Part shown: positions 1 to 64,000 of the stretch, in pieces
How positions within the stretch are numbered: the first letter of the stretch is position 1
Layout of the letters: each line of letters starts with the position of its first letter
Source of the DNA: a virus
IMG/VR virus record: IMGVR_UViG_3300034063_001075
Location: 1 to 64,000 of that record
Strand: one strand, 5' to 3'
DNA length: 64,000 nt
Notes under the pieces: generated by a model
What the model was told of the DNA's origin: nothing
Database searches by the model: none
Seen by the model: only the letters and a program-made list of their open reading frames with translations
Position numbers and translations under genes: made by a program

Positions 1-2572
1 CGCTAGCAGGCTGCGGTGCTACGACAGGTGGAGCAGCTTCGGGTTCGTCTTCTTTGGCTTTGAGTCCCTCTTCAACGGCGTCTAGTCCGGCCTTGCCGAG
101 AGCCGCTTTCAGGTCTTCTACGGCTTTGTTAGTCGCCACGTTTTCTTCGGATATCTGTGTGGCTAGCTCGACCGTCGGCTCCTCTTTGTAATCCTGCGGG
201 TTCTGCGCGAAGTCTTGTTTCAGGCCCTCGAAAATCTGTTCGGGAGATTCTTCGAGGGGCATCGTGTAACCCACAAATTCGGCAAGTCTTTCCGCCTGTG
301 CGGTATCCCCGCGATTAACAAGAGCTTCGTGAAGTTCTTGAACGCCTTGTAGTGCTTCAGGAGTTCTTTGGATTAGGCCGTCTGCGTTGACGTTATCGCG
401 AGCGGCACTCCAAACTTTGAACGTGTCAGCATCAGCCAAGTCTGTAGCGTTGCTCGGTAGCTTCTGAACTTCGCTTACCCATTGTTTGTCCTGCTCGACA
501 ATCTTCTGCTCATCAGGCGAAAGAGGCTGGTTTTGCATGACCTTCTGTTGAACAGCCTTGCGCTGTTCTTCGTCAGGTCTCTCGACTGTTACGGTCGGCG
601 TAGACGATGTAGTTGGTGTGGCTGAAACGGGTTTTGTCTCCTGTGCTGTTTCGAGACTGTCTAGCGCCTTGTTTGCTGCTTCGATTGTTTTGGAAAGAAC
701 ATCCCTATCCACGTCCTCGCCCACTGTTTCCGACTTCTCGCGTAGCACGGAAGCGGTCATTGGGCTTCCTGTCTGCTCTGCTTGATCGGCACGACGTCTC
801 AAAAGAACGGAAGCAAATTTCTGAATACCATCCCTAGCCACGTTCACGCCGCCGCCGAGAAGACCTCCGTACACAGCGGCTTGCACACTTTCGCCGACAA
901 TGTCTCCCAGCGTCGCTTCGGGGCGATAAGACGCAATGCCGACCATGCCTTGAACAAACTGATCGATACCTTCTTCGGTAGCTTCCATCCCCGCTTCTTT
1001 GAGATACCTCCCAAGGCGGCTCTTGAAGCCTTTCGTTTTCGCGGCGGAAAACAGAGCGTCTACACCCGTTTTCCCGAAAGCAGAGGTGACGATTGCTGTG
1101 CTTACGCCAGAGGCTACTGCCGGAAGTTGGGCGCGATTCAAAGCGTCCTGCATCATTTCGTCTTCCGACATGACTCCAGCGCCTGCCTTCATGTTTTGAT
1201 CCATGTTGGCTTCGTACGCGTCGATGAACGTTCCGCCGTAAGACTGCATAGCTGATATACCAACCGAGGTTTTGAAACCCGCGTCGCTTACGATCTTGGG
1301 GAGAATGGTTCGGGCAGCTTGCGCCTGAATTGCAGGGTTTGCAATTCCTGCACCGCTGAACCCTGATGGGTTTCTAGCTGTAAGAGCATTCGCCAGTTGC
1401 CGTCCCGCAACGGCTCTTGTACCGCCAGCGACCACGCCACCCGCCAGTAAGGGGATTACTACGCTCGACGAAGTGGCTACGAAGTCTCCGGGGTCGCCTA
1501 TAACAGGCGTGGATTTTACGCCGAGAGCTTCGCGATATTGGCTTGCTTCTTCCAACCCCTCTCCAATTTTATCAGCAGTAGCGAGGAGCGATTTTGTAGT
1601 GTCGCTCGGTTTGCCGGATACAACATTGTCTACCGCAGAGGAGGCTCCAGCCGCTAACCCAATCGCAGGTTGGATAAGCGTCCCCATGAACGAATCCTTA
1701 ACGCCTGATCCGACGGCCCTCGCAAATGCGCCAACATCACCAATCTTATCCCGGTATGCGTTGACCGCATCCGCACTTGAAGCAAAGTCCCCTTGCGCTT
1801 CGAACGTTGAGAAATCACTGGTGTTTTTACGGAGCGCTTGAGCCATCCGTTCGCCTGTTGCTTCCCGATTAGCAGCAAAGTCTGCTAGAGCGCTTTGCTT
1901 CATCGCTGGGGTTGCTTCGGGGATGGAATTGATTGCGGACCTAAATTTGTTCTCGTCTAGCTGGTTATCCGGTGTGACAGCGATGCGCCCGTTTACAACC
2001 GCCCCTTGGATTTGATTGCGTGAGAGCTTTGCCAGCTTGTCTGCGGATTCCAAAAAGTTTCTGCGAACATCGGGGTCTTGGTATTCGTCTGCTAGGTCGG
2101 CGTACGCTTTCCGAAGCTGCGTTTCCTTAACTCTGATTGGGTCTTCGTTGTATCTTTGAATTTCTCCGTCCTTACCGATGCCCGTCATCCGAGCAAACGG
2201 CGAAAGTTTGTCTTCGTCCGCTATTTCGGGGAGAGGCCGGGGGTCGAATTTGTCCCAAGGCTCGAATCCGGGTCTGACGGCGTCTCCCTTTCCGTCTCCT
2301 TGAAAAAATCTCTGAGATTTAGTCGGTTCCTGTTGGGCAATAATCGCGGCTGCTTGCGAGACTTTATCTAGGTCGAATTGAACAACGCGCCCGAGAATTT
2401 CTTTACGTTTTTCCGCGTGTTTTTCGTCGGACCAAGTCGGTCCAATGCGCTTCTTCGCTTCTTCAGACCACGCATCTAAAATACTGACCTTCTTTGAAGG
2501 GTCAGCTTCCCCGAAGCGGGGGGATGCTTCGATATCAGCCCACTTCGGAAACGGGTCGGTTGGCCGAGACAT
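1..2572 (-). CDS. Large internal virion-type protein (C-terminus cut by window edge)
   Basis: An open frame runs unbroken from ATG at 2572 to the left window edge, giving at least 857 residues with the C-terminus missing. It begins MSRPTDPFPKWADIE. The N-terminal third is charged and helical; the middle holds Gly/Ala/Val-rich stretches such as LLAGGVVAGG and YGGLLGGG that could insert in or cross a membrane; the C-terminal part is acidic and coiled-coil-like. Long proteins of this make-up at the end of a podovirus structural operon are usually internal virion or ejection proteins. No transglycosylase or protease motif was seen. It is the last visible gene of the minus-strand structural operon, 5 bp after its neighbour. 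The ejection role is inferred from length, composition and position only. Confidence 0.75.
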   Translation of the reverse strand, partial: MSRPTDPFPKWADIEASPRFGEADPSKKVSILDAWSEEAKKRIGPTWSDEKHAEKRKEILGRVVQFDLDKVSQAAAIIAQQEPTKSQRFFQGDGKGDAVRPGFEPWDKFDPRPLPEIADEDKLSPFARMTGIGKDGEIQRYNEDPIRVKETQLRKAYADLADEYQDPDVRRNFLESADKLAKLSRNQIQGAVVNGRIAVTPDNQLDENKFRSAINSIPEATPAMKQSALADFAANREATGERMAQALRKNTSDFSTFEAQGDFASSADAVNAYRDKIGDVGAFARAVGSGVKDSFMGTLIQPAIGLAAGASSAVDNVVSGKPSDTTKSLLATADKIGEGLEEASQYREALGVKSTPVIGDPGDFVATSSSVVIPLLAGGVVAGGTRAVAGRQLANALTARNPSGFSGAGIANPAIQAQAARTILPKIVSDAGFKTSVGISAMQSYGGTFIDAYEANMDQNMKAGAGVMSEDEMMQDALNRAQLPAVASGVSTAIVTSAFGKTGVDALFSAAKTKGFKSRLGRYLKEAGMEATEEGIDQFVQGMVGIASYRPEATLGDIVGESVQAAVYGGLLGGGVNVARDGIQKFASVLLRRRADQAEQTGSPMTASVLREKSETVGEDVDRDVLSKTIEAANKALDSLETAQETKPVSATPTTSSTPTVTVERPDEEQRKAVQQKVMQNQPLSPDEQKIVEQDKQWVSEVQKLPSNATDLADADTFKVWSAARDNVNADGLIQRTPEALQGVQELHEALVNRGDTAQAERLAEFVGYTMPLEESPEQIFEGLKQDFAQNPQDYKEEPTVELATQISEENVATNKAVEDLKAALGKAGLDAVEEGLKAKEDEPEAAPPVVAPQPAS

Positions 2573-2577
2573 GAAAT

Positions 2578-3765
2578 TTAGTTGCCGTAGGCGTCGTCTT
2601 GTTGCGTTCTAGGAGCTTGCGGATTGGTGTTTCCCTGCGGAGTGTTGTCCACGCCGTCCAAGAAAGCGTTCACTGCGTCTTGGGCTTGCGTCACGGGGTT
2701 GTCGCCCATGACTCGCCTCTCAACGACGGACTTGGCTTTCTGAATTCCTTCCATCGCCTTTTCGTATTCCGCAATGACCGAAGTCTTTTTGTCGGACGCC
2801 AAGTCATCCAGCTTTCCGCCGCTGCCAGACTTGAGGGCCTTGATCCGGTCTGAATAATTTGTCAAAGCTTCGTTGGCCTGCTTGATAAAACCGATGTCGC
2901 TCTGCAACTCGCCAAGCTTCTCACGGTTGAAAAACTGCTCTCCGGTGGTCGGGTCTTTCTCAACCATCCCGTCCAAAACAGATTTCCCGACGCCCATACC
3001 ACGCAGCTTGTTCGCTTCTTCCGAGAAGGACTGACCCCGTTCAATAGCCGCCATCGCTTGCGAGGGGCTCATACCGTTGTTCACAGCCTCGTTGAACTTC
3101 GCACGTAAGTCAGGCGATAGGAGGTCACCCGCCTGCTGCATTTTCCAATTCATGTCATCCGTCGCCTGCTGCCTTTGGAACGGAACCGCACCAACTGCGG
3201 TTGCTTGCTCTTGCTCTTGTTTGCGACGGGCCTCCCAATCTGACTTTAGGTCAGTCATGTAGTCTGTGTCTTTGACCGCCTTGATATCTGGAGAATACTT
3301 CGCGAACGGATATTTCTTATCTAGATCAACGATGCCCTCGTAATTAAGGGTTCCTTGCTCATTCAGATCGTTGTAATCCGCCATCCACCCAACGCCGTCA
3401 TTGTCGATTTTGTTCTGCTGAATGCGTCCTTGGTTGTACCGCTCTAGCTGCAAACGCTTTTGAAGCTCGTCACCGATAATTTCCCGGCGCTCTAAAACAA
3501 GGTCACGGGTGCGGTCTTCAACTGCTAGCTCTCTAGCAGCACGATACCTTTTCTCCATCTCGTCAGGCATGGCATCACGGGCCTGCCTTCCGGGGTTCAT
3601 CACAAAGTCATCAAAACCGTAAAGCGGCCTGCCGCGAGTAACGTTAGCCTTTACGTCCAACCCGTAGTCGCCGTAAGAGCCTCGCTCTCTCGCCGACGCA
3701 CGGGTCTGCGGAATGAGGTCGTTCAGGGCCTCGGAGAGGGCTGAATACATATCATCGTCAGCCAT
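2578..3765 (-). CDS. Helical structural protein, unknown function
   Basis: A 395-residue protein. I prefer ATG at 3765 (MADDDMYSAL) because it lies just after the stop of the upstream gene at 3767; an in-frame TTG twelve bases earlier is possible. It is rich in Glu, Arg, Gln and Lys with long predicted helices, for example around MEKRYRAARELAVEDRTR, and ends in a Pro/Gln/Asn-rich tail. No known domain was recognised. Its place between other helical proteins and the giant internal-type protein suggests a virion component, perhaps internal, but nothing in the sequence proves it. Confidence 0.75.
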   Translation of the reverse strand: MADDDMYSALSEALNDLIPQTRASARERGSYGDYGLDVKANVTRGRPLYGFDDFVMNPGRQARDAMPDEMEKRYRAARELAVEDRTRDLVLERREIIGDELQKRLQLERYNQGRIQQNKIDNDGVGWMADYNDLNEQGTLNYEGIVDLDKKYPFAKYSPDIKAVKDTDYMTDLKSDWEARRKQEQEQATAVGAVPFQRQQATDDMNWKMQQAGDLLSPDLRAKFNEAVNNGMSPSQAMAAIERGQSFSEEANKLRGMGVGKSVLDGMVEKDPTTGEQFFNREKLGELQSDIGFIKQANEALTNYSDRIKALKSGSGGKLDDLASDKKTSVIAEYEKAMEGIQKAKSVVERRVMGDNPVTQAQDAVNAFLDGVDNTPQGNTNPQAPRTQQDDAYGN

Positions 3766-3766
3766 A

Positions 3767-4300
3767 TTATTCTTCAACTTCCGAAGTTGGGGCCGGAGTC
3801 GGTACAGCTTCGTCCTGCTTTTTCTGCGCTATCGCTAACGCGGCCTTCATAGCGGCGGAGAGTTTGTCGGGGTCTAAAAGGTCGGTGTTTTCTTTGTACA
3901 TCTCCGCTAGACGGGAATCGAAAGCCTCGGGTCTTTGGCCTGTTGGGTTCAGTTTCTCCTTTTCGTAAAAGTCTTTAAGATAATTTGTCGTGGCTTCTTC
4001 CGGGCTTTCCATGCCCGTTTTGAATTTGCGATCAATCGCGGATCGACGTTCATCTAAGCTATTCTTCGCTACAAGAAGCTGAGGGTCGTACTCCCCAAAT
4101 TGCACTGCTCTCTGGTAAGCGTTACGGACCATGCGTCTAGCGTTGTTTTCGCTTTTAAGGAACGCACGTGCTTCGTCTTCTAGATTTTCCCGCTCGCGGA
4201 TGCGTTCGAAAAAACCCGGAGCAGCGCGGCCACCTGCTTCCGTATTAAGGCTTTGAAGGCGCTGTCCGCGTGATAGTGGTTGAGTGGGTGTCGGCTCCAT
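3767..4300 (-). CDS. Helical protein, unknown function
   Basis: A 177-residue protein starting MEPTPTQPLSRG. A disordered start is followed by strongly charged helices (IRERENLEDEARAFLKSENN) and a Pro/Thr-rich acidic tail. It sits 3 bp from the gene above and 1 bp from the gene below, so it is co-translated with them. No family recognised; probably virion-associated from context. Confidence 0.72.
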   Translation of the reverse strand: MEPTPTQPLSRGQRLQSLNTEAGGRAAPGFFERIRERENLEDEARAFLKSENNARRMVRNAYQRAVQFGEYDPQLLVAKNSLDERRSAIDRKFKTGMESPEEATTNYLKDFYEKEKLNPTGQRPEAFDSRLAEMYKENTDLLDPDKLSAAMKAALAIAQKKQDEAVPTPAPTSEVEE

Positions 4301-4303
4301 ACG

Positions 4304-5482
4304 TTATGCTACTTGTCCTTTCGATTTCTTTGCTCTGTCTGACGCGGCTTGCGCCTCTTCGGGGCTGTTCCATTGACGGGCATACCCAATGACCTGTCCG
4401 CTCGGAGCAGTAATCATCCTGCTGACGTTGTCAGGTAAGGGACCCGTCGGAGTGGTCGCTGTCCCCCCGCGTGGAAGTGGAACCTGTTGCGGTGTGGCTG
4501 GCTTGGGCTCCAAAGGGACTTGCCCAATTCCCTGCACGTTTCCGGTTTGAGGGGTGGGGGCGTTCTGCTTCGCGTAAATGTCTCGCGCAGTTTCGAGTGA
4601 CGCGCCTGAGAAAATTGAGCCGGAATAGCCAACCCCCGGTCTGTAGGTGTCTGTGCGACCATCGGGTTGATTGATGTTTGTTCCTTCTATGCCGGGAACG
4701 AAAACGTTTCGGGAAGCGGGTGTTAGCGTACTTTTTGTGACTGGGTCGTAGGCTGGCTGTAACTCTGGCATCCCTTTTCCGGAAGCGATTGCGCCGTCTA
4801 TCTCCATTCTCTGGCCCATGATGTCCGTGTTGGCCCACGATTTTCTAAACGGGTCTGACTCCCCAACAGGGGTTTCTGGACTGCCTGCGGCTTGCCAATC
4901 CTCGTAACGCTTTTTCGTTTCGTTGTTTATTACCTGCCGCCAATAATCGTTGTTTTGTTCAGAACGGTCTTTGAAGTCCCCGACAACGGTGTCCTTAACC
5001 GCTTCTGGCGTAGCGTTTGCCTTGTAGAACTCATCAAGATAGGCCCCGATATTTGAGGGGCTTCCCTGCGTCGGGTCGAAGTTGCCCGTCATGGACGGAG
5101 GGGGAGTATCGGGAAGCCGATTGGTGACGTCTTGATTCCCCATCGTCGGCAGAAACCCCCCTCCCGGCCCGATGCGCTGAATACCTTGTTCTGGCGATGA
5201 TTCAAACCCACCCCCCGGAGCGACGTCTTGGGCGATAGCCGCTTGTCGGGCGACTCCAATGTCACGGTCAGATGGGCCGACTAAGCCACCCGGAGTTTGG
5301 GCGGGGCCTTCGTAGCCACCCACGACAACGGGACCCGTAATATTCGGAGGCGTGAAAGTCGCCCCGGCTGGGGCCGGGGTTGGGGAGAAATTCGGAACGC
5401 CAGCAGTGTCCCTAGCAGCCGTCAACGCCTCGCTAGCAATGTCGAAAGGGCTTTTCGGGGGTTTACGTGGTTGTGGCGGCAT
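4304..5482 (-). CDS. Pro/Gly-rich structural protein, unknown function
   Basis: A 392-residue protein starting MPPQPRKPPKSPFD. The first ~150 residues are Pro/Gly-rich and low in complexity (GPGGGFLPTMG, DTPPPSMTG); the middle (YLDEFYKANATPEAVKD) looks folded; the C-terminus is again Pro/Thr/Gln-rich. No family recognised. A CATATACC site lies about 40 bases upstream of the start, so this may open a sub-operon (this gene and those down to position 1). Virion role is inferred from position. Confidence 0.7.
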   Translation of the reverse strand: MPPQPRKPPKSPFDIASEALTAARDTAGVPNFSPTPAPAGATFTPPNITGPVVVGGYEGPAQTPGGLVGPSDRDIGVARQAAIAQDVAPGGGFESSPEQGIQRIGPGGGFLPTMGNQDVTNRLPDTPPPSMTGNFDPTQGSPSNIGAYLDEFYKANATPEAVKDTVVGDFKDRSEQNNDYWRQVINNETKKRYEDWQAAGSPETPVGESDPFRKSWANTDIMGQRMEIDGAIASGKGMPELQPAYDPVTKSTLTPASRNVFVPGIEGTNINQPDGRTDTYRPGVGYSGSIFSGASLETARDIYAKQNAPTPQTGNVQGIGQVPLEPKPATPQQVPLPRGGTATTPTGPLPDNVSRMITAPSGQVIGYARQWNSPEEAQAASDRAKKSKGQVA

Positions 5483-5522
5483 AACAATAGATAATAGAAA
5501 TACTTAGGGTAAATGCAACTCG

Positions 5523-5530
5523 CATATACC
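5523..5530 (-). promoter_or_regulatory. GGTATATG junction site
   Basis: CATATACC on the plus strand in the 47-base gap between the adaptor-like gene and the Pro/Gly-rich gene. One of 13 copies of this octamer in the window, almost all at gene junctions. Confidence 0.4.
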
Positions 5531-6528
5531 TAGTAAAAATTACGAAGCCTTCGGATTTGAAAAGAGGACGGGTCGATCTGACCGCGATTGATAGCCCCGC
5601 CACGGAACTCCCGCATTTCTAGATTGAGGGTCGAAAAAGCTTTTTGCCAGTAGTCTTCGGCTCGTTCGAGGTCATTTTTGTTTTCGTAGTTAATCGCTAG
5701 CATCCCAAGCTTCAAGGCCCCCAAGTTGCCGGGGATGATGATTTCGTCCTTGTTACCGTCCACCGGGACAAACCTGCGTTTACAGACGGCGCGGACATGG
5801 GTGACGGGAAGAAGCGACGACACTTTGTATCGCCGAAACGACGGTGATGTGTCCTCGGGAACGTATACCGACAGAGGTGTTAGCTCTCCCGGTGCTGGTG
5901 ATGCGCCTACATACGCTGTGCTCCACCCATACATGGCAACATCTCCATAAGTAATAGGCTTTATAACAGAGGTAATCCGTTCAAACACTTCTGTAGAAAC
6001 GAAAGGAGTCGAAGGTGTTGGCAATGGAATCTCTAACTCGACGGGGGTTGGGGAGCCCCCTGAAGAAACCGTGGTCCCATAGCCCTTGACATACATCTTA
6101 CCGGGGGTGTTGGGGTCCAAGGGGTCGTAAGCATCGGCAGGGTTAAAGGTTTGAATTACGATTCGAACGGGCGTTTCAAAATCCTTTTCAAGAGGATGCC
6201 CTTCTCCCTCATCCACAAGCATTTGCATTCCTGCGCCTACGTCTGGCGAAATATGCCCCGGACCCCCGGTGATATATTCGTGAAACCGCCCATACACCTG
6301 TGTTCCGCGCCCTTCGATTTGGGCTGCTAGAATGCTAGAAAACTGCTTGGGGAGAGCTATTCGACCCTGCGAAGCTTCGAAGTCCAAAACCTCGGTCGTC
6401 CCCAACCACTTGCCGCTGGACAGAAATCGTTCGCAAACCTCGTTCAGGATACGAATAAACTCCGCCGTTGTCGGTGGAGCGTAACTTTGTAGAGCGCCGT
6501 AGGCGCGATCGAAAGTGAGACGATTCAT
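5530..6528 (-). CDS. Adaptor / tail-tubular-A-like virion protein
   Basis: A 332-residue protein starting MNRLTFDRAYGALQSYAPP. The N-terminus (TAEFIRILNEVCERFLSSG) is a helical segment like those at the start of podovirus head-to-tail adaptors (T7 gp11-like and relatives), which carry a helical bundle followed by beta-rich parts; here residues ~50-280 look beta-rich. The C-terminus has a helical repeat-like stretch (NYENKNDLERAEDYWQKAF). In the family the adaptor joins the portal to the tail nozzle. Assignment rests on pattern and genome context, not on an alignment; another neck or tail protein is possible. Confidence 0.5.
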   Translation of the reverse strand: MNRLTFDRAYGALQSYAPPTTAEFIRILNEVCERFLSSGKWLGTTEVLDFEASQGRIALPKQFSSILAAQIEGRGTQVYGRFHEYITGGPGHISPDVGAGMQMLVDEGEGHPLEKDFETPVRIVIQTFNPADAYDPLDPNTPGKMYVKGYGTTVSSGGSPTPVELEIPLPTPSTPFVSTEVFERITSVIKPITYGDVAMYGWSTAYVGASPAPGELTPLSVYVPEDTSPSFRRYKVSSLLPVTHVRAVCKRRFVPVDGNKDEIIIPGNLGALKLGMLAINYENKNDLERAEDYWQKAFSTLNLEMREFRGGAINRGQIDPSSFQIRRLRNFY

Positions 6529-6559
6529 CGGTTACTTATACTGTTATATCGTGCTCAAA

Positions 6560-6766
6560 TCAAGCAGGTTCGGAAGGCGCTGCATGGGGGGTAGCCATTT
6601 GCGGAATTACCCTATCCTCCGGAGGAGTACCCGCTTCGCGGATCGCATTTACGATGGAAATGAAGAAAGGAACCTCTTTCCCCTTTATCTCAGTTCTTTC
6701 CAAAAATGTCTGGAGCCATTCGAACTGATCGGCGGTAAGCCTGAGTGTAAACATATTAAGATTCAT
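6560..6766 (-). CDS. Small protein, unknown function
   Basis: A 68-residue protein, MNLNMFTLRLTADQFEWL and onward. I chose ATG at 6766, which overlaps the preceding stop; a second ATG at 6754 lies one base after that stop and is also plausible. The segment LTADQFEWLQTFLERTEIKG looks like a helix-turn-helix-sized fold but is too short to assign. The tail is Pro/Ala-rich. Confidence 0.55.
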   Translation of the reverse strand: MNLNMFTLRLTADQFEWLQTFLERTEIKGKEVPFFISIVNAIREAGTPPEDRVIPQMATPHAAPSEPA

Positions 6767-7178
6767 TGGATGTGCTTTCTGCTTGAACTGGACCCCACTT
6801 GTCAATGGGGCATTTTTCGTGGGGCATACGGAGTTTGAATTTAGTAGAACACCCACATTTCAAACATCGTCCGCCCCCCATCATAGCTTTTTCGCTCCAG
6901 AACTCGCAACCTTTACACACAGATTGCCTCGCGTCAAATTGCTCGTCGCTTAGAACTTTGCCACCGTCTTCAATCCACTTTTTAATACTGAACCCTGCGG
7001 TACGTGCCTGTTTTAAGAAACCCGGAGCGCTATACTTTTTGACCAACATCTCATGGTCTTCGTCAGTTAAAGACAACAGATCGCCGTCTGCCGTGGCGTA
7101 TTTCAAAACGTCTTCAATATAGCCTTTAGGGCGCTGCGTGGCTCTTACTTCTAGCTGAGCTTTAGTAAATGTTTTCAT
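6756..7178 (-). CDS. Zinc-ribbon protein in structural operon
   Basis: A 140-residue protein. The C-terminal half has a clear cysteine cluster: CKGCEFW, then about 14 residues later CLKCGC and finally a CP before DKW, consistent with one or two zinc sites. This Cys pattern is common in small phage proteins between tail genes but has no established function. Its start overlaps the stop of the Cys-rich gene upstream (ATGA), showing translational coupling. Confidence 0.7.
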   Translation of the reverse strand: MKTFTKAQLEVRATQRPKGYIEDVLKYATADGDLLSLTDEDHEMLVKKYSAPGFLKQARTAGFSIKKWIEDGGKVLSDEQFDARQSVCKGCEFWSEKAMMGGGRCLKCGCSTKFKLRMPHEKCPIDKWGPVQAESTSNES

Positions 7179-7705
7179 GGTGCTTGATTTTCTGCTGAAG
7201 GGTCGGGACCTCCAATGCTGTTAAAAACGCGTAGGGAGCGAGACGTCCGAGACGATTGCCCCGCTAGGCAGGTGCGTAGATTATCAACCATGCTCTCGGT
7301 AATTACAAAAGTGCCTCCCCATCTATAACACTCATCACAACACCGTCCACAGTTGTCGTTGCCGGAGCGATAACAATCGCCATTATTAAGGTTGATTGTG
7401 CCTAATTCTTGACCACAAGAAGTTTCTTCTGTGCAAGAGTCGAGTACGACATCAAACACAGCGCGGTCGCAAACGTGCGAACCAGCACAAGGTCCTTCGC
7501 AGTGATTATACTCGATATCAACGGTAATAGGATACCGCGCTTGACAAGCTAATTCCAAAACGTTGCCGGAACCGCAGCCGTTGTAAATTTCGGACCCGGT
7601 AGCATCCCGCGCTTTTATCCAACCGACTCCTGAATGACAGTTGTCTTGTACAGACTCGTCACACTGGAACACTAGGCAAACTGGGCAACAAGCAAGGCTA
7701 GCCAT
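7175..7705 (-). CDS. Cysteine-rich protein, unknown function
   Basis: A 176-residue protein with about 21 cysteines, spread over the first 150 residues in varied spacings (MASLACCPVCLVFQC, CGRCCDECYRWGG). This is far more than its neighbours. No signal peptide is obvious, so disulphides would have to form outside the cytoplasm or in the virion, or the cysteines bind metal. Position between a fibre gene and a zinc-ribbon gene suggests a virion surface part. No family recognised. Confidence 0.72.
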   Translation of the reverse strand: MASLACCPVCLVFQCDESVQDNCHSGVGWIKARDATGSEIYNGCGSGNVLELACQARYPITVDIEYNHCEGPCAGSHVCDRAVFDVVLDSCTEETSCGQELGTINLNNGDCYRSGNDNCGRCCDECYRWGGTFVITESMVDNLRTCLAGQSSRTSRSLRVFNSIGGPDPSAENQAP

Positions 7706-7709
7706 TATA

Positions 7710-10700
7710 TTACTCTGGTTGGCTCATTAGCACATAAGCGTATTTCGGTTCCCCATTGACGCAAACTTCGACTTGCTGAAAGTACGCGTCTTTGCCATAG
7801 GGCGGTCTAACGTCTACGTAGTTCGAGCCATTATTCACATATAAACCGCCACCGAACAGTCGGCTGTAAGCTCCGGACGAATAATTGACGTACAGAGAAC
7901 CGGGGGTGAGGGTCGAGTGGTCTCCGTTGGCATACTGAATACGAAGAGTAGTTTGCGTCAGATAACTGAAATCGTTGTTCGCTGAGGCCCGAAAAGTAGA
8001 ATTTGAGCCCTGTATTTCCATCGTTGCAAACGGGCCGCTAGAACTCCACACCTCACACTTACTTAGTGAGCCCGTCGAACGTATGCGGAAGTTTTGTTGG
8101 GCGTTAGTAGTGTATCCATACAAATAGGATTCACTCGCCTTAATCCCGCGATCTGACCAGTTATTAGAGTTGCTGAAGAGTTGTACAGAAATTTCGTTCT
8201 GCTTAGCCGACATCTTGTAATTCTGATTGTTATTACAGTAGGCCCATAAATACGCTTCGGTTTCTTTCAAACATAACTCTGCAAAGTTCTTAGAATTCTG
8301 ACCCCAGTACGTCTGAAACCCGCATTTATCAGCTTCAGCGAGCGTAGCTGCGAATCGGTCGTAAGTGTCATTACCGACGCCCCTATTACAACCTGTGTGT
8401 CGAACCGCTCTCCATGCCGCTTTTGTAGTCTGAACGTTTTCGCTGGTGGGCTCCGGAGTGATGTACCCAATAATGTCCATCGGACATCCGCTAGGGAGAC
8501 CCGCTGTGTAGTATCCCGCTTTGTCTGGAAGCGACCCTGCTCTTTCGCTTCCCTCGCGACCAAAAATAACTTCGGTGTGCGAAGTCTGCGACATGAGTAA
8601 AACTTTTCTCCGTCGGTCACCGCGCCCTATAAAAACGGGAACATAGCCTTGGCTAAAATATGTCGTATCTCCCGCTCGCACCGCCGCTCTCGCTTCGGGG
8701 CCGAGGCTTCTCAATATTTCTCTACGCTCTCGAAATTCGTCGCGGGTTTCGTACCCCCGGTTTTGTCGATCATTCCCAAGAAATTGAGCCGTCTGCGTGA
8801 AGTCGATTTTATCGTTCTTCTCCGTCATCGAGGCTCCCGCGCTTCCAGCGGGGTTGCTAGCAGGAGTAGTTTGACCTCCGCCTCCGCTATCCTGAGCGGT
8901 CCCGCCGTAAACGCGGTAATACGCTTCTTTTTCTTCGTTGCTAGCGAGTGCTGAAGGGCCCCAACCCCATTGAGAGTATGCCGGGTCGTTGCGGACGTTA
9001 TTGTCCATCCGAGCGTCGTTGTCGCTCCCAAACGGACGGTTTTCAGGTGCTTGATATCCGGAGCCGAACGACGACGGGGCCGTAGTCGGCGCAGGAGGCT
9101 CTGAAGTTGGGGCCGTAGTCGGCGCAGGAGTTGGAGTGGGTGCAGGTGCAGGTGCAGGTGCAGGTGCAGGTGCAGGTGCAGGCGCAGGTGCGGTGGCCGC
9201 TGGCGTAGGAGCAGGTGCTGGGTTTTCTGGCTGGGGGACGGGGGGAGGCGGAGTTGGTGTGGGGGCCACCGCAGGAGTAGCCGTTGGGAGAGGGGCCGTC
9301 CCGACATCCGGAACAACGGGTCCCGTTGATGGCGCAGAAATAGGTGTTGGCGCAGGCGCAGGTGTGGGTGCAGGAGCAGGAGCAGGCGTGGGAGCAGGCG
9401 CGGGTGCGGTGGGAGTCGGAGTGGGCGGAGGGGTCGGTGCGGGAGCAGGAGCAGGCGCGGGAGCAGGCGCGGGAGCAGGAGCAGGCGCGGGAGCAGGCGC
9501 GGGTGCGGGAGCAGGAGCAGGCGCGGGAGCAGGCGCGGGTGCGGGAGCAGGAGCAGGCGCGGGTGCGGGAGCAGGCGCGGGAGCGGGAGCAGGCGCGGGT
9601 GCGGGAGCAGGAGCAGGCGCGGGTGCAGGGGTCGGCGGAGTTGTGGCAGGCGCAGGGGTCGGCGGAGTTGTGGCAGGCGCGGGTGCGGGTTCCGCCGCAG
9701 GAGCCGTGGTGGGGGCGGGTGGGTTTGCGGGTTGAAGAGTTTGAGGTGCGGGAGGCGTAGCGGGTGGCGGAACGGGTACAGGTTCCGGGTTCGAGGGTGT
9801 CGGGAAAAAGGTCTGCGGAGGAGGAGGCGGGGTTGGAACTGACGTAGTCGTGGTCGCAGGTGAGGCAGATTCCGAGTCTGCTGAGTTCTGCGATTGGGTG
9901 GTTGAACTTGTCGAAGAAGAGCCAGCGCTTACAACAACTGGGACGAATAAAGTTTCGGAAGCCGTAAGGGGGGTCGGCGAAGCAGAAGAGGTTGAAGAAG
10001 GCTCAACTAGGGGTGCAGATTCGTTAAAAGTCGAGCTAGGGCGGGACGTGGGGTTAAGTTGAAAACTGCTTTCAGGTTCAAAACGAGGGAAAGGAGTCGA
10101 GATCGGTGTAAGAGCACCAAACATAGCCGACGTCTCCACCATACTAGGTGGTGCGGACTCTCCAGAACGACCCGAATCAGAGGGTCGGACGTCGCGATCT
10201 GTATTTGTGTTTTGTTGCGACGCATTGCTAGCATTATTCGAAAACGCAGATGGGAAAAACGCAGAAGGGGACATAGCCCCCATGAAAACATTTGTGGCTT
10301 CTGGAACTCCGGCGGAGATAGCGGCGGAACGGGAGTCTGGGTCCAAACGTATTGGCTCCTCGGAACGCTGTAGCGCGGGAGTTACTGGGGGTGCGGTAAC
10401 TTGAACAGGTTCTGAATTGAGTGCGGTCGATTGCGTGGAGGGGGGAGTCGGTCGCGATACTATTTCCGGAATTTCAACCGGACTTGTCGGTATGTTTAGC
10501 AGTGGGAGGGGGTTTGAATTTTGAATGGGCGGGGAAACAACTTGCGGCCCGACGTCCAGAGAAAAAAGACTCGGCGCATTTGAAGGTTTGGGTGTGAACA
10601 GCGCTTCTGCCGGAATAGAAATATCAAGGTTACCGTTTTGGAAATTCACCGGGTAACCGTTGAAAGTTAAGTTTTTAAGAGCGTCAGAAACCGCTGATTG

Positions 10701-11006
10701 AACGGCAGACTCAATCGGAGCACTTCCTGAAGATTGCCCCGAAACAGGAGCCGCTAGCATTTGTGCTACAAAAGAATCAGGAGCCCTCGAAGAGGGGGAA
10801 GCCGGGATGAACTGTTGGCCTTGATCGAATAGAAACGGAAGTTGAGGTGTCCCAATTACCGAAGGGGGAGGCGCAGGTGGCTTGGAAAACCGCGTATCGG
10901 AAACGGGGGTCTCAAGCCGACGCTCCTGTTCAACTACCGGGCTGGGTTGCCTAACAACCTGCTCCGGTAAGTTTGAAGTTTTTACAATGTCGTCTCTGTC
11001 AGCCAT
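7710..11006 (-). CDS. Pro-Ala-rich tail fibre-like protein
   Basis: A 1098-residue protein. Residues ~1-420 are Ser/Pro/Thr-rich and probably disordered; ~430-645 are an almost pure Ala-Pro repeat (APAPAP for scores of residues), expected to form a stiff extended rod; ~650-760 a second disordered linker; ~780-1098 a folded C-terminal region with Cys, Asn and Tyr, including TEVIFGREGSERAG, a central NNNQNYKMSAKQNE stretch and repeated short beta-like units near YANGDHSTLTPGSLYVNY. A rod ending in a compact beta-rich tip fits a host-binding fibre. The next gene upstream is the giant Ser-Gln/Ser-Thr protein. Receptor role is inferred. Confidence 0.65.
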   Translation of the reverse strand: MADRDDIVKTSNLPEQVVRQPSPVVEQERRLETPVSDTRFSKPPAPPPSVIGTPQLPFLFDQGQQFIPASPSSRAPDSFVAQMLAAPVSGQSSGSAPIESAVQSAVSDALKNLTFNGYPVNFQNGNLDISIPAEALFTPKPSNAPSLFSLDVGPQVVSPPIQNSNPLPLLNIPTSPVEIPEIVSRPTPPSTQSTALNSEPVQVTAPPVTPALQRSEEPIRLDPDSRSAAISAGVPEATNVFMGAMSPSAFFPSAFSNNASNASQQNTNTDRDVRPSDSGRSGESAPPSMVETSAMFGALTPISTPFPRFEPESSFQLNPTSRPSSTFNESAPLVEPSSTSSASPTPLTASETLFVPVVVSAGSSSTSSTTQSQNSADSESASPATTTTSVPTPPPPPQTFFPTPSNPEPVPVPPPATPPAPQTLQPANPPAPTTAPAAEPAPAPATTPPTPAPATTPPTPAPAPAPAPAPAPAPAPAPAPAPAPAPAPAPAPAPAPAPAPAPAPAPAPAPAPAPAPAPAPAPAPTPPPTPTPTAPAPAPTPAPAPAPTPAPAPTPISAPSTGPVVPDVGTAPLPTATPAVAPTPTPPPPVPQPENPAPAPTPAATAPAPAPAPAPAPAPAPAPTPTPAPTTAPTSEPPAPTTAPSSFGSGYQAPENRPFGSDNDARMDNNVRNDPAYSQWGWGPSALASNEEKEAYYRVYGGTAQDSGGGGQTTPASNPAGSAGASMTEKNDKIDFTQTAQFLGNDRQNRGYETRDEFRERREILRSLGPEARAAVRAGDTTYFSQGYVPVFIGRGDRRRKVLLMSQTSHTEVIFGREGSERAGSLPDKAGYYTAGLPSGCPMDIIGYITPEPTSENVQTTKAAWRAVRHTGCNRGVGNDTYDRFAATLAEADKCGFQTYWGQNSKNFAELCLKETEAYLWAYCNNNQNYKMSAKQNEISVQLFSNSNNWSDRGIKASESYLYGYTTNAQQNFRIRSTGSLSKCEVWSSSGPFATMEIQGSNSTFRASANNDFSYLTQTTLRIQYANGDHSTLTPGSLYVNYSSGAYSRLFGGGLYVNNGSNYVDVRPPYGKDAYFQQVEVCVNGEPKYAYVLMSQPE
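9126..9720 (-). repeat. GCAGGT/GCGGGA repeat coding (Ala-Pro)n
   Basis: A GC-rich imperfect tandem of GCAGGT, GCAGGC, GCGGGT and GCGGGA hexamers on the plus strand, coding Pro-Ala dipeptides on the minus strand. Interrupted once at about 9190-9340. The mixed codons show the dipeptide, rather than one DNA unit, is what is conserved. Likely length-variable. Confidence 0.85.
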
Positions 11007-11011
11007 AAATC

Positions 11012-14000
11012 CTACGCAACAAGGTCCGGAAGTTTCACTTCAACAACCTCCTCCACCCAAACGCCGAGCCGCCAATGTTCTGCGCTTCGGGCAACCTCAA
11101 CCCACTGGCCCCAAGGAAGCCCAGTAGGTTCAGTCGCCGGAATAACAACTAGCTCTCCCCCAACGTTCGCAACGATTTGAGGGTGCAAACATTTACCCAC
11201 GCTGATTCTCACAACCTCCTTGGAAGTAGATTCGGTCGAGCTATCTGCGGTGGTGGTTGAAGCGTTGTTCGTCTGGGAAGAAGATGTTCCCGAGGAAACC
11301 GAATTAGTTGAGGACTGCGATTGCCCACTCTGCTGCCCCTGCGTCTGGGACTGACTTGTTTGTTGTCCTTGGGTCTGGGAGTTTGCCGCAACGTTGGTGT
11401 TGCTATCCGACGTGCTGCTCGAAGAAGAATTCGAAGTTCCGTTAGAGTTACTCTGGGTAGTTGTTGTCGAATTGTTGGTCCCTGAAGACGAAGAAACCGA
11501 AGACGAGTTTGTCGTTGAAGCGGTTTGAGAAGAAGACTGCCCCGAAGACTGCGATGTAGTGGCGACTTGCGAAGTACCGTTTGAAGTCGTGCTAGCAGTA
11601 GAGGTTCCTGAAGACTGCGACTGGGACTGACTCTGGCTTTGTCCTTGCGACTGGGACTGACTCTGACTCTGACTCTGGCCTTGCGATTGGGACTGGGCTT
11701 GGCCTTGGCTTTGGGACTGGCTTTGCCCCTGAGACTGGCTCTGACTCTGGCCTTGGCTTTGGGACTGGCTTTGCCCCTGAGACTGGCTCTGACTCTGGCC
11801 TTGCGATTGGGACTGGGCTTGGCCTTGGCTTTGGGACTGGCTTTGCCCCTGAGACTGGCTCTGGCTTTGCCCCTGAGACTGACTCTGGCTTTGCCCCTGA
11901 GACTGCCCCTGCGTATTTGTTTGGCTTTGCCCCTGAGATTGATTTTGACCTTGGTTCTGGCTCTGCGACTGAGACTGACTATTAGAAGACGAAGTCCCGT
12001 TAGAAGTTGAGGTAGATGAACCCGTTGAGGTTGAAGTGCTGCTTGAAGTCGAAGTTCCGGTAGATGTGGACGTCGAGGTTGATGTTCCCGTTGAAGTAGA
12101 AGTTCCGGTAGAAGTTGACGAAGACGTCGAGCTACTCGTTGAAGTTGAGCTTCCTGTAGAACTCCCACTAGAAGTCGAAGAGGAGGTCGAACTAGAAGTC
12201 GAAGTTCCGCTGCTGGTGGAGCTAGAAGTCGAAGAGGAGGTCGAACTAGAAGTCGAAGAGGAGGTCGAACTAGAAGTCGATGAAGACGTTCCGCTGCTGG
12301 TAGAGCTAGAACTAGAAGTCGAAGTTCCGCTGCTGGTGGAGCTAGAAGTCGAAGAAGACGTTGAAGAAGAGGTAGAACTGGATGTTCCGCTGCTGGTAGA
12401 GCTAGAACTAGAAGTCGATGAAGACGTTCCACTGCTGGTAGAGCTAGAAGTCGATGAAGACGTTCCGCTTGACGTCGAGCTAGATGTTCCGCTGCTGGTA
12501 GAGCTAGAAGTCGAAGAGGAAGTCGAGCTTCCACTGCTAGTAGAGCTAGAAGTCGAAGAAGACGTTGAAGAAGAGGTAGAACTGGATGTTCCGCTGCTGG
12601 TAGAGCTAGAAGTCGAAGAGGAAGTCGAGCTAGAAGTAGAACTGGATGTTCCGCTGCTGGTAGAGGTACCGCTTGAGGTCGAGGTGGAGGAAGTGGAGGA
12701 GGTGGAAGTGGATGTTCCTGTATTAGTCGAAGTAGAAGTCGAATTTCCCGTGGAAGTTGACGTCCCTGTGGAGGTGGAAGTGGAAGTCGAGGTGGAGGTT
12801 GACGTTCCGGTGGATGTTGAAGTTCCGGTAGAAGTAGACGTCGAAGTAGACGTTCCGGTGGAAGTCGATGTCCCGGTGGAAGTGGAAGTGGAAGTTCCGG
12901 TAGATGTGGACGTTGAAGTCGATGTCCCGGTGGAAGTGGAAGTTCCGGTAGATGTCGAAGTGGAAGTTCCAGTGGAGGTAGACGTGCTTGTAGACGTAGA
13001 AGTTCCAGTGGAAGTAGATGTCCCGGTTGACGTTGAAGTAGAGGTAGAGGTCGAGGTGCTGGTGGACGTTCCTGTCGAAGTGCTGGTGGACGTTCCTGTC
13101 GAAGTCCCGGTAGACGTCGAGGTGCTAGTGGAGGTGCTTGTTCCGGTTGAGGTAGATGTTCCGGTGGAAGTTGATGTCCCCGTAGTCGTAGAAGTGGACG
13201 TCGAGGTGCTGGTGGACGTTCCTGTCGAGGTAGAGGTCGAGGTAGAGGTCGAGGTGCTGGTGGACGTTCCGGTAGAGGTAGACGTTCCAGTTGAGGTAGA
13301 TGTCGAAGTGCTGGTAGACGTTCCAGTTGAGGTAGATGTTCCGGTAGAGGTAGACGTTCCAGTTGAGGTAGACGTTCCTGTCGTTGTGCTTGTACTCGTC
13401 GAAGTAGACGTTCCGGTGGAAGTGTTAGTTCCTGTCGTTGTGCTTGTACCCGTCGAAGTGTTAGTTCCGCTCGTTGTGCCACTCGATGTTCCCGAAGAAC
13501 TACTGCTTCCGGAACTTTGAACGGTCGCGTTTGAAGTTCGGTTTTCTGTCGGGTCGCTGGTCAGAGGAGCGCCTCTGCGAGATGACGTGACCGAATCTCT
13601 TGAACCAGTTTGGGTGGTAGACTGGCTCTGCCCTTGAGATTGGTTCTGAGACTGGCTCTGCCCCTGAGACTGGTTCTGGCTCTGCGACTGACTTTGTCCT
13701 TGGGATTGAGACTGGCCTTGGCTCTGGCTCTGGGACTGGCTCTGGCTCTGTCCTTGAGATTGAGACTGGCCTTGGCTCTGACTTTGAGACTGGGATTGGT
13801 TCTGGCTCTGCGACTGACTCTGAGACTGGGATTGGTTCTGGCTCTGGGATTGGTTTTGGCTCTGAGACTGGCTCTGGCTCTGAGACTGGCCTTGGCTCTG
13901 CGACTGACTCTGAGACTGGCTCTGAGACTGACTCTGGCCCTGAGACTGGCCTTGGCTCTGACTTTGAGACTGGCTCTGGTTTTGGCTCTGGCTCTGGGAC

Positions 14001-16981
14001 TGGCCTTGGCTCTGCGACTGACTCTGAGACTGGCTTTGAGACTGACTCTGGTTCTGGCTCTGCGACTGACTTTGTCCTTGGGATTGAGATTGTGACTGAT
14101 TCTGGCTCTGAGATTGGTTTTGGCTTTGAGACTGGCTCTGCCCTTGCGACTGACTCTGAGACTGGCTCTGCGACTGGTTCTGCGATTGGCTCTGACTCTG
14201 AGACTGGCTCTGCCCTTGCGACTGACTCTGAGACTGACTCTGCGACTGGTTCTGCGATTGGCTCTGAGACTGGCCTTGGCTCTGCGACTGGCTTTGGTTC
14301 TGGCTCTGCGACTGATTTTGAGACTGGGACTGGCCTTGGCTCTGACTTTGAGACTGGCTCTGAGACTGGCTCTGGCTTTGTCCCTGCGTCTGACTCTGCC
14401 CTTGGTTCTGCGACTGACTCTGACTTTGTCCTTGGCTTTGACTCTGGGACTGAGACTGGCTCTGAGATTGCGATTGAGACTGCGACTGGCTCTGCCCTTG
14501 GCTCTGGGACTGGCTCTGCCCTTGGCTCTGGGACTGACTCTGGGACTGGGCTTGGCCTTGGCTTTGGGACTGGCTCTGCCCTTGGCTCTGGGACTGACTC
14601 TGGGACTGGCTCTGCCCTTGTGATTGAGACTGCGATTGAGACTGGCTCTGCGACTGGCTTTGAGACTGTGATTGGGACTGGCTCTGCGACTGGCTTTGAG
14701 ACTGTGATTGGGACTGGCTCTGTCCCTGCGACTGTGATTGGGACTGGCTCTGTCCCTGCGACTGGGACTGACTCTGATTCTGTCCTTGGGATTGGTTTTG
14801 GGACTGGCTCTGCGACTGCCCTTGGCTCTGGGACTGGCTCTGAGACTGGCCTTGGCTCTGCGACTGCCCTTGGCTCTGACTTTGAGACTGGCTCTGACTC
14901 TGTCCCTGAGATTGATTTTGGGACTGACTCTGAGACTGGCCCTGTCCCTGAGATTGGTTTTGGGACTGACTCTGCGACTGGCTTTGCCCCTGAGACTGGC
15001 TTTGCCCCTGAGACTGGTTTTGAGACTGGCTCTGGCTCTGGGACTGGCTCTGCCCTTGACTCTGGTTCTGGCTCTGGCTCTGAGACTGACTTTGCCCTTG
15101 GGACTGGTTCTGACTTTGTGACTGATTCTGGCCCTGCGTCTGAGACTGCGATGTAGAGGATCCGGTTGAAGAGGAGGTTCCGTTAGAGGTCCCAGTAGAG
15201 TTCGTGCTTGAAACAGAGTTAAATACCGTATTCGAATTCGACGTCGCGGAGGTATTCGAAACAGTATTCGAGTTTGTGTTCGAATTGGTATTCGAATTAG
15301 ACGAAGAGTTCGACGTCGAGTTAGAAGTAGAATTTGTATTTGAAACCGTATTCGAAGTGGACGAAGAGTTTGACGACGAGTTTGTGTTTGAAAAAGATGT
15401 TGAACTAGTAGTAGCGGAAGTTGTCGAAGAGCTATTTGAAGTCGAAGTTGAGTTAGTAAGTGCGTTCGAATTCGAAAGAATATTCGACGTAGTAAGAGAA
15501 TTAGAAGTAGAGCTTACAGAGGACGTGGTAGAAGTCGTGTTAGTGTTGCTAGAAGAAGATATGGAATTGTTGCTCCCGCTCGTCGTTGAGGATGAATTGC
15601 CCGTAGACGAAACACTTGAAGTGCCACTCGAAGTAGACTGCGACGTATTCGAAATAGTCCCGCTTGAAGTTCCAGTCGAAAAATTGGTAGCGGAACTTGT
15701 GGAGTTAACTGTAGACGTACCCGAAGAAAGACTTTGAGTATTTGTCGTAGACTGATTGCTTCCGCTCGTTGTCGAATTTGATATAACCGAGCTATTGGTT
15801 GTAGAGGAGTTTGTTCCCGTGCTCGAAGTAGTGAGGTTGCTGGACGATGTAGAATTATTTGAACCTTCCGAAGAAACTTCGGACTCCGAATGAGTTGAAC
15901 TGTTTCTAGTAATTTCTATCTCAACAGCCGTAGAAAAAGACTGGGCGTTGAAGATTTGAGCAGAAGGCTGATTTGTTGGAGGGCCGTAGTAAAAAGACCG
16001 AGTAAAGCGAGCGAGCAACGCACCGTCAGGAGCCGAGCGATACCGGGGAATAACCACCGGGGTTTCTGTCCCGACAACCTCCAACTCAAGCAATTCATCG
16101 GGGAGAGACGCTTCCCGGCGACGGCCATACCAAACTTGAGGTTGAGGGAGGACAATACTGCTAGCAACGCGAACGGAACGGAAGCTATCGACAGGGTCTA
16201 CCTCAGTAGCGATAACACGGTTTTGAGCCGTAATCTGAAGACCGCCTTCGGTCCCAGCAGATACAACCTTACGCTCAATGCGAATCGGAATACCCAGACG
16301 CTGATCAATCTGAGTTCCGACCAGTGTCGGCCAATCAGAATCGGCAAGTTCCGACTTCTCCAAGACGGACTTCCCACCCCCAAGCGGCTTGATGCTAGCA
16401 TCGATGACATCTTCGCCAAGTTGGATAGGTGTATCTGAATCAACGACTTGCTGCGTCGTATTGACCTTTACCCCACCGAAATCTTTTACCCAACCCTCAC
16501 CTGTCTGGGCAGGCCCCGGAAGCGTCTCGTAAACCCGAACAACCTTTACGAAAAGACTGTCCAAGGTTTGGTCATCAATCCTCTGGACTTCCTGCTCTAC
16601 GAGCTTGGCTGACGAATAAACAGGGTCGGGGGTTCCTGCTGCTAGCGGGGCGTAATCCTCTCGGGGGATTACGTACGACCGGATATAAATCGGGTGGTCT
16701 TTTGAGTTCCCCGAATACTTGATCGCGAAGTTGTACGCGTCTTGGTCTACGCGGTCTGTAGCGTAAACATTTCGAATCCAATTACCATCAATAGGCTGCT
16801 GGAAAACTAGTTTTAGATTAGGGTAGCGGAAGGTGTCCGGATGCGCGGTCCCGTACTCTTTGGCTACATACCCCGGAAGACGCGTATCCTCCTCCTGCAC
16901 CAACACCAAATCCGAAATATTCGGCGTCGGGTACGAGACGACTACTTCATTCGGACTAGGGTTACGAGGGCTCCGCATCAT
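11012..16981 (-). CDS. Giant Ser-Gln / Ser-Thr repeat fibre protein
   Basis: A 1989-residue protein starting MMRSPRNPSPNEVVVSY. Residues ~1-370 form a folded N-terminal domain (YPTPNISDLVLVQEEDTRLPGY; later PQPQVWYGRRREASLPDELL), probably the particle anchor. Residues ~370-610 are Ser/Thr/Asn-rich. Then come a ~500-residue (SQ)n tract with G, N or T substitutions (SQSQGQSQSQ), a ~500-residue TST/SST tract, a second shorter SQ tract and more Ser/Thr. The last ~70 residues are folded again and aromatic (LPWGQWVEVARSAEHW). So about 1550 residues are low complexity between two folded ends. It reads as an extremely long flexible tether on the virion. Start is the first ATG after the lysozyme stop, just past a GGTATATG site. 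Confidence 0.7.
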   Translation of the reverse strand: MMRSPRNPSPNEVVVSYPTPNISDLVLVQEEDTRLPGYVAKEYGTAHPDTFRYPNLKLVFQQPIDGNWIRNVYATDRVDQDAYNFAIKYSGNSKDHPIYIRSYVIPREDYAPLAAGTPDPVYSSAKLVEQEVQRIDDQTLDSLFVKVVRVYETLPGPAQTGEGWVKDFGGVKVNTTQQVVDSDTPIQLGEDVIDASIKPLGGGKSVLEKSELADSDWPTLVGTQIDQRLGIPIRIERKVVSAGTEGGLQITAQNRVIATEVDPVDSFRSVRVASSIVLPQPQVWYGRRREASLPDELLELEVVGTETPVVIPRYRSAPDGALLARFTRSFYYGPPTNQPSAQIFNAQSFSTAVEIEITRNSSTHSESEVSSEGSNNSTSSSNLTTSSTGTNSSTTNSSVISNSTTSGSNQSTTNTQSLSSGTSTVNSTSSATNFSTGTSSGTISNTSQSTSSGTSSVSSTGNSSSTTSGSNNSISSSSNTNTTSTTSSVSSTSNSLTTSNILSNSNALTNSTSTSNSSSTTSATTSSTSFSNTNSSSNSSSTSNTVSNTNSTSNSTSNSSSNSNTNSNTNSNTVSNTSATSNSNTVFNSVSSTNSTGTSNGTSSSTGSSTSQSQTQGQNQSQSQNQSQGQSQSQSQSQNQSQGQSQSQSQSQSQNQSQGQSQSQGQSQSQSQSQNQSQGQGQSQSQSQNQSQGQSQSQSQSQSQGQSQSQGQSQSQSQSQGQSQSQSQNQSQGQNQSQSQSQGQSQSQSQSQGQSQSQSQSQSQSQSQSQSQSQSQSQSQSQSQSQSQGQSQSQSQSQSQGQSQSQSQGQAQSQSQSQSQGQSQSQSQGQSQSQSQSQSQSQSQSQSQSQGQSQSQSQNQGQSQTQGQSQSQSQSQSQSQSQGQSQSQNQSQSQNQSQSQSQGQSQSQSQNQSQSQSQSQSQGQSQSQSQSQSQNQSQSQSQSQSQGQSQSQSQNQSQSQNQSQSQSQGQSQSQSQNQSQSQSQSQSQSQSQGQSQSQSQNQSQSQSQSQGQSQGQSQSQSQSQSQSQSQGQSQSQSQSQSQNQSQSQNQSQSQSQSQSQNQSQSQSQSQGQSQSQGQSQSQSQSQSQGQSQSQGQSQSQSQNQSQGQSQSQNQSQGQSQSTTQTGSRDSVTSSRRGAPLTSDPTENRTSNATVQSSGSSSSSGTSSGTTSGTNTSTGTSTTTGTNTSTGTSTSTSTSTTTGTSTSTGTSTSTGTSTSTGTSTSTSTSTSTGTSTSTGTSTSTSTSTSTSTSTGTSTSTSTSTSTTTGTSTSTGTSTSTGTSTSTSTSTSTGTSTGTSTSTSTGTSTSTSTSTSTSTSTGTSTSTGTSTSTSTSTSTGTSTSTSTGTSTSTGTSTSTSTSTGTSTSTSTGTSTSTGTSTSTSTSTGTSTSTGTSTSTSTSTSTSTGTSTSTGNSTSTSTNTGTSTSTSSTSSTSTSSGTSTSSGTSSSTSSSTSSSTSSSTSSGTSSSTSSSTSSSTSSSTSSGSSTSSSTSSSTSSGTSSSTSSGTSSSTSSSTSSGTSSSTSSSSSTSSGTSSSTSSSTSSSTSSSTSSGTSTSSSSSTSSGTSSSTSSSTSSSTSSSTSSSTSSSTSSGTSTSSSTSSSTSSGSSTGSSTSTSSSTSSSTSTGTSTSTGTSTSTSTSTGTSTSSSTSTSTGSSTSTSNGTSSSNSQSQSQSQNQGQNQSQGQSQTNTQGQSQGQSQSQSQGQSQSQSQGQSQSQSQGQAQSQSQGQSQSQSQGQSQSQSQGQSQSQSQGQSQSQSQGQAQSQSQGQSQSQSQSQSQGQSQSQSQSQSSGTSTASTTSNGTSQVATTSQSSGQSSSQTASTTNSSSVSSSSGTNNSTTTTQSNSNGTSNSSSSSTSDSNTNVAANSQTQGQQTSQSQTQGQQSGQSQSSTNSVSSGTSSSQTNNASTTTADSSTESTSKEVVRISVGKCLHPQIVANVGGELVVIPATEPTGLPWGQWVEVARSAEHWRLGVWVEEVVEVKLPDLVA
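11605..11990 (-). repeat. Second Ser-Gln repeat tract
   Basis: About 120 codons of SQ/GQ dipeptides in blocks of the form SQGQSQSQ, coded on the minus strand. Units such as CTTTGCCCCTGAGACTGGCT recur nearly exactly, so recent duplication is likely. Confidence 0.8.
12000..13500 (-). repeat. Thr/Ser repeat tract
   Basis: About 500 codons of (T/S)(S)(T/S)G-type repeats: the end nearer 13500 is TSTSTGTSTST, the end nearer 12000 is SSTSSGTSS. Two sub-families meet at about 12660-12740. Both are mixed in codon use. Confidence 0.85.
13615..15155 (-). repeat. Main Ser-Gln repeat tract
   Basis: About 510 codons of SQ dipeptides with every fourth to sixth Ser replaced by Gly or Asn (SQSQGQSQSQNQ). 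On the plus strand it reads as CTGGCTCTGAGA-like purine/pyrimidine hexamers. The period is 6 bases with higher-order blocks of 12-48. Confidence 0.88.
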
Positions 16982-16991
16982 AAGCGACCAA

Positions 16992-16999
16992 CATATACC
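16992..16999 (-). promoter_or_regulatory. GGTATATG junction site
   Basis: CATATACC (plus strand) between the lysozyme stop and the start of the giant repeat protein, about 10 bases upstream of that start. In the direction of transcription it reads GGTATATGTTGG. Confidence 0.42.
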
Positions 17000-17694
17000 T
17001 AGACGTGCAATTTAACAAGATCAGCTTCTGCGTCTCTTCTGCGGACTAACCCTTTGAACTTTGTGCCAACCCACAAGCGTTTCATCCGACGGATAAGGCC
17101 CTCAATTTGTTCGATGTCCCCAACGCGTACGGCTTCTCGAAGCATTGCCATTTCTTTTCGACGCGAACCAGTCAAAGAAGACCCCCGGTTAAAGACAATA
17201 GAAACCAGAGCCCCCAGAACGTCCGGATGGAGTTTCTCAGAACCGGGATACGTTTTCAAAGTAAGATCGACAAATCGTGGAAGCGTAGAGTGCCGAAATA
17301 CTTGCAGGGCTGACTCCCAAGGAATACGGATATCGGAAAGACTTTTAATTAGTGTCGAAGCCCGGACCCCCTTGACCGACAAAGTAGCGGCAAGGCGCTT
17401 GAATGTGACGCTCGACATCAGATTCCCACCCCAATCGCGGGAAAACTGCATGGGGGTGTTGTAACCAAGATCATACCCGATCCCAATAGTAACCCCCGAC
17501 GCGAGCCCCGGCCACGTGGGTTTAGAAAGATAGCGTTCGTAATAAGCTTTAGAACTGACCTCGTACTTTACGATCAGGTCGAACGCCTTGTCGGAAATCG
17601 CTGGCTTGCTAACAGATTGAGGAGGCGCTGTGGGAGAGTCCCAGAAAGACTTAACCCAGTCGGAGAATTGCGTGAAGAGGTCGAACCGCGCCAT
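16999..17694 (-). CDS. Phage-type lysozyme (endolysin or virion lysozyme)
   Basis: A 231-residue protein. After a short lead, residues ~35-80 hold KYEVSSKAYYERYL followed by GVTIGIGYDLGY, matching the lysozyme pattern of a catalytic Glu then G-x-T-x-G-x-G-x-D of muramidases related to glycoside hydrolase family 24. The C-terminal half is helical with VFNRGSSL, typical of the domain that closes the cleft. Expected to cut peptidoglycan glycan strands. No signal peptide or membrane anchor is seen, so release would need a holin, or it is virion-borne given its place inside the fibre block. Confidence 0.78.
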   Translation of the reverse strand: MARFDLFTQFSDWVKSFWDSPTAPPQSVSKPAISDKAFDLIVKYEVSSKAYYERYLSKPTWPGLASGVTIGIGYDLGYNTPMQFSRDWGGNLMSSVTFKRLAATLSVKGVRASTLIKSLSDIRIPWESALQVFRHSTLPRFVDLTLKTYPGSEKLHPDVLGALVSIVFNRGSSLTGSRRKEMAMLREAVRVGDIEQIEGLIRRMKRLWVGTKFKGLVRRRDAEADLVKLHV

Positions 17695-17697
17695 AAA

Positions 17698-18165
17698 CTA
17701 GGGGGTGCTGATTACAGTGACCGCTTCCTGCGAAGCGGCTTCGTAAGTCACAGGCGGTTCGGGCCAGCCACTTTTGGGGCTTGGGTCGATTGACGAAGCT
17801 AATAAGATTCCTTCAAGCCATTGTTTCATCGCCATCATGGCGGGGCCGAGAGTCTGGCCGCTAGTAACCAAGGCCATCTCTAGCCGCTGAAGACCAATGA
17901 TCTGAAGGCTCGTCAAGAATCGGGAAGTCCACTGCTCTGCGGTATAGGTGAGATCGGTGACGGTCCAAGTGCGCGTCACGGTTTGCGCTTCGACATCTAC
18001 GACATCCGATTGAGTGAGCACTTGGGTTTCGGAGTTGTAAGCAGGCGGTTCGCTTTCCACCACAGTCATCTCCAAAAGCTCTGGAGCAAGGCCGACAATC
18101 GGCTCCTCATCAATGCGCGGCCACGGAAGGACTTGTTCTGTTTGGGTATTGTAGAGAAGTTTCAT
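17698..18165 (-). CDS. Tail-associated protein, unknown function
   Basis: A 155-residue protein starting MKLLYNTQTEQVLPWPR. Residues ~35-75 (PPAYNSETQVLTQSD, TRTWTVTDLTYTAEQW) resemble the short proteins that follow fibre genes and may act as fibre chaperones or connectors; the rest is helical. Three bases separate it from the lysozyme. No firm family. Confidence 0.6.
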   Translation of the reverse strand: MKLLYNTQTEQVLPWPRIDEEPIVGLAPELLEMTVVESEPPAYNSETQVLTQSDVVDVEAQTVTRTWTVTDLTYTAEQWTSRFLTSLQIIGLQRLEMALVTSGQTLGPAMMAMKQWLEGILLASSIDPSPKSGWPEPPVTYEAASQEAVTVISTP

Positions 18166-18167
18166 AC

Positions 18168-18689
18168 TTAGAATATTACGCTGACATTAGAAAGACCGGG
18201 GGTTTGAGCCGCTGCCCCTTTCCAAAAGTTGATGCGAACCACATGACCCGCAGGCACGTTGGACGCTGTAAGCGTGACGGTCTGTGGCGTATTAAAGGCA
18301 GGTTGCACTGCAAGTTGCTGACCACCAGTAGTTCTATTCACAATGTTCGCAGCCATTGCCCACGCGTTTCCATTGAATGGATTTGAGCCGTTCCATGAGA
18401 GAATGAAATCAGACGTTGCAGGCATTGTGAAATCTTGGAAAAACGTCAACAGCCCCCCCGCCTCTTGAGGTGAACGTGTAAGGCCCTGAAGATTTGCGTA
18501 ATAGACGCCCCCAAGTAATCGAACCAATGAGTCGTTTGTAGCCACATTTACAAACGTGCCCCAGCCAAAAGGCACTGCTCTGCCCCACCAATTCGCAACA
18601 TTGCTGGTCATGCCAGTGACATTTGAAAAGTCACCGTTTACGACGCGTTCTTCAGCAAAGGCATACGGATTGATTACGAAAGCACTCAT
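18168..18689 (-). CDS. Fibre tip / carbohydrate-binding-like protein
   Basis: A 173-residue beta-rich protein: RVVNGDFSNVTGMTSNVANW, then FFQDFTMPATSDFILSW, ending VVRINFWKGAAAQTPGLSNV. The 'VxNGDFxx...W' start and jelly-roll-like spacing resemble carbohydrate-binding modules seen in phage fibres. It overlaps the long fibre gene by 4 bases, so the two are co-translated and may form one fibre. Sugar binding is inference. Confidence 0.55.
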   Translation of the reverse strand: MSAFVINPYAFAEERVVNGDFSNVTGMTSNVANWWGRAVPFGWGTFVNVATNDSLVRLLGGVYYANLQGLTRSPQEAGGLLTFFQDFTMPATSDFILSWNGSNPFNGNAWAMAANIVNRTTGGQQLAVQPAFNTPQTVTLTASNVPAGHVVRINFWKGAAAQTPGLSNVSVIF

Positions 18690-20392
18690 AAAGGACGGGT
18701 TCCCTCCAAATATACTTTCAATCCTTTTCCTGCAAAAGAGCCGCCGACCTGTTGGACAAAAATGTTGAGCGCAATTGGTTGATCACCAAATATAGTCATG
18801 CTGTCAATGCTTGAAGCATGAGTTGTTCCGGCTGCTATAGTTACAGTTGCTAAATTATTAGTCCCCTGACGAAGATGCACGATTAGCGAAGATCCAGTCG
18901 GGGCTTCAGTGACCGAAGCACGGAAAGTCGAGAATTCCCACTCGAAAAAGTTGGTGAACACGAGCTTTTGTCCAGTAGTCAAAGGGGATGACTCGTTCGA
19001 ACAAGCGGCGATGATTTGGTAAGGGACGTTTTCGACAGGAGGATAATACTGTATGAGACTCCACCCGTTTACGGTATCCCAGACTATAGTCGCCCACTGA
19101 AACTTGGTACTCGCAAAGGCGGGGTCTAACTCCCCGAATTCCGTCTTAGTAAGAACGTTGGGTTTGTTAAGAATCTCCGCATCACCCGAAGTTGCGTTCC
19201 AGTCGGCCTTTGGAATATTCGCAATGTCCCGTCCATCAATATTCAGCCGATTACCCGGCCCTAAGTCCTGCCAATATACCGGATCGGTTACAGGTATAGA
19301 TTCATTGTCGAATTTCGCCCGATAAATCCGCCCTCCTGAATGCACTACATCCCCCGCAAGGTAGCGGGTTCCGTCAACAAGTGTATGGTTGGCAGTCCAC
19401 GGAACGGCGGCGTTGAAATAGAGGTCGTCGTGATTGTGGGCAGAAGGCGGAAACGAGGAGGGTTTATTTAGGATCTGCGCGTCCCCCGAGTTGGCGTTCC
19501 AATTAGCCTGCACGTTTGGACTGATCTCACTGTAAGAAGTGCCGTTCCAGACATATACTTTACCGTTGTCTGAAGTCACATACACGGAGCCACCTTGAGA
19601 AACAGCAACGCCAGTTGTAGGAAGAGCGGCAAAATTGGCTACGCTAACAAGTATATCCAAAGCGTCTCGTTGAGCTTGTGCATTTGCGGCAAGCAACAAA
19701 GCGCGGCCTGCGGCGGTGCTGTCGGAGATGGCCGAGGCGGGGTGAGTATGCTTTGAGGGGTTCTTGATCGACCAAGTGACGGGAGTGCTACCACCACCGA
19801 CTGCAACCAGTTCGACAGTCTCTCCATCAGCCAGAGTTATCAGGTCTGTAAAGCCAGTGCCGTATTGCGGACTCCCTTGGGGGGCGACTACCTCATATTG
19901 TCTGAGAACAACGCTCCACGGCCCACCAGCGTGAAACTGCGCGTTGTGGGTAAAGGTCAGGGTATCTCCGGGCTGCGCCCCATCATTCGACCTTGGCAAA
20001 GTGACCTTTCTGTTTTGTGAGAAGTTGTATGAGTTAAACGTGATAATTTGGTTCCTTCCGGCATTCACTACGGAATTGGCATTTGTCGTCCCCCCGATAT
20101 CGAAAGATATTCTAGACTCTTTCTGCCCTAGCGCGGTCTCCAACCCGGTCACTTCGCTTATGCTGGCCGCGACTACCTTCTCAACGAAATGCGAGTTATC
20201 GACACCGTCTTTGAACCAATACTCCACGACAGAGTTGCCGCTTTTGATACCGACGGTTAAGCCCTGATAACGTAAGCCGGACGAGAGGTCAGCGAGCGCG
20301 AGCGCGGTAGTATCGTAAGGCCCGTACTTCGCATCGATGGGTTTAGGGGAGCCAACGACTACGCCGCTTGAAAGTTGAATTCCAGTAGGCAT
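18686..20392 (-). CDS. Tail fibre protein
   Basis: A 568-residue protein. The N-terminal part has ALADLSSGLRYQGLTVGI. The middle carries fibre repeats: VQANWNANSGDAQILNKPS at about residue 295 and KADWNATSGDAEILNKPN at about 400, the W-N-A-x-S-G-D-A-x-I-L-N-K-P unit typical of trimeric phage fibres, plus HNHDDLYF and HTHPASAI histidine motifs that bind iron in fibre shafts. The C-terminal ~150 residues are beta-rich and likely form the tip. Overlaps its neighbours by one and four bases. Confidence 0.85.
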   Translation of the reverse strand: MPTGIQLSSGVVVGSPKPIDAKYGPYDTTALALADLSSGLRYQGLTVGIKSGNSVVEYWFKDGVDNSHFVEKVVAASISEVTGLETALGQKESRISFDIGGTTNANSVVNAGRNQIITFNSYNFSQNRKVTLPRSNDGAQPGDTLTFTHNAQFHAGGPWSVVLRQYEVVAPQGSPQYGTGFTDLITLADGETVELVAVGGGSTPVTWSIKNPSKHTHPASAISDSTAAGRALLLAANAQAQRDALDILVSVANFAALPTTGVAVSQGGSVYVTSDNGKVYVWNGTSYSEISPNVQANWNANSGDAQILNKPSSFPPSAHNHDDLYFNAAVPWTANHTLVDGTRYLAGDVVHSGGRIYRAKFDNESIPVTDPVYWQDLGPGNRLNIDGRDIANIPKADWNATSGDAEILNKPNVLTKTEFGELDPAFASTKFQWATIVWDTVNGWSLIQYYPPVENVPYQIIAACSNESSPLTTGQKLVFTNFFEWEFSTFRASVTEAPTGSSLIVHLRQGTNNLATVTIAAGTTHASSIDSMTIFGDQPIALNIFVQQVGGSFAGKGLKVYLEGTRPL

Positions 20393-21417
20393 TAGGTGGG
20401 GTTCCTTAGCTGAAGTGTTGTGTTGGAGTTAGTGAGCGGAAGAGGCGTAATGTGCATCTTGTACTCTACGGACCACAACGACGTAGCCACATCCTGTTGA
20501 GTAGCCACTGCGTTGAAAACAGACGTTATCGACCCGTTGTCCAAATCTGTGACGTAATACGTGGCTTTAGTAGTCAGCGCAGACTGATAAGCCACCCCGA
20601 GAAACTGATTGCTTAGGTTGTAGGGGACCGAAATTGTGCCACTCGCATCCCCAACGACTTTCGAAAGAACCGCTGACGTATGAATGGCCGTGGCATTACC
20701 TGCCATAATAGCTGCCTTAAACTGGGCGGGAGTAAATGAGACGGGAGACTTGAGGTAATACCACGGATAAACCCCGGTAATGATAGGTGAACTAGTGCTA
20801 TCCGATACAGTGCCGTTTGGTTGACCGACATTCCGGTCAGCATCAAGCGCAGTGCTAGCATTTCCTTTGTTATCGAAATACAACCCCGTTCCCGGCTGAT
20901 GAACCACAGTAACAGCCCAATTATTTGAACCGAGAACAACCGGGACGTTTCCTAACGAATGCGTCCCTACATTAGGGACGGGTGTCCCCATTGCTGTACC
21001 AGAATACGTGAAAGATATTGCGGGGCCTACTAGTTCAGGCCCTAAAGTGCCATTGCCGTTAGTAATACGCCCACGATCAAAAGTCGCCGTAAGCGTTCGG
21101 TTCACTACTGTGCCAACTTCCAAAACTCCTGAAAGCCCACTAACCGTGAGTGCAACAGACTTAGCTGTGCTTATAGAAGGAGAGACTGTCGGGAACAGAA
21201 TGACATCCAGAGCTTCCGAGAGCGTACGGGTCTTCCAAACGCTGGCTAATTCTGGGTCCGCTCCTCCGACTTCTGTGCTAAGAACGCTGTCTCCAACACC
21301 GCTAGCATACAGTAGGGAAGCGCTTTCCCCCGGAGGACCCTGCGGACCTTGTGGGCCGACCGTGTTTACCTGAACAACAGTCGCAGCGGTAGAGATAACT
21401 TCGATGACGTCAGCCAT
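20392..21417 (-). CDS. Collagen-like tail fibre / tip protein
   Basis: A 341-residue protein. Residues ~18-31 include VGPQGPQGPPGES, a short collagen-type Gly-X-Y trimerisation segment. The rest is beta-rich with Ig-like pattern (SVALTVSGLSGVLEVGTVV; TFDRGRITNGNGTLG; PYNLSNQFLGVAYQ), as found in fibre shafts and in conserved head-fibre domains. It shares single-base junctions with both neighbours. Trimeric fibre role is well supported by the collagen motif, ligand unknown. Confidence 0.72.
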   Translation of the reverse strand: MADVIEVISTAATVVQVNTVGPQGPQGPPGESASLLYASGVGDSVLSTEVGGADPELASVWKTRTLSEALDVILFPTVSPSISTAKSVALTVSGLSGVLEVGTVVNRTLTATFDRGRITNGNGTLGPELVGPAISFTYSGTAMGTPVPNVGTHSLGNVPVVLGSNNWAVTVVHQPGTGLYFDNKGNASTALDADRNVGQPNGTVSDSTSSPIITGVYPWYYLKSPVSFTPAQFKAAIMAGNATAIHTSAVLSKVVGDASGTISVPYNLSNQFLGVAYQSALTTKATYYVTDLDNGSITSVFNAVATQQDVATSLWSVEYKMHITPLPLTNSNTTLQLRNPT

Positions 21418-21776
21418 TATCTCGTAACCTCCGGTGTAACTTCAGAGGGGCCTTCCAAAATACGAAGAACTTCACCTGAAGGGGAAACTAACTCCAAGTC
21501 CCAAACACCAGACCCCGCTGGTATATTTTGGGTCAAAATAGCAGTGGAGAACATATCAATACGGCCAAGCGCTCCCTCGGCTTGTAGCGTGATGCCTCCG
21601 TTCTCAGTATTCCACGTCGCCCAAACTGTGTTTGAAGAATACGAAGGACGCATCATCGAACGGGCGGTCCATCCCGTCAAATTTACAGGCGTTGCATTAG
21701 ACGCAGTTGTCCCTGCCTTATAAATAAAGGTCTGCCGAAAAGTAGCGCCTTGATCGATTACGAGTTTATAAGTCAT
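21417..21776 (-). CDS. Baseplate/receptor-binding N-domain-like protein
   Basis: A 119-residue protein: IDQGATFRQTFIYKAGTT, then PVNLTGWTARSMMRPSY, then VWDLELVSPSGEVLRILEG. This is the small all-beta phage protein related to the N-terminal domain of baseplate upper proteins (BppU-like), which anchors fibres to the particle. Found alone here, just upstream of the collagen-like fibre gene, so it probably links that fibre to the tail. Confidence 0.68.
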   Translation of the reverse strand: MTYKLVIDQGATFRQTFIYKAGTTASNATPVNLTGWTARSMMRPSYSSNTVWATWNTENGGITLQAEGALGRIDMFSTAILTQNIPAGSGVWDLELVSPSGEVLRILEGPSEVTPEVTR

Positions 21777-21948
21777 GGGAGTCGTCTAACCATACTCTAT
21801 CTCGTTTATGTTTGCGAGAAGTTCGTGAACGTTTTTTAGATGAGTCGCGAAAAGAATAATTATGTGAGTGATTGCGAGACTCGCGACGATGCTCGTCGTG
21901 TCTGTACTCGTCGTCCTCGAAAAGCTCGCGGTCGCGAACGCGGGGCAT
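21766..21948 (-). CDS. Arg/His/Asp-rich small protein
   Basis: A 60-residue hydrophilic protein, MPRVRDRELFEDDEYRHDEH and onward, made almost wholly of Arg, Asp, Glu, His, Ser and Lys. Overlaps the next start by 11 bases. No fold is expected alone; it could bind nucleic acid. Unrecognised; coding status rests on operon packing. Confidence 0.45.
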   Translation of the reverse strand: MPRVRDRELFEDDEYRHDEHRRESRNHSHNYSFRDSSKKRSRTSRKHKRDRVWLDDSHDL

Positions 21949-21956
21949 AAACGAAA

Positions 21957-22247
21957 TTACGGCGTGGTGGGGCCGAATTTAAGTTTAAGCACTTCTTCGA
22001 TTCGTTTTGTGCGTTCGTCGATACGAATCAAAGTTTCCGCTCGCTCTGCCGCTGCTTTTTCGATGGCTGTGAGTCGCGCCTCTTGCCGCCCGTTTTCTTG
22101 GTTAATGTGCTGAATTTGGGTGGGTAAAACAATCCACCCATTCAACGCCACGAAACAGGTAACAAGAAGCGCGACCCCGGCGATTAACTCCCCGGCAGTC
22201 AAACGCAAGAGGTGTGTGGTACGAACCGCCTCCATTGTTATACTCAC
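21957..22247 (-). CDS. Membrane coiled-coil protein (spanin/holin-like)
   Basis: A 96-residue protein with one membrane segment (GELIAGVALLVTCFVALNGW, residues ~19-38) followed by a charged coiled coil (EARLTAIEKAAAERAETLIR). GTG at 22247 overlaps the upstream stop as GTGA; ATG at 22235 is the alternative. One N-terminal helix plus a periplasmic-type coiled coil fits an inner-membrane spanin or a small holin, but no outer-membrane spanin is adjacent. Lysis role is inferred. Confidence 0.55.
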   Translation of the reverse strand: MSITMEAVRTTHLLRLTAGELIAGVALLVTCFVALNGWIVLPTQIQHINQENGRQEARLTAIEKAAAERAETLIRIDERTKRIEEVLKLKFGPTTP

Positions 22248-22606
22248 CCGACAGCTTCGTCTTTCGCGTCAGCGAAGCCCTTTTCAACCGCCGCCATGAA
22301 GTCAGGATCAGCAGGCTCTTCTTCCGCAACTTCAGCCTCTTCGGGTTCTGGAGCAGAAGCTGTAACGGGCAAGCCGTCGATAGCTTCCAAAAGAAGTTTT
22401 CCGCCAGACATCTTCACAGTTGCTAGCACGTCGAAGGGGCGCTCGTCGCCTGCTTCTTCCGGAGCCTCAAAACCAGCGGGGACGGGAATCTCAATAGCTG
22501 AGCCCTCATTCATCTCCGGGGTTTCTGGGGTTTCTTCCGAAGCTGCGGCCATCGCATCCTCCAAACCCGGCATCTCCTCCGGGGCCATTTCGGTGTCTTT
22601 AGCCAT
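22244..22606 (-). CDS. Acidic protein near capsid gene
   Basis: A 120-residue, very acidic protein with Pro/Glu-rich ends around a possible folded core (FDVLATVKMSGGKLLLEAID). It is the first gene after the capsid gene in the direction of transcription, a usual spot for a head decoration protein. No homology recognised. Confidence 0.6.
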   Translation of the reverse strand: MAKDTEMAPEEMPGLEDAMAAASEETPETPEMNEGSAIEIPVPAGFEAPEEAGDERPFDVLATVKMSGGKLLLEAIDGLPVTASAPEPEEAEVAEEEPADPDFMAAVEKGFADAKDEAVG

Positions 22607-22669
22607 AAAAAAGTATTCGGTCGGAGTGGGGGCAGGCCGAAGCCCACCCCCACTAACAACCGATGTTAA

Positions 22670-23869
22670 TTAGGCCGTAACCGTTCCGGCGCGTTTGAAC
22701 CGGATGACGTAACCGTACTCAGGCTTAATCGGCTTGGAACCGTTAGACATAACCGAGCGGAAGTAACCGATCGTTTTGTCCGGATTCAAGACTCGATCCT
22801 GAATATTCAACCATTTGAAGTCACCTTTATAGGCAACTGCGTCGAATTTGGTGTTGCCGCCCGGAGCCGTGATCGGCTTCGGAACCATGCTCACAAACAC
22901 GTCGCGATGGTAGACAATGGCGTCCTCGAACTCTGCTAGCTCGTAAGCCGGATTAACGATCCAGCCGCGAGCGCTAGCCGAGGTGTCCTTGATGAACGGA
23001 TAGACCCGCACCCACTTGTTGCCAGCAGTGTTGCCAGTAACGAAGTTGTACCTCGGAGCGAAGTCGTCAACCATGTGGTAGAAACCACGGAAGCTGCGTT
23101 CGATGCCGAGAGGAGTGAGAAGCTCATTGGCGCGAGTCGAGTAACGGAAGTCGTAACGAACGTTACCGTCGTTGTCGCGAATGAGGTTCATCGAAGCCTC
23201 AGAACCGAGGATGACGCCGAACTCAGGGCGACCATCCGCACGACCGAGAGGATTCAGGCCAGCACCGTCGCGAACGAGGCGCAGGTAAACTTTATCCAAC
23301 TGGGCTTGGGTGAGGGTGGCGGTAGGAGCCGTTTCAGCAATAGTGCTGGCAAACGTCTGTGCGCCGTGGGTGGCAACGCCCTTGTTCTCAGAGAGACGGA
23401 CGTACTCGTTACGATAGCGCTCTTTCCAGCTATAAGCGACGTTCTCAGTGAGGATGTCGAAGATGTTGGAAAGCTGCTCCTTGCGTTTGAAGGAGTAGCG
23501 CAGGTCGTTGATACAGAGCGGAGGACTCTCCAACGCGGTCTGCTTGAGGTTGTAGGTACGCAGGTAATGAGTGAACTCAATGACCGAAGCCTGCGGAACG
23601 CAGTTCGCCGGATCGTTGACCACCGTATTGAAGGAAACGTCGTTCCACTTCGAGGTGATGTCACCACTGTTGTCAGAGACCGTAGGAAGCGAGCGACCGT
23701 AGGTGAGAACCGAAATGGTCTCGCCCATTTCATCGGGCCACGCTTCTTGTTTGGTCAGTTTGAGCCAGACGCTGGTGTCCAACGTCTTGCGATGGATGTC
23801 AGGGCCGATACGTCCGGCTTCTGCTTCCAGAATACTATTGATTTGATAATTGCTAAAGCTAGCAGGCAT
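22670..23869 (-). CDS. Major capsid protein
   Basis: A 399-residue protein. The start at 23869 (MPASFSNYQINSIL) is set by a strong Shine-Dalgarno AAAGGAGG eight bases upstream; in-frame codons further up lack one. The body fits an HK97-fold major capsid protein in length and character: an early DTSVWLKLTKQEAWPDEMG strand/arm region, a long mixed middle and a beta-rich end (PEYGYVIRFKRAG). Its position after the scaffold candidate, portal and terminase is the standard head-gene order. No separate protease or long N-terminal scaffold arm was seen. Assignment comes from context and general shape rather than a specific motif. Confidence 0.72.
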   Translation of the reverse strand: MPASFSNYQINSILEAEAGRIGPDIHRKTLDTSVWLKLTKQEAWPDEMGETISVLTYGRSLPTVSDNSGDITSKWNDVSFNTVVNDPANCVPQASVIEFTHYLRTYNLKQTALESPPLCINDLRYSFKRKEQLSNIFDILTENVAYSWKERYRNEYVRLSENKGVATHGAQTFASTIAETAPTATLTQAQLDKVYLRLVRDGAGLNPLGRADGRPEFGVILGSEASMNLIRDNDGNVRYDFRYSTRANELLTPLGIERSFRGFYHMVDDFAPRYNFVTGNTAGNKWVRVYPFIKDTSASARGWIVNPAYELAEFEDAIVYHRDVFVSMVPKPITAPGGNTKFDAVAYKGDFKWLNIQDRVLNPDKTIGYFRSVMSNGSKPIKPEYGYVIRFKRAGTVTA

Positions 23870-24098
23870 AAAACCTCCTTTGTTGAGTGTGAGACCCGCA
23901 TACATCCGAAACACCACACAGCGCCCAGAGACGCGGGTTTGATTCAGTCGGATGAGCGATACCGACACCCCGGAAAGGGGCTGCGCTCTAAAATACTGTC
24001 AGTGGTTTTTACGACTCCACAGAAGTCGCGCAGGATTGACTGCTCCTGCTAGCATGATGCAACCATCACATACCGCTAGCAGGATGTCAAATAATTTT
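23870..24098. promoter_or_regulatory. Leader region between scaffold and capsid genes
   Basis: A 229-base noncoding gap, unusual in this packed operon. It contains a perfect 10-base inverted repeat (see next entry) and a second pairing of CCCGC near 23890 with GCGGG near 23932, and ends with the capsid Shine-Dalgarno. Likely roles are a capsid promoter or mRNA stability structures that raise capsid yield; no clear -35/-10 pair was found. Confidence 0.4.
24044..24084. repeat. Perfect inverted repeat TCCTGCTAGC/GCTAGCAGGA
   Basis: Arms at 24044-24053 and 24075-24084 around a 21-base loop; each arm ends in the over-represented word GCTAGC. A T6 run follows at 24095-24100 on the plus strand, too distant for a typical terminator. 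Could be an RNA hairpin or a protein site. Confidence 0.6.
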
Positions 24099-25307
24099 TT
24101 AGGACCCTATTCCGGCTTCGATGGCATCCAAAAAGGAAAGACCTTCGGGGGCAGCAGGGACGCCACCATCAGAAGTTCCCGCACCCGCTTTTGGCTTACT
24201 CTTAGTGTACTTCGCCAAAGAAGTTTGCAATTCCTTAACTTTAGCATTGGCCTCTTTAACTTGACGGAGCACACCGGGCAAAAGAGCGGCTGCGAACGAG
24301 CTATAACTCTTCACATCGTTTGAAGCGTCTCCCAAAGTTGCGACTGCACTTCTAGCCATCTCGTAGGCCTTTGTCCGGTCAGACTCAGGCATATTCTTAA
24401 TGGGGCCGAGTTCGCTCAGCTTCTTCCAGACATCTTCAGAAGCCGAGAGAACTGCTTTTCGTTGTTCTGCGACGGTGGTTTCGTAAGCTTGCTTAGCCTC
24501 TGCCTGCTTCTGCGATACAAACTCTTTGTGATTATCGCGATACCAAGCTTTGCGCTCCATGATATTCCGCATCCCCCGAACCAGAAGATGAAGCTCCTGT
24601 TGGTCGAAAGTGTTCATGGAGGTGGCGACGTCTGTAAGCTCGTCGGAGGGTGTTCCCTTTTCAGCGCTCTCTTCAATAGCCCGCTCCAGAAGTCGTTTGG
24701 ACACGCTGTACTTCTCGGAAAGAGCACCCGCACTACGCAAGGTATCAACCAAAGGGCGGATGACCTGCTCTTTATACTCAGGGGTCGTCTCTACAGAGAT
24801 AGTGGACAGTTCGGTCGAAACCTCTTCCAGCTTGGATTTAAGGACTTTGTTCTCTTCAGCTAGCTTCTGGACCTGTTCCGTATCTGCTGGCTTTTCGGAA
24901 GGCGACTCTTTGAGTTTTTGAAGCTCGGCCTTGGTCGTTTCAAGCTGCTTGGACAACTCCCGGTTCTTGACGCGGTACTCTTTGAAAGCCCGTCTCGCCT
25001 CGACAGACATATTCGTCGGCTCCGTTTCCTCGGAAGTTTCTTCGGAAGATGACTCTGTTTTATCGTCGGCACTCTCTGACTTTTCGTCCGACTTTTCAGT
25101 TTCCTTGGCTTCCTCGGAAGTGGGCTCTTCGACGTTTTCTTCCCCAAAGACATTATCCAGACGATCCAACCACGACTCAGAAGAACTCGAAGAAGAGTCA
25201 GCGGTTTGAGAAGTCGCTTCGCTAGTGCTAGCAACATCGGATGTGGTTTGAGGAGTTTCGGAAACCGGGGCTTCCGACAACGGGGCTTGTGCATTTTCTG
25301 TGGACAT
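24099..25307 (-). CDS. Scaffold protein candidate
   Basis: A 402-residue acidic protein. The first ~110 residues are Ser/Glu/Thr-rich and disordered (TADSSSSSSESWLDRLDNVF); residues ~115-190 form a coiled coil (NRELSKQLETTKAELQKLKE); the rest is helical with a Lys-rich stretch and Gly/Ala-rich end. This composition and the place between portal and capsid genes fit an internal scaffold that shapes the procapsid and then leaves. No protease motif. Confidence 0.7.
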   Translation of the reverse strand: MSTENAQAPLSEAPVSETPQTTSDVASTSEATSQTADSSSSSSESWLDRLDNVFGEENVEEPTSEEAKETEKSDEKSESADDKTESSSEETSEETEPTNMSVEARRAFKEYRVKNRELSKQLETTKAELQKLKESPSEKPADTEQVQKLAEENKVLKSKLEEVSTELSTISVETTPEYKEQVIRPLVDTLRSAGALSEKYSVSKRLLERAIEESAEKGTPSDELTDVATSMNTFDQQELHLLVRGMRNIMERKAWYRDNHKEFVSQKQAEAKQAYETTVAEQRKAVLSASEDVWKKLSELGPIKNMPESDRTKAYEMARSAVATLGDASNDVKSYSSFAAALLPGVLRQVKEANAKVKELQTSLAKYTKSKPKAGAGTSDGGVPAAPEGLSFLDAIEAGIGS

Positions 25308-25313
25308 AAAGGT

Positions 25314-25601
25314 TTACTTGTTTGCTCCAGTTCGTCTCCAAGGCTGGAGGTCAACTGTTTCGGGTTTGATCGGCTGAACTGCCAAAGACTGGAAATTGCG
25401 AAGACACTCGAAATAGCCCTCTCGACGGGCGTTAATAAGAGCCCCGTGCTGAATCGGGTCTGTTCCCTGTGGAACAGGCTTCATAACTGGGAGCCCGTGG
25501 TCTCTCAAAACAGCGACGGCTTCCTGCATAACAGGATTCGCTAAAGCTTCTTTGAAGAGGATGACTTTATCCTCGTTCGCGTACCATTCCGCGAGGGTCA
25601 T
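25314..25601 (-). CDS. Small head-module protein
   Basis: A 95-residue helical protein starting MTLAEWYANEDKVILFKEAL; the centre has PIQHGALINARREGYFECLR. Proteins of this size and pattern often sit between portal and scaffold genes in podovirus-like phages; function unknown. Three bases after the portal stop. Confidence 0.65.
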   Translation of the reverse strand: MTLAEWYANEDKVILFKEALANPVMQEAVAVLRDHGLPVMKPVPQGTDPIQHGALINARREGYFECLRNFQSLAVQPIKPETVDLQPWRRTGANK

Positions 25602-25604
25602 AAA

Positions 25605-27866
25605 TTAAACAGAGGCGAGGTTGGATGCAGTTTCAGCGTCTTTCAGACTCATTTTCTGACGGGCTTCCGCCGCCCGAATAGACATTTTGGCTTCAGCGGC
25701 CTCCTGCATAAGCTGTAGTTTCAAGCGGTGCTCGGAGATTTTTGCTTCGAGTTGGGGGTCTACGGCAGGTGCAGCGGGGGCCGGAGCGCCGGAACCTGCT
25801 TGAGAAGCTTGGGCTCTACGGGCGGCTGCTTGAACTTTCTTGATCCCGTTGGTCACAATCTCACCCAGATTCTGCAAAGCTTTGCGGAGCATCGCAGCTT
25901 CTTCCGCGAGTAAGGCATCTTTCGAAGCTTCAGCGACGTGGGGTTCGGTATGTGCAAAGCAACGAGACAGGAAATCAATGACCTGCTCAACAGGGACCTG
26001 CCCCTGCTCAACAGCCCCAGCGACCATTGTCATCGCCTCAATGTGAACCCGCGCATGAACCATGTGGTTGTCGTTGGGGAGCACGGCCATGTCGCTGCCT
26101 GTCCGCATCACGGCATTTTCAATCTCTGCAAACTTAACATCCATCGGAGGCCTACCCTCGTCGGAAACTTTGGGCGCGTAGCGGCTAGCAGCCTCGTATC
26201 CAATTCTAGCAGCAAAGCGGTCACGAATCAGGTTCTTGCGACCAACGTCGTCCAACGACCCCAGCATCTCGGTAAACTCAGTGAGGGCCATCGTCCGCAT
26301 GGACTCGCTGCCATTACCGATTGCCCGAACAGCTTTAACTGAGGCGACGTCCACCGCATGAATTGCCTCACTAGGAACTCCGCGTTTGTGGCAACGCTTG
26401 CGAAAATCAATCACAGCGCGGCCACCGGGCTCCAACACGTTGTAGTCGCGGCGGATCAAACGGCTGACAACCGAACGAAGAAGACGAGTCCACGGCTCGT
26501 AAAACAGATTGAGGGACGCGGTGGAAACGCGATTCTGCGCCTGAAGCTGCGCTTGCACCTCAAACCGAGTGCGCTCTTTACTGCCAGCAAAATTCTCGCT
26601 GACGTTGTATTGGCCGACCTTCTTGGAAACAATGTCCGCCATATCGTTGAGGACAGGCAGCACGTTTTTCGAAAAATCAGGAACCGTACGCTCGGCGACA
26701 TCGAAGCCGGGGTTCAAAATCGCGTAGGGGCCGTAGTAGGAGAAGGCCAGTGAGTCGAGAGCGTCTTCGGTCTGCGGCACAATCAACAAACTGCTAGCGA
26801 GCATGGAGCCATCAACCAACTGGCTACGAAGGCGGTTGCTAACTTGGATATGTGGGAAAATGCGGTGACCCAAGCCTCGGATACTGTGATAGTAACCGTT
26901 GGTCCCAATGCCGTAAGGGAACACAACAAAGGCGTGGCTGGGCGATTCGAAGCGGGAACGGCAAGAATAAAGAAACGTGTTGTTCTTATCGTCAGCGTCA
27001 TCTTCTAAAGCAATGTAGTGGCTGACGGTCCCGTCAAACTCCTGAACCCAACCGTGAATAACGCGGACTTCAGATGAGGTGGCATACGAATGATACAAGT
27101 CGTTGTTTTTGACTTCCGTTTGAAACTGCTCCCAGTCTCCGTACCCAGACTCGCCCAAGTGTTTCGGCTGGGCCTCCATGATGGCTTTCTTCGTAGCCTC
27201 GACATCCCAACCTGCTTTGATCGCTGTTTCTTCGTCTTCGATATATCGGAACAACTGCTGAACTTGGAAAGACCTGCGAGCAACCGCGACTTCCAACTCC
27301 TGCTCGGAGGCCTGCGTTTTCCTCGGCATGAGGAAATCGCCAAGACCAATAACTTTCCAACGCCAATCTACGTCGTCCTCAAAAAGAGCAATCCCGACTC
27401 CGTGAGCAATAAAGTGATGTGCTAGCAACAGATAGTTGTAATGGAAGTCGGGCCAACTCCGGAGCAGGTGTGAAATCTCTTCGGCGATGATTGGTTCCCA
27501 TTCAGATCGTTGAGCTTCCGACCCAACGGTCGTTTTAACGGAGACCAAATTCTCCACCGCGTTGAGCAAATCCACATATTGGCCGACCGATGCTTCTAGC
27601 ATCGACGAAGCCTCATCGAAGTTCAGGTTACACCGGAACGATTGGCCTGTGGCCTGCAACTCGTTTTCATCATACGGGGGCTGACCATCGAACATCGCCT
27701 GCACTTCAGCACGATGTTCCGCAGCGCGGCGGTCGGCTTCACGAAGCCGTTGATAAATCTCACGTAAACTTTTCGCATCCTTGACGCGTGAACACGGCGG
27801 AATCCCCGACTCGGAATCGAGACCGGGGACGAGCAAATCAGAGGAATGGGAAACGAAGTCGCTCAA
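25605..27866 (-). CDS. Portal protein
   Basis: A 753-residue protein. N-terminal helices (LREIYQRLREADRRAAEHR) lead to a large mixed domain with LEASVGQYVDLLNAVENL and, at residues ~370-440, LVDGSMLASSLLIVPQTEDA and KKVGQYNVSENFAGSKERT; the C-terminus is helical, Ala/Gln-rich and ends in a coiled coil (LKLQLMQEAAEAKMSIRAA), like the barrel of long portals. The length matches P22- or N4-type portals more than T7-type. It forms the dodecameric ring through which DNA enters and leaves. It follows the large terminase by 32 bases, the standard order. Confidence 0.82.
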   Translation of the reverse strand: MSDFVSHSSDLLVPGLDSESGIPPCSRVKDAKSLREIYQRLREADRRAAEHRAEVQAMFDGQPPYDENELQATGQSFRCNLNFDEASSMLEASVGQYVDLLNAVENLVSVKTTVGSEAQRSEWEPIIAEEISHLLRSWPDFHYNYLLLAHHFIAHGVGIALFEDDVDWRWKVIGLGDFLMPRKTQASEQELEVAVARRSFQVQQLFRYIEDEETAIKAGWDVEATKKAIMEAQPKHLGESGYGDWEQFQTEVKNNDLYHSYATSSEVRVIHGWVQEFDGTVSHYIALEDDADDKNNTFLYSCRSRFESPSHAFVVFPYGIGTNGYYHSIRGLGHRIFPHIQVSNRLRSQLVDGSMLASSLLIVPQTEDALDSLAFSYYGPYAILNPGFDVAERTVPDFSKNVLPVLNDMADIVSKKVGQYNVSENFAGSKERTRFEVQAQLQAQNRVSTASLNLFYEPWTRLLRSVVSRLIRRDYNVLEPGGRAVIDFRKRCHKRGVPSEAIHAVDVASVKAVRAIGNGSESMRTMALTEFTEMLGSLDDVGRKNLIRDRFAARIGYEAASRYAPKVSDEGRPPMDVKFAEIENAVMRTGSDMAVLPNDNHMVHARVHIEAMTMVAGAVEQGQVPVEQVIDFLSRCFAHTEPHVAEASKDALLAEEAAMLRKALQNLGEIVTNGIKKVQAAARRAQASQAGSGAPAPAAPAVDPQLEAKISEHRLKLQLMQEAAEAKMSIRAAEARQKMSLKDAETASNLASV

Positions 27867-27885
27867 AGATTAAGAATTAGGCAGG

Positions 27886-27898
27886 TAACATATACCTA
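27886..27898 (-). promoter_or_regulatory. Near-palindromic GGTATATGTTACC site before portal gene
   Basis: On the plus strand AGGTAACATATACCT: arms AGGTA and TACCT around a five-base centre. It fills the short gap between terminase stop and portal start. One of the best matches to the proposed operator. Confidence 0.5.
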
Positions 27899-29659
27899 TT
27901 AAAAAGGCAAGCGCAACTCTTGTTTAGAGAGATTCACAGGCCGGGAGGCGGCGACTCGGTTGAACTTCTCTAGCAGCTTCCGCTTCGTAGCTCGTTGCCC
28001 TCCGAAGTCATCCCCGTAACCTGTTGAATCCGCCGTCATAGCATGACGCTGACGGGCCAAATCCAAAAGGATGAACGCGGCATCTGCTACGTCGGGGGAC
28101 TTCCCTGTGCGCTCTTTCATGTCAGACTTCGGCTCCACCCGGAGACGGAGGCTACCGCTCTTATCTGTAATATAGCGTCGCTCGCACATCTCCCGTGCTA
28201 GCTCCTTGCAGACGCCTCGAATCTGCCCGGTTCGCATCATCTCCTTTGCGGAAAACCAAATCTCAGTGACTCGGTTTCCGTACCGCTCATCAGAAGGCGT
28301 ACGGTCAGTAAGTGAAACTGGGAGTTTGCTAGCTCGGCCCCCAAACTGAACTCGCAAAACATCCCGGCTCCACAAAGCATCGACAATGTCACCGAAAGGG
28401 TTTCCGGCTCCTGTGGCGTCGTAAGCGGCATTTCGGGCAGACACCCCTTCCTGCTCGCAACGAGCCCGGAACTGGCGGACGATCTGGTAAGCCCTCGGCT
28501 CCTTCGAAGACACGTCCTCTACGAGGTGCTCATAACGATCGAAGCAAACGGTGCGAAGTTTAGTATTCGCATCGATTCCGACATAGCCAAAGTAAAGGAT
28601 ACTTCTGTCGCCGCCGTTGGTGAAAGCAGGGTCGAGTGCAGCAATAGGGGTGGGTGGGGAAAGCCAGAGCGGGGGAGCATCCGCTTGGGTCCGCACAATA
28701 TCGGCTTCGGCGTAAATACAGTCTTCAGAACCGCTCGGACACCAGAACCCACGAAACATCCGCCAGAAAGCGACTGATTTCTCGCCAAATTTTTGACGGG
28801 CGTCCTCCAACTTGTCTTCCGTAATCATCCACGGATAAACGGTGCGACCCGCTAGGATGTTTGGGCTCTTGATTCCGTCCAAATGGATGCAAATTCCTCG
28901 CTCGGTCTCCCACTCGTCATCGTTGACGGTCACCGTAGCCCACCCATTCTTAGGCTGGGCCAAAAGACCGAACGCGTCGTAGTAAGAGTTGGGGTTTCCT
29001 AGCCCGACCAACTGAAAATACGGGTTCGCCGACAGGTTTGAATAGGCTGCTTGTAGGATCGCTTCCGACAACTCAGGCAACTCGTCCGCGATGAGAAAAA
29101 CCCTCTTCTGCTTCAGACCAATCAACTTGCCAATCGCCTCTTTTTCGCGCTTCCGCTCGGCGGCGACTAGTGTGATCCCCGCTTTATCGGACAAAGCATT
29201 GCCCTCGGCGTCTTCAAAGCGAATCTGGCCGACTGAATCAACCAGCTTACCGGGAAGCCCCGGAACTGCCTGAAAATATTCTCTGACAGAGCCCCAAATA
29301 CGTTTTCGTGACTCCTTCAGGGTGGTCGAAGTGACCAAAATCATTGTCTCGGTGGGGGCGCACAGCCAATTCACAATGCTCCAAACCGCAAAAAAATCAG
29401 TTTTTCCCGAGCTAGCGCACCCGGCAACGGCCAGATAGTTTGAACGGCAAGCCCCGTCCAGCATCTGCTCCGCCCACGGATGCCAAGTCCACGGTTTGGG
29501 ACTGCCGGGATGCCAAAGAACATTGACAATGTTCCGAAAATGCCCAGCCTTACCGAGACCGCCTTGCTCGACGGTTCTACCATGCCGGAAGCAATAAAGC
29601 TCAATGTTCAGCGCATCTATGCCTTCGGGCCATTCTCGCCCATATCGGGTAATCCCCAT
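27899..29659 (-). CDS. terL: Terminase large subunit
   Basis: A 586-residue packaging motor. ATPase: Walker A AGCASSGKT at residues ~79-87, Walker B VFLIADELPE at ~188-197. Nuclease domain of the RNase H fold: ALDPAFTNGGDRS at ~340 supplies the first Asp, DATGAGNPFGD at ~415 and SPDVADAAF at ~523 the others. It cuts concatemers and drives DNA into the procapsid through the portal. It is the first gene of the leftward structural operon; a noncoding region with hairpins lies upstream. No small terminase is adjacent; a candidate lies at 46.0-46.8 kb. Confidence 0.92.
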   Translation of the reverse strand: MGITRYGREWPEGIDALNIELYCFRHGRTVEQGGLGKAGHFRNIVNVLWHPGSPKPWTWHPWAEQMLDGACRSNYLAVAGCASSGKTDFFAVWSIVNWLCAPTETMILVTSTTLKESRKRIWGSVREYFQAVPGLPGKLVDSVGQIRFEDAEGNALSDKAGITLVAAERKREKEAIGKLIGLKQKRVFLIADELPELSEAILQAAYSNLSANPYFQLVGLGNPNSYYDAFGLLAQPKNGWATVTVNDDEWETERGICIHLDGIKSPNILAGRTVYPWMITEDKLEDARQKFGEKSVAFWRMFRGFWCPSGSEDCIYAEADIVRTQADAPPLWLSPPTPIAALDPAFTNGGDRSILYFGYVGIDANTKLRTVCFDRYEHLVEDVSSKEPRAYQIVRQFRARCEQEGVSARNAAYDATGAGNPFGDIVDALWSRDVLRVQFGGRASKLPVSLTDRTPSDERYGNRVTEIWFSAKEMMRTGQIRGVCKELAREMCERRYITDKSGSLRLRVEPKSDMKERTGKSPDVADAAFILLDLARQRHAMTADSTGYGDDFGGQRATKRKLLEKFNRVAASRPVNLSKQELRLPF

Positions 29660-29669
29660 GACCGTATGC

Positions 29670-29682
29670 AGGTATCATACCT
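29670..29682. promoter_or_regulatory. Palindrome AGGTATCATACCT
   Basis: Perfect six-base arms about one centre base, 11 bases upstream of the terminase start. It matches the arms of the GGTATATG-type sites and is a good operator candidate. Confidence 0.5.
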
Positions 29683-29728
29683 CTGTAGACAAGTCAAACA
29701 TACCTCGACGGACGAAACATCCGTTACA

Positions 29729-29749
29729 GGGGACAACTTCACTGTCCCC
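29729..29749. promoter_or_regulatory. GGGGACA/TGTCCCC hairpin
   Basis: Seven-base perfect arms with a seven-base loop, between terminase gene and tRNA half. No T run follows on either strand, so an operator or RNA structure is more likely than a terminator. Confidence 0.45.
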
Positions 29750-29816
29750 AAAGCGTCCCCATACCCCTTTTTAGAGCACGACAGCATGAATATAAGTTGT
29801 TGTAAATGAACATTTT

Positions 29817-29858
29817 GCCGGCGTGGCGGAACTGGCAGACGCGACGGACTCAAAACCC
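29817..29858 (+). tRNA. 5' half of tRNA-Leu(CAA): attP core
   Basis: Acceptor 5' strand GCCGGCG (29817-29823), D-arm GCG/CGC (29826-29828 with 29840-29842), anticodon stem ACGGA (29844-29848) and loop CTCAAAA with anticodon CAA (29849-29855) match a bacterial tRNA-Leu. The next bases (CCCTA) cannot pair with ACGGA, and no 3' half or acceptor complement follows. So it is not a working tRNA. Phages commonly carry part of a host tRNA as the integration core; the break exactly in the anticodon loop and the integrase gene 214 bases away support that here. Confidence 0.7.
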
Positions 29859-29871
29859 TATAAGCGCGGAG

Positions 29872-29889
29872 CATATACCCACATATACC
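29872..29889. promoter_or_regulatory. Tandem CATATACC sites in attP region
   Basis: Two copies (29872-29879 and 29882-29889) spaced ten bases apart, i.e. one helical turn, and bracketed by GCGCGG and CCGCGC that can pair. They lie just after the tRNA half. Same-face spacing suggests a protein binds them cooperatively. Confidence 0.5.
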
Positions 29890-29992
29890 GCGCAAGTTGC
29901 GGAGAAAGAGCAACTAAACCACAAGGCGAAAATTTTTGATATTTCGCCAGTAATTCGTTTTCAACGACTTACAACAACTTCGAGTGCAACCC

Positions 29993-30028
29993 GTCCCCCT
30001 ATCGCACAAACGGGGGACAATTTTGTTT
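29993..30028 (+). terminator. Terminator-like hairpin before integrase
   Basis: Arms GTCCCCC (29993-29999) and GGGGGAC (30012-30018) with a 12-base loop, followed by AATTTTGTTT. A GC-rich stem plus T-rich tail fits an intrinsic terminator for rightward RNA, perhaps isolating the integrase gene from transcription through attP. Confidence 0.5.
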
Positions 30029-30051
30029 GAACAGATGGTCGCATCTCCTGT

Positions 30052-30059
30052 CATATACC
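30052..30059 (+). promoter_or_regulatory. CATATACC site at integrase start
   Basis: Lies 12 bases before the integrase ATG, between start codon and terminator-like hairpin, well placed to block or govern integrase expression. Confidence 0.42.
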
Positions 30060-30071
30060 AGTACCAAGCCA

Positions 30072-31295
30072 ATGAAGACTGACGTGTTATCCTACCCGCA
30101 AACTATACCTACACCGCTGGGTCCGGTGAAAATCTATTGCTGCCGCAACGGTTTCAAAACCGAGTACGTCGTAAACTGGAGCATAGCGAAGCAACGAAAG
30201 CGGGAAAAATTCGCGGATGAACTCAAAGCGCTAAACCGTGCTCAGGAAGTAGCCAAAGACTTGAGCAAAGGGCGCATTGAGAGAACGGCGATCTCACCCG
30301 CAGATATTGCCGAGTTCATGGCGGCTAAACAGCTACTTAGTGGGGGTTCTTTGCTCCGAGCCGCTGAGTTTTTCGTGGAAAGCAACACAGGCCTCGTTCA
30401 GAAAACGGTCAAAGAAGTATGTGAACATCACTTGGCAGAACTCGCCATAGGGAGTAGCGAACGTCACAAAGCCACAACAAAGTGGAGGCACGGGGTTATC
30501 AACGAGGTCTTTGAAAACCGTATCATTAGCTCAATAACAAGGGACGAAATCATCGACTTCCTTAAAAAGGCGAAATGCCGATCCAAGCAGAAAGCAGGAG
30601 TGGCGATGAGCGGCAAAAGCAAAAACAACCTAGCGAACGCCTTCGGTGCGGTCTGGAACCACGCCCAAACCCGAATGAGCGCCCTACCTAAAAATATGCC
30701 ACACGCAGCGACAGAACTACCGACATTCGAGGAATCCCGAGAGAAACGGATATACACACCGGAACAAATGACAGCCATACTCCATTGGTTGGAAGATGAG
30801 GTCACCGCCCATCGCATCCCCAAATGGGTTCTCGCCACCGTAGCAATCAAAGCCTTTACAGGCATTCGAACGGCAGAGATTGAAAGACTTCAGTGGGAAG
30901 ACGTGCGTTCCGACGCGGGTACAATCCTCCTCCATAGGGGGCTGACCAAAACTCAGGAGGGACGTATCCTCCCCATCCGACCAGCCCTAAACGAATGGCT
31001 TCAACTTTGCGCGAAGAGGTCGGGCAAGGTAGCAGAAGACCAATTCTTCACGTACACAAAAAAAATCGCCGAAGGCGTGTTCGGCAAAGGGGCTCCGTGG
31101 GAGAAGAACGCTTTGCGTCATAGCTTCATTTCTTACTCAATGGCCGAAACCGGAAACGCGGCTACCACGGCAGACATTAGCGGCAACTCAATCCGGATGG
31201 TTAAAGCCGTTTATCAAACCTTGGCCGTCCCGAGCGATGCTCATAAATACTTCAACATCAAACCGAAAGGAGGTGTAGGTGACCTGCCGTCTTGA
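30072..31295 (+). CDS. int: Tyrosine recombinase (phage integrase)
   Basis: A 407-residue integrase. I chose ATG at 30072; an in-frame TTG at 30027 would start inside the hairpin tail. An N-terminal arm-binding region and SAM-like core-binding domain (residues ~105-215) precede the catalytic domain: Arg in FTGIRTAEI (~263), ALRHSF (~347) and the nucleophile Tyr in KAVYQTL (~379). The usual H-x-x-R reads N-A-L-R and the LGH box reads SGN, i.e. two histidines are replaced. It should catalyse attP x attB recombination, with the tRNA half just upstream as the core. The altered boxes and YFNIKP tail resemble integrases I associate with Verrucomicrobiota. Confidence 0.88.
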   Translation: MKTDVLSYPQTIPTPLGPVKIYCCRNGFKTEYVVNWSIAKQRKREKFADELKALNRAQEVAKDLSKGRIERTAISPADIAEFMAAKQLLSGGSLLRAAEFFVESNTGLVQKTVKEVCEHHLAELAIGSSERHKATTKWRHGVINEVFENRIISSITRDEIIDFLKKAKCRSKQKAGVAMSGKSKNNLANAFGAVWNHAQTRMSALPKNMPHAATELPTFEESREKRIYTPEQMTAILHWLEDEVTAHRIPKWVLATVAIKAFTGIRTAEIERLQWEDVRSDAGTILLHRGLTKTQEGRILPIRPALNEWLQLCAKRSGKVAEDQFFTYTKKIAEGVFGKGAPWEKNALRHSFISYSMAETGNAATTADISGNSIRMVKAVYQTLAVPSDAHKYFNIKPKGGVGDLPS

Positions 31296-31346
31296 CTACC
31301 AACGAGACGGTATGCTAGGTTGCAGACACCAATACCAACCACGACT

Positions 31347-31574
31347 ATGCCTAACCAAATAAGCGCACACACCAAAAGGGTAACCTTTTGCGTAGATAAA
31401 ACGGACTACGTAAAATTAGAGCGCCTTGCATCCGAATCCGGATTGAATACTTCGGAACTAATACGCGAAGCGCTGTGGGAATACGTTGTCAAAAACCAAG
31501 ACGCCGAGTTTATCCAACTCCGGAGAAGTACCGTCAAAAGTAAGTTTGTCCGGAACCGCTTCAAAAGAAGCTAA
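31347..31574 (+). CDS. Ribbon-helix-helix DNA-binding protein 1
   Basis: A 75-residue protein. HTKRVTFCVDKTDYVKLERL then LNTSELIREALWEYV is a standard Arc/MetJ/CopG ribbon-helix-helix: one strand then two helices, acting as a dimer. The basic tail (RSTVKSKFVRNRFKRS) may add DNA contacts. ATG at 31347 is used. No other repressor was recognised near the integrase, so this and the next gene are candidates for lysogeny control or excision. Confidence 0.75.
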   Translation: MPNQISAHTKRVTFCVDKTDYVKLERLASESGLNTSELIREALWEYVVKNQDAEFIQLRRSTVKSKFVRNRFKRS

Positions 31575-31715
31575 CAACATAAGGAAAACGCGACCACTTT
31601 TCGCGACTAAGAAATATGCAACCTGCACATTTGCGCTTGCACATGAATATTATCTAGATACGATTGCCGTTTCAGTTAGTAAAACTAATTAGTAACCACC
31701 CACCACATTACACCT
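31575..31715 (+). promoter_or_regulatory. Gap between the two RHH genes
   Basis: A 141-base AT-rich gap. It contains AGTTAGTAAAACTAATTAGTAAC, in which TTAGT units recur in both orientations, the kind of short repeats bound by ribbon-helix-helix dimers, and TATTATCTAGAT as a possible -10 area. A promoter with autoregulatory operator is likely but unproven. Confidence 0.35.
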
Positions 31716-31886
31716 ATGTCGTCCCATACGTGCCTAATAGAACATCCACCAACCAAAACCAAAGCCACAATATCACTCCCCAACACTCTGTACGATAAAA
31801 TCCTCGAACGGGCGCACCAACAAAACAAATCGTTGGAAGACCTCATCGCTGAAGTCGTTCAACAATCAATTCCTAGCAATGAGTGA
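31716..31886 (+). CDS. Ribbon-helix-helix DNA-binding protein 2
   Basis: A 56-residue protein read from ATG at 31716 to TGA at 31884-31886. KATISLPNTLYDKILERAHQ then KSLEDLIAEVVQQ is a short ribbon-helix-helix. Its end overlaps the RuvC-like gene start by eight bases, so it may be co-regulated with replication genes. Confidence 0.65.
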   Translation: MSSHTCLIEHPPTKTKATISLPNTLYDKILERAHQQNKSLEDLIAEVVQQSIPSNE

Positions 31887-32364
31887 AAAGCGCCCCATCC
31901 TCGGCGTTGATCCCGGCTTAGAACAATCGGGGTTTGTCCTTTGGGATGGGAACAAGATTATTGAGTCGGGGGTTATCGACAATGAACAACTCCGCGCAAA
32001 AATCGAAACAACGCCCGACAGTACCCACATCGTTTGTGAAATGATCGCCTCGTACGGAATGGCCGTTGGGCGAAGCGTGTTTGAGACGTGTGTTTGGATT
32101 GGGCGCTTCATGGAAGCTGCTTTGCGGAGAAATTTGGATTGGAAATGTCTCTTCCGACAAGAAATCAAAATCCACCTCTGCCATTCGGCGAAAGCCAAAG
32201 ACTCCAACATTAGGCAAGCTTTGATCGATCGGTTTGGTGAGCCCGGAACAAAGAAAAATCCCGGCCCCCTTTTTGGGGTCAAATCCCACGCATGGGCCGC
32301 GCTCGCCGTCGCTGTCACATTTTGTGATTTCAAATATGCAACCAGCATATACCCGCCCGAATGA
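31879..32364 (+). CDS. RuvC-like Holliday-junction resolvase
   Basis: A 161-residue protein. ILGVDPGLEQSGFVLWD (residues ~7-23) is the first RuvC/RNase H strand with catalytic Asp; VCEMIASYGMAVG (~53) gives the Glu; KAKDSNIRQALIDRFG and KSHAWAALAVA (~137) the last helix. Phage members of this family cut branched DNA before packaging or in recombination. It opens the replication operon and overlaps the genes on both sides. Confidence 0.82.
   Translation: MSEKRPILGVDPGLEQSGFVLWDGNKIIESGVIDNEQLRAKIETTPDSTHIVCEMIASYGMAVGRSVFETCVWIGRFMEAALRRNLDWKCLFRQEIKIHLCHSAKAKDSNIRQALIDRFGEPGTKKNPGPLFGVKSHAWAALAVAVTFCDFKYATSIYPPE
32346..32353 (+). promoter_or_regulatory. CATATACC site
   Basis: Within the last codons of the RuvC-like gene, just before the next start. 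It could serve a downstream promoter or block transcription. Confidence 0.32.
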
Positions 32365-32606
32365 AAAAACGCGGAGTCAAAGTCATCCGAAGGAAACTTG
32401 GTCGGGAACAAGCCGACGGGCTCTGCACTTTCGACGGGAAAGTCCACGTCGATGAAAGACTTAGGGGAATCAAACACATGGAGACGCTTCTCCATGAACT
32501 TCTCCACCACGAATTCCCGTTCCTGAGCGAAGACGCAGTGGATGCGTCAGCGAAAAGCATGGCAACGACCATGTATGACGACCATTGGCGGCGAGTGGAA
32601 CAATGA
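32361..32606 (+). CDS. Small HExxH metalloprotein
   Basis: An 81-residue protein with HMETLLHELLHHEFPFLSED; HELLH is a zincin HExxH site and the downstream acidic residues could supply the third ligand. Small phage proteins of this kind sit in replication operons; whether they cut peptide is unknown. Start overlaps the RuvC-like stop (ATGA). Confidence 0.65.
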   Translation: MKKRGVKVIRRKLGREQADGLCTFDGKVHVDERLRGIKHMETLLHELLHHEFPFLSEDAVDASAKSMATTMYDDHWRRVEQ

Positions 32607-32612
32607 AACCTT

Positions 32613-33359
32613 ATGCTAAACATACTGAAAAAGAACAACCCCCTCGAAATCTACTGGTGGACCGACGTCGAAGGGCTCGCTGAGGTATGTCCGATCCTAA
32701 GAGGTCACGAAGTTCCGCCCCCTGACTACTGGACTAAAATCCCGAAAATTCCGGACCTCAGCAACGTAAAGGACCGAGGGACCGCAAAGAACTGTCCCGC
32801 CATTCCCGATATGTGGAACATGGGGTATGTCCTTCCGCTTTGGTGTGACACAAAGTTTACGTTTTCCGAAGGGGGCAAATACACAATCGTTCCTTCAGAC
32901 AACAGGTTCTCTTTTACGCACCACGGCGACAGTCAGTACAAAGACCACCTCCCAAAAAAAGTTCAGGACGCTGTGAAAATGGTGATCAAGGCGAACTGTC
33001 CGTGGAGGGTCCGGACCCCGGAGGGGTACAGTATGATGCAGTTGCCGATGTACTACCACCACGACGAGCTTTTCGAAGTGATGCCGGGGACCATCTGGAC
33101 GGATATCCACCATGAAATCAACCAGCAGATGGTGATCAAAAAGCATGGGGAGTTCATCCTCAAGCGAGGACACCCACTCGCGGCTTACATCCCGTTCCGA
33201 AGGGACAACTTCAAAACAATCATTGAGGGACCCAACCCCCGCAACAGAGCGTGGGACTTGGAATCTCGGACACGTCTTTGGACTAAGTTTCGGTTTGGAT
33301 ATCGAATGGGTCAGGCTGAGCACAAGAAGAAGTGCCCGTTTCACTCACTGTTCCAATGA
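32613..33359 (+). CDS. Conserved phage protein, unknown function
   Basis: A 248-residue protein: VKDRGTAKNCPAIPDMWNMG, VLPLWCDTKFTF, MVIKANCPWRVRTPEGYSMM, then YHHDELFEVMPGTIWTDIHH and HPLAAYIPF. This resembles proteins seen in T4-like cyanophages and other marine phages, where 'KKCPPF..' is followed by a beta-rich core; no function is known. Coding is secure from length, operon context and pattern. Confidence 0.72.
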   Translation: MLNILKKNNPLEIYWWTDVEGLAEVCPILRGHEVPPPDYWTKIPKIPDLSNVKDRGTAKNCPAIPDMWNMGYVLPLWCDTKFTFSEGGKYTIVPSDNRFSFTHHGDSQYKDHLPKKVQDAVKMVIKANCPWRVRTPEGYSMMQLPMYYHHDELFEVMPGTIWTDIHHEINQQMVIKKHGEFILKRGHPLAAYIPFRRDNFKTIIEGPNPRNRAWDLESRTRLWTKFRFGYRMGQAEHKKKCPFHSLFQ

Positions 33360-33362
33360 GCT

Positions 33363-33581
33363 ATGAAAGCCATTTTAGAATTCAATCTGCCTGAAGACAA
33401 AGACGACTTCGAAGTGGCCCAGCAAGGTTGGCAGTGGAAACTGATCGTGTCTGATCTGCTCGACTTTTTGCGGAGTGAAACCAAGTACAAGGATCACACC
33501 GCCGAAGAGTACGCGGTCTTTGACCTGATACGCGACCGCCTTTCGGACGAAATACGGGATAGAAACCTCTCCGTTTGGTGA
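33363..33581 (+). CDS. Small conserved phage protein
   Basis: A 72-residue protein starting MKAILEFNLPEDKDDFEVAQ. This start is widespread in phage small proteins of replication operons, with an acidic, helical body. Function unknown. Its stop overlaps the following membrane gene (TGATG). Confidence 0.7.
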   Translation: MKAILEFNLPEDKDDFEVAQQGWQWKLIVSDLLDFLRSETKYKDHTAEEYAVFDLIRDRLSDEIRDRNLSVW

Positions 33582-33724
33582 TGAGTGGGCCGTTAATCCT
33601 CTTCGTAATGGTCATCTACGGAATCATCTCCGTTGATCAGTTTCTTCGAGGAAACATGGGAATGGGGATCACGTGGGCTGGATACAGTTTGGCGAACATT
33701 GGGCTATACCTCGCATCCCGGTGA
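33581..33724 (+). CDS. Small two-helix membrane protein
   Basis: A 47-residue protein, MSGPLILFVMVIYGIISVDQ to the stop at 33722-33724. Two hydrophobic stretches (LILFVMVIYGII and WAGYSLANIGLYL) suggest a membrane hairpin. It overlaps the stop of the gene before and the GTG of the helicase after, so translation is coupled. Function unknown. Confidence 0.6.
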   Translation: MSGPLILFVMVIYGIISVDQFLRGNMGMGITWAGYSLANIGLYLASR

Positions 33725-36204
33725 AAAAACTTTACCCAGTGCAGGAGGCTAGCAGGGAACGCCTCCTATTTGCTATTCGCGAATACCGATCGGCGCTGGA
33801 TGCCAGCGAAACAGGGACGGGTAAAACCATCGTGGGGGCCGACGTTGCCAGAGTGCTTGAGCGCCCAACCCTTGTAGTCTGTCCTAAGATTGTTATCCCG
33901 GCATGGAAGGCGGAGCTAGCAGAACGTGGGGTCAACGTGATCGGTGTGATCAACTACGAACTTCTCCGCACAGGGAAAACAAAGTTTGGACACTGGGACG
34001 GGAAGCTTTGGGTTTGGACGCTTCCGGAGGAGCCGTTGATTATCTGGGACGAAGTCCACAGGTGTCAGGGAGTGTCTACCAAGAACGCCAAAATGCTCAT
34101 CGCCGCCAAGCCGCTCTTAAACTTGATGTGCTCTGCCACAGCCGCCGAGGACCCGACAGAGATGCGAGCGCTAGGGTATGTCCTCGGACTGCACAGCTTG
34201 GCAAACTTTTGGTCTTGGGCTCAAAGACACGGATGCTTCAGGAACCACTGGGGAGGCTTTGAGTTTCGAGGCACAGCCCAACTTCTCAAGACTATTGCCG
34301 ATCAAATATTTCCTAAAAGGGGGTCGTTGGTGACGAAGGTGATGCTAGCAGACCACTTCACTGAAACTCAGATAATCACGACACCTTTGGACATCGGTGA
34401 CGGTGGGAAGATTCAGAAAGTCTACGAAGACATGGAGCGGGAGCTTCAAAAACTAGAGCTTCAGGCCGCAGGGGACCGCAAGGGCCACGAACACGAAAAG
34501 CTGGTTGCCATGTTGCGAGCGCGGCAAAAAGTGGAATTGTTAAAAGTGCCTGTCTTTATTGAACTTGCGGAGGACCTCCTGCGTGAGGGGTACAGTTTAG
34601 CCATCTTTGTGAACTTCGACGCGACCGCCGAGGCGCTGAAAGAAAGGTTGGAAAACCCCGACATCATTCGTGGGGGTCAATCGGCTAAGGAGCGACAAGA
34701 GATAATAGAGAGATTTCAAAACAATGAAAAAAAAGTCATCATCGCAAACATCGCCGCAGGCGGGGTGGGCGTCTCGCTCCACGACCAAAAAGGCGGTCAC
34801 CCGAGAGCGGCGATCATCTCGCCGTCGTGGAACGCGAAAGACCTCGTCCAAACGCTCGGGCGCGTCCACAGAGCGGGGGGCAAAACGCCGTCGCTCCAAA
34901 AAATTGTCTTCGCTGCTGGGACCATTGAGGAAGAAATTGAGCGAAGTGTGCGGTCAAAGCTGGCGCAACTAAAAGTTCTCAATCCGGAACAAGCGAATTT
35001 GAACGACTTGACTTTTTTTGAGTCTGGTATATGTTACCCGCCATCACCCTGCCATACATCTCAAAAACCGCCCAACCCAATGTCTGAGCCTACGCAAAAG
35101 AAACACGCCGAGTTCTCCCCAAGTGGTTTGAAATATTTTGAAATGTGCCCGTCGTTCACGCGACGCGAAGGCACTAACGTAATCGCCGAGAGGGGCACAC
35201 GAATCCACGAAGCGCTCGAAACGGGAGACTTCAGCAAGTTGGAAAATGATGAAGAGGTCAACATTGCTTCGCTATGCCGATCGTTCGTGGCGGACCTCAT
35301 TGAATCGAAGGGCTGGAAATCAATCAAGCGGATCAACGAGCTTCGCCTAGAAGTCGATCTAGGCCAAGGCGTCGATACTTTCGGGACCTGCGACGTTTTT
35401 GTCCAGAGTGGCAACGAAGCCGTCATGGTCGATTTCAAGACGGGATGGGGAAGGGTAGATGACGCTGAAGAAAACGCCCAAGCCCAATGCTATGTGCTCG
35501 GGGCGTTCCAACGATTTCCGGAGTTGGAAACCATAGAGTTCTACTTCGCCATCCCGCACCGAGACGAAATCTCTTACGCGACCTACAAAAGGTCGGATTG
35601 CGATAAAATCGCCCTCCGATTCAACACCGTTATCCGTCGGGCGAGAGCGGCAAGGAGTGGAAAACTCCCACCAGTTGAAGCCTATTCACCGTCCCACGGA
35701 CTTTGTGAGTATTGCGGATTCCAAAGTTCCTGCCCCGCGCTCGCCGACAAGGTTCTTTCGATAGCCAAAAGGTACCAGCCCGACAGGATTGAACTTCCAG
35801 AGACGGTCGATGGGGCTGCGACAAACGACCCTGAAGTGCTAGCAACCCTTCTCAAGCTAGCACCGATTGCGGAGGAATGGGCCTCGTCGATCCGTAAACG
35901 CTGTATCGAACTGGCGGTGCAAGAAGGGGTGAATTTCCCCGGTTTCAAACGCGTTGAACGAAGGGCGGCTCGGAAAATCCTGTCTGTAAGTGGGGCCTTT
36001 GATCAGGTCAAGGACGTCATGCCCTTCGAAGAATTTCTAAAAGCTTGTGACACCGTGTCGATAAGCAAACTGGAAGAAGCATTTGCGAGTCACGCTGCGA
36101 AGGGAAAAAAGAGCAACTCGCGCCAAATTTTAGAATGTCGGCTTAAAGACGCTGGCCTTCTGAAAGAAGAACAGGGGTTCATCTATTTGAAACAAATCAA
36201 GTAG
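33721..36204 (+). CDS. SNF2-type helicase fused to Cas4/RecB-like nuclease
   Basis: An 827-residue frame. GTG at 33721 is chosen because it overlaps the stop of the previous gene as GTGA; an upstream in-frame GTG at 33673 would overlap it fully. Helicase: SETGTGKT (~30), WDEVH (~108), SAT (~138), IAAGGVGVSLHD and QTLGRVHRAGG (~377). Nuclease, from ~454: EMCPSF, AERGTRIHEALE (~489), VMVDFKTGWG (~568) as the PD-(D/E)XK core, then CEYCGFQSSC (~661), an iron-sulphur-like Cys set. The two halves are normally separate genes. The ~25-residue link contains a GGTATATGTTACC site and is followed by an in-frame ATG at 35080, so the nuclease may also be made alone. Confidence 0.85.
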   Translation: MKKLYPVQEASRERLLFAIREYRSALDASETGTGKTIVGADVARVLERPTLVVCPKIVIPAWKAELAERGVNVIGVINYELLRTGKTKFGHWDGKLWVWTLPEEPLIIWDEVHRCQGVSTKNAKMLIAAKPLLNLMCSATAAEDPTEMRALGYVLGLHSLANFWSWAQRHGCFRNHWGGFEFRGTAQLLKTIADQIFPKRGSLVTKVMLADHFTETQIITTPLDIGDGGKIQKVYEDMERELQKLELQAAGDRKGHEHEKLVAMLRARQKVELLKVPVFIELAEDLLREGYSLAIFVNFDATAEALKERLENPDIIRGGQSAKERQEIIERFQNNEKKVIIANIAAGGVGVSLHDQKGGHPRAAIISPSWNAKDLVQTLGRVHRAGGKTPSLQKIVFAAGTIEEEIERSVRSKLAQLKVLNPEQANLNDLTFFESGICYPPSPCHTSQKPPNPMSEPTQKKHAEFSPSGLKYFEMCPSFTRREGTNVIAERGTRIHEALETGDFSKLENDEEVNIASLCRSFVADLIESKGWKSIKRINELRLEVDLGQGVDTFGTCDVFVQSGNEAVMVDFKTGWGRVDDAEENAQAQCYVLGAFQRFPELETIEFYFAIPHRDEISYATYKRSDCDKIALRFNTVIRRARAARSGKLPPVEAYSPSHGLCEYCGFQSSCPALADKVLSIAKRYQPDRIELPETVDGAATNDPEVLATLLKLAPIAEEWASSIRKRCIELAVQEGVNFPGFKRVERRAARKILSVSGAFDQVKDVMPFEEFLKACDTVSISKLEEAFASHAAKGKKSNSRQILECRLKDAGLLKEEQGFIYLKQIK
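35026..35038 (+). promoter_or_regulatory. GGTATATGTTACC site inside the fusion gene
   Basis: Arms GGTA and TACC around TATGT, preceded by a T7 run. It sits exactly between helicase and nuclease halves, 42 bases before the internal ATG at 35080. Elsewhere these sites mark gene junctions. Confidence 0.5.
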
Positions 36205-36244
36205 GCCCCCACCAACTAAACACAAACAATCAAATCAACAAATT

Positions 36245-36997
36245 ATGGCTACAATGTCATTCCGTAATAAAAACACCGAAGAAAAAACCGAGCCCGTCAT
36301 CGAAGTCGTTGCTGAAACGACAGCAATAACCCCCGCCACTGAAAAAACAGTCGCGGTCCCTGTAAGTGCTTCAGGTGACGTTCGCGGTGAGTTCGGTATT
36401 TCCGATATCAAACTCCCCTACCTCAAGATCGTCCAAAAGATCAGCAACGATGCTGAGAGATTCGGGGCGGGAAGTATCCTCTTTAACGGGGAAGTCAAAG
36501 TCGGAGGAGAGAACCAGCCTTTTAGTGCCACGTTCCTCTCGCTCGACAAAATGTATGAGGAGAAGCTCCCAATGGACGCTCAGAAACGCCCGTTGGTGTT
36601 CGACAAAGCTGACGACGTTATTCAGGCGGGTGGCAGCTTCAACCCAAACGACGAGCACTACTTCCAAGACGTCGCGCTCATGCGTGTTGTCATCGAAAAA
36701 CCGGAGAACGCGTCCGACCAAGACTCACTCCTGTTCCCGTACAAAGCACCGAACGGCAAGTGGTACGCACAATCGCTGTGGTCCGCACGGGGTACTTCGT
36801 ATTCGCAAACGGGTCCGGTTCTCTACACCGCAAGCATGAACTTCCTCGCCAACGGACTGTATCGCGGTCAGTGGGCGGTCAGCACGGAGAAACGCACGAA
36901 CAGTAAGGGTTCTTGGCACATTCCGTCGCTCCGGTTCATGGGAGAGCACGAAGAAGAAATGCAAAACTTCTTCCTGAAACTTCGCGGGAGCAAGTAG
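36245..36997 (+). CDS. Replication-associated protein, possible ssDNA-binding protein
   Basis: A 250-residue protein. Residues ~1-45 are Thr/Val/Glu-rich; ISDIKLPYLKIVQKISNDAE and RFGAGSILFNGEVKVG start a beta-rich core; LYRGQWAVSTEKRTNSKGSW follows; the tail is acidic then basic. Similar proteins lie between nuclease and polymerase genes in other phages and may bind DNA or help recombination. No SSB motif is clear, so the role is inferred from context. Confidence 0.6.
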   Translation: MATMSFRNKNTEEKTEPVIEVVAETTAITPATEKTVAVPVSASGDVRGEFGISDIKLPYLKIVQKISNDAERFGAGSILFNGEVKVGGENQPFSATFLSLDKMYEEKLPMDAQKRPLVFDKADDVIQAGGSFNPNDEHYFQDVALMRVVIEKPENASDQDSLLFPYKAPNGKWYAQSLWSARGTSYSQTGPVLYTASMNFLANGLYRGQWAVSTEKRTNSKGSWHIPSLRFMGEHEEEMQNFFLKLRGSK

Positions 36998-37000
36998 CAC

Positions 37001-37324
37001 ATGAAGCTACGACGCACATACGAGCGCTTCGTAGTATGGCTCATCGGGAAGCTGGCGGACACGATCGTCCGTCCAGCGCCCCTTGAGCTAGTATCGAAGC
37101 TGGAACTCAAACCGTTCATGCACGTTGTCTTCGGAGACAACGGTGTCCGGCACATCGGAATCTATTGTGACGGTGTGTGGAAGGCGCTTAATGGCTATCC
37201 CGAGATGGGAATCCGAGGCGAGTTCGGTTTGAAATTTGTGGGTAACCCACCAAAACCGAAACGTGTGAGATTGGAAACCAAAAAGAAAAAGCACGGAAAG
37301 CGTGGAGTTGCTAATGCAAGCTGA
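37001..37324 (+). CDS. Small protein, unknown function
   Basis: A 107-residue protein: MKLRRTYERFVVWLIGKLAD, a compact middle (FMHVVFGDNGVRHIGIYCDG) and a strongly basic tail (KPKRVRLETKKKKHGKRG) that could bind nucleic acid. Not recognised. Ends inside the next gene. Confidence 0.62.
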   Translation: MKLRRTYERFVVWLIGKLADTIVRPAPLELVSKLELKPFMHVVFGDNGVRHIGIYCDGVWKALNGYPEMGIRGEFGLKFVGNPPKPKRVRLETKKKKHGKRGVANAS

Positions 37325-37664
37325 CGCCGTCATTACATATAATCCCGAAGAATTCGTCGATGCGACCGTTGACGATCTAGCTGCCAAACTCGGTCTCCAG
37401 ACCGACATGGGTAAGGCGGCGTTGAAGGTAGCCCTTGAAAACATTAAACTGCTGGATCGAAAACAGCAGGATTATGGATCAGGCAACATCGCGACCTTCG
37501 GGGAAAAAGGGGTCTTAGTCCGTTGTGTGGACAAGACTGAACGACTAAAACAGTTGGTGTGGAAATCCAAGACCGCTAAGAACGAGACCATTTACGACTC
37601 GTGGCAGGACTTGGCTAACTACGCCGTAATTGCACAACTCTGTTCGCAGGGTTTGTGGAAATAA
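37314..37664 (+). CDS. NMAD1/DUF1599-like protein
   Basis: A 116-residue protein read from ATG at 37314 (MQADAVITYNPEEF). DRKQQDYGSGNIATFGEKG, RCVDKTERLKQLVW and NETIYDSWQDLANYAVIAQL match the 'nucleotide modification associated domain 1' family, helical and with conserved Asp/Glu/Lys typical of the all-alpha NTP-handling superfamily. The family is found by phage genes for modified bases or nucleotide pools. Exact reaction unknown; together with dCMP deaminase it suggests control of the dNTP pool. Confidence 0.7.
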   Translation: MQADAVITYNPEEFVDATVDDLAAKLGLQTDMGKAALKVALENIKLLDRKQQDYGSGNIATFGEKGVLVRCVDKTERLKQLVWKSKTAKNETIYDSWQDLANYAVIAQLCSQGLWK

Positions 37665-37780
37665 GAAAATAATTCTTCGTGGGCGGGACGTATGCTGACC
37701 GGAGAGATTCCGGTAGACGTGTAAAAAAAGGCAAGACAACGGACGTGCATAGGCGTCCGAAAGGTGGGTCTGCCGTTGGC

Positions 37781-38227
37781 ATGGTGAAACAAAGTCTCGC
37801 TCACGAACTCCCCAAAGCTCGTTACGCAAACCATCAACAGTCCGAAATCGTCGAGAACTTCGTGGCGCAAGAACTCATCGGCCAAGGATGGTCTATCGCG
37901 TACCCACGCACGGAAAAATACCCCTTTGATCTAATCGCCGTGAAGGGGACCACCGTTCTTCGAATCCAAGCCAAATCCACCAAAGGACGCAAAACAGATG
38001 CACGACTTCAGTTCTGTACTAATCGGTACCAAGCAGGAGGGGGGAAACGGAGGGGTTTGTCGTGCGAAGACTGCGACGTGCTGGCGCTTGTGAGCGTCAA
38101 AGATATGTCTCTTTTCTTAGTCCCTGTAGATGACGCCATCTCAATAGCAACTTTTACAATAAACTCAAAAAACAAAAGCCGATACTACCGCAAATTCTCA
38201 AATCTAAAACCATGCAAAACCACCTAA
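37781..38227 (+). CDS. PD-(D/E)XK endonuclease-like protein
   Basis: A 148-residue protein from ATG at 37781; a GTG at 37679 would add 34 basic residues. QQSEIVENFVAQELIGQGW, then YPFDLIAVKG and LRIQAKSTKGRKTD give the E...D-x(n)-Q-x-K core of PD-(D/E)XK enzymes (residues ~18, 45, 56), and CEDCDVLALVSVKDMSLFLV the closing strand. The family contains Holliday-junction resolvase-like and homing-type nucleases. It overlaps the DNA polymerase start by 16 bases. Confidence 0.72.
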   Translation: MVKQSLAHELPKARYANHQQSEIVENFVAQELIGQGWSIAYPRTEKYPFDLIAVKGTTVLRIQAKSTKGRKTDARLQFCTNRYQAGGGKRRGLSCEDCDVLALVSVKDMSLFLVPVDDAISIATFTINSKNKSRYYRKFSNLKPCKTT

Positions 38228-39996
38228 TCTACGCAATCGACTTTGAAACGTACTACTCTAAGACGGTTGGCATTAACTCACAGGGGACGTGGCACTACCT
38301 CATGCACCCCGAGTTCGAGGCCTACCGCGTCAGCATTGTGGGCTCCAACGGGTTCAAATTTGTTGGAAGCCCTAAAGACGTAGACTGGAAAGTGATCTGT
38401 GAAGCGGACGTCTGGGTCTCCCACAATGCGAGCTTCGACGAACCTGTATATCACTTCCTCCAACAGACAGAGCAGATCGAAGCACCGGAGGTCACCCCAG
38501 TCTGGCAGTGTACGGCAGACTTGAGTGCCTTCCTCGCAAGTCCACGCAGCTTAAAGCAAGCGGCGGGGGTTCTTTTGAACGAAGAGGTAACGAAAGACAT
38601 CCGAGATGCGATGAAGGGTAAACGGTGGACGGATATGACCCCAGAGTTTCAAAAAGAGGTGGACGAGTATGCTTTGAAGGACTCGGAATTGTGCTTACGG
38701 CTCTGGCTTGAATTCTCAGACAAATGGCCGGAGCACGAACGGCGCATCTCCCACCATACGCGAGAGATGGGGGCTGAGGGATTGATGATTGATAAGGACA
38801 GCGTCGAGGAGGGTATCACGACACTGCGCCGACAAATTTGGGAAGCAGAACAAAAGATTCCGTGGGCGGATACCGACGCGAAAACGCTGTCGGCCAAAGC
38901 GCTAGCGATAGAATGCCGGAACGTCGGAATCGAACCCCCGTCGTCCTTGGCAATCGACTCTGAAGAGTGTGCCGCGTGGGAGGAGAAGTACGGGGATCAG
39001 TATCCGTGGGTTGGGGCGATGCGTACCTACCGCAGGTGCAATGCTCTCCTCAAGAAGGTCGAAAACATCAACAACAGGATAAGGCCGGACGGAAGACTGG
39101 GATACTCCCTGATGTATTGCGGGGCACATACGGGTCGGTTCAGCGGAGGGGGCTCCGGAATCAACTTCCAGAATCTCCCAAGGGAAGAGCTTTTCGGGGT
39201 CAACCTCCGTGGGATGATTGTCGCGCCAAAAGACAAAAAGCTGATCATCGCCGACCTAGCACAAATCGAACCGCGAGTTCTGGCGTGGTTTGCTGAGGAC
39301 TGGGAAACCCTCAAGATGGTTGAAAGCGGGGTAGACATTTACGAATCCCACGCACGAATGACAATGGGCTACGACTTGGACATCTCGCTCAAGCAAGCCG
39401 CAGAGAACGACCCAAAGTACAAAAAGCTACGGCAACTGGCGAAGGCTAGGGTATTGGGGCTGGGTTATGGGTGCGGCCCGGACAAGTTCGTTATTGTCGC
39501 CAAAACCCTAGCGGGTCTCGACATCACCCGAGAAGAATCTGAGGTGATCGTCAGCAACTGGCGGGAGAGCAACCCCAAGATTATCGCGTTTTGGAGAAAG
39601 CTAGAAAACCACTTCAAGATGCGCGTCCCCGAACCCGTCGAGATAGGCCTACCGAGCGGGAGGGAGATTCGCTACCGCGACACTCAAAGTCTTGCCGGAA
39701 ACCTCACTGCACGGATTCCCAGACAGGGAAAACTCATCCCCGTAAAAATTTGGGGCGGAGTTATCTGTGAAAATGTCGTTCAAGGCGCGAGTCGAGATGT
39801 GTTTTGTGACGGCGTTTTGCGGCTGGAAGATGCTGGATATAAAGTCATCTTAACCGTTCACGACGAAGTAGTTGTCGAAGCCGAACCGCATCAGTCCGCC
39901 GACGAAGTGGTCAAAATTCTTTGCCAGACCCCGGAGTGGATGCCGGGGCTACCCGTAGATGCAGAAGCCGTCGAATCCTCTGTCTACGTCAAGTAA
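38212..39996 (+). CDS. Family A DNA polymerase with 3'-5' exonuclease
   Basis: A 594-residue polymerase. Exonuclease: AIDFETYY (~7, Asp/Glu), WVSHNASFDEP (~70), YALKDSELCLRLW (~155). Polymerase: motif A LIIADLAQIEPRVLAWF (~343), motif B region KARVLGLGYGCGPDKF (~410), motif C TVHDEVVVEAE (~546). It lacks a 5'-3' exonuclease domain and is short, like polymerases of T7-like and many temperate phages. It copies the genome with the neighbouring primase-helicase. Confidence 0.92.
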   Translation: MQNHLIYAIDFETYYSKTVGINSQGTWHYLMHPEFEAYRVSIVGSNGFKFVGSPKDVDWKVICEADVWVSHNASFDEPVYHFLQQTEQIEAPEVTPVWQCTADLSAFLASPRSLKQAAGVLLNEEVTKDIRDAMKGKRWTDMTPEFQKEVDEYALKDSELCLRLWLEFSDKWPEHERRISHHTREMGAEGLMIDKDSVEEGITTLRRQIWEAEQKIPWADTDAKTLSAKALAIECRNVGIEPPSSLAIDSEECAAWEEKYGDQYPWVGAMRTYRRCNALLKKVENINNRIRPDGRLGYSLMYCGAHTGRFSGGGSGINFQNLPREELFGVNLRGMIVAPKDKKLIIADLAQIEPRVLAWFAEDWETLKMVESGVDIYESHARMTMGYDLDISLKQAAENDPKYKKLRQLAKARVLGLGYGCGPDKFVIVAKTLAGLDITREESEVIVSNWRESNPKIIAFWRKLENHFKMRVPEPVEIGLPSGREIRYRDTQSLAGNLTARIPRQGKLIPVKIWGGVICENVVQGASRDVFCDGVLRLEDAGYKVILTVHDEVVVEAEPHQSADEVVKILCQTPEWMPGLPVDAEAVESSVYVK

Positions 39997-40007
39997 TCAG
40001 CAACCAA

Positions 40008-40015
40008 CATATACC
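40008..40015 (+). promoter_or_regulatory. CATATACC abutting primase-helicase start
   Basis: The octamer ends exactly one base before the ATG at 40016. Bound protein here could also block translation initiation or transcription. Confidence 0.42.
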
Positions 40016-42136
40016 ATGCCCTTATTCTCCATCAAAAATCTCCGTAGCTCCGAGGCGAACACCTGTGAGCCGTGGGCCTTGAATCAAAAGAGGCCCCTCT
40101 TCCCAAACAAAGAGGCTTTCCGAAAATGGAGCGCGGACGCGGCTACAGACTGGGTCTTCTTCTCCGCTTTCGAAGGAACAAACCAGAATGTCCGAATATC
40201 GCGTCAAAACCCCGCGATCAAAATACACGGAATCATTGCTGACTACGACGCGAAGGTGTCCGCAACCGAAATAGCTTCACTGATCGACAAGAATGCTCCC
40301 GTTAAGCCGAAATACTACAGTCAGACGTTTTCCGGAGGGGCGCGGTTGGTGTGGTTACTAGAAGAGTCCACATATATCGACAATGGGAAGATTTCAGAGA
40401 ACTTCGTTAAGATTGCGGCCAAAGAGTTAAAACTCAAAAGCGTAATTCCGGGGTTCGATCCTTCTTCGTTGGAATCGACCCAATACTTCGAACTCGGGGA
40501 AAACTGGGTCGAGATTCCGGACGCCGAACCGATCGACAGCGTCACAGTCGGTTTCTGGATGCACGAAGCTTGTAAGAAAATAGACGTATCGTCTGAAGGA
40601 ACGGAAATACCTGTCGAAGTAATCAAAGAAGAAATCGACAGGCAGTTCCCCGGACGCTGGACCGGAAACTTCAGCATTGGGACACGTGGCCCCCTGTTCT
40701 GGATTCAAGACGGCATAGACCGCACAGGCTGTGAAGTAGCTAGCACGGGGATGATCTGCTACTCCTCCCGCGCCGGAACAAGCTTTGCTACTTGGGAGAT
40801 GATCTTTGGCAAGGGGTTCGTCAAAGCCTACGAGGAGAAAAAATATGGCTCCGTCGTTAACGACTTCTTCTACGACGGATCGTTCTACTGGTGGAGGAAG
40901 GAGAACGGTGATTGGAGGTCGGCGAACAAAGAAGACACCATCCTGCACCTCAAGGTTGCACAGAAGATGTCGTGCAAAACCAAGCAGAACGAGACGGCCA
41001 GTGAAGTAGACAAAATCCTCTATTCGATCCAGAGCAACAAGCTCATCGATGCGGCCCTTCCGTTCCTCTACCAAAAAGAACTAATCGTAGAAAACAACGG
41101 TCTGCGTCACCTGAACATCAACAGGCGTCAAGTCATGCAACCTGCGGATTGTACACACAAACTCGCATGGGGTGAAAACTTCCCGTGGATAGCCAATTTC
41201 ATCGACAACAGCTTCGACCCAACTAACCAGAAATACTTCCTCATCGAATGGTTGCGGCGGCTTTATCAACCTGCCTACGAGGGAAACCTACAGCCGGGTC
41301 ACACACTGTTCATCGCTGGCCCCCACGGTCGAGGTAAGTCGTTCTTCGGAATGCAAATCCTCCGTCAGATGATGGGCGGTGGAACTGACGCATCCTCGTT
41401 CTTGATGAGCGAAACGTCCTTCAACAAGGAGATGCTCGAAGTTCCCATTTGGAATGTGGATGACGGAACGTCGTCTTCGGATTGGAAGAGTCATCGCCGC
41501 TTTTCGGAAATGGTGAAGAAGGCTGCGGCGAACCAGTACTTCAACTACCACCCGAAGTACAAAGACTCGCAGACAATGCCGTGGCGGGGGCGCGTAGTTG
41601 TCACGCTAAACGACGACCCGCATTCGTTGAACCTCATCCCCGCGACTGACGGAACAATCATGGACAAGATCATGCTGCTCAAGATGTCCCCCAAGTTTGA
41701 GCCTCACTTCTCGCCGAACCAAGACGAGAACAATGCTATGATCGCCAGAGAACTGCCGTGGTTCTTGCGTTGGCTTCTTGATTCCGAACCGGACTCACAA
41801 ATCAAGGGGTCCGCACGTTTCGGGTTTGAGCCCTACCACCACAACTCGTTGGTGCAAGCTTCGTTGGATCAAAACCCCTCGTTCCGGTTTATCGAAACCC
41901 TCGACGTCTTCCGCAGGGAATACAAACGACACCACGACGACAAGGTGATGTTTGAGGGGACGGTGACCGAGCTTGTGCGTGAGATCAACAAGATCGACGG
42001 ACTTAAAGACGTTAACAAAGAGCACGTGAACGTTATTGGCCGCTGGCTTCACCAACTCCACGCGCACGTGGACTGGCTTCACAAACCCCGCACCCTTGAC
42101 GGGAGAACTATGTGGAAAATCGATTTACCTGTATGA
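40016..42136 (+). CDS. Primase-helicase (AEP-like primase and SF3-like helicase)
   Basis: A 706-residue protein from ATG at 40016; an upstream in-frame start would overlap the polymerase gene. N-terminus: KIHGIIADYDAKVSATE (Asp-x-Asp, ~76) and SGGARLVWLLEE (~105) fit an archaeo-eukaryotic-type primase. C-terminus: FIAGPHGRGKSFFG (~432, Walker A), VPIWNVDDGTSSSDW (~475, Walker B) and GRVVVTLNDDP (~524, sensor) fit an SF3/D5-like helicase, ending in a winged-helix-like region. The enzyme would unwind and prime for the polymerase just upstream. Confidence 0.8.
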   Translation: MPLFSIKNLRSSEANTCEPWALNQKRPLFPNKEAFRKWSADAATDWVFFSAFEGTNQNVRISRQNPAIKIHGIIADYDAKVSATEIASLIDKNAPVKPKYYSQTFSGGARLVWLLEESTYIDNGKISENFVKIAAKELKLKSVIPGFDPSSLESTQYFELGENWVEIPDAEPIDSVTVGFWMHEACKKIDVSSEGTEIPVEVIKEEIDRQFPGRWTGNFSIGTRGPLFWIQDGIDRTGCEVASTGMICYSSRAGTSFATWEMIFGKGFVKAYEEKKYGSVVNDFFYDGSFYWWRKENGDWRSANKEDTILHLKVAQKMSCKTKQNETASEVDKILYSIQSNKLIDAALPFLYQKELIVENNGLRHLNINRRQVMQPADCTHKLAWGENFPWIANFIDNSFDPTNQKYFLIEWLRRLYQPAYEGNLQPGHTLFIAGPHGRGKSFFGMQILRQMMGGGTDASSFLMSETSFNKEMLEVPIWNVDDGTSSSDWKSHRRFSEMVKKAAANQYFNYHPKYKDSQTMPWRGRVVVTLNDDPHSLNLIPATDGTIMDKIMLLKMSPKFEPHFSPNQDENNAMIARELPWFLRWLLDSEPDSQIKGSARFGFEPYHHNSLVQASLDQNPSFRFIETLDVFRREYKRHHDDKVMFEGTVTELVREINKIDGLKDVNKEHVNVIGRWLHQLHAHVDWLHKPRTLDGRTMWKIDLPV

Positions 42137-42327
42137 GACCTATACTCCGACAACTACACCCTAAACACCCACTCCTCAAAGCAACCCGCGCATATAAACG
42201 TGTGTGGAAAGGCATCTGTGGTGGGGCTACTTGGAACGACCTATCGCATAACGCGACACCTATGCTCGCGAGAATGCAACGCGAGGCTCGGGAACGGGAG
42301 AACCCAACGTCGAGGATTGCCGTATGA
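42133..42327 (+). CDS. Small basic protein
   Basis: A 64-residue basic protein, MRPILRQLHPKHPLLKATRA and onward, starting at the ATG that overlaps the primase-helicase stop (ATGA). Helical, Arg-rich end. Not recognised. Confidence 0.55.
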   Translation: MRPILRQLHPKHPLLKATRAYKRVWKGICGGATWNDLSHNATPMLARMQREARERENPTSRIAV

Positions 42328-42737
42328 TGTGCTACCGAGACATGACGTTCTGTGAGGGGGAGGGATGCCTCAAGTTCAACGAGTGCCCCCGTGCCCTGAC
42401 ACAAGACGTGCGGGAAAGAGCAAAAATGCTTGGCCTATTTGTATCGCGGTTTACAGAGCCTACGAAACTTCACTGCTACCGAGCGTCTTCAATTAACCGC
42501 CTCCTGAAGGAGGTTGGCAAAGAAGAAATCCTGCTAGCAGATGGGTTCGATGACGCCTTGATTGGAACAGCCCGTCGAACGAGCGGAACCCTCGTTGCCG
42601 TATACGACCGGGCCAAGTGCATCGAAATCCTCTCCCGCGAAATGTCCCCGGAGGAAGCTGAAGAATATTTCTCCTTCAACACCGAGGGGGCTTGGGTCGG
42701 GGAACAAACACCAATTTTCACGGAAATAAAACTATGA
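42324..42737 (+). CDS. Cys-motif protein, unknown function
   Basis: A 137-residue protein whose first 25 residues (CYRDMTFCEGEGCLKFNECPR) hold four cysteines spaced as a zinc site, followed by a helical RERAKMLGLFVSRF and EILSREMSPEEAEEYFSF. Overlaps both neighbours. Not recognised. Confidence 0.6.
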   Translation: MMCYRDMTFCEGEGCLKFNECPRALTQDVRERAKMLGLFVSRFTEPTKLHCYRASSINRLLKEVGKEEILLADGFDDALIGTARRTSGTLVAVYDRAKCIEILSREMSPEEAEEYFSFNTEGAWVGEQTPIFTEIKL

Positions 42738-43036
42738 GTATACGAACCACAACTACTACGACCAATCTGAAAAAGTACACCATCGTCATCAACAAGGATG
42801 TGCCCCTCGTCCCGAAATCAACACTGTCTTCGAGAACGATGCACCCATTGTCGTTTCTCTTAAAGAAGCTCGAAGTAGGTGAAAGTTTTCAATGGCCCGT
42901 GGAAGCTGGTGGCGACTTCAACAAGCTGAGGTCCGTAGCAGCTTACTGGGGTAAGAAATGGGGCCGCTCGTTTACGGGGCGACAAGTTACAGCCACCAAA
43001 GGACGTAAAGGTCTTAGATTTTGGAGGACAGCATGA
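42734..43036 (+). CDS. Small conserved phage protein
   Basis: A 100-residue protein. After a Thr-rich start, HPLSFLLKKLEVGESFQWPV and KWGRSFTGRQVTATKGRKGL then FWRTA. The pattern 'LexGeSF...Rs.a..wg.k.g..ftgR....g.R.WR' recurs in phage small proteins and may be a DNA-binding fold. Function unknown. ATG at 42734 overlaps the previous stop. Confidence 0.65.
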   Translation: MSIRTTTTTTNLKKYTIVINKDVPLVPKSTLSSRTMHPLSFLLKKLEVGESFQWPVEAGGDFNKLRSVAAYWGKKWGRSFTGRQVTATKGRKGLRFWRTA

Positions 43037-43164
43037 GCGCGGGTTGGCTCCTCTTAGGGATAGCCATAGGGATACCCTTGGGTGGGTTGGCTACGTATGG
43101 AGCTATCTTTGCGTGGGCTGTTCGCTGCGCCAAAGCGGAAGGAGAAAACAACGATGCCGAGTGA
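43033..43164 (+). CDS. Small membrane protein
   Basis: A 43-residue protein, MSAGWLLLGIAIGIPLGGLA then TYGAIFAWAVRC, with one long hydrophobic helix. Start overlaps the previous stop; end overlaps the next gene. Function unknown. Confidence 0.58.
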   Translation: MSAGWLLLGIAIGIPLGGLATYGAIFAWAVRCAKAEGENNDAE

Positions 43165-43348
43165 TCCTGATCAAGACCGGGACGAAGCGCAGGGGATGGA
43201 CGCCGAAGAGGCCCATTACTGGAAGCGCCGAATGGACCCAATGGAAGAGTATTGCGAATACTGCGAAGGGTTCTACGGCGAGTGCGAGTGTGAAGAAAAA
43301 AGAGAAGCGGAGCGCAAGGCGGAAGAGGAGGAAGACGAGGATGAATGA
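43154..43348 (+). CDS. Small acidic Cys-motif protein
   Basis: A 64-residue protein with YCEYCEGFYGECECEE, four or five Cys in a short span, between an acidic start and a very acidic tail (EEEEDEDE). Looks like a single zinc knuckle. Not recognised. Overlaps the next gene by eight bases. Confidence 0.6.
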   Translation: MPSDPDQDRDEAQGMDAEEAHYWKRRMDPMEEYCEYCEGFYGECECEEKREAERKAEEEEDEDE

Positions 43349-43709
43349 ACAAGTAATGGAAATCCTCCGCGTACTAGCGGAGAAGTTCGGGACCACCACG
43401 GAGTTCTTGTGGGGGGTCTTGATCCGGCAGGCTTACGTCCACGGGGTCACGGCAATCGTTTGCTTCCTCATCACTTCAGTCTTAATCTTCGGATGGAACT
43501 GGGTCTGGTGGCGAGCGGAAGTCGGAGAAGAAGTCAGCCACCGCGACAAAGGCGATCGAATGTTCGCTATATTCATGTGCCGACTCGGTGGTCTAGGTCT
43601 GGTGTTCATCTGGACCTGCTTTTTCCTGAGCGGAATGTTCGAGGTCACGACCGCGCTCCTCAATCCGGAATATTGGGCGCTTAAACAAGTCTTGGGAGGG
43701 TTGAAATGA
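43341..43709 (+). CDS. Two-helix membrane protein
   Basis: A 122-residue protein from ATG at 43341 (MNEQVMEILRVLAEKFG). Two membrane segments: AIVCFLITSVLIFGWNWVW (~39-57) and LGLVFIWTCFFLSGMF (~84-99). A holin would fit but the place in the replication half does not help. Function unknown. Confidence 0.6.
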   Translation: MNEQVMEILRVLAEKFGTTTEFLWGVLIRQAYVHGVTAIVCFLITSVLIFGWNWVWWRAEVGEEVSHRDKGDRMFAIFMCRLGGLGLVFIWTCFFLSGMFEVTTALLNPEYWALKQVLGGLK

Positions 43710-43891
43710 GTGAAACCCCCAGAACAGACGAAGCCGTCGAACGCTGGAGGCAGGGAAAAATAAACCTCTGGGAAGAGACGGCTCGGCTGGAGCGGGAGCT
43801 ACGGTTAGCCCAAAAGGAGATTAAAGAACTTCGGGAGGAACGGGACCTGTTCCGAAAGATGTTCGAGAAGAGCGGAGCTTGGCATCCATGA
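43706..43891 (+). CDS. Small coiled-coil protein
   Basis: A 61-residue protein, MSETPRTDEAVERWRQGKIN, followed by a coiled coil (LERELRLAQKEIKELREERD). Such 'TPRTD' short coiled coils are common in phages; function unknown. Confidence 0.62.
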   Translation: MSETPRTDEAVERWRQGKINLWEETARLERELRLAQKEIKELREERDLFRKMFEKSGAWHP

Positions 43892-44178
43892 TGCTAGAAT
43901 TTCAACGTCCGTTCTGTGTAAAAACACCTATCGGGTATGGGTGGGTTATCTACGTTTGCAAAGAAAGCCATCTGGCAAACGACATCTGGACGGTGGCAAT
44001 GGAACAAGGGGGTAGCGTCGCCCACTTCCGGTCGGACCAGATCAAGGCGCTACCTAACGGAACGTTAGACATTGTCGAAAATGCAGAGGTGGCTCCCCGA
44101 AAGGAACCACCTCGCGTCCGGTTGCCGAAGCGCCCGGAGGGGCGTCTAGCTAGAAAAGCAAAGCATGAAGACGAGTAA
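43888..44178 (+). CDS. Small protein, unknown function
   Basis: A 96-residue protein from ATGATG at 43888, overlapping the previous stop. CVKTPIGYGWVIYVCKESHL is a beta-rich SH3-like start; the end is Pro/Arg/Lys-rich. Not recognised. Confidence 0.58.
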   Translation: MMLEFQRPFCVKTPIGYGWVIYVCKESHLANDIWTVAMEQGGSVAHFRSDQIKALPNGTLDIVENAEVAPRKEPPRVRLPKRPEGRLARKAKHEDE

Positions 44179-44698
44179 TAAGCCGTTTGAACCTAGAGCA
44201 ACGGGAAACTCGGGGCGGAGTCACGACACCGCCTTGAGTTCTCCGCTGTTGGACAATACAGCCGATTCCGCCATAGGGACCGTAAACAATCCCCAAGTGG
44301 TTGATAATATACATTGTAAAGCACCTCCTTTCAATTTTGTGTTCCTCAATCGGTATTGTAGCATCTTTCGAACCACCCCTAAAACATTTTATCTGGGGAT
44401 TCTATTATTTCTAATCTACTGGTTCATCGGGTTTTTCCTTCTGGGATGCGCTAGCATGGTCCCCGAAAGACCGATGGCGAAGCCGTGGAATTTTCCCCCG
44501 CTGAGGGAATGGAACGCGCCCTTTGAATTCGCGTGGCAAAATGGTGTCGATAACTGGCGAAAACTGACAGTTAAGAGAACGAAAACGATCGAAGGTATGG
44601 TCTACGAGTACGACGAAGTGACACAGCTATACTTTCCAGACCTCATTCGATACGCCGAGGAGCCGCAGTGTGGGAGCACGATGGTTGACTCGTTGTGA
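44165..44698 (+). CDS. Lipoprotein-like membrane protein with long N-terminus
   Basis: A 177-residue protein. Residues ~71-96 (FYLGILLFLIYWFIGFFLLG) are hydrophobic and end in LLGCAS, a lipobox with Cys ~95, followed by a polar domain (WNAPFEFAWQNGVDNWRKL). A ~70-residue hydrophilic lead before the helix is odd for a lipoprotein; no ATG near the helix offers a later start, so either the lead is real or a non-ATG start is used. Confidence 0.55.
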   Translation: MKTSNKPFEPRATGNSGRSHDTALSSPLLDNTADSAIGTVNNPQVVDNIHCKAPPFNFVFLNRYCSIFRTTPKTFYLGILLFLIYWFIGFFLLGCASMVPERPMAKPWNFPPLREWNAPFEFAWQNGVDNWRKLTVKRTKTIEGMVYEYDEVTQLYFPDLIRYAEEPQCGSTMVDSL

Positions 44699-44702
44699 GT
44701 TG

Positions 44703-44715
44703 GGTATATGATACC
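44703..44715 (+). promoter_or_regulatory. GGTATATGATACC site
   Basis: Arms GGTAT and ATACC around ATG; six bases before the next small gene. One of the best palindromic matches. Confidence 0.5.
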
Positions 44716-44720
44716 AACGT

Positions 44721-44837
44721 ATGAGCTTCGAACCCCAAGGACCGATGGACCCAGAAGAGTTCATTCTGGCCTTACTTTTAGGGCTGCTCGCCCTCTCAGT
44801 AATGATGAGCTACATGGTCAAGAACCTGATTTGGTAA
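44721..44837 (+). CDS. Small membrane protein
   Basis: A 38-residue protein, MSFEPQGPMDPEEFILALLL then GLLALSVMMSYMVK, one hydrophobic helix. Begins six bases after a GGTATATGATACC site. Function unknown. Confidence 0.5.
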   Translation: MSFEPQGPMDPEEFILALLLGLLALSVMMSYMVKNLIW

Positions 44838-44918
44838 CCTGCGGAATTTATCACTTTAGAAGCACGGATTAGACTACGCTTTAACAACTACTCTTTTTCT
44901 ACTCAATGATGGGGGTGC

Positions 44919-45005
44919 ATGGCAGCGGCCTCTAAAGCCGAAGGAGCCAGCTTTACTGGGGATTACCCGGACCCCATCCCCTCTAGCCACCGTATCGTTA
45001 AATGA
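44919..45005 (+). CDS. Possible 28-residue peptide upstream of dCMP deaminase
   Basis: Reads MAAASKAEGASFTGDYPDPI to a TGA that overlaps the next ATG (ATGA), the coupling seen throughout this operon. Shortness makes it uncertain; the 81 bases before it (44838-44918) hold no other feature I can support. Confidence 0.35.
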   Translation: MAAASKAEGASFTGDYPDPIPSSHRIVK

Positions 45006-45403
45006 GACCTTCATGGGCTGAATTTGCAATGAGCGCGGCTGAAGTAGCCTCCTCTCGGTCGGAAGACCCGTGGGTCAAAGTCGGGGCCTGTGTCCTCCGA
45101 AAGGACCACAGCATAGCCGGGGTTGGGTACAACGGAGCGCCCTCTGGAGTCGAAATCGACTGGTCCGACCGGGAGAAACGAAGGCTCTATGTGATCCACG
45201 CGGAGGCCAATGCACTGAGGTATTTGAGGCCTGACGAGGGGGATATCATAGCCGTCACCCTAGCCCCATGTCCGAACTGCCTTACGCTAATTGCTTCCTA
45301 CCGCATTCCGACAGTGTTCTACAGAGATACATCGGAAACATACCCGATCGGGATAACGGAAAATGTTGCATCAGAGTTAGGCGTCGTGCTGCACCAGATT
45401 TAG
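45002..45403 (+). CDS. dCMP deaminase
   Basis: A 133-residue zinc deaminase. HAEANAL (~67-73) has the zinc-binding His and catalytic Glu; APCPNCLTLI (~88-97) has the two zinc cysteines in the P-C-x-x-C pattern. GVGYNGAPSG is the substrate-loop motif of the dCMP/riboflavin deaminase type. It turns dCMP into dUMP for dTMP synthesis; a thymidylate synthase was not found in this window. Overlaps the short peptide gene before it. Confidence 0.9.
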   Translation: MRPSWAEFAMSAAEVASSRSEDPWVKVGACVLRKDHSIAGVGYNGAPSGVEIDWSDREKRRLYVIHAEANALRYLRPDEGDIIAVTLAPCPNCLTLIASYRIPTVFYRDTSETYPIGITENVASELGVVLHQI

Positions 45404-46016
45404 TTCCCGTTCGGGTATATGTCGGAGGTAGCCGACATCCTGTAAAAGTCGGAGAACGGCGACTCCCGCCCCATCAAGTGCGAAAGCGTTATCGAAAGTA
45501 AGGGGGAAGAGCCCCACTTTCCCACTGCCTCCCCACTGCATATTCGAAGGCCTACAGAGTAAAAGTGGGAGTGGGGTAAGGGGGGTGGGAAAATAATCCC
45601 GGCAAAAATCTAAGAGGCGTTGGGGGCCTTCCCTTATATTATAATTTTTAGTCCATAAATGTTACTTTTCTTCATTTATCTCCACTTCTGGCTACCCATC
45701 CGTCCCGTGCAAGACTCCGATTTACTCTGTTGAATGAGGGTCTTTCGGGGCGGGGGCTGGGCCTTTTTGGGAGTGGGGGTAAGTGGGGGTCCCCTCTGTA
45801 GCGTTGTCCCACTTCAACCCCACTTTTTAGGCCTACCCCACTTCCAGACCAAAAATTTTTTCTATCCCCCTAATTAAAGTAAAGACATTGCCGATTTCCC
45901 CCCTCCGGTCCTACCCGCGTGGTGGATGCTAGCTCCGTCTCTGCTTCTCTGTCGAGAGCTAAAGGGGGACGGTCGGGGGACAGATGACGGGACCAACAGA
46001 CAGGGGCCAGAGCGCC
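45404..46016. other. Noncoding iteron region: candidate replication origin
   Basis: The longest noncoding stretch (613 bases). It holds about ten copies of CCCCACT(T) or its complement AGTGGGG between 45510 and 45845 in both orientations, including CCCCACTTT at 45512 facing AAAGTGGG at 45563, a tandem AGTGGGGGTAAGTGGGGG near 45772 and three CCCACTT at 45808-45843. AT-rich tracts lie at 45631-45680 (TTATATTATAATTTTTAG) and 45851-45886. Repeated sites beside melt-prone DNA, between head-on plus and minus genes and beside DnaA-box-rich operons, is what an origin looks like. Terminator functions at gene ends are also possible. Confidence 0.5.
45414..45421 (+). promoter_or_regulatory. GGTATATG site
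   Basis: Eleven bases after the dCMP deaminase stop, at the edge of the iteron region. Confidence 0.35.
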
Positions 46017-46805
46017 TCAGACAGGGGGCGGAGCAGGCAGGGCGAGGAGCGGCTCCCCGCTCTCTGTTGGCGACCCGCTCTCACATTCTTGCGGCCTTCT
46101 CTGTAGCGGCCTGCTTTGGACGTCAATCTGCTCCTCTGCTAGCTGAGACAGGAAGCCGATGTTCACTATGGTCTTCGACTCCTTGTCTCCTTGGTCTAGG
46201 CCCAAGGTCTGTCTGGCTACAGAGTTGAGGGAAGAGATATCTTTGGCCTTGGACAGAAGCTGAGGGCCGTTCATCTTCGCTACTGAGTCCGCAAAGACTA
46301 GGGAGGCCCTTGCCATCTTCTCTCTGTAGCTCTTACCCTGCTCGACTAGCTTAGAGACGGCGGCATTGGTCGCCGATTCGAATCTCGCCTGTGCCGCCTC
46401 ATGGAGGGCGTCTATCTCCCTAGCCCACCCCTCCCTGCTGAACCTAGCTGTGAGGGTCTGCACCCCGCACCCCATGTCCGCCGCTATGTCTGCATAGGTG
46501 TCGCCACGGGCACGGCGAATCCTAGCCAACATCCAATCGATTGAATCAGTAAAGGTATCGGTCCCCGACTTCATTCGCTTCTTCGTCGCATAGCTCCTCT
46601 TCTTCTTCTTAGCCGGAGGCGATTCAGGATCAGGGGACTCAGGAGAATCAGGCGTGCTAGCACTGCTAGCAACTTCAGACCCGGCAGCCTCCGGGTCAAT
46701 CGCCGGGTCAATCGCCGGGTCTTCCGGGGGAAGCGCTGGGTCACTGTTGTGGAGCGCTAGCACAGTATCGAGAAACTCTTCTGACGGTTGGTCGTTCTGT
46801 TCCAT
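46017..46805 (-). CDS. HTH protein, candidate small terminase
   Basis: A 262-residue protein from ATG at 46805 (MEQNDQPSEEFLDTV); the open frame continues upstream but across the divergent promoter. Residues ~30-75 are Pro/Glu/Asp/Ser-rich with a DPAIDPAID duplication, then a basic KKKKRSYATKKR. A helix-turn-helix follows (DTYADIAADMGCGVQTLTARFSREGW without its first residues, ~95-120) and a long helical part, then a Pro-rich tail. The order HTH, helical oligomer domain, disordered tail suits a small terminase, which is missing near terL. A transcription regulator is the alternative. Confidence 0.55.
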   Translation of the reverse strand: MEQNDQPSEEFLDTVLALHNSDPALPPEDPAIDPAIDPEAAGSEVASSASTPDSPESPDPESPPAKKKKRSYATKKRMKSGTDTFTDSIDWMLARIRRARGDTYADIAADMGCGVQTLTARFSREGWAREIDALHEAAQARFESATNAAVSKLVEQGKSYREKMARASLVFADSVAKMNGPQLLSKAKDISSLNSVARQTLGLDQGDKESKTIVNIGFLSQLAEEQIDVQSRPLQRRPQECESGSPTESGEPLLALPAPPPV

Positions 46806-46887
46806 TCGATCAAAGGACGCTAGCAGCAAATCACTGATTTGCAAGAGGTTTGTGATACCTGCTAGCAGGTTGGGGATAAGTCGCTGT
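46806..46887. promoter_or_regulatory. Divergent control region with DnaA-box-like variant and GCTAGC cluster
   Basis: An 82-base gap between the minus-strand HTH gene and the first AAA ATPase gene. It contains GCTAGC at 46819 and 46860, the second within CCTGCTAGCAGG, and GGGGATAAG at 46871, the variant of the TGTGGATAAG element, ending eight bases before ATG 46888. Three more GCTAGC lie just inside the HTH gene. Confidence 0.5.
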
Positions 46888-47976
46888 ATGGAAAACATCA
46901 ACACCACAATCAACCTCACAGCAACTGAACTCAGCGCTCTCTCTGTTAAAGAGCTTCGCAAGCTCGCCAACGAACAGAGCCTCGGGTCCGGAGGCTGGAG
47001 GGCCACCGCAACCAAGGACGCTCTCGTCACCGCGCTCTCGACCGGACAGGTTCCCGCTTCGCCGACGAACTCGGCTGCTAGCGCGGCAACTCTCGCCGAT
47101 GCCATCGAACGTGTGATTTCCTCGGTCACACCTTCGCTCGACGAAGACCGTGTCCGCGAACTGATCGCGGAGATCGTCCCCACAATCGACTCCAACCGCC
47201 CCCGAGAGATTGAGGTCATCCGCCTCGACACCTCCAAGGTCAACGTGGGTCGCCAGCACTACCTGTTCGCACAGCTTCTTCAGTGGGCTGCTCTCCGGAT
47301 TCCGGTCATGCTCGTCGGCCCCGCTGGCTCTGGCAAATCGACCGCCGCTGAATTTATCGCCAAAGCGCTCACTCTGGAATTCTACCCGATGAGCGTGACG
47401 AACCAGACGAGCAAGTCCGATCTGATTGGCTACAAAGACGCGACCGGAAACTACCATCCTAGCATCTTCCGCCGCGCCTTCGAATTCGGTGGGGTCTTCA
47501 ACCTCGACGAGGTGGACAAGGGTAACGCGAACGTCCTCGCCGTGCTGAACTCGGCCTCGGCGAACGGTTACTGCTCGTTCCCCGACCGTGTCGTGCAAGC
47601 GCACCCCGACTTCGTCTTCATCGCCGCTGGCAACACCTACGGCCTCGGGCGGAACGCTCAGTTCGTCGGCTCCAATCAACTCGACGCCGCTACGCTCAAC
47701 CGTTTCGCCACTCTGTCGTGGGGTTACGACGAGTCGCTGGAGAGCGAAATCACCGCGCCGTTCGGTCAGACCGATTGGGTTCGGTTCGTCCAGAAGGTCC
47801 GCTCTGTCGTGGATTCGCTGGGCATCCGCCACATCGTCTCGCCCCGCGCTAGCATCCAAGGTTCACAGGCCCTCGCTGCGGGAATCGACCGCCATGACGT
47901 CGAGTCCGCCGTGCTCTGGAAAGGCCTCGACTCCGCTTCAGTGGAGAAGGTCCGCCAGAACCTCATCGCCGCCTAA
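46888..47976 (+). CDS. MoxR/CobS-type AAA ATPase with SAP-like domain (1)
   Basis: A 362-residue protein from ATG at 46888, set by the GGGGATAAG element upstream. Residues ~12-50 (LSVKELRKLANEQSLGSGG then WRATATKDALVTAL) are a SAP/HeH-like DNA-binding helix pair. AAA core: Walker A GPAGSGKST (~144), Walker B VFNLDEVDKGN (~202), sensor AAGNTYGLG (~246), arginine NRFATLSW (~271). MoxR, CobS and CbbQ relatives form hexamers that remodel partner proteins together with a von Willebrand A protein; the VWA protein here is at 54.7 kb and a second ATPase at 53.5 kb. Target unknown. Confidence 0.82.
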   Translation: MENINTTINLTATELSALSVKELRKLANEQSLGSGGWRATATKDALVTALSTGQVPASPTNSAASAATLADAIERVISSVTPSLDEDRVRELIAEIVPTIDSNRPREIEVIRLDTSKVNVGRQHYLFAQLLQWAALRIPVMLVGPAGSGKSTAAEFIAKALTLEFYPMSVTNQTSKSDLIGYKDATGNYHPSIFRRAFEFGGVFNLDEVDKGNANVLAVLNSASANGYCSFPDRVVQAHPDFVFIAAGNTYGLGRNAQFVGSNQLDAATLNRFATLSWGYDESLESEITAPFGQTDWVRFVQKVRSVVDSLGIRHIVSPRASIQGSQALAAGIDRHDVESAVLWKGLDSASVEKVRQNLIAA

Positions 47977-47984
47977 CCGGATTG

Positions 47985-48007
47985 GCACAGGGTCCGACCC
48001 CCTGTGC
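47985..48007 (+). terminator. Hairpin after AAA ATPase 1 (no T tail)
   Basis: Arms GCACAGGG (47985-47992) and CCCTGTGC (48000-48007) around TCCGACC. No T run follows, so it may protect mRNA ends or act with Rho. The inner GGTCCGACCC recurs in the hairpin after the next gene. Confidence 0.45.
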
Positions 48008-48043
48008 TAGCACCTCAACCAACTCTGAAACTCTGAAAACCTC

Positions 48044-48052
48044 TGTGGATAA
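48044..48052 (+). promoter_or_regulatory. DnaA-box-like TGTGGATAA
   Basis: Exact copy; ATG of the next gene starts eight bases after it. Confidence 0.55.
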
Positions 48053-48059
48053 GAACCCG

Positions 48060-48950
48060 ATGAAAACCAGCACCACCTTCGAAACCGATCACACGCTCGT
48101 CCGATTCCCTTCGTTCGCCGACTACGTGGCCGCATCTGAGGCCCCGAACCCGAGTTCCGAAATCGGCAACCATTTCGGCAAGGGCAACGAGTGGGCGGGA
48201 TACGCGACCCTCACCCAAGCCCGAGACCTCATGTCCTCCGGTTGGGAAGAAGGCGCGGCCCGAGTCCGCTCAATCTCCGACCGTGTCAAGCAAGCCATCC
48301 CCGATGCCGTGCTCAGCGCCTTCCGCCCCGAACAGGTTTGGGACGTCACAGGCGAGCAACTCGACGTGGGTCGCTTTCTCGACGGCGAGCCCGAGTGCTT
48401 CATGGACGAGGTGGTCCCCGATCGTTCCGAGCAAATCGACGGCAACGGCATTGTCCGCATCACGATCAACCTGTGGGCCTCTGCTGGAATCTCGCCCGAC
48501 GAACTCCGGACGCGAGGCGTCTTCGTCGCAGCACTGGCGGACGTGCTGGAATCGATCGGCTACCGCGCTCAGATCGACGGCTACGTTGCTAGCGCCACCC
48601 ATCACGACGTCAAAGGCAAGATGCTCAAGCGTCCGCTCGTCATCGCGTTCCCGATCAAACGCCCCGACGAGGCTCTGGAAATCGACCGCCTGTCGTTCGT
48701 GCTAGCTCACGCCGCCTCGCTTCGCCAGATCGGTTTCCATGTCATGGACGTTGTCGGGTCTCGCGCCAAATACTACGGCTCGCCCTGCACCTTGCCCAAA
48801 GTTTACGAGGGCCACGTTCCGGTCAACGCCCTGCACTTCCGTGACCTCACCGACAAGGATACGGCCAAGCAAATCCTCGACCAACTCAAACAGCTTGGGG
48901 TGGACCTCGACACCGACGACCTCTTCGAATCCAACGACGAGTGCTTCTGA
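48060..48950 (+). CDS. Conserved phage protein linked to AAA/VWA genes
   Basis: A 296-residue protein from ATG at 48060 (MKTSTTFETDHTLVRFPSF). FADYVAASEA and GNEWAGYATLTQARDLMSSG are its clearest motifs; then QVWDVTGEQLDVGRFLDGEPECF, a VRITINLWASAGISPDEL strand-helix and HHDVKGKMLKRPLVIAFPIK. I have a recollection of such 'WAG..t...A..l...GW' proteins beside CobS/CobT-like genes in phages; no enzyme motif is visible. Its place between element and hairpin suggests a single-gene unit and a functional link to the ATPase before it. Confidence 0.7.
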   Translation: MKTSTTFETDHTLVRFPSFADYVAASEAPNPSSEIGNHFGKGNEWAGYATLTQARDLMSSGWEEGAARVRSISDRVKQAIPDAVLSAFRPEQVWDVTGEQLDVGRFLDGEPECFMDEVVPDRSEQIDGNGIVRITINLWASAGISPDELRTRGVFVAALADVLESIGYRAQIDGYVASATHHDVKGKMLKRPLVIAFPIKRPDEALEIDRLSFVLAHAASLRQIGFHVMDVVGSRAKYYGSPCTLPKVYEGHVPVNALHFRDLTDKDTAKQILDQLKQLGVDLDTDDLFESNDECF

Positions 48951-48960
48951 GGAATCCGGT

Positions 48961-48979
48961 GCGGGGTCCGATCCCCCGC
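48961..48979 (+). terminator. Hairpin with GGTCCGATCCC core
   Basis: Arms GCGGGG (48961-48966) and CCCCGC (48974-48979). Same inner motif as the hairpin at 47985, so the two form a repeated intergenic structure. No T run. Confidence 0.4.
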
Positions 48980-49005
48980 GCCCCCGCTGATACACGCGCA
49001 ACCCC

Positions 49006-49014
49006 TGTGGATAA
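49006..49014 (+). promoter_or_regulatory. DnaA-box-like TGTGGATAA
   Basis: Exact copy, 11 bases before ATG 49025. Confidence 0.55.
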
Positions 49015-49024
49015 GACTGAGACC

Positions 49025-49117
49025 ATGAACATATTCATCCCCATGCTTTTCTTCGTGATCATTCCCGCCGCTGGAGCGATCGCCATTCTCATCGCCGACC
49101 ATTACCGCAACGACTAA
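49025..49117 (+). CDS. 30-residue membrane peptide
   Basis: MNIFIPMLFFVIIPAAGAIA then ILIADHYRND: almost entirely one hydrophobic helix with a polar end. Preceded by a DnaA-box-like element and followed four bases later by another start. Function unknown. Confidence 0.5.
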   Translation: MNIFIPMLFFVIIPAAGAIAILIADHYRND

Positions 49118-49121
49118 CAAC

Positions 49122-49379
49122 ATGACCGCCGAACCCACACTTCAAATCCGTCACGACCACCCCTCGCTTCGCCCGACCTTGGAAGAGGCTCAGCAATATG
49201 TCGGGGGGCTCGTCGAAATAGCTCCGGTCTACAACTCCGAATACCGTGACGCACAGCTTCTGGTCAACGAGGAGGGCCTCGTCCACGACCTACCACCCAA
49301 CGTCCTCGCTAGCATCTTCGCAGGTTACGAGATTCGCGGCAACGCCATGATCCTCTTGGGCGCGGCCAGATGGGATTGA
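49122..49379 (+). CDS. DUF3846-like protein
   Basis: An 85-residue protein. LEEAQQYVGGLVEIAPVY, LLVNEEGLVHDLPPNVLAS and EIRGNAMILLG match the DUF3846 pattern (V-G-G-x-V-E...V-N-E-E-G...L-P-x-N...G-N). These occur in phages and mobile elements; function not established. Confidence 0.68.
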   Translation: MTAEPTLQIRHDHPSLRPTLEEAQQYVGGLVEIAPVYNSEYRDAQLLVNEEGLVHDLPPNVLASIFAGYEIRGNAMILLGAARWD

Positions 49380-49443
49380 CCATGAACTCTTTCACCCGCT
49401 TCGAATCTCTGACCAGCACTGTGCGTGATATCTTCGAAACCCC

Positions 49444-49452
49444 TGTGGATAA
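49444..49452 (+). promoter_or_regulatory. DnaA-box-like TGTGGATAA
   Basis: Exact copy, seven bases before ATG 49460. Confidence 0.55.
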
Positions 49453-49459
49453 GACTACG

Positions 49460-49759
49460 ATGAAAAACCAATTCAGCCGCAAACATTACGAGGCGATCGC
49501 CTCCGCTCTCGCCAACCGCATCGCCCTTGAGGGCGCTCAGTCACCCGCCGCTGGCGGCATTCGCCTCGCCGCTCTCGACCTGTCCTACGTCTTCGCCGCC
49601 GATAATCCGCGCTTTGACCGTGGCCGATTCCTGTCCTCCGCTGGCGCAATCGACACGACCTTCCGACCGTTTCGCCGCCCCGAGCCCGACAACGGCCAGC
49701 GCACCCCCCGCTTCAGTGCGCTTCAGCCTTCCGGATCGCCCTTCGCTCGTTCTTATTGA
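49460..49759 (+). CDS. Small protein, conserved in phages
   Basis: A 99-residue protein from ATG 49460 (MKNQFSRKHYEAIASALANR). An in-frame ATG at 49382 would read through the DnaA-box-like element, so the later start is preferred. YVFAADNPRFDRGRFLSSAG is a motif seen in many small phage proteins. Function unknown. Confidence 0.65.
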   Translation: MKNQFSRKHYEAIASALANRIALEGAQSPAAGGIRLAALDLSYVFAADNPRFDRGRFLSSAGAIDTTFRPFRRPEPDNGQRTPRFSALQPSGSPFARSY

Positions 49760-49777
49760 CCGACTGCCATCAACCCG

Positions 49778-49785
49778 CATATACC
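49778..49785 (+). promoter_or_regulatory. CATATACC site
   Basis: In the 45-base gap before the small membrane gene at 49805. Confidence 0.38.
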
Positions 49786-49804
49786 AATCATCACCTTGCC
49801 ATCT

Positions 49805-49978
49805 ATGAATCTCGATCTTCTCCAGTCCGTGCTTGAGGCGTTCGTTTTCCTCACCGTGCTCATCGCTACTGCGATTGCGCTATGGCCCGAACCCGCCGTC
49901 GAACCCGAACCCGAGCATGATAGTCCGTTCGACGACTTCGATACTCAGCCTCAGTGCGAGGAGTTTTACGCCGACTAG
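49805..49978 (+). CDS. Small membrane protein with acidic tail
   Basis: A 57-residue protein, MNLDLLQSVLEAFVFLTVLI, one helix, then Pro/Glu/Asp-rich tail (EPEPEHDSPFDDFD). Function unknown. Confidence 0.55.
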   Translation: MNLDLLQSVLEAFVFLTVLIATAIALWPEPAVEPEPEHDSPFDDFDTQPQCEEFYAD

Positions 49979-50023
49979 TAAGCAACCTTCCATACACCAA
50001 CACCAACCAACACACCAACAACC

Positions 50024-50227
50024 ATGCCCGAAACCATCGAACCCAACGCCGTCCTTCCTACGATTGACGGACCACTCAAGCTGAGCCAGCAACACGTGGC
50101 GTTCCTCGCCGTGCTAGCTGCTCTCAGCGGCGACCCGAGCGAGGCTTTGCAATTTGCACAGACCGAGCCCGACTACTTCATTTCACAGTCCAACGACTGG
50201 GCGGCGGAACAGGAGGTGTCGCTTTGA
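50024..50227 (+). CDS. Small protein, unknown function
   Basis: A 67-residue helical protein; SQQHVAFLAVLAALSGDPSE is its core. Ends inside the start of the next gene (TTGA). Not recognised. Confidence 0.55.
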   Translation: MPETIEPNAVLPTIDGPLKLSQQHVAFLAVLAALSGDPSEALQFAQTEPDYFISQSNDWAAEQEVSL

Positions 50228-50544
50228 GAAACGGACCCTTCACTCTTGACGAGGTCTTCGACCGGATCGCCGAAATCCTCGACCTCCCCGAGGAAACGAA
50301 CGACCTCTTCAATGCGTTTCTAGACGAGGCTCCCTGCGGCGAGGAAGAGGACGAGAGTCCACTTCTTGATATCCTCCCGAACGCAGAGCAAGTCGAGGAC
50401 GGCTTCGTCTATCGCGTCTCAGTCAATGAATCGGAAAGCGGCAACACGCTAGCAAGCGCCGTCTTCCAAACAGAGGAGCAGGGCCAGCAAGCCATCGACC
50501 TTCTCCTTCTTCTCCAAGAACTCAACGAACACGGACTGCACTAA
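50224..50544 (+). CDS. Acidic protein, unknown function
   Basis: A 106-residue acidic protein starting at TTG 50224, which overlaps the previous stop. FTLDEVFDRIAEILDLPEET then GFVYRVSVNESESGNTLASA. Not recognised; the TTG start is inferred from coupling. Confidence 0.52.
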   Translation: MRNGPFTLDEVFDRIAEILDLPEETNDLFNAFLDEAPCGEEEDESPLLDILPNAEQVEDGFVYRVSVNESESGNTLASAVFQTEEQGQQAIDLLLLLQELNEHGLH

Positions 50545-50548
50545 ACTT

Positions 50549-50926
50549 ATGATACCACTGCACAACACAGTAATGGGCCAGCGATTGATTGAGGGCACGT
50601 TGCCCGACATCGCTCGCGAACTGAAAGCGCTCAACGTGAACATGAATCGGATTGCAGAAGCGTTCGAAAAGAAAGAGGTCTTTTCTTCTTCGTCCTCTTC
50701 TAGCTCTTCGGTGACTACCGTGGCGACCTGTCCGCCACCTCCGGTTTGTCCGGTTCCGGAAGGGACCTGTCCGGTCTGCGTAGTTGAAGCGCTTGTCGAA
50801 CACTTCGAAAGCATACATGGCGAGGGCGCTTGCGATTGTCGCCCCGAACCCGAGAACGAGGGATACACCTGCCCGATCTGTATCGCTCGCCTGTTTATTG
50901 ACGAGAACGATGGGAGGGAACACTGA
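50549..50926 (+). CDS. Cys-rich protein with poly-Ser linker
   Basis: A 125-residue protein: helical start (DIARELKALNVNMNRIAEAF), a run of nine Ser, then CPPPPVCPVPEGTCPVCVV and CDCRPEP then YTCPICIARLF. Pairs of C-P-x-C suggest zinc binding. Not recognised. Confidence 0.58.
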   Translation: MIPLHNTVMGQRLIEGTLPDIARELKALNVNMNRIAEAFEKKEVFSSSSSSSSSVTTVATCPPPPVCPVPEGTCPVCVVEALVEHFESIHGEGACDCRPEPENEGYTCPICIARLFIDENDGREH

Positions 50927-51123
50927 TGGAACCCAAAGAAGTCACAGAGCTAGAACGTGCGCGTCAGATGAATCACCGCCACATCAACCTCACGTTCCGC
51001 ACCGAGATTACCACCGACGACATACCGGACGCCGCGCTGTTGGGATACCTCAAGAAGCGTTCGCTGTCCGAACTGTCGCAACGCCGCACCGAGATCATCG
51101 ACGACGAAGGGAGGGGACAATGA
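50926..51123 (+). CDS. Small protein, unknown function
   Basis: A 65-residue charged protein (LTFRTEITTDDIPDAALLGY, LKKRSLSELSQRR). Shares junction bases with both neighbours. Not recognised. Confidence 0.52.
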   Translation: MEPKEVTELERARQMNHRHINLTFRTEITTDDIPDAALLGYLKKRSLSELSQRRTEIIDDEGRGQ

Positions 51124-51392
51124 TGCTAGCAGACTTTGACCCCAAACCTTTCGTGGGGTGGGCGCGGAACATGGCATCCATCCTCAAGGACGGCGGCACG
51201 TGGGCTGTGCCTATGAACCAAACAGCGTATCGCTTCGACCACAAAGCCAAGCAACTTGTCTTGGTCTATGGTCCGGAGGACGAGTTGTTTGAAAAGACCC
51301 GCTCTGTCTTTTCCGAAATTGGCTACACCGTCATCGCCGATCCCGACCGTCCTTTGGGCGGCGAGTGTCCTGCGACCATCTTCTCCATCTGA
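51120..51392 (+). CDS. Small protein, unknown function
   Basis: A 90-residue protein from ATGATG at 51120: FVGWARNMASILKDGGTWAV and YRFDHKAKQLVLVYG, then YTVIADPDRP. A compact alpha/beta fold is likely; the segment recurs in small phage proteins. Function unknown. Confidence 0.6.
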   Translation: MMLADFDPKPFVGWARNMASILKDGGTWAVPMNQTAYRFDHKAKQLVLVYGPEDELFEKTRSVFSEIGYTVIADPDRPLGGECPATIFSI

Positions 51393-51397
51393 CCACC

Positions 51398-51802
51398 ATG
51401 CACCTCTCCGAGTTACCCGACCAGACCACCCCGCTTTGCCTCTTGTATCACAACGGCACGGTCAACATGGTCAATGACCGAGAGGACACGATGGAGATTT
51501 CTCCGGTCCAGACCCTAGCTGTGGCCCAACTTATGGACCGCGATAACCTTTGGGAAAGTTTCCGAGCGAACGACAGCTTCATGCAGTTGTTCCGCTTTGT
51601 CTTTCCGGAGGAACATATCGCCCCCGAACGCAAAGCTAGCACCGGAGTGCGGCACGTGTCGGGCATGATAGTCCTGTTGGCCGCAGCTAGGCGGGATCGG
51701 CTCCGCGCTTTTCTCCGTTTCCCCGAATCCTATTTACACCCCAAGGCACAGTTAGGACTGGCCGACATGATGATAAGCCTGTCGAAACCAAGCTGTTGCT
51801 GA
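51398..51802 (+). CDS. Protein of unknown function
   Basis: A 134-residue protein, MHLSELPDQTTPLCLLYHNG and onward, with a helical middle (NLWESFRANDSFMQLFRFVF) and two Cys at the end. Not recognised. Confidence 0.55.
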   Translation: MHLSELPDQTTPLCLLYHNGTVNMVNDREDTMEISPVQTLAVAQLMDRDNLWESFRANDSFMQLFRFVFPEEHIAPERKASTGVRHVSGMIVLLAAARRDRLRAFLRFPESYLHPKAQLGLADMMISLSKPSCC

Positions 51803-51816
51803 TTTCTAAAACTCCC

Positions 51817-51825
51817 TGTGGATAA
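51817..51825 (+). promoter_or_regulatory. DnaA-box-like TGTGGATAA
   Basis: Exact copy, seven bases before ATG 51833; its flanks match those at 49444 base for base over 20 positions. Confidence 0.55.
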
Positions 51826-51832
51826 GACTACG

Positions 51833-52051
51833 ATGAACGCTGAATTTACACCCACCGCTTGCGATAAGGAGAGTTATTACATCACCGTGGGCGACTACGT
51901 TGCCCACAACCGGAAGCTTTATCGCGTTGTCCGCATATTCGAAGACCCGAGTATCGAACCTCCCGCTGGTAATACCTTTCTAGAACTTATCAGCATCAAA
52001 AACCTTTCTATCTTGGTCGTCCGTGACAACACCGTCGAAGTGCTGGAATGA
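51833..52051 (+). CDS. Small protein, unknown function
   Basis: A 72-residue protein from ATG 51833. YYITVGDYVAHNRKLYRVVR and ILVVRDNTVEVLE suggest a small beta barrel (SH3 or KOW-like). Not recognised. Confidence 0.58.
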   Translation: MNAEFTPTACDKESYYITVGDYVAHNRKLYRVVRIFEDPSIEPPAGNTFLELISIKNLSILVVRDNTVEVLE

Positions 52052-52052
52052 C

Positions 52053-52274
52053 ATGAAGCGCCACTACCTTGTTCACACTCGCGGCCACTCCTATGCGTTC
52101 ACCGCAGAAGAAGGCAAAGAGCTACAGCTTCCCCCTCGTTTGCGGAAGCGGGTCGCCGCTCACCTCAAAATTCACGATATGCTTTTGGATGAATCGGTAA
52201 CGATTTTCCAAGGCAGCACCGGAATCGTTCTTCAACGAGTCCGCCCCGATTGGAGTCACGCTTATGAAAATTAA
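52053..52274 (+). CDS. Small protein, unknown function
   Basis: A 73-residue protein, MKRHYLVHTRGHSYAFTAEE and onward, beginning one base after the previous stop. Not recognised. Confidence 0.52.
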   Translation: MKRHYLVHTRGHSYAFTAEEGKELQLPPRLRKRVAAHLKIHDMLLDESVTIFQGSTGIVLQRVRPDWSHAYEN

Positions 52275-52443
52275 AATCAACACAACCGTTGACGTCGATC
52301 CGGTGAAGTGGGTTTTGAACCGCTACGGAACGACCGTGAAGTCCGACCGCAATGTCCAGTGCCGGAAGCTAGCAGAGGAGATTCGTGAAGGCTGCTTGCG
52401 AGCCATCGATGAATATTTAGAGCAATACGACCCAAGCAAATGA
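52264..52443 (+). CDS. Small protein, unknown function
   Basis: A 59-residue protein from ATG 52264, MKIKINTTVDVDPVKWVLNR then CRKLAEEIREGCLRAIDEYL. It overlaps both neighbours by four to eleven bases. Not recognised. Confidence 0.5.
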   Translation: MKIKINTTVDVDPVKWVLNRYGTTVKSDRNVQCRKLAEEIREGCLRAIDEYLEQYDPSK

Positions 52444-52694
52444 AAACTCAACTCACCCAAGAAGAGGTATCCACCCTCCAAACGGAACACCAAGAAATGT
52501 TCGTCGCGTTGCTAGAAGCTGTGTCGGCTCTCGACCGGATCGATGAGTTGCTGTTGGAACAAACCAACAGCCCCCGCGAATGCGCCCTTGGCGAAGTGAG
52601 TCGTGGCCTCGCTGTGATTTGCCGCGTAGCCGCTCGTCACCGCGACTCCGTTTACCGCCACACCATAAGTCGTTTGGAATCAAGGGGTTCGTGA
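52440..52694 (+). CDS. Helical small protein
   Basis: An 84-residue helical protein (TLQTEHQEMFVALLEAVSAL). Not recognised. Confidence 0.52.
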   Translation: MKTQLTQEEVSTLQTEHQEMFVALLEAVSALDRIDELLLEQTNSPRECALGEVSRGLAVICRVAARHRDSVYRHTISRLESRGS

Positions 52695-52709
52695 TACTTT
52701 GATTTGCCC

Positions 52710-52718
52710 TGTGGATAA
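52710..52718 (+). promoter_or_regulatory. DnaA-box-like TGTGGATAA
   Basis: Exact copy, 43 bases before ATG 52762; followed by GTAACTG as at 54629. Confidence 0.52.
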
Positions 52719-52761
52719 GTAACTGTCAGCACACCAACCATCAACCAACACATCAACAACC

Positions 52762-53106
52762 ATGCCTAAAAAATCCGCCTCCGAAATCGCCGCTGAGAAT
52801 CTTGAGAAAGACCTCACGTCGAAATACCCGACTCCGAAGATCGTTGCCGAGTTGATCGAAAAGGAATTCATCGCGGCCCCTTCGTTGTCCCGCATCGTGA
52901 CGCAGTTGGCTTATTACGCCTTCCGCGACACGTCTGACAAGGAACGCACCGTGAAAGCGTTCAGTGACCTCATTCACTTCTGTGAAATGGCTGAGGATCA
53001 AGTCAAAGAGGGTCTCACAGCCATCGGCATTCTCAATGGCTTGGCCGAAGACTTGGTTGACACGGCAACAAAGCGGGAGGCCAACCCCTTTGCGGGGGTG
53101 AACTGA
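52762..53106 (+). CDS. Helical protein, unknown function
   Basis: A 114-residue helical protein; KIVAELIEKEFIAAPSLSRI and FSDLIHFCEMAEDQVKEGL. Forms its own unit between a DnaA-box-like element and a strong hairpin. Not recognised. Confidence 0.58.
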   Translation: MPKKSASEIAAENLEKDLTSKYPTPKIVAELIEKEFIAAPSLSRIVTQLAYYAFRDTSDKERTVKAFSDLIHFCEMAEDQVKEGLTAIGILNGLAEDLVDTATKREANPFAGVN

Positions 53107-53113
53107 TCCCGCT

Positions 53114-53168
53114 GCGGCGGAGTCGTCCGGTGGTTTTATGTCCCACTGGTTCTCCACGACTCCGCCGC
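53114..53168 (+). terminator. Long perfect hairpin after 52762 gene
   Basis: Thirteen-base arms GCGGCGGAGTCGT (53114-53126) and ACGACTCCGCCGC (53156-53168); inside, CCGGTGG can pair with CCACTGG. No T run follows. Very stable; likely an mRNA 3' end or processed RNA. Confidence 0.55.
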
Positions 53169-53210
53169 CCAACTTTCAAAATCCAACTAACCACTAACTA
53201 ACCTAGCACC

Positions 53211-53456
53211 ATGCCACTAACTAAAACTGAACTGACAAAACGCCGCCTTGAATTCTACCGAGGATACGAAGCGGATCGTGAAGAAGAAGTCGCCACGCTC
53301 AAACGTGGGCAAGACGAACTGATTAACCTCATTCGCGCTCTTGTCCTCGTTTCCCGCCGCGACGAAACGATCAACAACATCATTAAAGAACGCGAGTCGT
53401 TTGTGGATCACTCTTACGACTCCGAATGTGAGGAATACGAAAAGAAGAACAACTAA
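53211..53456 (+). CDS. Coiled-coil small protein
   Basis: An 81-residue charged helical protein (KRRLEFYRGYEADREEEVAT). The gene is preceded by ACTAACTAACCTAGCACC, repeated almost exactly before the next gene at 53474, so both share a leader. Not recognised. Confidence 0.52.
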   Translation: MPLTKTELTKRRLEFYRGYEADREEEVATLKRGQDELINLIRALVLVSRRDETINNIIKERESFVDHSYDSECEEYEKKNN

Positions 53457-53473
53457 CTAACTAACCTAGCACC

Positions 53474-54613
53474 ATGTCAACTACCGAACACAGCCACGCA
53501 ATCGTGGAATCCAGCACACCCTCGACCGCCAGCATCGATCTTTCGACGCTAACCGTTGCGGGTCTCCGCAAGCTCGCTTCTAATCGCGGGATTGGAACGG
53601 GTGGGTGGCGGGTCTCCGCGACTCGCGACCAACTCATCAACGCGATCACCCTTGGTCACGTCCCGACCCCCACGCCCGTTGCTCCGGCTCCGGCCTCCGT
53701 TGCTCCTGCTCCTGCTCCGGTCGCCCCGAGCGCTAGCACCGTGGTCTCACCTGCGATCCAACCGTCCCGACCCGCACCCGTGCTGGTTTATCCGGACGTC
53801 GATCCTAGCTTCGTCGTTTCCAAGGAGGTTGCCGAACTCGTCGATGTCGTTCTGCAAATCCCCAACGGCAAGATTCGCAACGTCCTTGTCACCGGACCTG
53901 CGGGTTGCGGCAAGACTGAGCTAGCACGTTTCTCTGCGGCTACGGGCAAAGCTCCGTTCTTTGAGTTTTCCATGCCGCTGTATCGTGAACCTCTCGACCT
54001 CTTCGGCGAGAAGTGCGTAGCGGACGGCAAGACGTTCTTCCTGCCTAGCTTGTTCATCCAAGCTTTGGAAACACCTCACGCTGTTATCCTCCTCGACGAG
54101 GTTAACCGTGTTGCTCCGCTCCTCGCCAACGGTCTGCTTCCGTTGCTCGACCACCGCAAGGAGGTTTATGTGGAAGGCCTTAACCGGATCGTCCGTGTTG
54201 CCGAGAACGTCACGTTCTTCGCCACGGCGAACATCGGCGTCGAATACACCGGAACATTCCGCCTCGACTCCGCTCTGGCCTCGCGCTTCCCGTATCGCAT
54301 TGAGGTGACCTACCTCGACCGCGAGTCCGAATCCAAGTTGCTTGCCGAGCGTTGCGGGATTACCCCCGAGGATGCTCAGATGCTAGCAACCGTGGCCGAG
54401 ACGATCCGCGCCAAATCCGCCGACTTCGGTGGAACCCTGTCGCACTCAGTCTCGACCCGCGAACTCATCGGCGCGGGGTGGCTGGTCGCTGGCGGTCTGC
54501 CTACGGGCAAGGCCCTCACGCACACCATTGTCCCCACCTTCGATCCCGAGGGTGCGGAGTCTTCGGAACGGGCACAAGTCCTTCAAACTGTTCAGCTTGT
54601 CTGTGGTCTCTGA
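53474..54613 (+). CDS. MoxR/CobS-type AAA ATPase with SAP-like domain (2)
   Basis: A 379-residue paralogue of the ATPase at 46.9 kb. Residues ~23-58 (LTVAGLRKLASNRGIGTGG then WRVSATRDQLINAI) repeat the SAP-like domain, followed by a Pro/Ala/Val-rich linker (~63-95) absent from the first. Walker A TGPAGCGKTELA (~138), Walker B VILLDEVNRVAP (~203), sensor and arginine in ATANIGVEYTGTFRLDSALA then SRFPYRIEV (~250-275). It precedes the VWA gene directly and is the likelier partner of it; two ATPases may form mixed rings or act on different targets. Confidence 0.82.
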   Translation: MSTTEHSHAIVESSTPSTASIDLSTLTVAGLRKLASNRGIGTGGWRVSATRDQLINAITLGHVPTPTPVAPAPASVAPAPAPVAPSASTVVSPAIQPSRPAPVLVYPDVDPSFVVSKEVAELVDVVLQIPNGKIRNVLVTGPAGCGKTELARFSAATGKAPFFEFSMPLYREPLDLFGEKCVADGKTFFLPSLFIQALETPHAVILLDEVNRVAPLLANGLLPLLDHRKEVYVEGLNRIVRVAENVTFFATANIGVEYTGTFRLDSALASRFPYRIEVTYLDRESESKLLAERCGITPEDAQMLATVAETIRAKSADFGGTLSHSVSTRELIGAGWLVAGGLPTGKALTHTIVPTFDPEGAESSERAQVLQTVQLVCGL

Positions 54614-54737
54614 TACCAGATAGCAACCTGTGGATAAGTAACTGAACAGAACTTTCCATCCACCCCTCGCCGGAAGGGGTAAAGCTCCCAACAGAGCATC
54701 CGGCCAACTTTCCAAAAACACCAACCAACAACTGACC
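54614..54737 (+). promoter_or_regulatory. Leader of VWA gene
   Basis: A 124-base gap with an exact TGTGGATAA at 54629-54637 and a short hairpin CCCCT/AGGGG at 54663-54679. The element is 100 bases before the VWA start, the longest spacing seen, so a transcript leader is likely. Confidence 0.45.
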
Positions 54738-56849
54738 ATGTCTCAATATTCATCATTCGCCGATTACCACCGTCAACGTGCGGCTAGCTCCGGTGCAGCT
54801 ATGAAGCGCCGTGCCTCTACTTGGTTCTACGAAGAGAAGACTGAGGACCGTAGCGACCGTAGCTGGAAGAACTACGAAGATGACGAACTCTTCGATGCCG
54901 AGGCCTACGATGGTTCCAAGTATTCAGCCTCCGCTTCCCTTGGCCGCTATTGGGGTAGCTACTCCTCCTACGGGGACTCCGATAAAAAGAAATCCAAGAA
55001 GCAGGAGAACTCCGAAAAGCTAGCTCGCTCACTCAAAGCTGTGGCGCGGTCATGCAATGCGATTCGGTCTACCGTTGGGCGCGGCAAAGACCTTTCCCTC
55101 AAGGTGAAATGGAGCAGTGGCTTTGACGGTAACAACGTCCGTCAGAATGACGTGATAGTGCTTTCGCCCGATACGATCTTACAGACCAAGGTCAAAGAGA
55201 ACTGGGACGAAGGCAAACGCTCTGACGCTCTCGTTGGTGACGCACTTACCGCCGCCGCTCAGAAACGCACGATCACTCCCTCTGTTGTGGCGGAAGCTGT
55301 ATTGGCCTCCCAAACCGACCCCGATGCCGAGACTGCCCGACTACTGTGGTCCGCTGTCGAGACGGACGTTGCCCAATCCGCCCTGCTTAACGACTACCGT
55401 GGCGCGGCTGTTTACTTTGCTGCTAGCAACGCGTTCCACTCTTCCGACGAATACCGGACAGTCGTGGAAAACTCTTTCACGGACGGTCAAACCCGCAAGT
55501 CTGATGCCGCTACCGTGGCGCTGGCTTGGAACATCCTCCACCAGAAAAAGCTAGAGCTTCCGGAGGACGTTAGAGAACTCACTGCTACTGCGATGCGTGA
55601 ATTCGCAAAAGCCAAGACGTGTCGCGATCGTTGGAACGCTTCTCTTCGCGCCGTCAAACTTCTCCGCTCGCTTGATCCCGAGCAACCTCCGCAGGAGAAC
55701 CCGCCCTCCCCACCCGAGGAAGAAAGCGCAAACCAAAACCCCAACGGGGAGGGCGGGGATGCGGAGCAGGATGCTTCCGAGGAAACTAGCGTAGTTAAAA
55801 ATGGCGCTGGGCAGATTGGTATGTCCGATCTCCTTGGCGACCTCGTTGAGAACACAACAGGTCCGGTTCAATCGAACACCCAAGACGTGGAAGAGATTGC
55901 CGAGGAAGACGAGTCGTCCCTCAACTCCCGAAACACCATCGACGATGAGTCTAGGCACACCCGTTTGCACGACCACCAACAACTAAACGGTTGCCGCTCT
56001 GCGGTTGTGGCCCCCGCAACCAAGGCCCTGCTAGCAGGTTACAACGGGTTGGTTCGCCGCCTTTCCGGCTTGGCCGATTTGTTCTCTACCGTCAACACAG
56101 TCGAATCCTACGGTCGCCGTTCCGGTGTGCTTGACGATGCCAAGCTGTGGTCCGTTCCGTCCGGTGAAACAAACGTCTTCATCCGCCGAGACGAGACAGG
56201 CGAAAAACGGGAGGTTTCAATCGCTGTGCTTGTCGATCTTTCCGGTTCGACCGGATGCCAGATAGACACGTCTTTCGGCGGTTTCGCCGACTTTAGAGAA
56301 AGTGTATCGTTCGAAGAGCGTGTAAAGCGCCTTAACAAAACGGATGAGGACTATCCGCAACACGTTCCGATTTCCGTTCATCTTAAACGGGCGGCGTCCA
56401 TCTTAACTGAGGCTCTCCGTGCTTCTGATACCAACACTGGCGTCCGCATTCAAACTTACGGACATTATTGTGGGCACGTCGAGTATTACGGCCAGACCGC
56501 CAACTTGGTTCAAGGCGACAACGGTGGCGGGACCGACGAAGCAGGTGCGCTAGCACGGACTGTCAAACACTTTACCGAAAGCGACACTCGCGATTGCCGT
56601 AAGATCGTAATCTGCATTGGGGATGGTGAGACTGATTCAGCACACCTCCGCAAGATCGTTGATGCGTCTGCCAAGCTAGGCGTCGAAGTCTATTCCATTC
56701 TTGTAGCGCATCACGAAGGGCGCATCAAACAGCACGGCGAAGTTGCCTTCGGCAAGGGCCGCTTCTGCGGTCTGTCGATTGATACCGCGAAAAACCTTCC
56801 GACTGTCCTCACTTCGTTCGTCACCCGCATCCTTTCGAAAGCCCGTTAA
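54738..56849 (+). CDS. CobT-like von Willebrand A protein
   Basis: A 703-residue protein. An N-terminal region rich in Ser/Tyr/Lys (~1-100), a helical middle (~100-310), an acidic disordered stretch (EEESANQNPNGEGGDAEQDA, ~325-345) and a C-terminal VWA domain. MIDAS: VDLSGST (D-x-S-x-S, ~497-503), GGGTDEAG (~597-604, Thr) and CIGDGETDS (~624, Asp). This order is that of CobT, the partner of CobS in cobalt chelatase, and of VWA partners of MoxR ATPases in general. No corrin gene is near, so protein remodelling or metal insertion of another kind is likelier than cobalt chelation. Confidence 0.85.
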   Translation: MSQYSSFADYHRQRAASSGAAMKRRASTWFYEEKTEDRSDRSWKNYEDDELFDAEAYDGSKYSASASLGRYWGSYSSYGDSDKKKSKKQENSEKLARSLKAVARSCNAIRSTVGRGKDLSLKVKWSSGFDGNNVRQNDVIVLSPDTILQTKVKENWDEGKRSDALVGDALTAAAQKRTITPSVVAEAVLASQTDPDAETARLLWSAVETDVAQSALLNDYRGAAVYFAASNAFHSSDEYRTVVENSFTDGQTRKSDAATVALAWNILHQKKLELPEDVRELTATAMREFAKAKTCRDRWNASLRAVKLLRSLDPEQPPQENPPSPPEEESANQNPNGEGGDAEQDASEETSVVKNGAGQIGMSDLLGDLVENTTGPVQSNTQDVEEIAEEDESSLNSRNTIDDESRHTRLHDHQQLNGCRSAVVAPATKALLAGYNGLVRRLSGLADLFSTVNTVESYGRRSGVLDDAKLWSVPSGETNVFIRRDETGEKREVSIAVLVDLSGSTGCQIDTSFGGFADFRESVSFEERVKRLNKTDEDYPQHVPISVHLKRAASILTEALRASDTNTGVRIQTYGHYCGHVEYYGQTANLVQGDNGGGTDEAGALARTVKHFTESDTRDCRKIVICIGDGETDSAHLRKIVDASAKLGVEVYSILVAHHEGRIKQHGEVAFGKGRFCGLSIDTAKNLPTVLTSFVTRILSKAR

Positions 56850-56883
56850 CCACTAACCAAGAATCCGATACCAACAAATCGTC

Positions 56884-56892
56884 CGTGGATAA
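56884..56892 (+). promoter_or_regulatory. DnaA-box-like variant CGTGGATAA
   Basis: One mismatch from the exact element, seven bases before ATG 56900. Confidence 0.45.
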
Positions 56893-56899
56893 GTATTGT

Positions 56900-57136
56900 A
56901 TGGAAACACCCACAACAACAGCCCCCGTCAACCGCACCCGAATCCCCAGCCTCGTCAACCGAGCCGCTCTACGAAAGCTGCTCCTCGACATTGCGGCTGA
57001 GGAGAAGGGCCACTTGCCGTCCTGCTATCACCTCAAGCGTGTAGCAGATTCTGTCTTCGACGAGGCCGAGGCCGCGCTCCGGACCTTCGCCCGTAACAAG
57101 GTCCGCTCCGTTAGAAAGGGAAAGACCATCCAGTAA
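56900..57136 (+). CDS. Small basic helical protein, possible histone-fold-like
   Basis: A 78-residue basic protein from ATG 56900 (METPTTTAPVNRTRIPS). Helix (LVNRAALRKLLLDIAAEE), loop, helix (VADSVFDEAEAALRTFARNK), ending VRKGKTIQ. The layout, with a central helix and closing R-K-G-K-T-I, calls to mind archaeal histones (RKTI), but the third helix is missing. Many phages carry such 'EAEAALRR' proteins. DNA binding is plausible; the histone link is speculation. Confidence 0.55.
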   Translation: METPTTTAPVNRTRIPSLVNRAALRKLLLDIAAEEKGHLPSCYHLKRVADSVFDEAEAALRTFARNKVRSVRKGKTIQ

Positions 57137-57262
57137 CCCCTTTTGACAGGGAGAGGAATTGCGGCGGCGTTTGGTTCTTTGCGCTGGTTATTTTCATTCT
57201 CCTGCTCCGTAACCGCGTAAAAGCGGAGCGCCCTGTCAACCCCTTGACTTTCACCTACCAAT
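57137..57262 (+). other. Structured noncoding gap
   Basis: A 126-base gap with nested inverted repeats: TTGACAGGG (57143-57151) against CCCTGTCAA (57231-57239), and GCTCCG (57204-57209) against CGGAGC (57224-57229). A reading frame with a membrane-like stretch crosses it but has no start. Probably a transcript-end or regulatory RNA structure. Confidence 0.4.
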
Positions 57263-57484
57263 ATGCAACCATCATACACCTACACCGTGACCTATAAAAA
57301 CTTACCGTGCTGGCATCCGGTTCGCCAAATGCACCGGAACCCCTCGTTCGATCGTGAGAACGACTGGCTCTTCGACCTGTTCTCCCGCCGCCGTCCCTTG
57401 TCTCTCTGGCAACGGCTCAAAGCCTTTGTCGCGAGGGAGTTAGCTCCGGTCTCTGATCACCTTAAACGGACTGTGGATAAGTAA
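57263..57484 (+). CDS. Small protein, unknown function
   Basis: A 73-residue protein, MQPSYTYTVTYKNLPCWHPV and onward, with Trp and Arg-rich middle. Its last codons run through the TGTGGATAA element of the next gene. Not recognised. Confidence 0.5.
   Translation: MQPSYTYTVTYKNLPCWHPVRQMHRNPSFDRENDWLFDLFSRRRPLSLWQRLKAFVARELAPVSDHLKRTVDK
57472..57480 (+). promoter_or_regulatory. DnaA-box-like TGTGGATAA
   Basis: Exact copy, eight bases before ATG 57489, inside the end of the previous gene. Confidence 0.55.
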
Positions 57485-57488
57485 CCGT

Positions 57489-57905
57489 ATGCAAACGTTC
57501 CTACCTTATCCCAACTTTCACGACTCTGCCCGAGTCCTCGACAATCGGCGTTTAGGCAAGCAACGGGTTGAGACGCTTCAGATTCTCAAAGCTCTCAGCC
57601 TCCCCACTTACGGTTGGCAAAACCACCCCGCTGTCAAAATGTGGCGCGGCTTTGAGCGGGGGCTCGCCGTCTACGGCGTAGTGATCTGCAACGAGTGGCT
57701 TCGGCGTGGTTTCAACGACACCTGCCTCGACAAGATTCGTCTGTATCTCAACGTGCATCCGACTGGGGGCACGATCCCGCCGTGGATCGACGACGAACAA
57801 TTCTGTCGGTCTCACCAATCCAATCTCATCCGAAAGGATCGCGCTCACTACGCCCCTTTCTTCCCCAACGTTCCGGACAACCTCCCGTATGTCTGGCCCA
57901 ACTGA
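57489..57905 (+). CDS. MSMEG_6728-like family protein
   Basis: A 138-residue protein: MQTFLPYPNFHDSARVLDNR RLGKQRVETLQILKAL then YGWQNHPAVKMWRGFERGL. This is the conserved start of the MSMEG_6728 family of bacteria and phages. The 'RLGKQR.E' start resembles that of pyrimidine-dimer glycosylases (T4 endonuclease V type), so DNA repair is possible, but the C-terminus differs. Function not established. Confidence 0.72.
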   Translation: MQTFLPYPNFHDSARVLDNRRLGKQRVETLQILKALSLPTYGWQNHPAVKMWRGFERGLAVYGVVICNEWLRRGFNDTCLDKIRLYLNVHPTGGTIPPWIDDEQFCRSHQSNLIRKDRAHYAPFFPNVPDNLPYVWPN

Positions 57906-57908
57906 TCT

Positions 57909-58127
57909 ATGAAACAACGCAACTACAAAAAGGAATACCAACAGTTCCATGCAAAGCCCGAGCAAAAGCAAAACCGCGCTCAGCGTAATGCGGCTCGCGC
58001 AAAGATGGCCGCTGCTGGCCGAGTCCACAAAGGGGACGGCAAAGACGTCCATCACGTCAAAGGCATGAGCAACAAAGCTAGCAACCTTCGGGTCATGTCT
58101 GCCTCCCGTAACCGCTCAATCAAATAA
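57909..58127 (+). CDS. HNH-like small basic protein
   Basis: A 72-residue basic protein. GDGKDVHHVKGMSNKASNLR then VMSASRNRSIK has the H-H...N-L-R...N-R-S pattern of HNH nucleases, but the N-terminal zinc cysteines are lacking. It may be a minimal or inactive HNH, or a DNA-binding protein. Widespread in phages. Confidence 0.6.
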   Translation: MKQRNYKKEYQQFHAKPEQKQNRAQRNAARAKMAAAGRVHKGDGKDVHHVKGMSNKASNLRVMSASRNRSIK

Positions 58128-58150
58128 CCACCAACACCAACACCAAACCT

Positions 58151-58681
58151 ATGCGAACCATCCAAAGAAGTAATCCACTACAAGACCACGACAACTCAGA
58201 AGACACCGTCTCAATCATGGCCGAAGTCCTCGTATCCGAAAACGTGCGTTCCAAGCATTCACCCCGTCCGGTGATGGAGCGTGTCGTCCGTGCGATGCAG
58301 GGGGACGCTGGCGACGATCTCTCCGAGGAACAGCACAAGCGATTCGACCTATCCCGCAGGGTAGCGAAGTTCACCGTGAGCCGATTCGAATTGGAAAGCG
58401 GCTCAATCTTCGTGCTGATCTTCTTGGACGCTAGCGGCGTGTTCGTGGCGACGCTGAAGGACCTCGAAGACATTCTTCGTGCCGATGCTAGCAAGCCACA
58501 CCCGTTCGACTTGTCAGCCAATAGGGTCGTCATTCGATCCCTTATCCCGCTCCGTGAAGGCGAGGCCTTGGACATTTCAATGACCCCCGAGGATGCGGAG
58601 AACGACAAAGCAATGCAGCACGTGCTTCGTCTCGCGACTGTTCTCAGTCCGAGTGATGTCGTCAAACCGGAGCTTAACTAA
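58151..58681 (+). CDS. Protein of unknown function
   Basis: A 176-residue protein; VSRFELESGSIFVLIFLDAS then GVFVATLKDLEDIL forms a beta-rich core after a helical start. Not recognised. Shares its last base with the next start. Confidence 0.55.
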   Translation: MRTIQRSNPLQDHDNSEDTVSIMAEVLVSENVRSKHSPRPVMERVVRAMQGDAGDDLSEEQHKRFDLSRRVAKFTVSRFELESGSIFVLIFLDASGVFVATLKDLEDILRADASKPHPFDLSANRVVIRSLIPLREGEALDISMTPEDAENDKAMQHVLRLATVLSPSDVVKPELN

Positions 58682-58866
58682 TGACTACCATAGTACAGCT
58701 AATCATAGGGGGCGGCATTCTCTTCATGCTCTTCTGCGTGGTCGGACTTGTCGTCGAAATGAATCGACTCCGAGCCAAAGCGCGAAGCGCCGAGGAAGAC
58801 GCTGCGTTTTACCGCAAGTGGTTGAACCGCGCTTTGTTCAGAGACAGGGAGGACTTGTTTGTATGA
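58681..58866 (+). CDS. Small membrane coiled-coil protein
   Basis: A 61-residue protein with one N-terminal helix (VQLIIGGGILFMLFCVVGLV) followed by a charged helix. Resembles an inner-membrane spanin in shape; no partner seen. Overlaps the next gene by four bases. Confidence 0.55.
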   Translation: MTTIVQLIIGGGILFMLFCVVGLVVEMNRLRAKARSAEEDAAFYRKWLNRALFRDREDLFV

Positions 58867-59426
58867 CTACTCCCTATTCTTTTGATCAAGTCCGGATTCT
58901 TTCGGAGTCGTTGGGTCGTAGTCCTTTATCGTGGGGCAATGATGCAAGTTCCTTGCGCCATCGCTCTGCGGTTGCTGCTGCCCGTTTATCCGACGAAAGC
59001 TTATTGCAGATATTCGACGAGATTCAGCTACATACGAAGGCTCTTTGTAAAGAGCTTCCCGTTCTTCGATCTTTTGCGGGTCGTTGGATACTAGAGTCGG
59101 AAGACGAGTATTATGATAGTGAGTTTGTCCGCGCTCCGTATCGCTCCGTTGTGTCGGTGCTAGCTGAAGGTGGATTGCCGCTATTCACCTCGTTGTTTGA
59201 CCTCGAAACCCAAGAGGACTGTTCCGTTTTGCAGGAGTATTTCACTGACGTCGTCAGAGTTGAGTGGGAGTTCGCTCAACTGCTGATGGACAAACCCGAG
59301 CATCTTGAGTCCTACAAAAGTCAGCTTCGCGAGGCTTATAGCCGGATCGTGGATCAGATGAAGAAGGACTTCCCGTATTTGCCGTGGTCGAGCCGCCTCC
59401 AAGTTGGAGACGCTCTAGCGGCCTAA
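58863..59426 (+). CDS. Protein of unknown function
   Basis: A 187-residue protein from ATG 58863 overlapping the previous stop: RHRSAVAAARLSDESLLQIF, then EFVRAPYRSVVSVLAEGGLP and FDLETQEDCSVLQEYFTDVV. Helical. Not recognised. Confidence 0.58.
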   Translation: MTTPYSFDQVRILSESLGRSPLSWGNDASSLRHRSAVAAARLSDESLLQIFDEIQLHTKALCKELPVLRSFAGRWILESEDEYYDSEFVRAPYRSVVSVLAEGGLPLFTSLFDLETQEDCSVLQEYFTDVVRVEWEFAQLLMDKPEHLESYKSQLREAYSRIVDQMKKDFPYLPWSSRLQVGDALAA

Positions 59427-59449
59427 CCAACAAACAAACAAAACTAAGT

Positions 59450-59752
59450 ATGGAAACAGCAAATGAGTTCGATAAATCCGTGACTCTGATAACGGATGAA
59501 AAGGAATACCATGCGTGGCGTCTCAAAATCGCCGCTGCTATGGGGCAGGGCCTTCTGGCGTCGCAAGACAAAGAGGGCTGGAATCTGGCGCGTCTGGCGT
59601 TTGTTAGCCTTCAAGCGGCTGACGCTATGCTGGAGATTGCCAGTAAACCGTTGCCCAAGCCGACTACCCGTCCTAGACAGGACGATATGAGCCCTGTTGA
59701 GCTTCAAGTGCTCGACGAAAATGGGGTGTCTGAGGGTCGCTCTTCGGACTAA
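59450..59752 (+). CDS. Small protein, unknown function
   Basis: A 100-residue protein from ATG 59450: METANEFDKSVTLITDEKEY, then WNLARLAFVSLQAADAMLEI. Helical with a Pro-rich tail. Not recognised. Confidence 0.55.
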   Translation: METANEFDKSVTLITDEKEYHAWRLKIAAAMGQGLLASQDKEGWNLARLAFVSLQAADAMLEIASKPLPKPTTRPRQDDMSPVELQVLDENGVSEGRSSD

Positions 59753-59938
59753 AATAAATTTCTAACAGGCTCTGGCGGATACATCTCCGTTCAACCTGTT
59801 GGCTCGCCCCCCTCAAGGGGGGTGTGATGTCGGTGCTGCCAGAAGCACGGAAATATAGGGTGGGGAGTCTGGCCTCCCCGCAAACATGGAGCGGGGCCGT
59901 TAACATTGTCAGTGCGATCGGCCCCGCTCTCTTTTTCT
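59753..59938 (+). ncRNA. Candidate structured RNA ending in a terminator
   Basis: A 186-base gap made of consecutive hairpins: AACAGG/CCTGTT (59764-59769 with 59795-59800), CCCCCC/GGGGGG around TCAA (59807-59822), GGGGAG/CTCCCC (59862-59879) and finally the 11-base terminator stem. Four stems in a row closed by an intrinsic terminator is the layout of a small RNA or of an attenuator leader for the gene that starts at 59939. No coding frame is supported here. Confidence 0.5.
59889..59938 (+). terminator. Strong intrinsic terminator abutting next start codon
   Basis: Arms GAGCGGGGCCG (59889-59899) and CGGCCCCGCTC (59919-59929), perfect over 11 bases, followed by TCTTTTTCT. The ATG of the next gene comes directly after, so the terminator would limit expression of that gene unless read through. 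Confidence 0.8.
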
Positions 59939-60142
59939 ATGAAGCCTTTTGAAGCGTGTTTATTCAAACGTGGTTACGACACCGAGGCCGAAGCGTTGCA
60001 GAACGGGATGGAAGTATACTTTTGCTTGTATTGCTGTAAGTTCCATTCCCGTATGTCCCTAGCCAACAAACGCAAAGAAAACCGATTCGCGCATAGAGAG
60101 CGCTTCTTTGCTTGTGCTAAGCGTCGCAGGGCTGCTAGCTGA
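59939..60142 (+). CDS. Small basic Cys protein
   Basis: A 67-residue protein, MKPFEACLFKRGYDTEAEAL, with VYFCLYCCKFHSRM and a basic end. C-x-x-C-C-x-x-H looks like a zinc ribbon of the type in small phage proteins that take 'EAL' helices. Expression depends on passing the terminator just upstream. Confidence 0.58.
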   Translation: MKPFEACLFKRGYDTEAEALQNGMEVYFCLYCCKFHSRMSLANKRKENRFAHRERFFACAKRRRAAS

Positions 60143-60357
60143 TGGACATTATTCGTGAGACCGTCGCCTCGTTGGACCGCCAAGACTTGGAGAACAAAGA
60201 CTGGGCGCGGTTTCTCGTTCGTTCGATTCCGGAGGATACGGGGGGCGCGATGTCCCGACTATTCAAGTCCGTGCGTCCCTCTGTTGCGTTTTCCATCAAC
60301 TCAGAAACGGGCAAGCCTACCTTGAAGCTAGGGATTACCGCCTCAGTGCGTTGGTGA
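60142..60357 (+). CDS. Small protein, unknown function
   Basis: A 71-residue protein, MDIIRETVASLDRQDLENKD and onward, overlapping the previous stop. The last rightward gene before the strand switch. Not recognised. Confidence 0.52.
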   Translation: MDIIRETVASLDRQDLENKDWARFLVRSIPEDTGGAMSRLFKSVRPSVAFSINSETGKPTLKLGITASVRW

Positions 60358-60364
60358 ATTTAGC

Positions 60365-60433
60365 GAGCGTGGCAGGATTCCATACCTGCAACTTTCTGGT
60401 TGTGCCCATTGCGTCTAGTTCCGCCACACGCTC
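60365..60433 (-). tRNA. tRNA-like element (degenerate or unusual tRNA)
   Basis: On the minus strand 69 bases fold with a perfect 7-bp acceptor (GAGCGTG/CACGCTC), a D-arm GCG-GAACTAGA-CGC very like that of the tRNA-Leu half at 29.8 kb, and a T-arm GCAGG-TATGGAAT-CCTGC with a loop of eight instead of seven. The anticodon arm does not form: only TGG/CCA around GCACAA pairs. It may be a decayed tRNA, a tRNA mimic or an integration scar. Confidence 0.4.
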
Positions 60434-60522
60434 AAAGTAAGAAGGGGGGTGGGGGCTGGGGTTTCACCATATCTGCGCCCTCAGTCATACGCCGAGAGTA
60501 ATCGCACCCCCACCATTAAGTA
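60434..60522. terminator. Strand-switch gap with G-rich/C-rich pairing
   Basis: GGTGGGGG near 60448 can pair with CCCCCACC near 60507 across a ~50-base loop, between the convergent ends of the rightward and leftward operons. May act as a two-way terminator; no T runs. Confidence 0.35.
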
Positions 60523-60918
60523 TTAAGGCTCTGGCGCTACTTCTTGCGGCCCCGTTGTTGGGGGCTCTGCTAGCACGTCCGTAGTCAAATCCTCTACGTA
60601 AAAGTCGAATATTGTTCGCATCCGGACAATGTCTCGTTCCCCACTACCTTGAGTCCGTCGTTCGTCAAACTCTTTACCGACACCCATTTTACGGGGCCAG
60701 TCCTCAGGAGGCTTAGCCATGAACGCCGCGTGTAGCGCCTCTGTAATTGCAAAATAGACTTTTCGGATATCTCCCGTTGCCGCACTTACTTCGCTGGCTT
60801 GTAGCTTGGGGAGACTGCTAAGGGGGATGAATAAGCCTGTCGTCGGGGACCCAGAAACTGTTGCAGTAACAACATCTATGCCTGCAATCCACGCTTGCGG
60901 TATCTTATTAAATGCCAT
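60523..60918 (-). CDS. Paralogous small protein A (fibre-linked)
   Basis: A 131-residue protein. MAFNKIPQAWIAGIDVV and then FIPLSSLPKLQASEVSAATG and DIRKVYFAITEALHAAF. The second part matches the next gene (IPLSSIPMLTAEEV, DVRKVFYALAEAM), and the first part matches the gene at 63390 (MPFNPAPSTWIAGLSL). So this protein carries both modules. Sitting beside a fibre-like gene, it may be a fibre or particle accessory. Not recognised. Confidence 0.62.
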   Translation of the reverse strand: MAFNKIPQAWIAGIDVVTATVSGSPTTGLFIPLSSLPKLQASEVSAATGDIRKVYFAITEALHAAFMAKPPEDWPRKMGVGKEFDERRTQGSGERDIVRMRTIFDFYVEDLTTDVLAEPPTTGPQEVAPEP

Positions 60919-60925
60919 TGGCTCT

Positions 60926-61204
60926 TTAAGCGTCCTCCGGCGCGACTTCAGCGGCGTCTATGAAAGTCTCGAACGAGAAATTGTAGGCTCTGTCAATTTG
61001 GTTGACGTTTGCGCTCGTCTGTCTCCGCATTTCCATTCGTGCCGGAAGCTGGTTTGGTAATTTCGAGCGATAGGAATCATACATTGCCTCAGCCAGTGCG
61101 TAGAAAACTTTGCGAACATCCGCATTAGGCCCCTGCACTTCTTCAGCGGTTAGCATAGGAATGCTAGAGAGCGGAATACATAACCACTGTTCGTCGTTTG
61201 GCAT
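60926..61204 (-). CDS. Paralogous small protein B (fibre-linked)
   Basis: A 92-residue protein, MPNDEQWLCIPLSSIPMLTA then DVRKVFYALAEAMYDSYRSK, a paralogue of the C-terminal module of the gene below. Seven bases separate them. Tandem duplication of an accessory protein is likely. Confidence 0.62.
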   Translation of the reverse strand: MPNDEQWLCIPLSSIPMLTAEEVQGPNADVRKVFYALAEAMYDSYRSKLPNQLPARMEMRRQTSANVNQIDRAYNFSFETFIDAAEVAPEDA

Positions 61205-61209
61205 AAGGC

Positions 61210-63393
61210 TTATGGAACGGTCACACCCATGAGGACCCCGTTAGTGAAGCGCAGCGTATTGGTGACGTTGCTTGGTCGGAGAACTGTGATGTTAGTAGTA
61301 AGCCCCCCGCCGATACCTAAGTTATTCAGAGTATTTGTTCTAACAGCGTTGTTAATAAATTCGATGCCTTTCGTGCCAACTATAGTAAAGGAGTTGCTGA
61401 ACACATAAGCAACGTCAGTATTATAAACCTCAAACACCATTCGGTCAGGACCTTGCATTCTCCAGATTCTATGATTCGTGCTTCCGATGTTAACTCCGGA
61501 AAAGAAAGGTGTATCATTCGTGCCGAGTCCTAAATTATCTCTAGTCGTGTGTAGGACCGTGTTAGTGGACGCAAACCCGTCACCGAATACGAGAGGGACA
61601 TACGTGGTAAATTCGTTGTCTCCTACTCGAAACTTAGTGTTGTTGTTGTGGATGTAAGTCAAATCACCGCTGTTCTCTCCCGGCCACCCAAAACCATAAT
61701 TAAGGGGGTTTTCAAGATACCAAGCAGAAATAGTGTGGCCGATCGAGTATTCGTTTGCGAAGTAAGTTTGAGCTACCCTCACTGTACTGACGTGAATGTC
61801 GGTAGTGCCAGTGCCGTTTGTAAGAAAGGCGGTATACTGTGCGGGGTCTACCCACTCAGTACCGCTTTCCCACTCGTTCACGCTAAGAAGTTTGTTAGCA
61901 TTCCCGCTAAGCGACGGTACTTCATCGGGTGGAACGGGCACATCAACCCACCCAACGTCGGAGCCTACAACTCCCAGCAACTTGTTATTGTTGCCACTCA
62001 ATGACGGCAATATGAGCGCACGTGCCTCTTGCAGCGTCCAGTTTGTGAGGCCGTCACCGACGTTGCCTATGATGTAAGTTTCGAACCAAGTGTCGTTTAG
62101 TGTGGTCTTAGTGAAATTACCTGCTTGGCTCGCTCCGACAATGAGGCTTCCCCCTAAGAGGTTTGTACTACCACCCACATTGACGGTAAGTTCAGGTAAC
62201 GCGCCGTCTTTGTCTTTATGAACAACCTCACCCCAGTCTGTGCGGTTTGTGCCGTACTTCACTAAGAGTCGCTGTCCGTCTATTCCAAGAGAGCCTATAT
62301 AGCCTGTTGGCGACCAAGGGTCTGACTGTGGGCTGATCTCGGACGGGAAAAGCCATATACCAAAACGTAAGTCCGGTTCGTCCCAGTCGTTGTCCACGAC
62401 GAAAGGGGCTACTGAGCCCCCGTTGGTCCCCAATGGAAATGGCGGGATTCGCACATGAAAACGGTGCTCGGGGGCGTTGACATTGAACCCCGCTTTGCCG
62501 TCAGCTTTTACAACAAAGCGTGTTGTAATATTTACCTGTTCGCCGTCTTCTTCATCGTACAAGGGGACGCCAGATGACGCCTTCACCAAATAGCCGTCGT
62601 TAACTGGCGCTGTGGAGTGAGACAGGTTAACAAAGAGGCCCTTACCGGATGGGTGGGTATGCTCAAGACGGGCAGTGTGAAGCCCTCCTGTGTCCTCCTT
62701 AACGTTGAATGCGGAGCCCGCCCACAAAGGGTCGTTGATGGTTAGCCTGCCGCCGAGCACAGTGTTTCCGTTAACGTTTAGTGATTTAACCTTAGTGTCA
62801 TTCAAAAAGGCCTTTGGCCCCCAATAGTACACCTCGTTCGTCGGCCACGTGCCCCAAACCAACTCGTTCGTGAGTTCCGGAGCTTTTATGCTAGCTGTAT
62901 TCGGCATGAGTAGATTGTCCGAAATACGCGTGTCTCCCGCGACATGAAGCGTGTGCTGGGGAGACGAAATGTTAATGCCTACTTTCCCGTCTGCTAGGAC
63001 AATGAAACGGGACACGGCGGTGTTGGTGTTGGTGTTAGCTCCCCCGTCCTTGGAAGTGGCGTGAAATAAAATCGAACCGGGGTTGTTGTTGTTAATCATC
63101 GAGACCAAAAGGCCTCTCGTTCCGACGTTCGTGTTGGTGTTATACACCAAAAGGGAATGCGGCGGGAGCCCGTATTCTTGAAAGAGCATTGATTGCGGGG
63201 ACGGAGAAATGGTGACGGAATTCGTGAACTTCAACGAGTTAAAGTTCGTGCCCATCGGCGCTACTACGGTTCCGTTGGTTGGGAAAAACGAAAGGGTACG
63301 TAGTGACGTTCCGTAGGTCCCAAATTGTGCGTGTGATAGTTGCGTTGTGGCAAACATAGCCGCTGCTCCTATGATGGCTGATGCGATTTTCAT
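61210..63393 (-). CDS. Fibre-like protein with N-terminal signal peptide
   Basis: A 727-residue protein. The first 23 residues (MKIASAIIGAAAMFATTQLS) are a textbook Sec signal peptide ending HAQ/F. The rest is beta-rich and Asn/Thr/Gly-rich, with the fibre-type units FIVLADGKVGINISSPQHTL (~130) and FVVKADGKAGFNVNAPEHRF (~290), each followed by HV, as in trimeric phage fibres and bacterial surface adhesins of the 'GKVGI..S.P...LHV' type. SLSGNNNKLLGV and SLSGNANKLLSV form a further pair (~480-520). Phage fibres are normally cytoplasmic, so export is odd; it may coat the host or be borrowed from a host adhesin. Confidence 0.68.
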   Translation of the reverse strand: MKIASAIIGAAAMFATTQLSHAQFGTYGTSLRTLSFFPTNGTVVAPMGTNFNSLKFTNSVTISPSPQSMLFQEYGLPPHSLLVYNTNTNVGTRGLLVSMINNNNPGSILFHATSKDGGANTNTNTAVSRFIVLADGKVGINISSPQHTLHVAGDTRISDNLLMPNTASIKAPELTNELVWGTWPTNEVYYWGPKAFLNDTKVKSLNVNGNTVLGGRLTINDPLWAGSAFNVKEDTGGLHTARLEHTHPSGKGLFVNLSHSTAPVNDGYLVKASSGVPLYDEEDGEQVNITTRFVVKADGKAGFNVNAPEHRFHVRIPPFPLGTNGGSVAPFVVDNDWDEPDLRFGIWLFPSEISPQSDPWSPTGYIGSLGIDGQRLLVKYGTNRTDWGEVVHKDKDGALPELTVNVGGSTNLLGGSLIVGASQAGNFTKTTLNDTWFETYIIGNVGDGLTNWTLQEARALILPSLSGNNNKLLGVVGSDVGWVDVPVPPDEVPSLSGNANKLLSVNEWESGTEWVDPAQYTAFLTNGTGTTDIHVSTVRVAQTYFANEYSIGHTISAWYLENPLNYGFGWPGENSGDLTYIHNNNTKFRVGDNEFTTYVPLVFGDGFASTNTVLHTTRDNLGLGTNDTPFFSGVNIGSTNHRIWRMQGPDRMVFEVYNTDVAYVFSNSFTIVGTKGIEFINNAVRTNTLNNLGIGGGLTTNITVLRPSNVTNTLRFTNGVLMGVTVP
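62354..62361. promoter_or_regulatory. CATATACC inside a coding region
   Basis: The only copy well inside a gene (fibre-like protein), so possibly chance. Confidence 0.2.
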
Positions 63394-63602
63394 GGGTTAC
63401 CTTGAGGCGGTGGGTTGGGGTTATCGGGCGCAGGTGCTAAAAGTGCCGTTCCTAGTGTTCCGTCGTTGTTAACGACTAGCTCCCATATCCCCCCGTCCTG
63501 AGCGATTAACTGAAGGGAGTTCAACGGAAAGTCTCCTAGTTCATTTGTTGAGTACAGGGAAAGACCCGCGATCCACGTGCTCGGCGCTGGATTGAATGGC
63601 AT
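63390..63602 (-). CDS. Paralogous small protein C
   Basis: A 70-residue protein, MPFNPAPSTWIAGLSLYSTN, sharing its N-terminal module with the gene at 60523; the centre (LQLIAQDGGIWELVVNNDGT) is beta-like and the end Pro-rich. Its stop overlaps the signal-peptide gene start. Not recognised. Confidence 0.55.
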   Translation of the reverse strand: MPFNPAPSTWIAGLSLYSTNELGDFPLNSLQLIAQDGGIWELVVNNDGTLGTALLAPAPDNPNPPPQGNP

Positions 63603-63605
63603 GGA

Positions 63606-63845
63606 TCACAGCACGTTGCGCCAACGCAGCATGGCAAGGCTCAATTCAATCCCCAGATTGATCCACGAATCCCCAATGTTGGAGGGCAACGCTTCTCGCA
63701 TTGCCGCAAACGCCGCGTTTCTTTTCGTGGAGTTGGAAACTTTTCTCTCGCTTTGCGCGGTGACCGCAGAAACTCCAAACAGAATAAGCTCCGAGATGAG
63801 GCCCCAATTCTTCGTGATAAAGCGAATGACCGTGAAAAAGTTCAT
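63606..63845 (-). CDS. Small membrane-associated protein
   Basis: A 79-residue protein: MNFFTVIRFITKNWGLISEL then ILFGVSAVTAQ, a hydrophobic N-terminal third, and a helical end (WINLGIELSLAMLRWRNVL). Could be a small holin or anchor; not recognised. Start overlaps the stop of the upstream partial gene (ATGA). Confidence 0.55.
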   Translation of the reverse strand: MNFFTVIRFITKNWGLISELILFGVSAVTAQSERKVSNSTKRNAAFAAMREALPSNIGDSWINLGIELSLAMLRWRNVL

Positions 63846-64000
63846 TTGGCTTTGTCAGTTACCGCAGCGGCTGTTTTGACTAGCACAACCCCGTCAACTT
63901 TGAGGGATGCGCCAGCGTCGTTTAGCACAGTTTGGATTTGCTTCCCGTATGTTTTGAGAATCTTCGCCGGAAGCATGGAAACGAGTTCCGAAACCGCTAG
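63842..64000 (-). CDS. Partial gene at right edge
   Basis: Open frame entering from beyond the window; 52 visible residues including LVSMLPAKILKTYGKQIQTV and LKVDGVVLVKTAAA before TGA at 63842-63844. Helical; not recognised. N-terminus missing. Confidence 0.55.
   Translation of the reverse strand, partial: LAVSELVSMLPAKILKTYGKQIQTVLNDAGASLKVDGVVLVKTAAAVTDKAK

Follow-up and report, generated by a model that had tools for sequence, protein, structure and literature searches.

A giant polar repeat tract with strict two-residue parity in a probable virion appendage of an uncultured phage

A single gene of an uncultured lake-type phage encodes a polar repeat of extraordinary length, which raises the question of whether its pattern is an accident of DNA copying, the property of a flexible linker, or the trace of an ordered structure. 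The gene occupies positions 11012-16981 on the minus strand of the window, as we call the whole stretch of 64,000 nucleotides analyzed here, and encodes, from an ATG start, a protein of 1989 aa. A preliminary description, which gave no strand, had proposed a virion protein of this length in which about 1550 residues, or three-quarters, of Ser-Gln and Ser-Thr repeats link two ends. Both the open reading frame and the extent of the repeat were borne out. The protein contains 677 Ser, 359 Gln, 326 Thr, 154 Gly, and 102 Asn residues, and 1553 of its 1989 residues (78%) fall in 40-residue stretches with at least 85% S/T/G/N/Q, of which none was found in the other open reading frames of at least 100 aa in the window. 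Its ends are non-repetitive, the polar repeat between them is abnormally long, and the repeat content is far beyond chance.

All blocks of the protein are read from the minus strand. The non-repetitive N-terminal module (residues 1-357; 15911-16981) includes a segment predicted to be all-beta (165-335), and its residues 1-165, conserved in 35 or more relatives, are a candidate anchor. The tract opens with an S/T/N-rich part (358-611; 15149-15910), followed by SQ1 (612-1121; 13619-15148), a 29-residue linker (1122-1150, about STTQTGSRDSVTSSRRGAPLTSDPTENRTS; 13532-13618), the ST block (1151-1668; 11978-13531), in which TSTSTG gives way to SSTSSSTSSG, SQ2 (1669-1790; 11612-11977), and a mixed S/T/Q/N end (1791-1920; 11222-11611). 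The small C-terminal module (1921-1989 and the stop codon; 11012-11221) is again non-repetitive (...LHPQI...PATEP..P.G.WVEVARSAEHWRLGVWVEEVVEV). The whole tract of 1563 residues is nearly uncharged, with 9 D/E, 5 K/R, and 3 aromatic residues; by rough estimates, it would measure about 560 nm when fully stretched, or have a radius of gyration of about 15 nm as a coil.

Repeats of this kind can collapse during assembly, which the preliminary description had named as a possible source of error. Such a collapse is unlikely here, because the contig closes into a circle: the record comprises 76,033 bases, and a 127-base stretch is shared by its start and its end, as expected of de Bruijn assembly at k=127. 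As the longest exact repeat within the tract is only 77 nt, an assembly of this type can pass through it. In addition, the sequence of a second contig (L036) is identical over the final 432 bases of the gene and the neighbors downstream of it, and the architecture recurs in homologs from other IMG/VR records.

The new observation on this protein is its strict dyad parity. The tract is a nearly perfect two-residue alternation, with Ser or Gly on one side and Gln or Thr on the other. SQ1 can be written as (Q-[S/G/N])255: Gln fills one face completely (255 of 255 positions), never replaced by H, K, E, P, R, or L, while the other face has 193 Ser, 37 Gly, 22 Asn, 2 Thr, and 1 Ala. On this Ser face, Gly and Asn are allowed, whereas Thr and Ala, which a single step separates from Ser codons, hardly occur. 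The Gly and Asn interruptions are spaced more evenly than by chance, with 7 adjacent cases against 14.9 expected from shuffles (fraction 0.0035, p about 0.004). Gln likewise takes 60 of 61 alternate positions in SQ2, and in the ST block, Thr fills 196 of the 259 positions of one face, while all 51 Gly lie on the opposite one. In the opening S/T/N-rich part, 12 of 12 Gly are on the Ser face and Asn favors the face opposite Ser by 35:8. Leaving out the linker, Gly is single-faced throughout the tract (123/123; 49/49 before the linker and 74/74 after it), and the dyad register shifts once, inside the linker. Two relatives show a similar bias: 68 of 69 Gly are on one face in L157, and Gly-Gly distances of up to 40 residues in L199 are even in 83 cases and odd in 17.

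At the DNA level, this order is lost. The fraction of identical codons at short offsets is 0.40-0.49 in SQ1 (random expectation, 0.45-0.46) and 0.19-0.32 in the ST block (0.24-0.27), and Ser in SQ1 is encoded by both codon families (93 AGY, 100 TCN). The exceptions lie in SQ2, at an offset of 40 residues (0.75 against 0.41), which reflects a 120-nt duplication, and in the SSTS part, at an offset of 20 residues (0.39 against 0.26). The units called near-identical in the preliminary description are thus near-identical in protein, but not in DNA at the scale of the unit. Because the codons are randomized, the pattern is selected in the protein rather than produced by a microsatellite or by unit-by-unit copying of DNA. 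Longer copies are nevertheless present, as exact repeats of at least 30 nt cover 47% of SQ1, 35% of the ST block, and 54% of SQ2, against less than 1% on average in codon shuffles, and the longest (77 nt, in copies 120 nt apart) sits in SQ2. These scattered exact repeats of 30-77 nt record older segmental duplication. All 13 maximal exact-repeat pairs of at least 36 nt are spaced by multiples of 6 nt, as dyad parity requires. Since duplication in 6-nt steps carries the register along, the dyads are not independent events, and what points to selection is the lack of breaks in the register, together with the scarcity of single-step replacements.

A plain query with the single N-terminal sequence retrieved zero relatives, whereas alignment queries did retrieve them: 10 N-module loci in IMG/VR with the first, and then 36 with aligned sequences covering the first ~170 residues. 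Together, these define an unnamed family of 35 or more phage proteins with a conserved N-module, a small C-module, and a middle that is very variable in length, the complete relatives measuring 400-1205 aa. Ser/Thr-rich middles occur in four lineages: the window, the pair L156/L157, L168, and the pair L199/L200. The 1205-aa protein of L156/L157 has an N-module 58% identical to that of the window, and 54% identity over its last 54 residues; that of L199/L200 is 712 aa long, and the contig of L168 ends within SSTTSGTQ repeats. The genes of L199 (5902-8040) and L200 (2791-4929) are near-identical; they differ at only 7 nucleotides, each of which lies in the Ser/Thr-rich part and changes a residue.

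In relatives lacking the tract, the middle consists of beta repeats in varying number or of an NHL propeller, such as the NHL beta-propeller of L195 (3525-6965; PF25021). The N-module of L196 (5950-9507) is nearly identical to that of L195, with other domains presumably replacing the tract, and in L201 (4239-7364), the N-terminal module could be recognized by eye three times in one protein. The combination of a conserved anchor with swappable middle modules, by which tail fibers can be recognized, is found in this family. In a tree of the N-modules, the tract-bearing lineages are not monophyletic, and the starred branches force at least two changes, with long-branch warnings attached.

Beyond this family, very little resembles the tract protein. 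No relative was found in PHROG, Pfam, PDB, or cultured phages, and scans of genome contigs for a host, with the N-module and with the terminase, likewise returned none. A structure search of BFVD gave a sole match with E <0.001, to an uncharacterized phage protein (A0A6J5RCY2). Scanning 2.9 million IMG/VR contigs for the DNA pattern of a Gln-X run with Gly interruptions returned one other contig, with a short Thr-Gln run or linker in an unrelated protein, and the pattern of a Thr-Ser-Gly run returned six contigs; these scans may omit close copies of the genome to which the window belongs. In the literature searched, we found no precedent for such a tract protein.

A possible starting point for the tract was found near the C-terminus of the relatives. 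The C-termini of the tract group are weakly related to those of one set of non-tract relatives: with the cA profile, all three tract C-termini outrank 2000 shuffles, albeit at E 0.01-0.3, while the best reverse matches reach E 0.0003-0.003, with a few sequences above all shuffles. The cB profile gave no cross-family match of the C-module. Just upstream of the C-module, several non-tract relatives carry short alternating Ser-X runs (for example RSLSNSNSLSES in L162, SKSKSISTSESASVS in L179, and SGSRSLSESTSRS in L164), with n=5-8, at ~115 or ~308 residues from the C-end, and with shuffle p values of 0.000-0.02 in the stronger cases. By eye, the runs near 115 align with the C-terminal border of the tract. 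This makes the short Ser-X element a plausible seed from which the tract may have grown.

The genomic context suggests where the protein acts. Immediately upstream, in the same orientation, lies an endolysin gene (16999-17694, minus strand; Phage_lysozyme, PF00959, above the Pfam cut-off). Directly downstream, 7710-11006 (minus strand) encodes a 1098-aa protein with a long Pro-Ala-rich linker, the likely counterpart of which in L157 (13631-15871) lies at the same place and lacks the PA run; the two share similar N- and C-terminal motifs by eye and gave no tblastn match. A few genes downstream of the family member, nearly all relatives with enough flank have a homolog of 5530-6528 (minus strand), a putative tail protein by position only, which matched nothing in PHROG or PDB. 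Upstream, a terminase gene was identified by PHROG, and 18686-20392 has a weak head-fiber match. The putative portal, capsid, and tail genes are named by gene order and size, with no match to a family, PHROG, or PDB, so that the location in the virion is itself something we infer. Given the order of the genes, with endolysin and fiber-like genes nearby, and the swapping of modules among relatives, the tract protein is probably a virion appendage, in line with the earlier proposal of a virion protein.

Several other features of the genome were recorded. A giant frame of ~4170 residues runs across contig ends (window 2-2572 and L202 5957-16033, both minus strand). An N4-like identity, with a large virion RNA polymerase, was considered for it and is not claimed, as a search with 3358 of its residues gave only an unknown PHROG (phrog_3170). 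On the plus strand of the window, 46654-47976, 47982-48950, and 53474-54613 encode two MoxR-like AAA ATPases and a DUF7192 protein, and 57489-57905 a pyrimidine dimer DNA glycosylase (PF03013). A 727-aa protein (61210-63393, minus strand) starts with an apparent signal peptide (MKIASAIIGAAAMFATTQLSHAQ) and is possibly a surface protein of lysogenic conversion.

What, then, would such an appendage look like? Strict two-residue parity is what would naturally be expected of beta strands, in which side chains alternate between faces. As the register is enforced although codons can vary freely, the most likely form of the tract is an extended, two-faced structure. The parity argues for this extended, probably beta geometry rather than for the flexible chain suggested in the preliminary description. 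AlphaFold2 predicts an all-beta N-module (mean pLDDT 73.9), the predicted fold of which found no match in the PDB; the model of a 427-aa relative (L158) was poor (pLDDT 64) and gave no fold match. The explanation we prefer, to which we give about an even chance, is a modular appendage, probably similar to a tail fiber, in which the middle is a two-faced extended spacer with a silk-like beta structure or beta shaft. The N-terminal module would most likely anchor the protein to the particle, and the small C-terminal module would lie at or near the far end, or be folded back. A short alternating Ser-X element would have expanded into the uncharged spacer, and the two faces, Ser/Gly against Gln/Thr/Asn, may set the reach of the appendage or its surface coat.

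The main rival to the two-faced shaft is a disordered, flexible tether or entropic brush, anchored at its N-terminus and carrying a C-terminal tip, for which only composition and length would matter. We consider it a serious though less probable possibility. The near absence of hydrophobic and charged residues from the tract fits this reading, and Ser/Thr/Gly-rich linkers without homology to the tract occur in other viral proteins (L207, L209), with comparable GTSTSTGTSTS runs. Those linkers, however, extend over tens to ~100 or more residues and lack a strict Q/T register of 500 residues. Moreover, a disordered chain would not need strict parity, and composition alone leaves the single-faced Gln and Gly unexplained given randomized codons. 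Parity is also seen in lineages of different composition.

A coat resembling that of bacterial SRRPs, in which alternating Ser/Thr residues accept O-glycans (or phosphate) to form a protective or adhesive brush, is unlikely in our view. SRRPs of Gram-positive bacteria share with the tract protein very long alternating-Ser tracts between non-repetitive domains; these tracts are O-glycosylated, and their repeat type and number differ between species (PMC6973325). Virions of mycobacteriophages can be glycosylated as well (PMC12363180). Unlike SRRPs, the tract protein is encoded by a phage gene in a putative structural operon, and half of its SQ tract is Gln, which is not an acceptor. It also lacks the long signal peptide with AST domain and the LPXTG motif: as read directly from the sequence, a hydrophobic signal core is missing from its N-terminus (MMRSPRNPSPNEVVVSYPTP), and its C-terminus (...EVKLPDLVA) has neither LPXTG nor a trailing hydrophobic or basic tail. 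GtfA/GtfB-type glycosyltransferases, sought with PF00534 (Glycos_transf_1) and PF00535 (Glycos_transf_2), were not found in the five tract-bearing records, G000 among them and several of them fragments, while Glycos_transf_1 is present in two tract-less relatives (G008:66606-66992 and G022:1101-1475). This speaks against glycosylation by the phage itself; modification encoded by the host is possible. The preliminary description had taken the Ser-Gln and Ser-Thr repeats as dense targets resembling those of phosphorylation and glycosylation.

We likewise doubt that the tract is a contingency locus, in which slippage or recombination would rapidly shift repeat length and tune the appendage between virions, as the phase-variable length module of the preliminary description implied. 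The abundant exact repeats in 6-nt spacing would suit such a locus, as would L168, the exception in the family, in which adjacent units are near-identical in DNA and fresh SSTTSGTQ copies alternate between DNA versions. In the window, nearest-neighbor codons are randomized and only the older segmental duplications are visible, and no length difference was seen between L156 and L157 or between L199 and L200, pairs of contigs from different samples of which the former, identical over 16 kb, is possibly not independent. Least probable are an assembly artifact and the neutral expansion of a low-complexity sequence or microsatellite: many viral contigs contain hexamer microsatellites of the pure CAR-WSN type, but those are mostly uniform and in short frames, whereas here the DNA is scrambled with the protein pattern kept, and the circular closure, the short longest repeat, and the shared architecture described above argue against an artifact.

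The preferred reading, a two-faced extended spacer, can be set beside two further known systems. In modular phage tail fibers with repeat shafts or collagen-like parts, conserved ends also flank a variable, repetitive middle, and the beta-repeat or propeller middles of the sister proteins follow the same plan; the tract differs in being a polar dyad repeat instead of a known shaft motif, with no sequence, PHROG, or Pfam match. The (pSX)n motifs of caddisfly H-fibroin silk share the alternating Ser-X and the Ser face, and form beta-sheets in which Ser is phosphorylated (PMC4929942). In silk, however, n is 4-5 and X is aliphatic or Arg, whereas in the phage tract n runs into the hundreds, X is a polar residue, and there is no known kinase. 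By the criteria tested, the tract protein is a member of neither the SRRPs nor the silks, although it would work somewhat like an SRRP stalk or a silk. More tentatively, it may represent a viral structural silk: a two-faced beta polymer of more than 1500 residues, grown from a Ser-X element and given different side-chain chemistries in different lineages.

Whichever structure it adopts, the tract is a clear example from nature of a low-complexity sequence of giant length that selection maintains in the protein although its DNA has been scrambled, and a short element found at the corresponding position of relatives may be its origin. Should the tract prove to be a disordered tether, one would have to ask why disorder requires strict parity. 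Should it be an ordered polar beta fiber, viruses would have provided a new material, a silk-like polymer in genetically compact form.

Follow-up and report, generated by a model that had tools for sequence, protein, structure and literature searches.

Nine co-oriented two-block elements in one phage gene block: probable, mostly leaderless promoters containing a DnaA-box-like word

A nine-base word, TGTGGATAA, is repeated before genes in one block of the phage DNA analysed here (the window, a 64-kb stretch of a 76,033-base record). The preliminary description noted that the word is the complement of the consensus DnaA box, which holds for the seven exact sites, and the question arises whether the repeats are binding sites for host DnaA, translation signals or promoters of the phage. 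The seven exact copies it listed, all in one direction, were found at the correct positions: 48044, 49006, 49444, 51817, 52710, 54629 and 57472, on the plus strand only. Their number exceeds chance, as had been claimed: shuffled sequences contained 0.29 copies on average, and seven were reached in 0 of 100 shuffles. Both reported variants, TGGGGATAAG at 46871 and CGTGGATAAG at 56884, each one base off, are present as well. These nine elements all lie on the plus strand within one gene block of 10.6 kb.

A whole-genome motif check, proposed with the preliminary description, confirmed the pattern. The nine-mer is followed directly by G in all eight exact copies of the record; the resulting ten-base core, TGTGGATAAG, occurs eight times in the 76,033 bases, always on the plus strand, and the reversed control word does not occur. 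With one mismatch allowed, 12 matches to the ten-mer are found in the window against 2.27 expected, three of them outside the block (6208, 36056 and 37526). Seven exact copies are inside the block; the eighth, at 65215, lies past the window within a minus-strand ORF, and no ATG follows it within 120 nt. It scores 28.0 with a matrix built from the other nine, against a maximum of 15.9 in 20 simulated genomes, and may be a tenth copy of the element. This site was left out of the counts of nine and included in the aligned column counts (n = 10).

Upstream of the core a second block was identified. TGATAC, or a sequence near it, is situated 12 bases before the core in eight of the nine elements and 11 bases before it in the ninth (51817), giving the layout TGATAC-16-GATAAG in eight and N15 in one. 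The distance between the boxes agrees with the generic sigma-70-family arrangement (about 16-18 bp). Neither the conserved TGATAC block nor the G after the nine-mer had been described earlier. What can be read directly from the DNA is the words themselves, how they are spaced and oriented, and where they lie, also with respect to the start codons, as follows (the gap is counted from the end of the ten-mer to the first ATG):

46853..46880, plus strand: element 1, TGATAC-N12-TGGGGATAAG, variant core; gap 7 nt to ATG 46888 of a MoxR/CobS-like AAA+ ATPase gene
46858-46869: palindrome CCTGCTAGCAGG of element 1, overlapping the spacer and the last base of TGATAC
48026..48053, plus strand: element 2, TGAAAC-N12-TGTGGATAAG; gap 6 nt to ATG 48060 of the DUF7192 gene
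48988..49015, plus strand: element 3, TGATAC-N12-TGTGGATAAG; gap 9 nt to ATG 49025 of a 30-aa ORF
49426..49453, plus strand: element 4, TGATAT-N12-TGTGGATAAG; gap 6 nt to ATG 49460, or inside the ORF if its start is 49382
51800..51826, plus strand: element 5, TGATTT-N11-TGTGGATAAG, spacing shorter by one base; gap 6 nt to ATG 51833
52692..52719, plus strand: element 6, TGATAC-N12-TGTGGATAAG; gap 42 nt to the next ATG, 52762
54611..54638, plus strand: element 7, TGATAC-N12-TGTGGATAAG; gap 99 nt to the next ATG, 54738, of the weak-VWA gene
56866..56893, plus strand: element 8, CGATAC-N12-CGTGGATAAG; gap 6 nt to ATG 56900
57454..57481, plus strand: element 9, TGATCA-N12-TGTGGATAAG; gap 7 nt to ATG 57489 of a pyrimidine dimer glycosylase gene

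The placement just before an ATG, reported for the elements in the preliminary description, is therefore correct for seven of the nine (6-9 nt) and not for the two with gaps of 42 and 99 nt. The shorter gaps fall within the box position of leaderless genes (about 6-12 bp).

The conservation of the upstream block was compared with three null models of 5000 random sets each. Its best six columns carry 7.63 bits across the nine elements, and this value was reached in 0 of 5000 sets in every case, the maxima being 5.06 (genome), 5.61 (gene-upstream DNA) and 4.78 (block). Mean pairwise identity is 0.94 in the core and 0.61 in the -35 block (0.75 without 51817); outside the boxes it amounts to 0.34 in the spacer, 0.41 in the six bases past the core, 0.25 far upstream and 0.32 downstream. 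The spacer value lies just above the top of 500 random sets (0.336), which indicates some likeness between copies beyond the two boxes. Two elements count against a promoter reading: owing to the spacing that is shorter by one base, 51817 scores only 10.3 with a leave-one-out matrix, within simulated-genome noise (up to 15.9), and 57472 has a poor -35 block, with a score of 1.0.

Taken as a whole, the nine elements are probably phage-specific, mostly leaderless promoters with sigma-70-family geometry, in which TGATAC would form the upstream box and GATAAG, within the conserved TGTGGATAAG, the downstream box, separated by a 16-bp spacer. Promoter function and the positions of the transcription starts we infer from the sequence; transcription would begin about 7 nt past the GATAAG box. 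With the end of the core set at -7, the A of the ATG is +1 in four elements, +2 in two, +4 in one, and +37 and +94 in the others. The predicted start point thus falls on the ATG or 1-3 nt ahead of it at seven of the nine elements, so that the mRNA there would have no or almost no leader, and the two remaining elements would give leaders of about 36 and 93 nt. Since the spacing between the blocks is constant but the distance from core to ATG ranges from 6 to 99 nt, a DNA promoter is expected rather than a ribosome site. The boxes may resemble those of FliA-type (TAAA-N15-GCCGATAA) and ECF-type (TGAAAC) promoters.

The block that these putative promoters would serve encodes two MoxR/CobS-like AAA+ ATPases, a DUF7192 protein, a weak-VWA protein, a DNA glycosylase and small genes. 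The genes recognised by profile matches, with the divergent neighbour of the block, are:

46017..46805, minus strand: divergent gene of a likely DNA-binding protein (PHROG 664, E 2.2e-6; HTH_23 below cut-off), with a weak Sigma70_r4_2 match below cut-off
46888..47976, plus strand: AAA+ ATPase (AAA_5; PHROG 249 'porphyrin biosynthesis', CobS-like)
48060..48950, plus strand: DUF7192 / PHROG 1909 protein
53474..54613, plus strand: second AAA+ ATPase (AAA_5, CbbQ_C)
54738..56849, plus strand: 703-aa protein with a VWA match under the Pfam cut-off (E 0.014), adjoining the second ATPase
57489..57905, plus strand: pyrimidine dimer DNA glycosylase (Pyr_excise)

The two ATPases are 29% identical over 278 aa that include the N-terminus, and the position of the second beside the weak-VWA protein is comparable to that of CobS beside CobT. 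Two of the start codons are anchored by the profile matches: the DUF7192 match covers residues 5-281 on profile positions 5-279 (the PHROG/DUF match beginning at residue 4-5), which fixes the start 6 nt past the core, and the Pyr_excise match covers residues 1-81 on positions 1-79, which fixes it 7 nt past the core. Of the 51 ORFs with 120 aa or more, only 9 are preceded by an SD-like 4-mer, an approximate figure because longest-ORF starts were used. Scans of the window for tRNAs and, at gathering thresholds, for Rfam families were negative.

The promoters would be read by one of the host's alternative sigma factors or by a phage factor not recognised as such. A promoter of the housekeeping sigma-70 consensus was rejected: scanning of 45400-60500 for TTGACA/TATAAT revealed 5 sites against 5.0 expected, none of them at an element, a misfit that counts against the promoter reading. 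Profile searches of the phage record, which is perhaps incomplete, detected no Sigma70_r2 (controls positive in 10 of 14) and no Sigma70_r4 (14 of 14); two Sigma70_r4_2 matches were both far below the cut-off. A T7-type polymerase (RNA_pol) was not matched in the 76-kb record, in a search that was positive for 0 of 14 controls.

The identity of the core with a DnaA box calls for other explanations to be weighed. Like bacterial DnaA boxes (TTWTNCACA; PMC5835720), seven of the nine elements carry a perfect TTATCCACA on the opposite strand; unlike them, the elements add a fixed base and a second block, keep one orientation and are accompanied by few relaxed boxes. It is unlikely that the -10 region also serves as a genuine DnaA box through which host DnaA represses or activates the block by replication state, an account that overlaps with the main promoter explanation, and slightly less likely that a perfect host box was built into the -10 of mostly leaderless promoters, with DnaA switching the block with replication state. 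In favour of such gating, all seven exact window sites have the perfect box, which by our own arithmetic a random nine-base core would rarely be. A box of the TTATCCACA type is tightly bound by E. coli DnaA, and at the mioC promoter box strength sets the degree of repression, according to PMC5835720. Against gating, TTWTNCACA fits the seven exact sites but neither variant, both of which alter bases that it needs; the G outside the box is fixed after all eight exact nine-mers; and relaxed boxes are scarce, the 11 matches in the record being the eight exact copies plus 7831, 42111 and 43915, i.e. three inexact boxes against an estimated four or so expected by chance. Fixation of the tolerated bases across the ten aligned sites is by itself weak evidence, because the sites were chosen by near-identity to the word. 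Plain boxes for titration or replication start, as suggested in the preliminary description, are very improbable and fit the elements poorly. The count of seven perfect boxes within about 9.4 kb is far above chance, but the elements are spread over 10.6 kb in a single orientation (the seven exact copies being 0.4-2.8 kb apart), they go together with a second block and in most cases with a gene start, the CAC core is altered in one variant, and weak boxes are few in the record. Close-set boxes, weaker ones included, lying independently of gene starts as in a titration or origin cluster, were not found. The likeness to a host DnaA-binding site may be coincidence; the promoter reading has to leave the exact identity with a perfect box as such, which counts against it.

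A translation-initiation element acting in RNA, as proposed for the Start-Associated Sequences (SAS) of cluster K mycobacteriophages, is improbable, although the core ends 6-9 nt before the ATG at seven of nine sites and, as for SAS, asymmetric co-oriented repeats stand close before gene starts (PMC3203893). For two copies the ATG is 42 and 99 nt away, the constant spacing of a TGATAC block would not be expected of a ribosome site, and the function of SAS itself is left open in that paper. As a sole account, a purely translational element is disfavoured because the two blocks keep a fixed distance from each other, whereas the gap before the ATG can be as short as 6 or as long as 99 nt. Even less probable are operators for a phage regulator, such as the divergent DNA-binding protein, a possible local regulator, in place of core promoter elements: element 1 faces that gene and palindromes occur in and beside it, but the repeated element is asymmetric and has promoter spacing, and the palindromes come from element 1, with no systematic look at the others. 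A coding feature, GTG GAT AAG as an alternative start or conserved peptide, is hardly credible. The codons are in frame with the ATG at 48044, 49006, 49444, 51817 and 56884; 52710, 54629 and 57472 run into TAA right past the core and 46871 has no GTG, so that four of the nine sites contradict it as a general account. The favoured part of the earlier interpretation is a phage-specific promoter element only resembling a DnaA box; titration, a replication start and a purely translational role are not favoured.

The proposed promoters have partial counterparts in known systems. Experiments in Deinococcus have found that leaderless transcripts are driven by a -10 motif some 6-7 bp ahead of the ORF (PMC12340547). 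The leaderless TANNNT promoters of Deinococcus-Thermus (PMC12340547, PMC3160421) have a similarly placed box, and transcription begins at or beside the start codon, as is predicted here from sequence alone; by contrast, the phage elements have GATAAG within TGTGGATAAG and a conserved upstream TGATAC, and are confined to one block of one phage instead of being genome-wide. SAS are likewise asymmetric, mostly co-oriented repeats directly before many gene starts, with an extra upstream element (ESAS) in about half of the copies; ESAS is a 17-bp imperfect inverted repeat with a variable spacer (PMC3203893), whereas a single short box at fixed spacing is found here, and the SAS consensus GGGATAGGAGCCC, compared by eye, differs from TGTGGATAAG. 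The early and late promoters of phage AR9 also repeat one consensus before many genes, but AR9 encodes its own RNA polymerases and has leaders of 26-491 nt (PMC5312081); in the present phage neither a polymerase nor a sigma factor was recognised, and seven of the nine elements are predicted to give a tiny leader or none. Among the papers listed in literature searches, none on phage, leaderless or DnaA subjects describes such an element, no Akkermansia phage promoters were found and, for promoter motifs and transcription start sites of Verrucomicrobia, a single paper appeared, on ECF41 sigma factors.

In relatives, the proposed motif check returned a set of copies in only one other viral contig, of 33,058 bases and protein-identical to this phage. 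TGAWAC-N12-TGTGGATAAG matched 52 loci in viral contigs; 51 are single matches, which may be chance, and the one double match is on that contig, which is also among the 8 stretches found with a looser core + ATG pattern. The exact word occurs in 4 of 13 related phage records, three times in the same contig and once in each of three others; several of the 13 are short fragments and may simply lack the block. As no set of copies was found in any further related phage, the promoter reading gains no evolutionary or comparative support. In bacterial genomes the full pattern gave 10 matches in scattered taxa, about chance (our own estimate is 7-8). Word enrichment ahead of gene starts revealed no obvious counterpart in relatives, where A-rich or A/C-rich words sometimes scored better; the method is weak, since in this phage the motif was missing from the 14 top words of one run and a second placed TGGATAAG only third (6/10, p 4e-4).

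Peptide-pattern searches of viral contigs identified close homologues of the first ATPase and the DUF7192 protein only in the 33,058-base contig, and none of the second ATPase or the VWA protein. Proteins like the second ATPase exist in 281 phage records (identity at most about 36% among the 20 matches listed), and no match was obtained in record L122, in a search without a working control. DUF7192 occurs in 97 phage records, mostly of Mycobacterium phages (26-30% identity among the 15 matches listed). The glycosylase has 424 relatives, and inspection by eye of the 60 nt before the gene in the best 80 revealed no element. Two phage records, an Akkermansia phage among them, match the terminase at 23%, and two peptide patterns found no terminase relatives in bacterial genomes; the terminase weakly suggests Verrucomicrobiota hosts.

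If the promoter reading is true, a promoter type would be defined from sequence alone in a phage with a weak terminase link to Verrucomicrobiota hosts. The positions of nine transcription starts would be predicted with near single-base precision; seven of these transcripts would have little or no leader, and a sigma factor or activator still to be identified would be implied. The DnaA-box-like word within the promoter would be either a trap for predictions of origins and titration sites or a real point of host control.

There are seven copies of the DnaA-box-like word TGTGGATAA in the window, from 48044 to 57480 and on the plus strand only, where 0.29 copies would be expected, and 10-mers differing from it by one base are located at 46871 and 56884. 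The copy number, both variants and the single orientation agree with the preliminary description. In the 76,033-base virus record to which the window belongs, TGTGGATAAG is found exactly eight times on the plus strand and never on the minus strand; the eighth copy (65215) lies within a minus-strand ORF, and the base after the exact 9-mer is G in all eight. The repeat is real, non-random and phage-specific.

Alignment of the nine sites revealed a second conserved word upstream of this core:

46871, 49006, 52710 and 54629: TGATAC, 12 bases before the core
56884: CGATAC, 12 bases before the core
49444: TGATAT, 12 bases before the core
48044: TGAAAC, 12 bases before the core
57472: TGATCA, 12 bases before the core
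51817: TGATTT, 11 bases before the core

The best six upstream columns hold 7.63 bits, while the maxima of 5000 random sets of nine were 5.06 for the genome, 5.61 for gene-upstream DNA and 4.78 for the block, the gene region of about 10.6 kb containing all nine elements. Mean pairwise identity is 0.94 in the core and 0.61 in the upstream box, compared to 0.25 in the far-upstream flank and 0.32 in the downstream one. The spacer, at 0.34, and the six positions that follow the core, at 0.41, somewhat exceed 500 random sets of 11 bases (mean 0.26, maximum 0.336). Sites 48044 and 49444 share 87% of the 30 bases surrounding the core, a likeness that may be due in part to common descent. A possible tenth copy of the two-box element, high-scoring and including the word at 65215, is located at 65197-65224 (plus) of the record, antisense within the minus-strand ORF 64583-65296.

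The genes concerned are:

46888-47976: AAA+ ATPase of MoxR/CobS type, behind an element
DUF7192 protein, behind an element
protein of 703 aa whose VWA match does not reach the cut-off, behind an element
DNA glycosylase (pyrimidine dimer), behind an element
small ORFs, behind elements
53474-54613: second AAA+ ATPase, 29% identical to the first over 278 aa
46017-46805, minus strand: likely DNA-binding protein (PHROG 664, E 2.2e-6)

The second ATPase gene has no element directly upstream and follows element 6 (52710) with two small ORFs between. Every Pfam match of the DNA-binding candidate is below the cut-off. Its gene is divergent from element 1 (46871), which faces it, and the intergenic region 46806-46887 holds two palindromes: CCTGCTAGCAGG (46858-46869) falls between this element's two boxes, and GCAAATCACTGATTTGC lies next to the element. 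A local repressor is a fair guess, no more. Near-identical A/C-rich leaders also enter ATGs of the block (50001-50033 and 52739-52771, 88%; 53193-53216 and 53456-53479, 96%), another start-associated repeat and perhaps a kind of leader that allows translation to do without a Shine-Dalgarno sequence.

At seven sites a TGATAC-like box, 16 bases and GATAAG are followed by an ATG after 6, 6, 6, 6, 7, 7 or 9 bases; the placement shortly before an ATG described earlier holds for these and not for the remaining two, with the ATG 42 and 99 bases downstream. Numbered from the ATG, the four six-base sites have GATAAG at -12 to -7 and the upstream box at -34 to -29; at 51817 this box is one base closer. 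Such a layout is that of a sigma-70-family promoter with a predicted start at the ATG, a codon fixed by homology for the DUF7192 and glycosylase genes. The elements do not match the consensus of the housekeeping sigma-70 promoter. Bacterial leaderless genes are taken as marked by TA-like signals about 10-12 bp upstream (PMC3160421). In Deinococcus, experiments showed that leaderless transcripts are driven by a -10 motif which in most cases stands 6-7 bp ahead of the ORF (PMC12340547); here GATAAG stands 6-9 bases from the ATG at the seven sites. The repeat is quite probably a promoter family giving mostly leaderless transcripts.

An element serving solely as a translation signal would have a parallel in the Start-Associated Sequences of cluster K mycobacteriophages, which are alike in orientation and placement, although they differ in sequence and in the second element, and their mechanism is left open by the authors (PMC3203893). 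This reading is disfavoured, since the box-to-box spacing is constant and the ATG distance variable, the opposite of what is expected of a ribosome site. A coding feature fails at 46871, 52710, 54629 and 57472.

Plain DnaA boxes (consensus TTWTNCACA; PMC5835720) are likewise disfavoured. Both variant sites are altered at required positions, the invariant G lies outside the box, relaxed boxes beyond the eight exact copies number only three in the record (7831, 42111 and 43915; about chance by our estimate), and one orientation only is used, all of which favours promoter constraint. The fixity of bases that DnaA tolerates adds little, because the sites were chosen by near-identity to the word. 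Seven perfect boxes are nevertheless striking and, together with the E. coli mioC promoter, whose degree of repression is set by its DnaA box (PMC5835720), they keep as a rival promoters with a double function, the core also acting as a DnaA box; we regard this as unlikely, and the DnaA likeness as most likely coincidental.

Among 26 terminase loci of relatives, 13 records, several of them short, were searched whole. A 33,058-base contig (21 of 39 compared proteins 100% identical) carries three exact copies and the 46871 variant, and a 14,816-base record is identical where overlapping and stops short of the block. The other relatives all share the terminase, with structural genes in most and replication genes in some; the AAA+ and DUF7192 genes of the block were not seen in those records, several of which are short, and the exact word occurs once each in three. 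Pattern scans of viral contigs found the set of copies in no other contig, and a genome-collection scan gave ten scattered matches, none titled Verrucomicrobiota. The genome-wide and comparative motif search proposed in the preliminary description places all eight exact copies on the plus strand and, beyond the record, the set only in the protein-identical contig. So far the element is recorded in a single phage lineage, and the comparison with relatives offers no proof of its function.

The commonest 6-base palindrome, GCTAGC, has 72 copies in the window and 91 in the record (expected about 20 by base composition, our estimate, and 80 by a Markov model from its own 5-mers), with 0.6-1.2 per kb in the closest relatives and 0.1-0.3 in three more distant ones. 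CTGGCTCTG (43 copies) and TGAGACTGG (30) are each confined to one strand of the window and probably recur within a repetitive gene. A minus-strand ORF of at least 3287 aa (65957-75820), open at the end of the record, has no Pfam match at E 0.05 and matches only PHROG 3170 (unknown function; residues 155-311).

Pfam Sigma70_r2 and Sigma70_r4 have no match in the record, and two Sigma70_r4_2 matches, of 13.4 and 10.6 bits, fall far short of the cut-off of 25.7; the second is within the divergent gene 46017-46805. A T7-type polymerase search gave no match in the record, yet also none in its controls. The promoter would most likely be read by a host alternative sigma factor or an unrecognised phage factor. 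Transcription from the elements would mostly begin at or next to the ATG, and the mRNAs of this phage block would mostly carry no leader or almost none.
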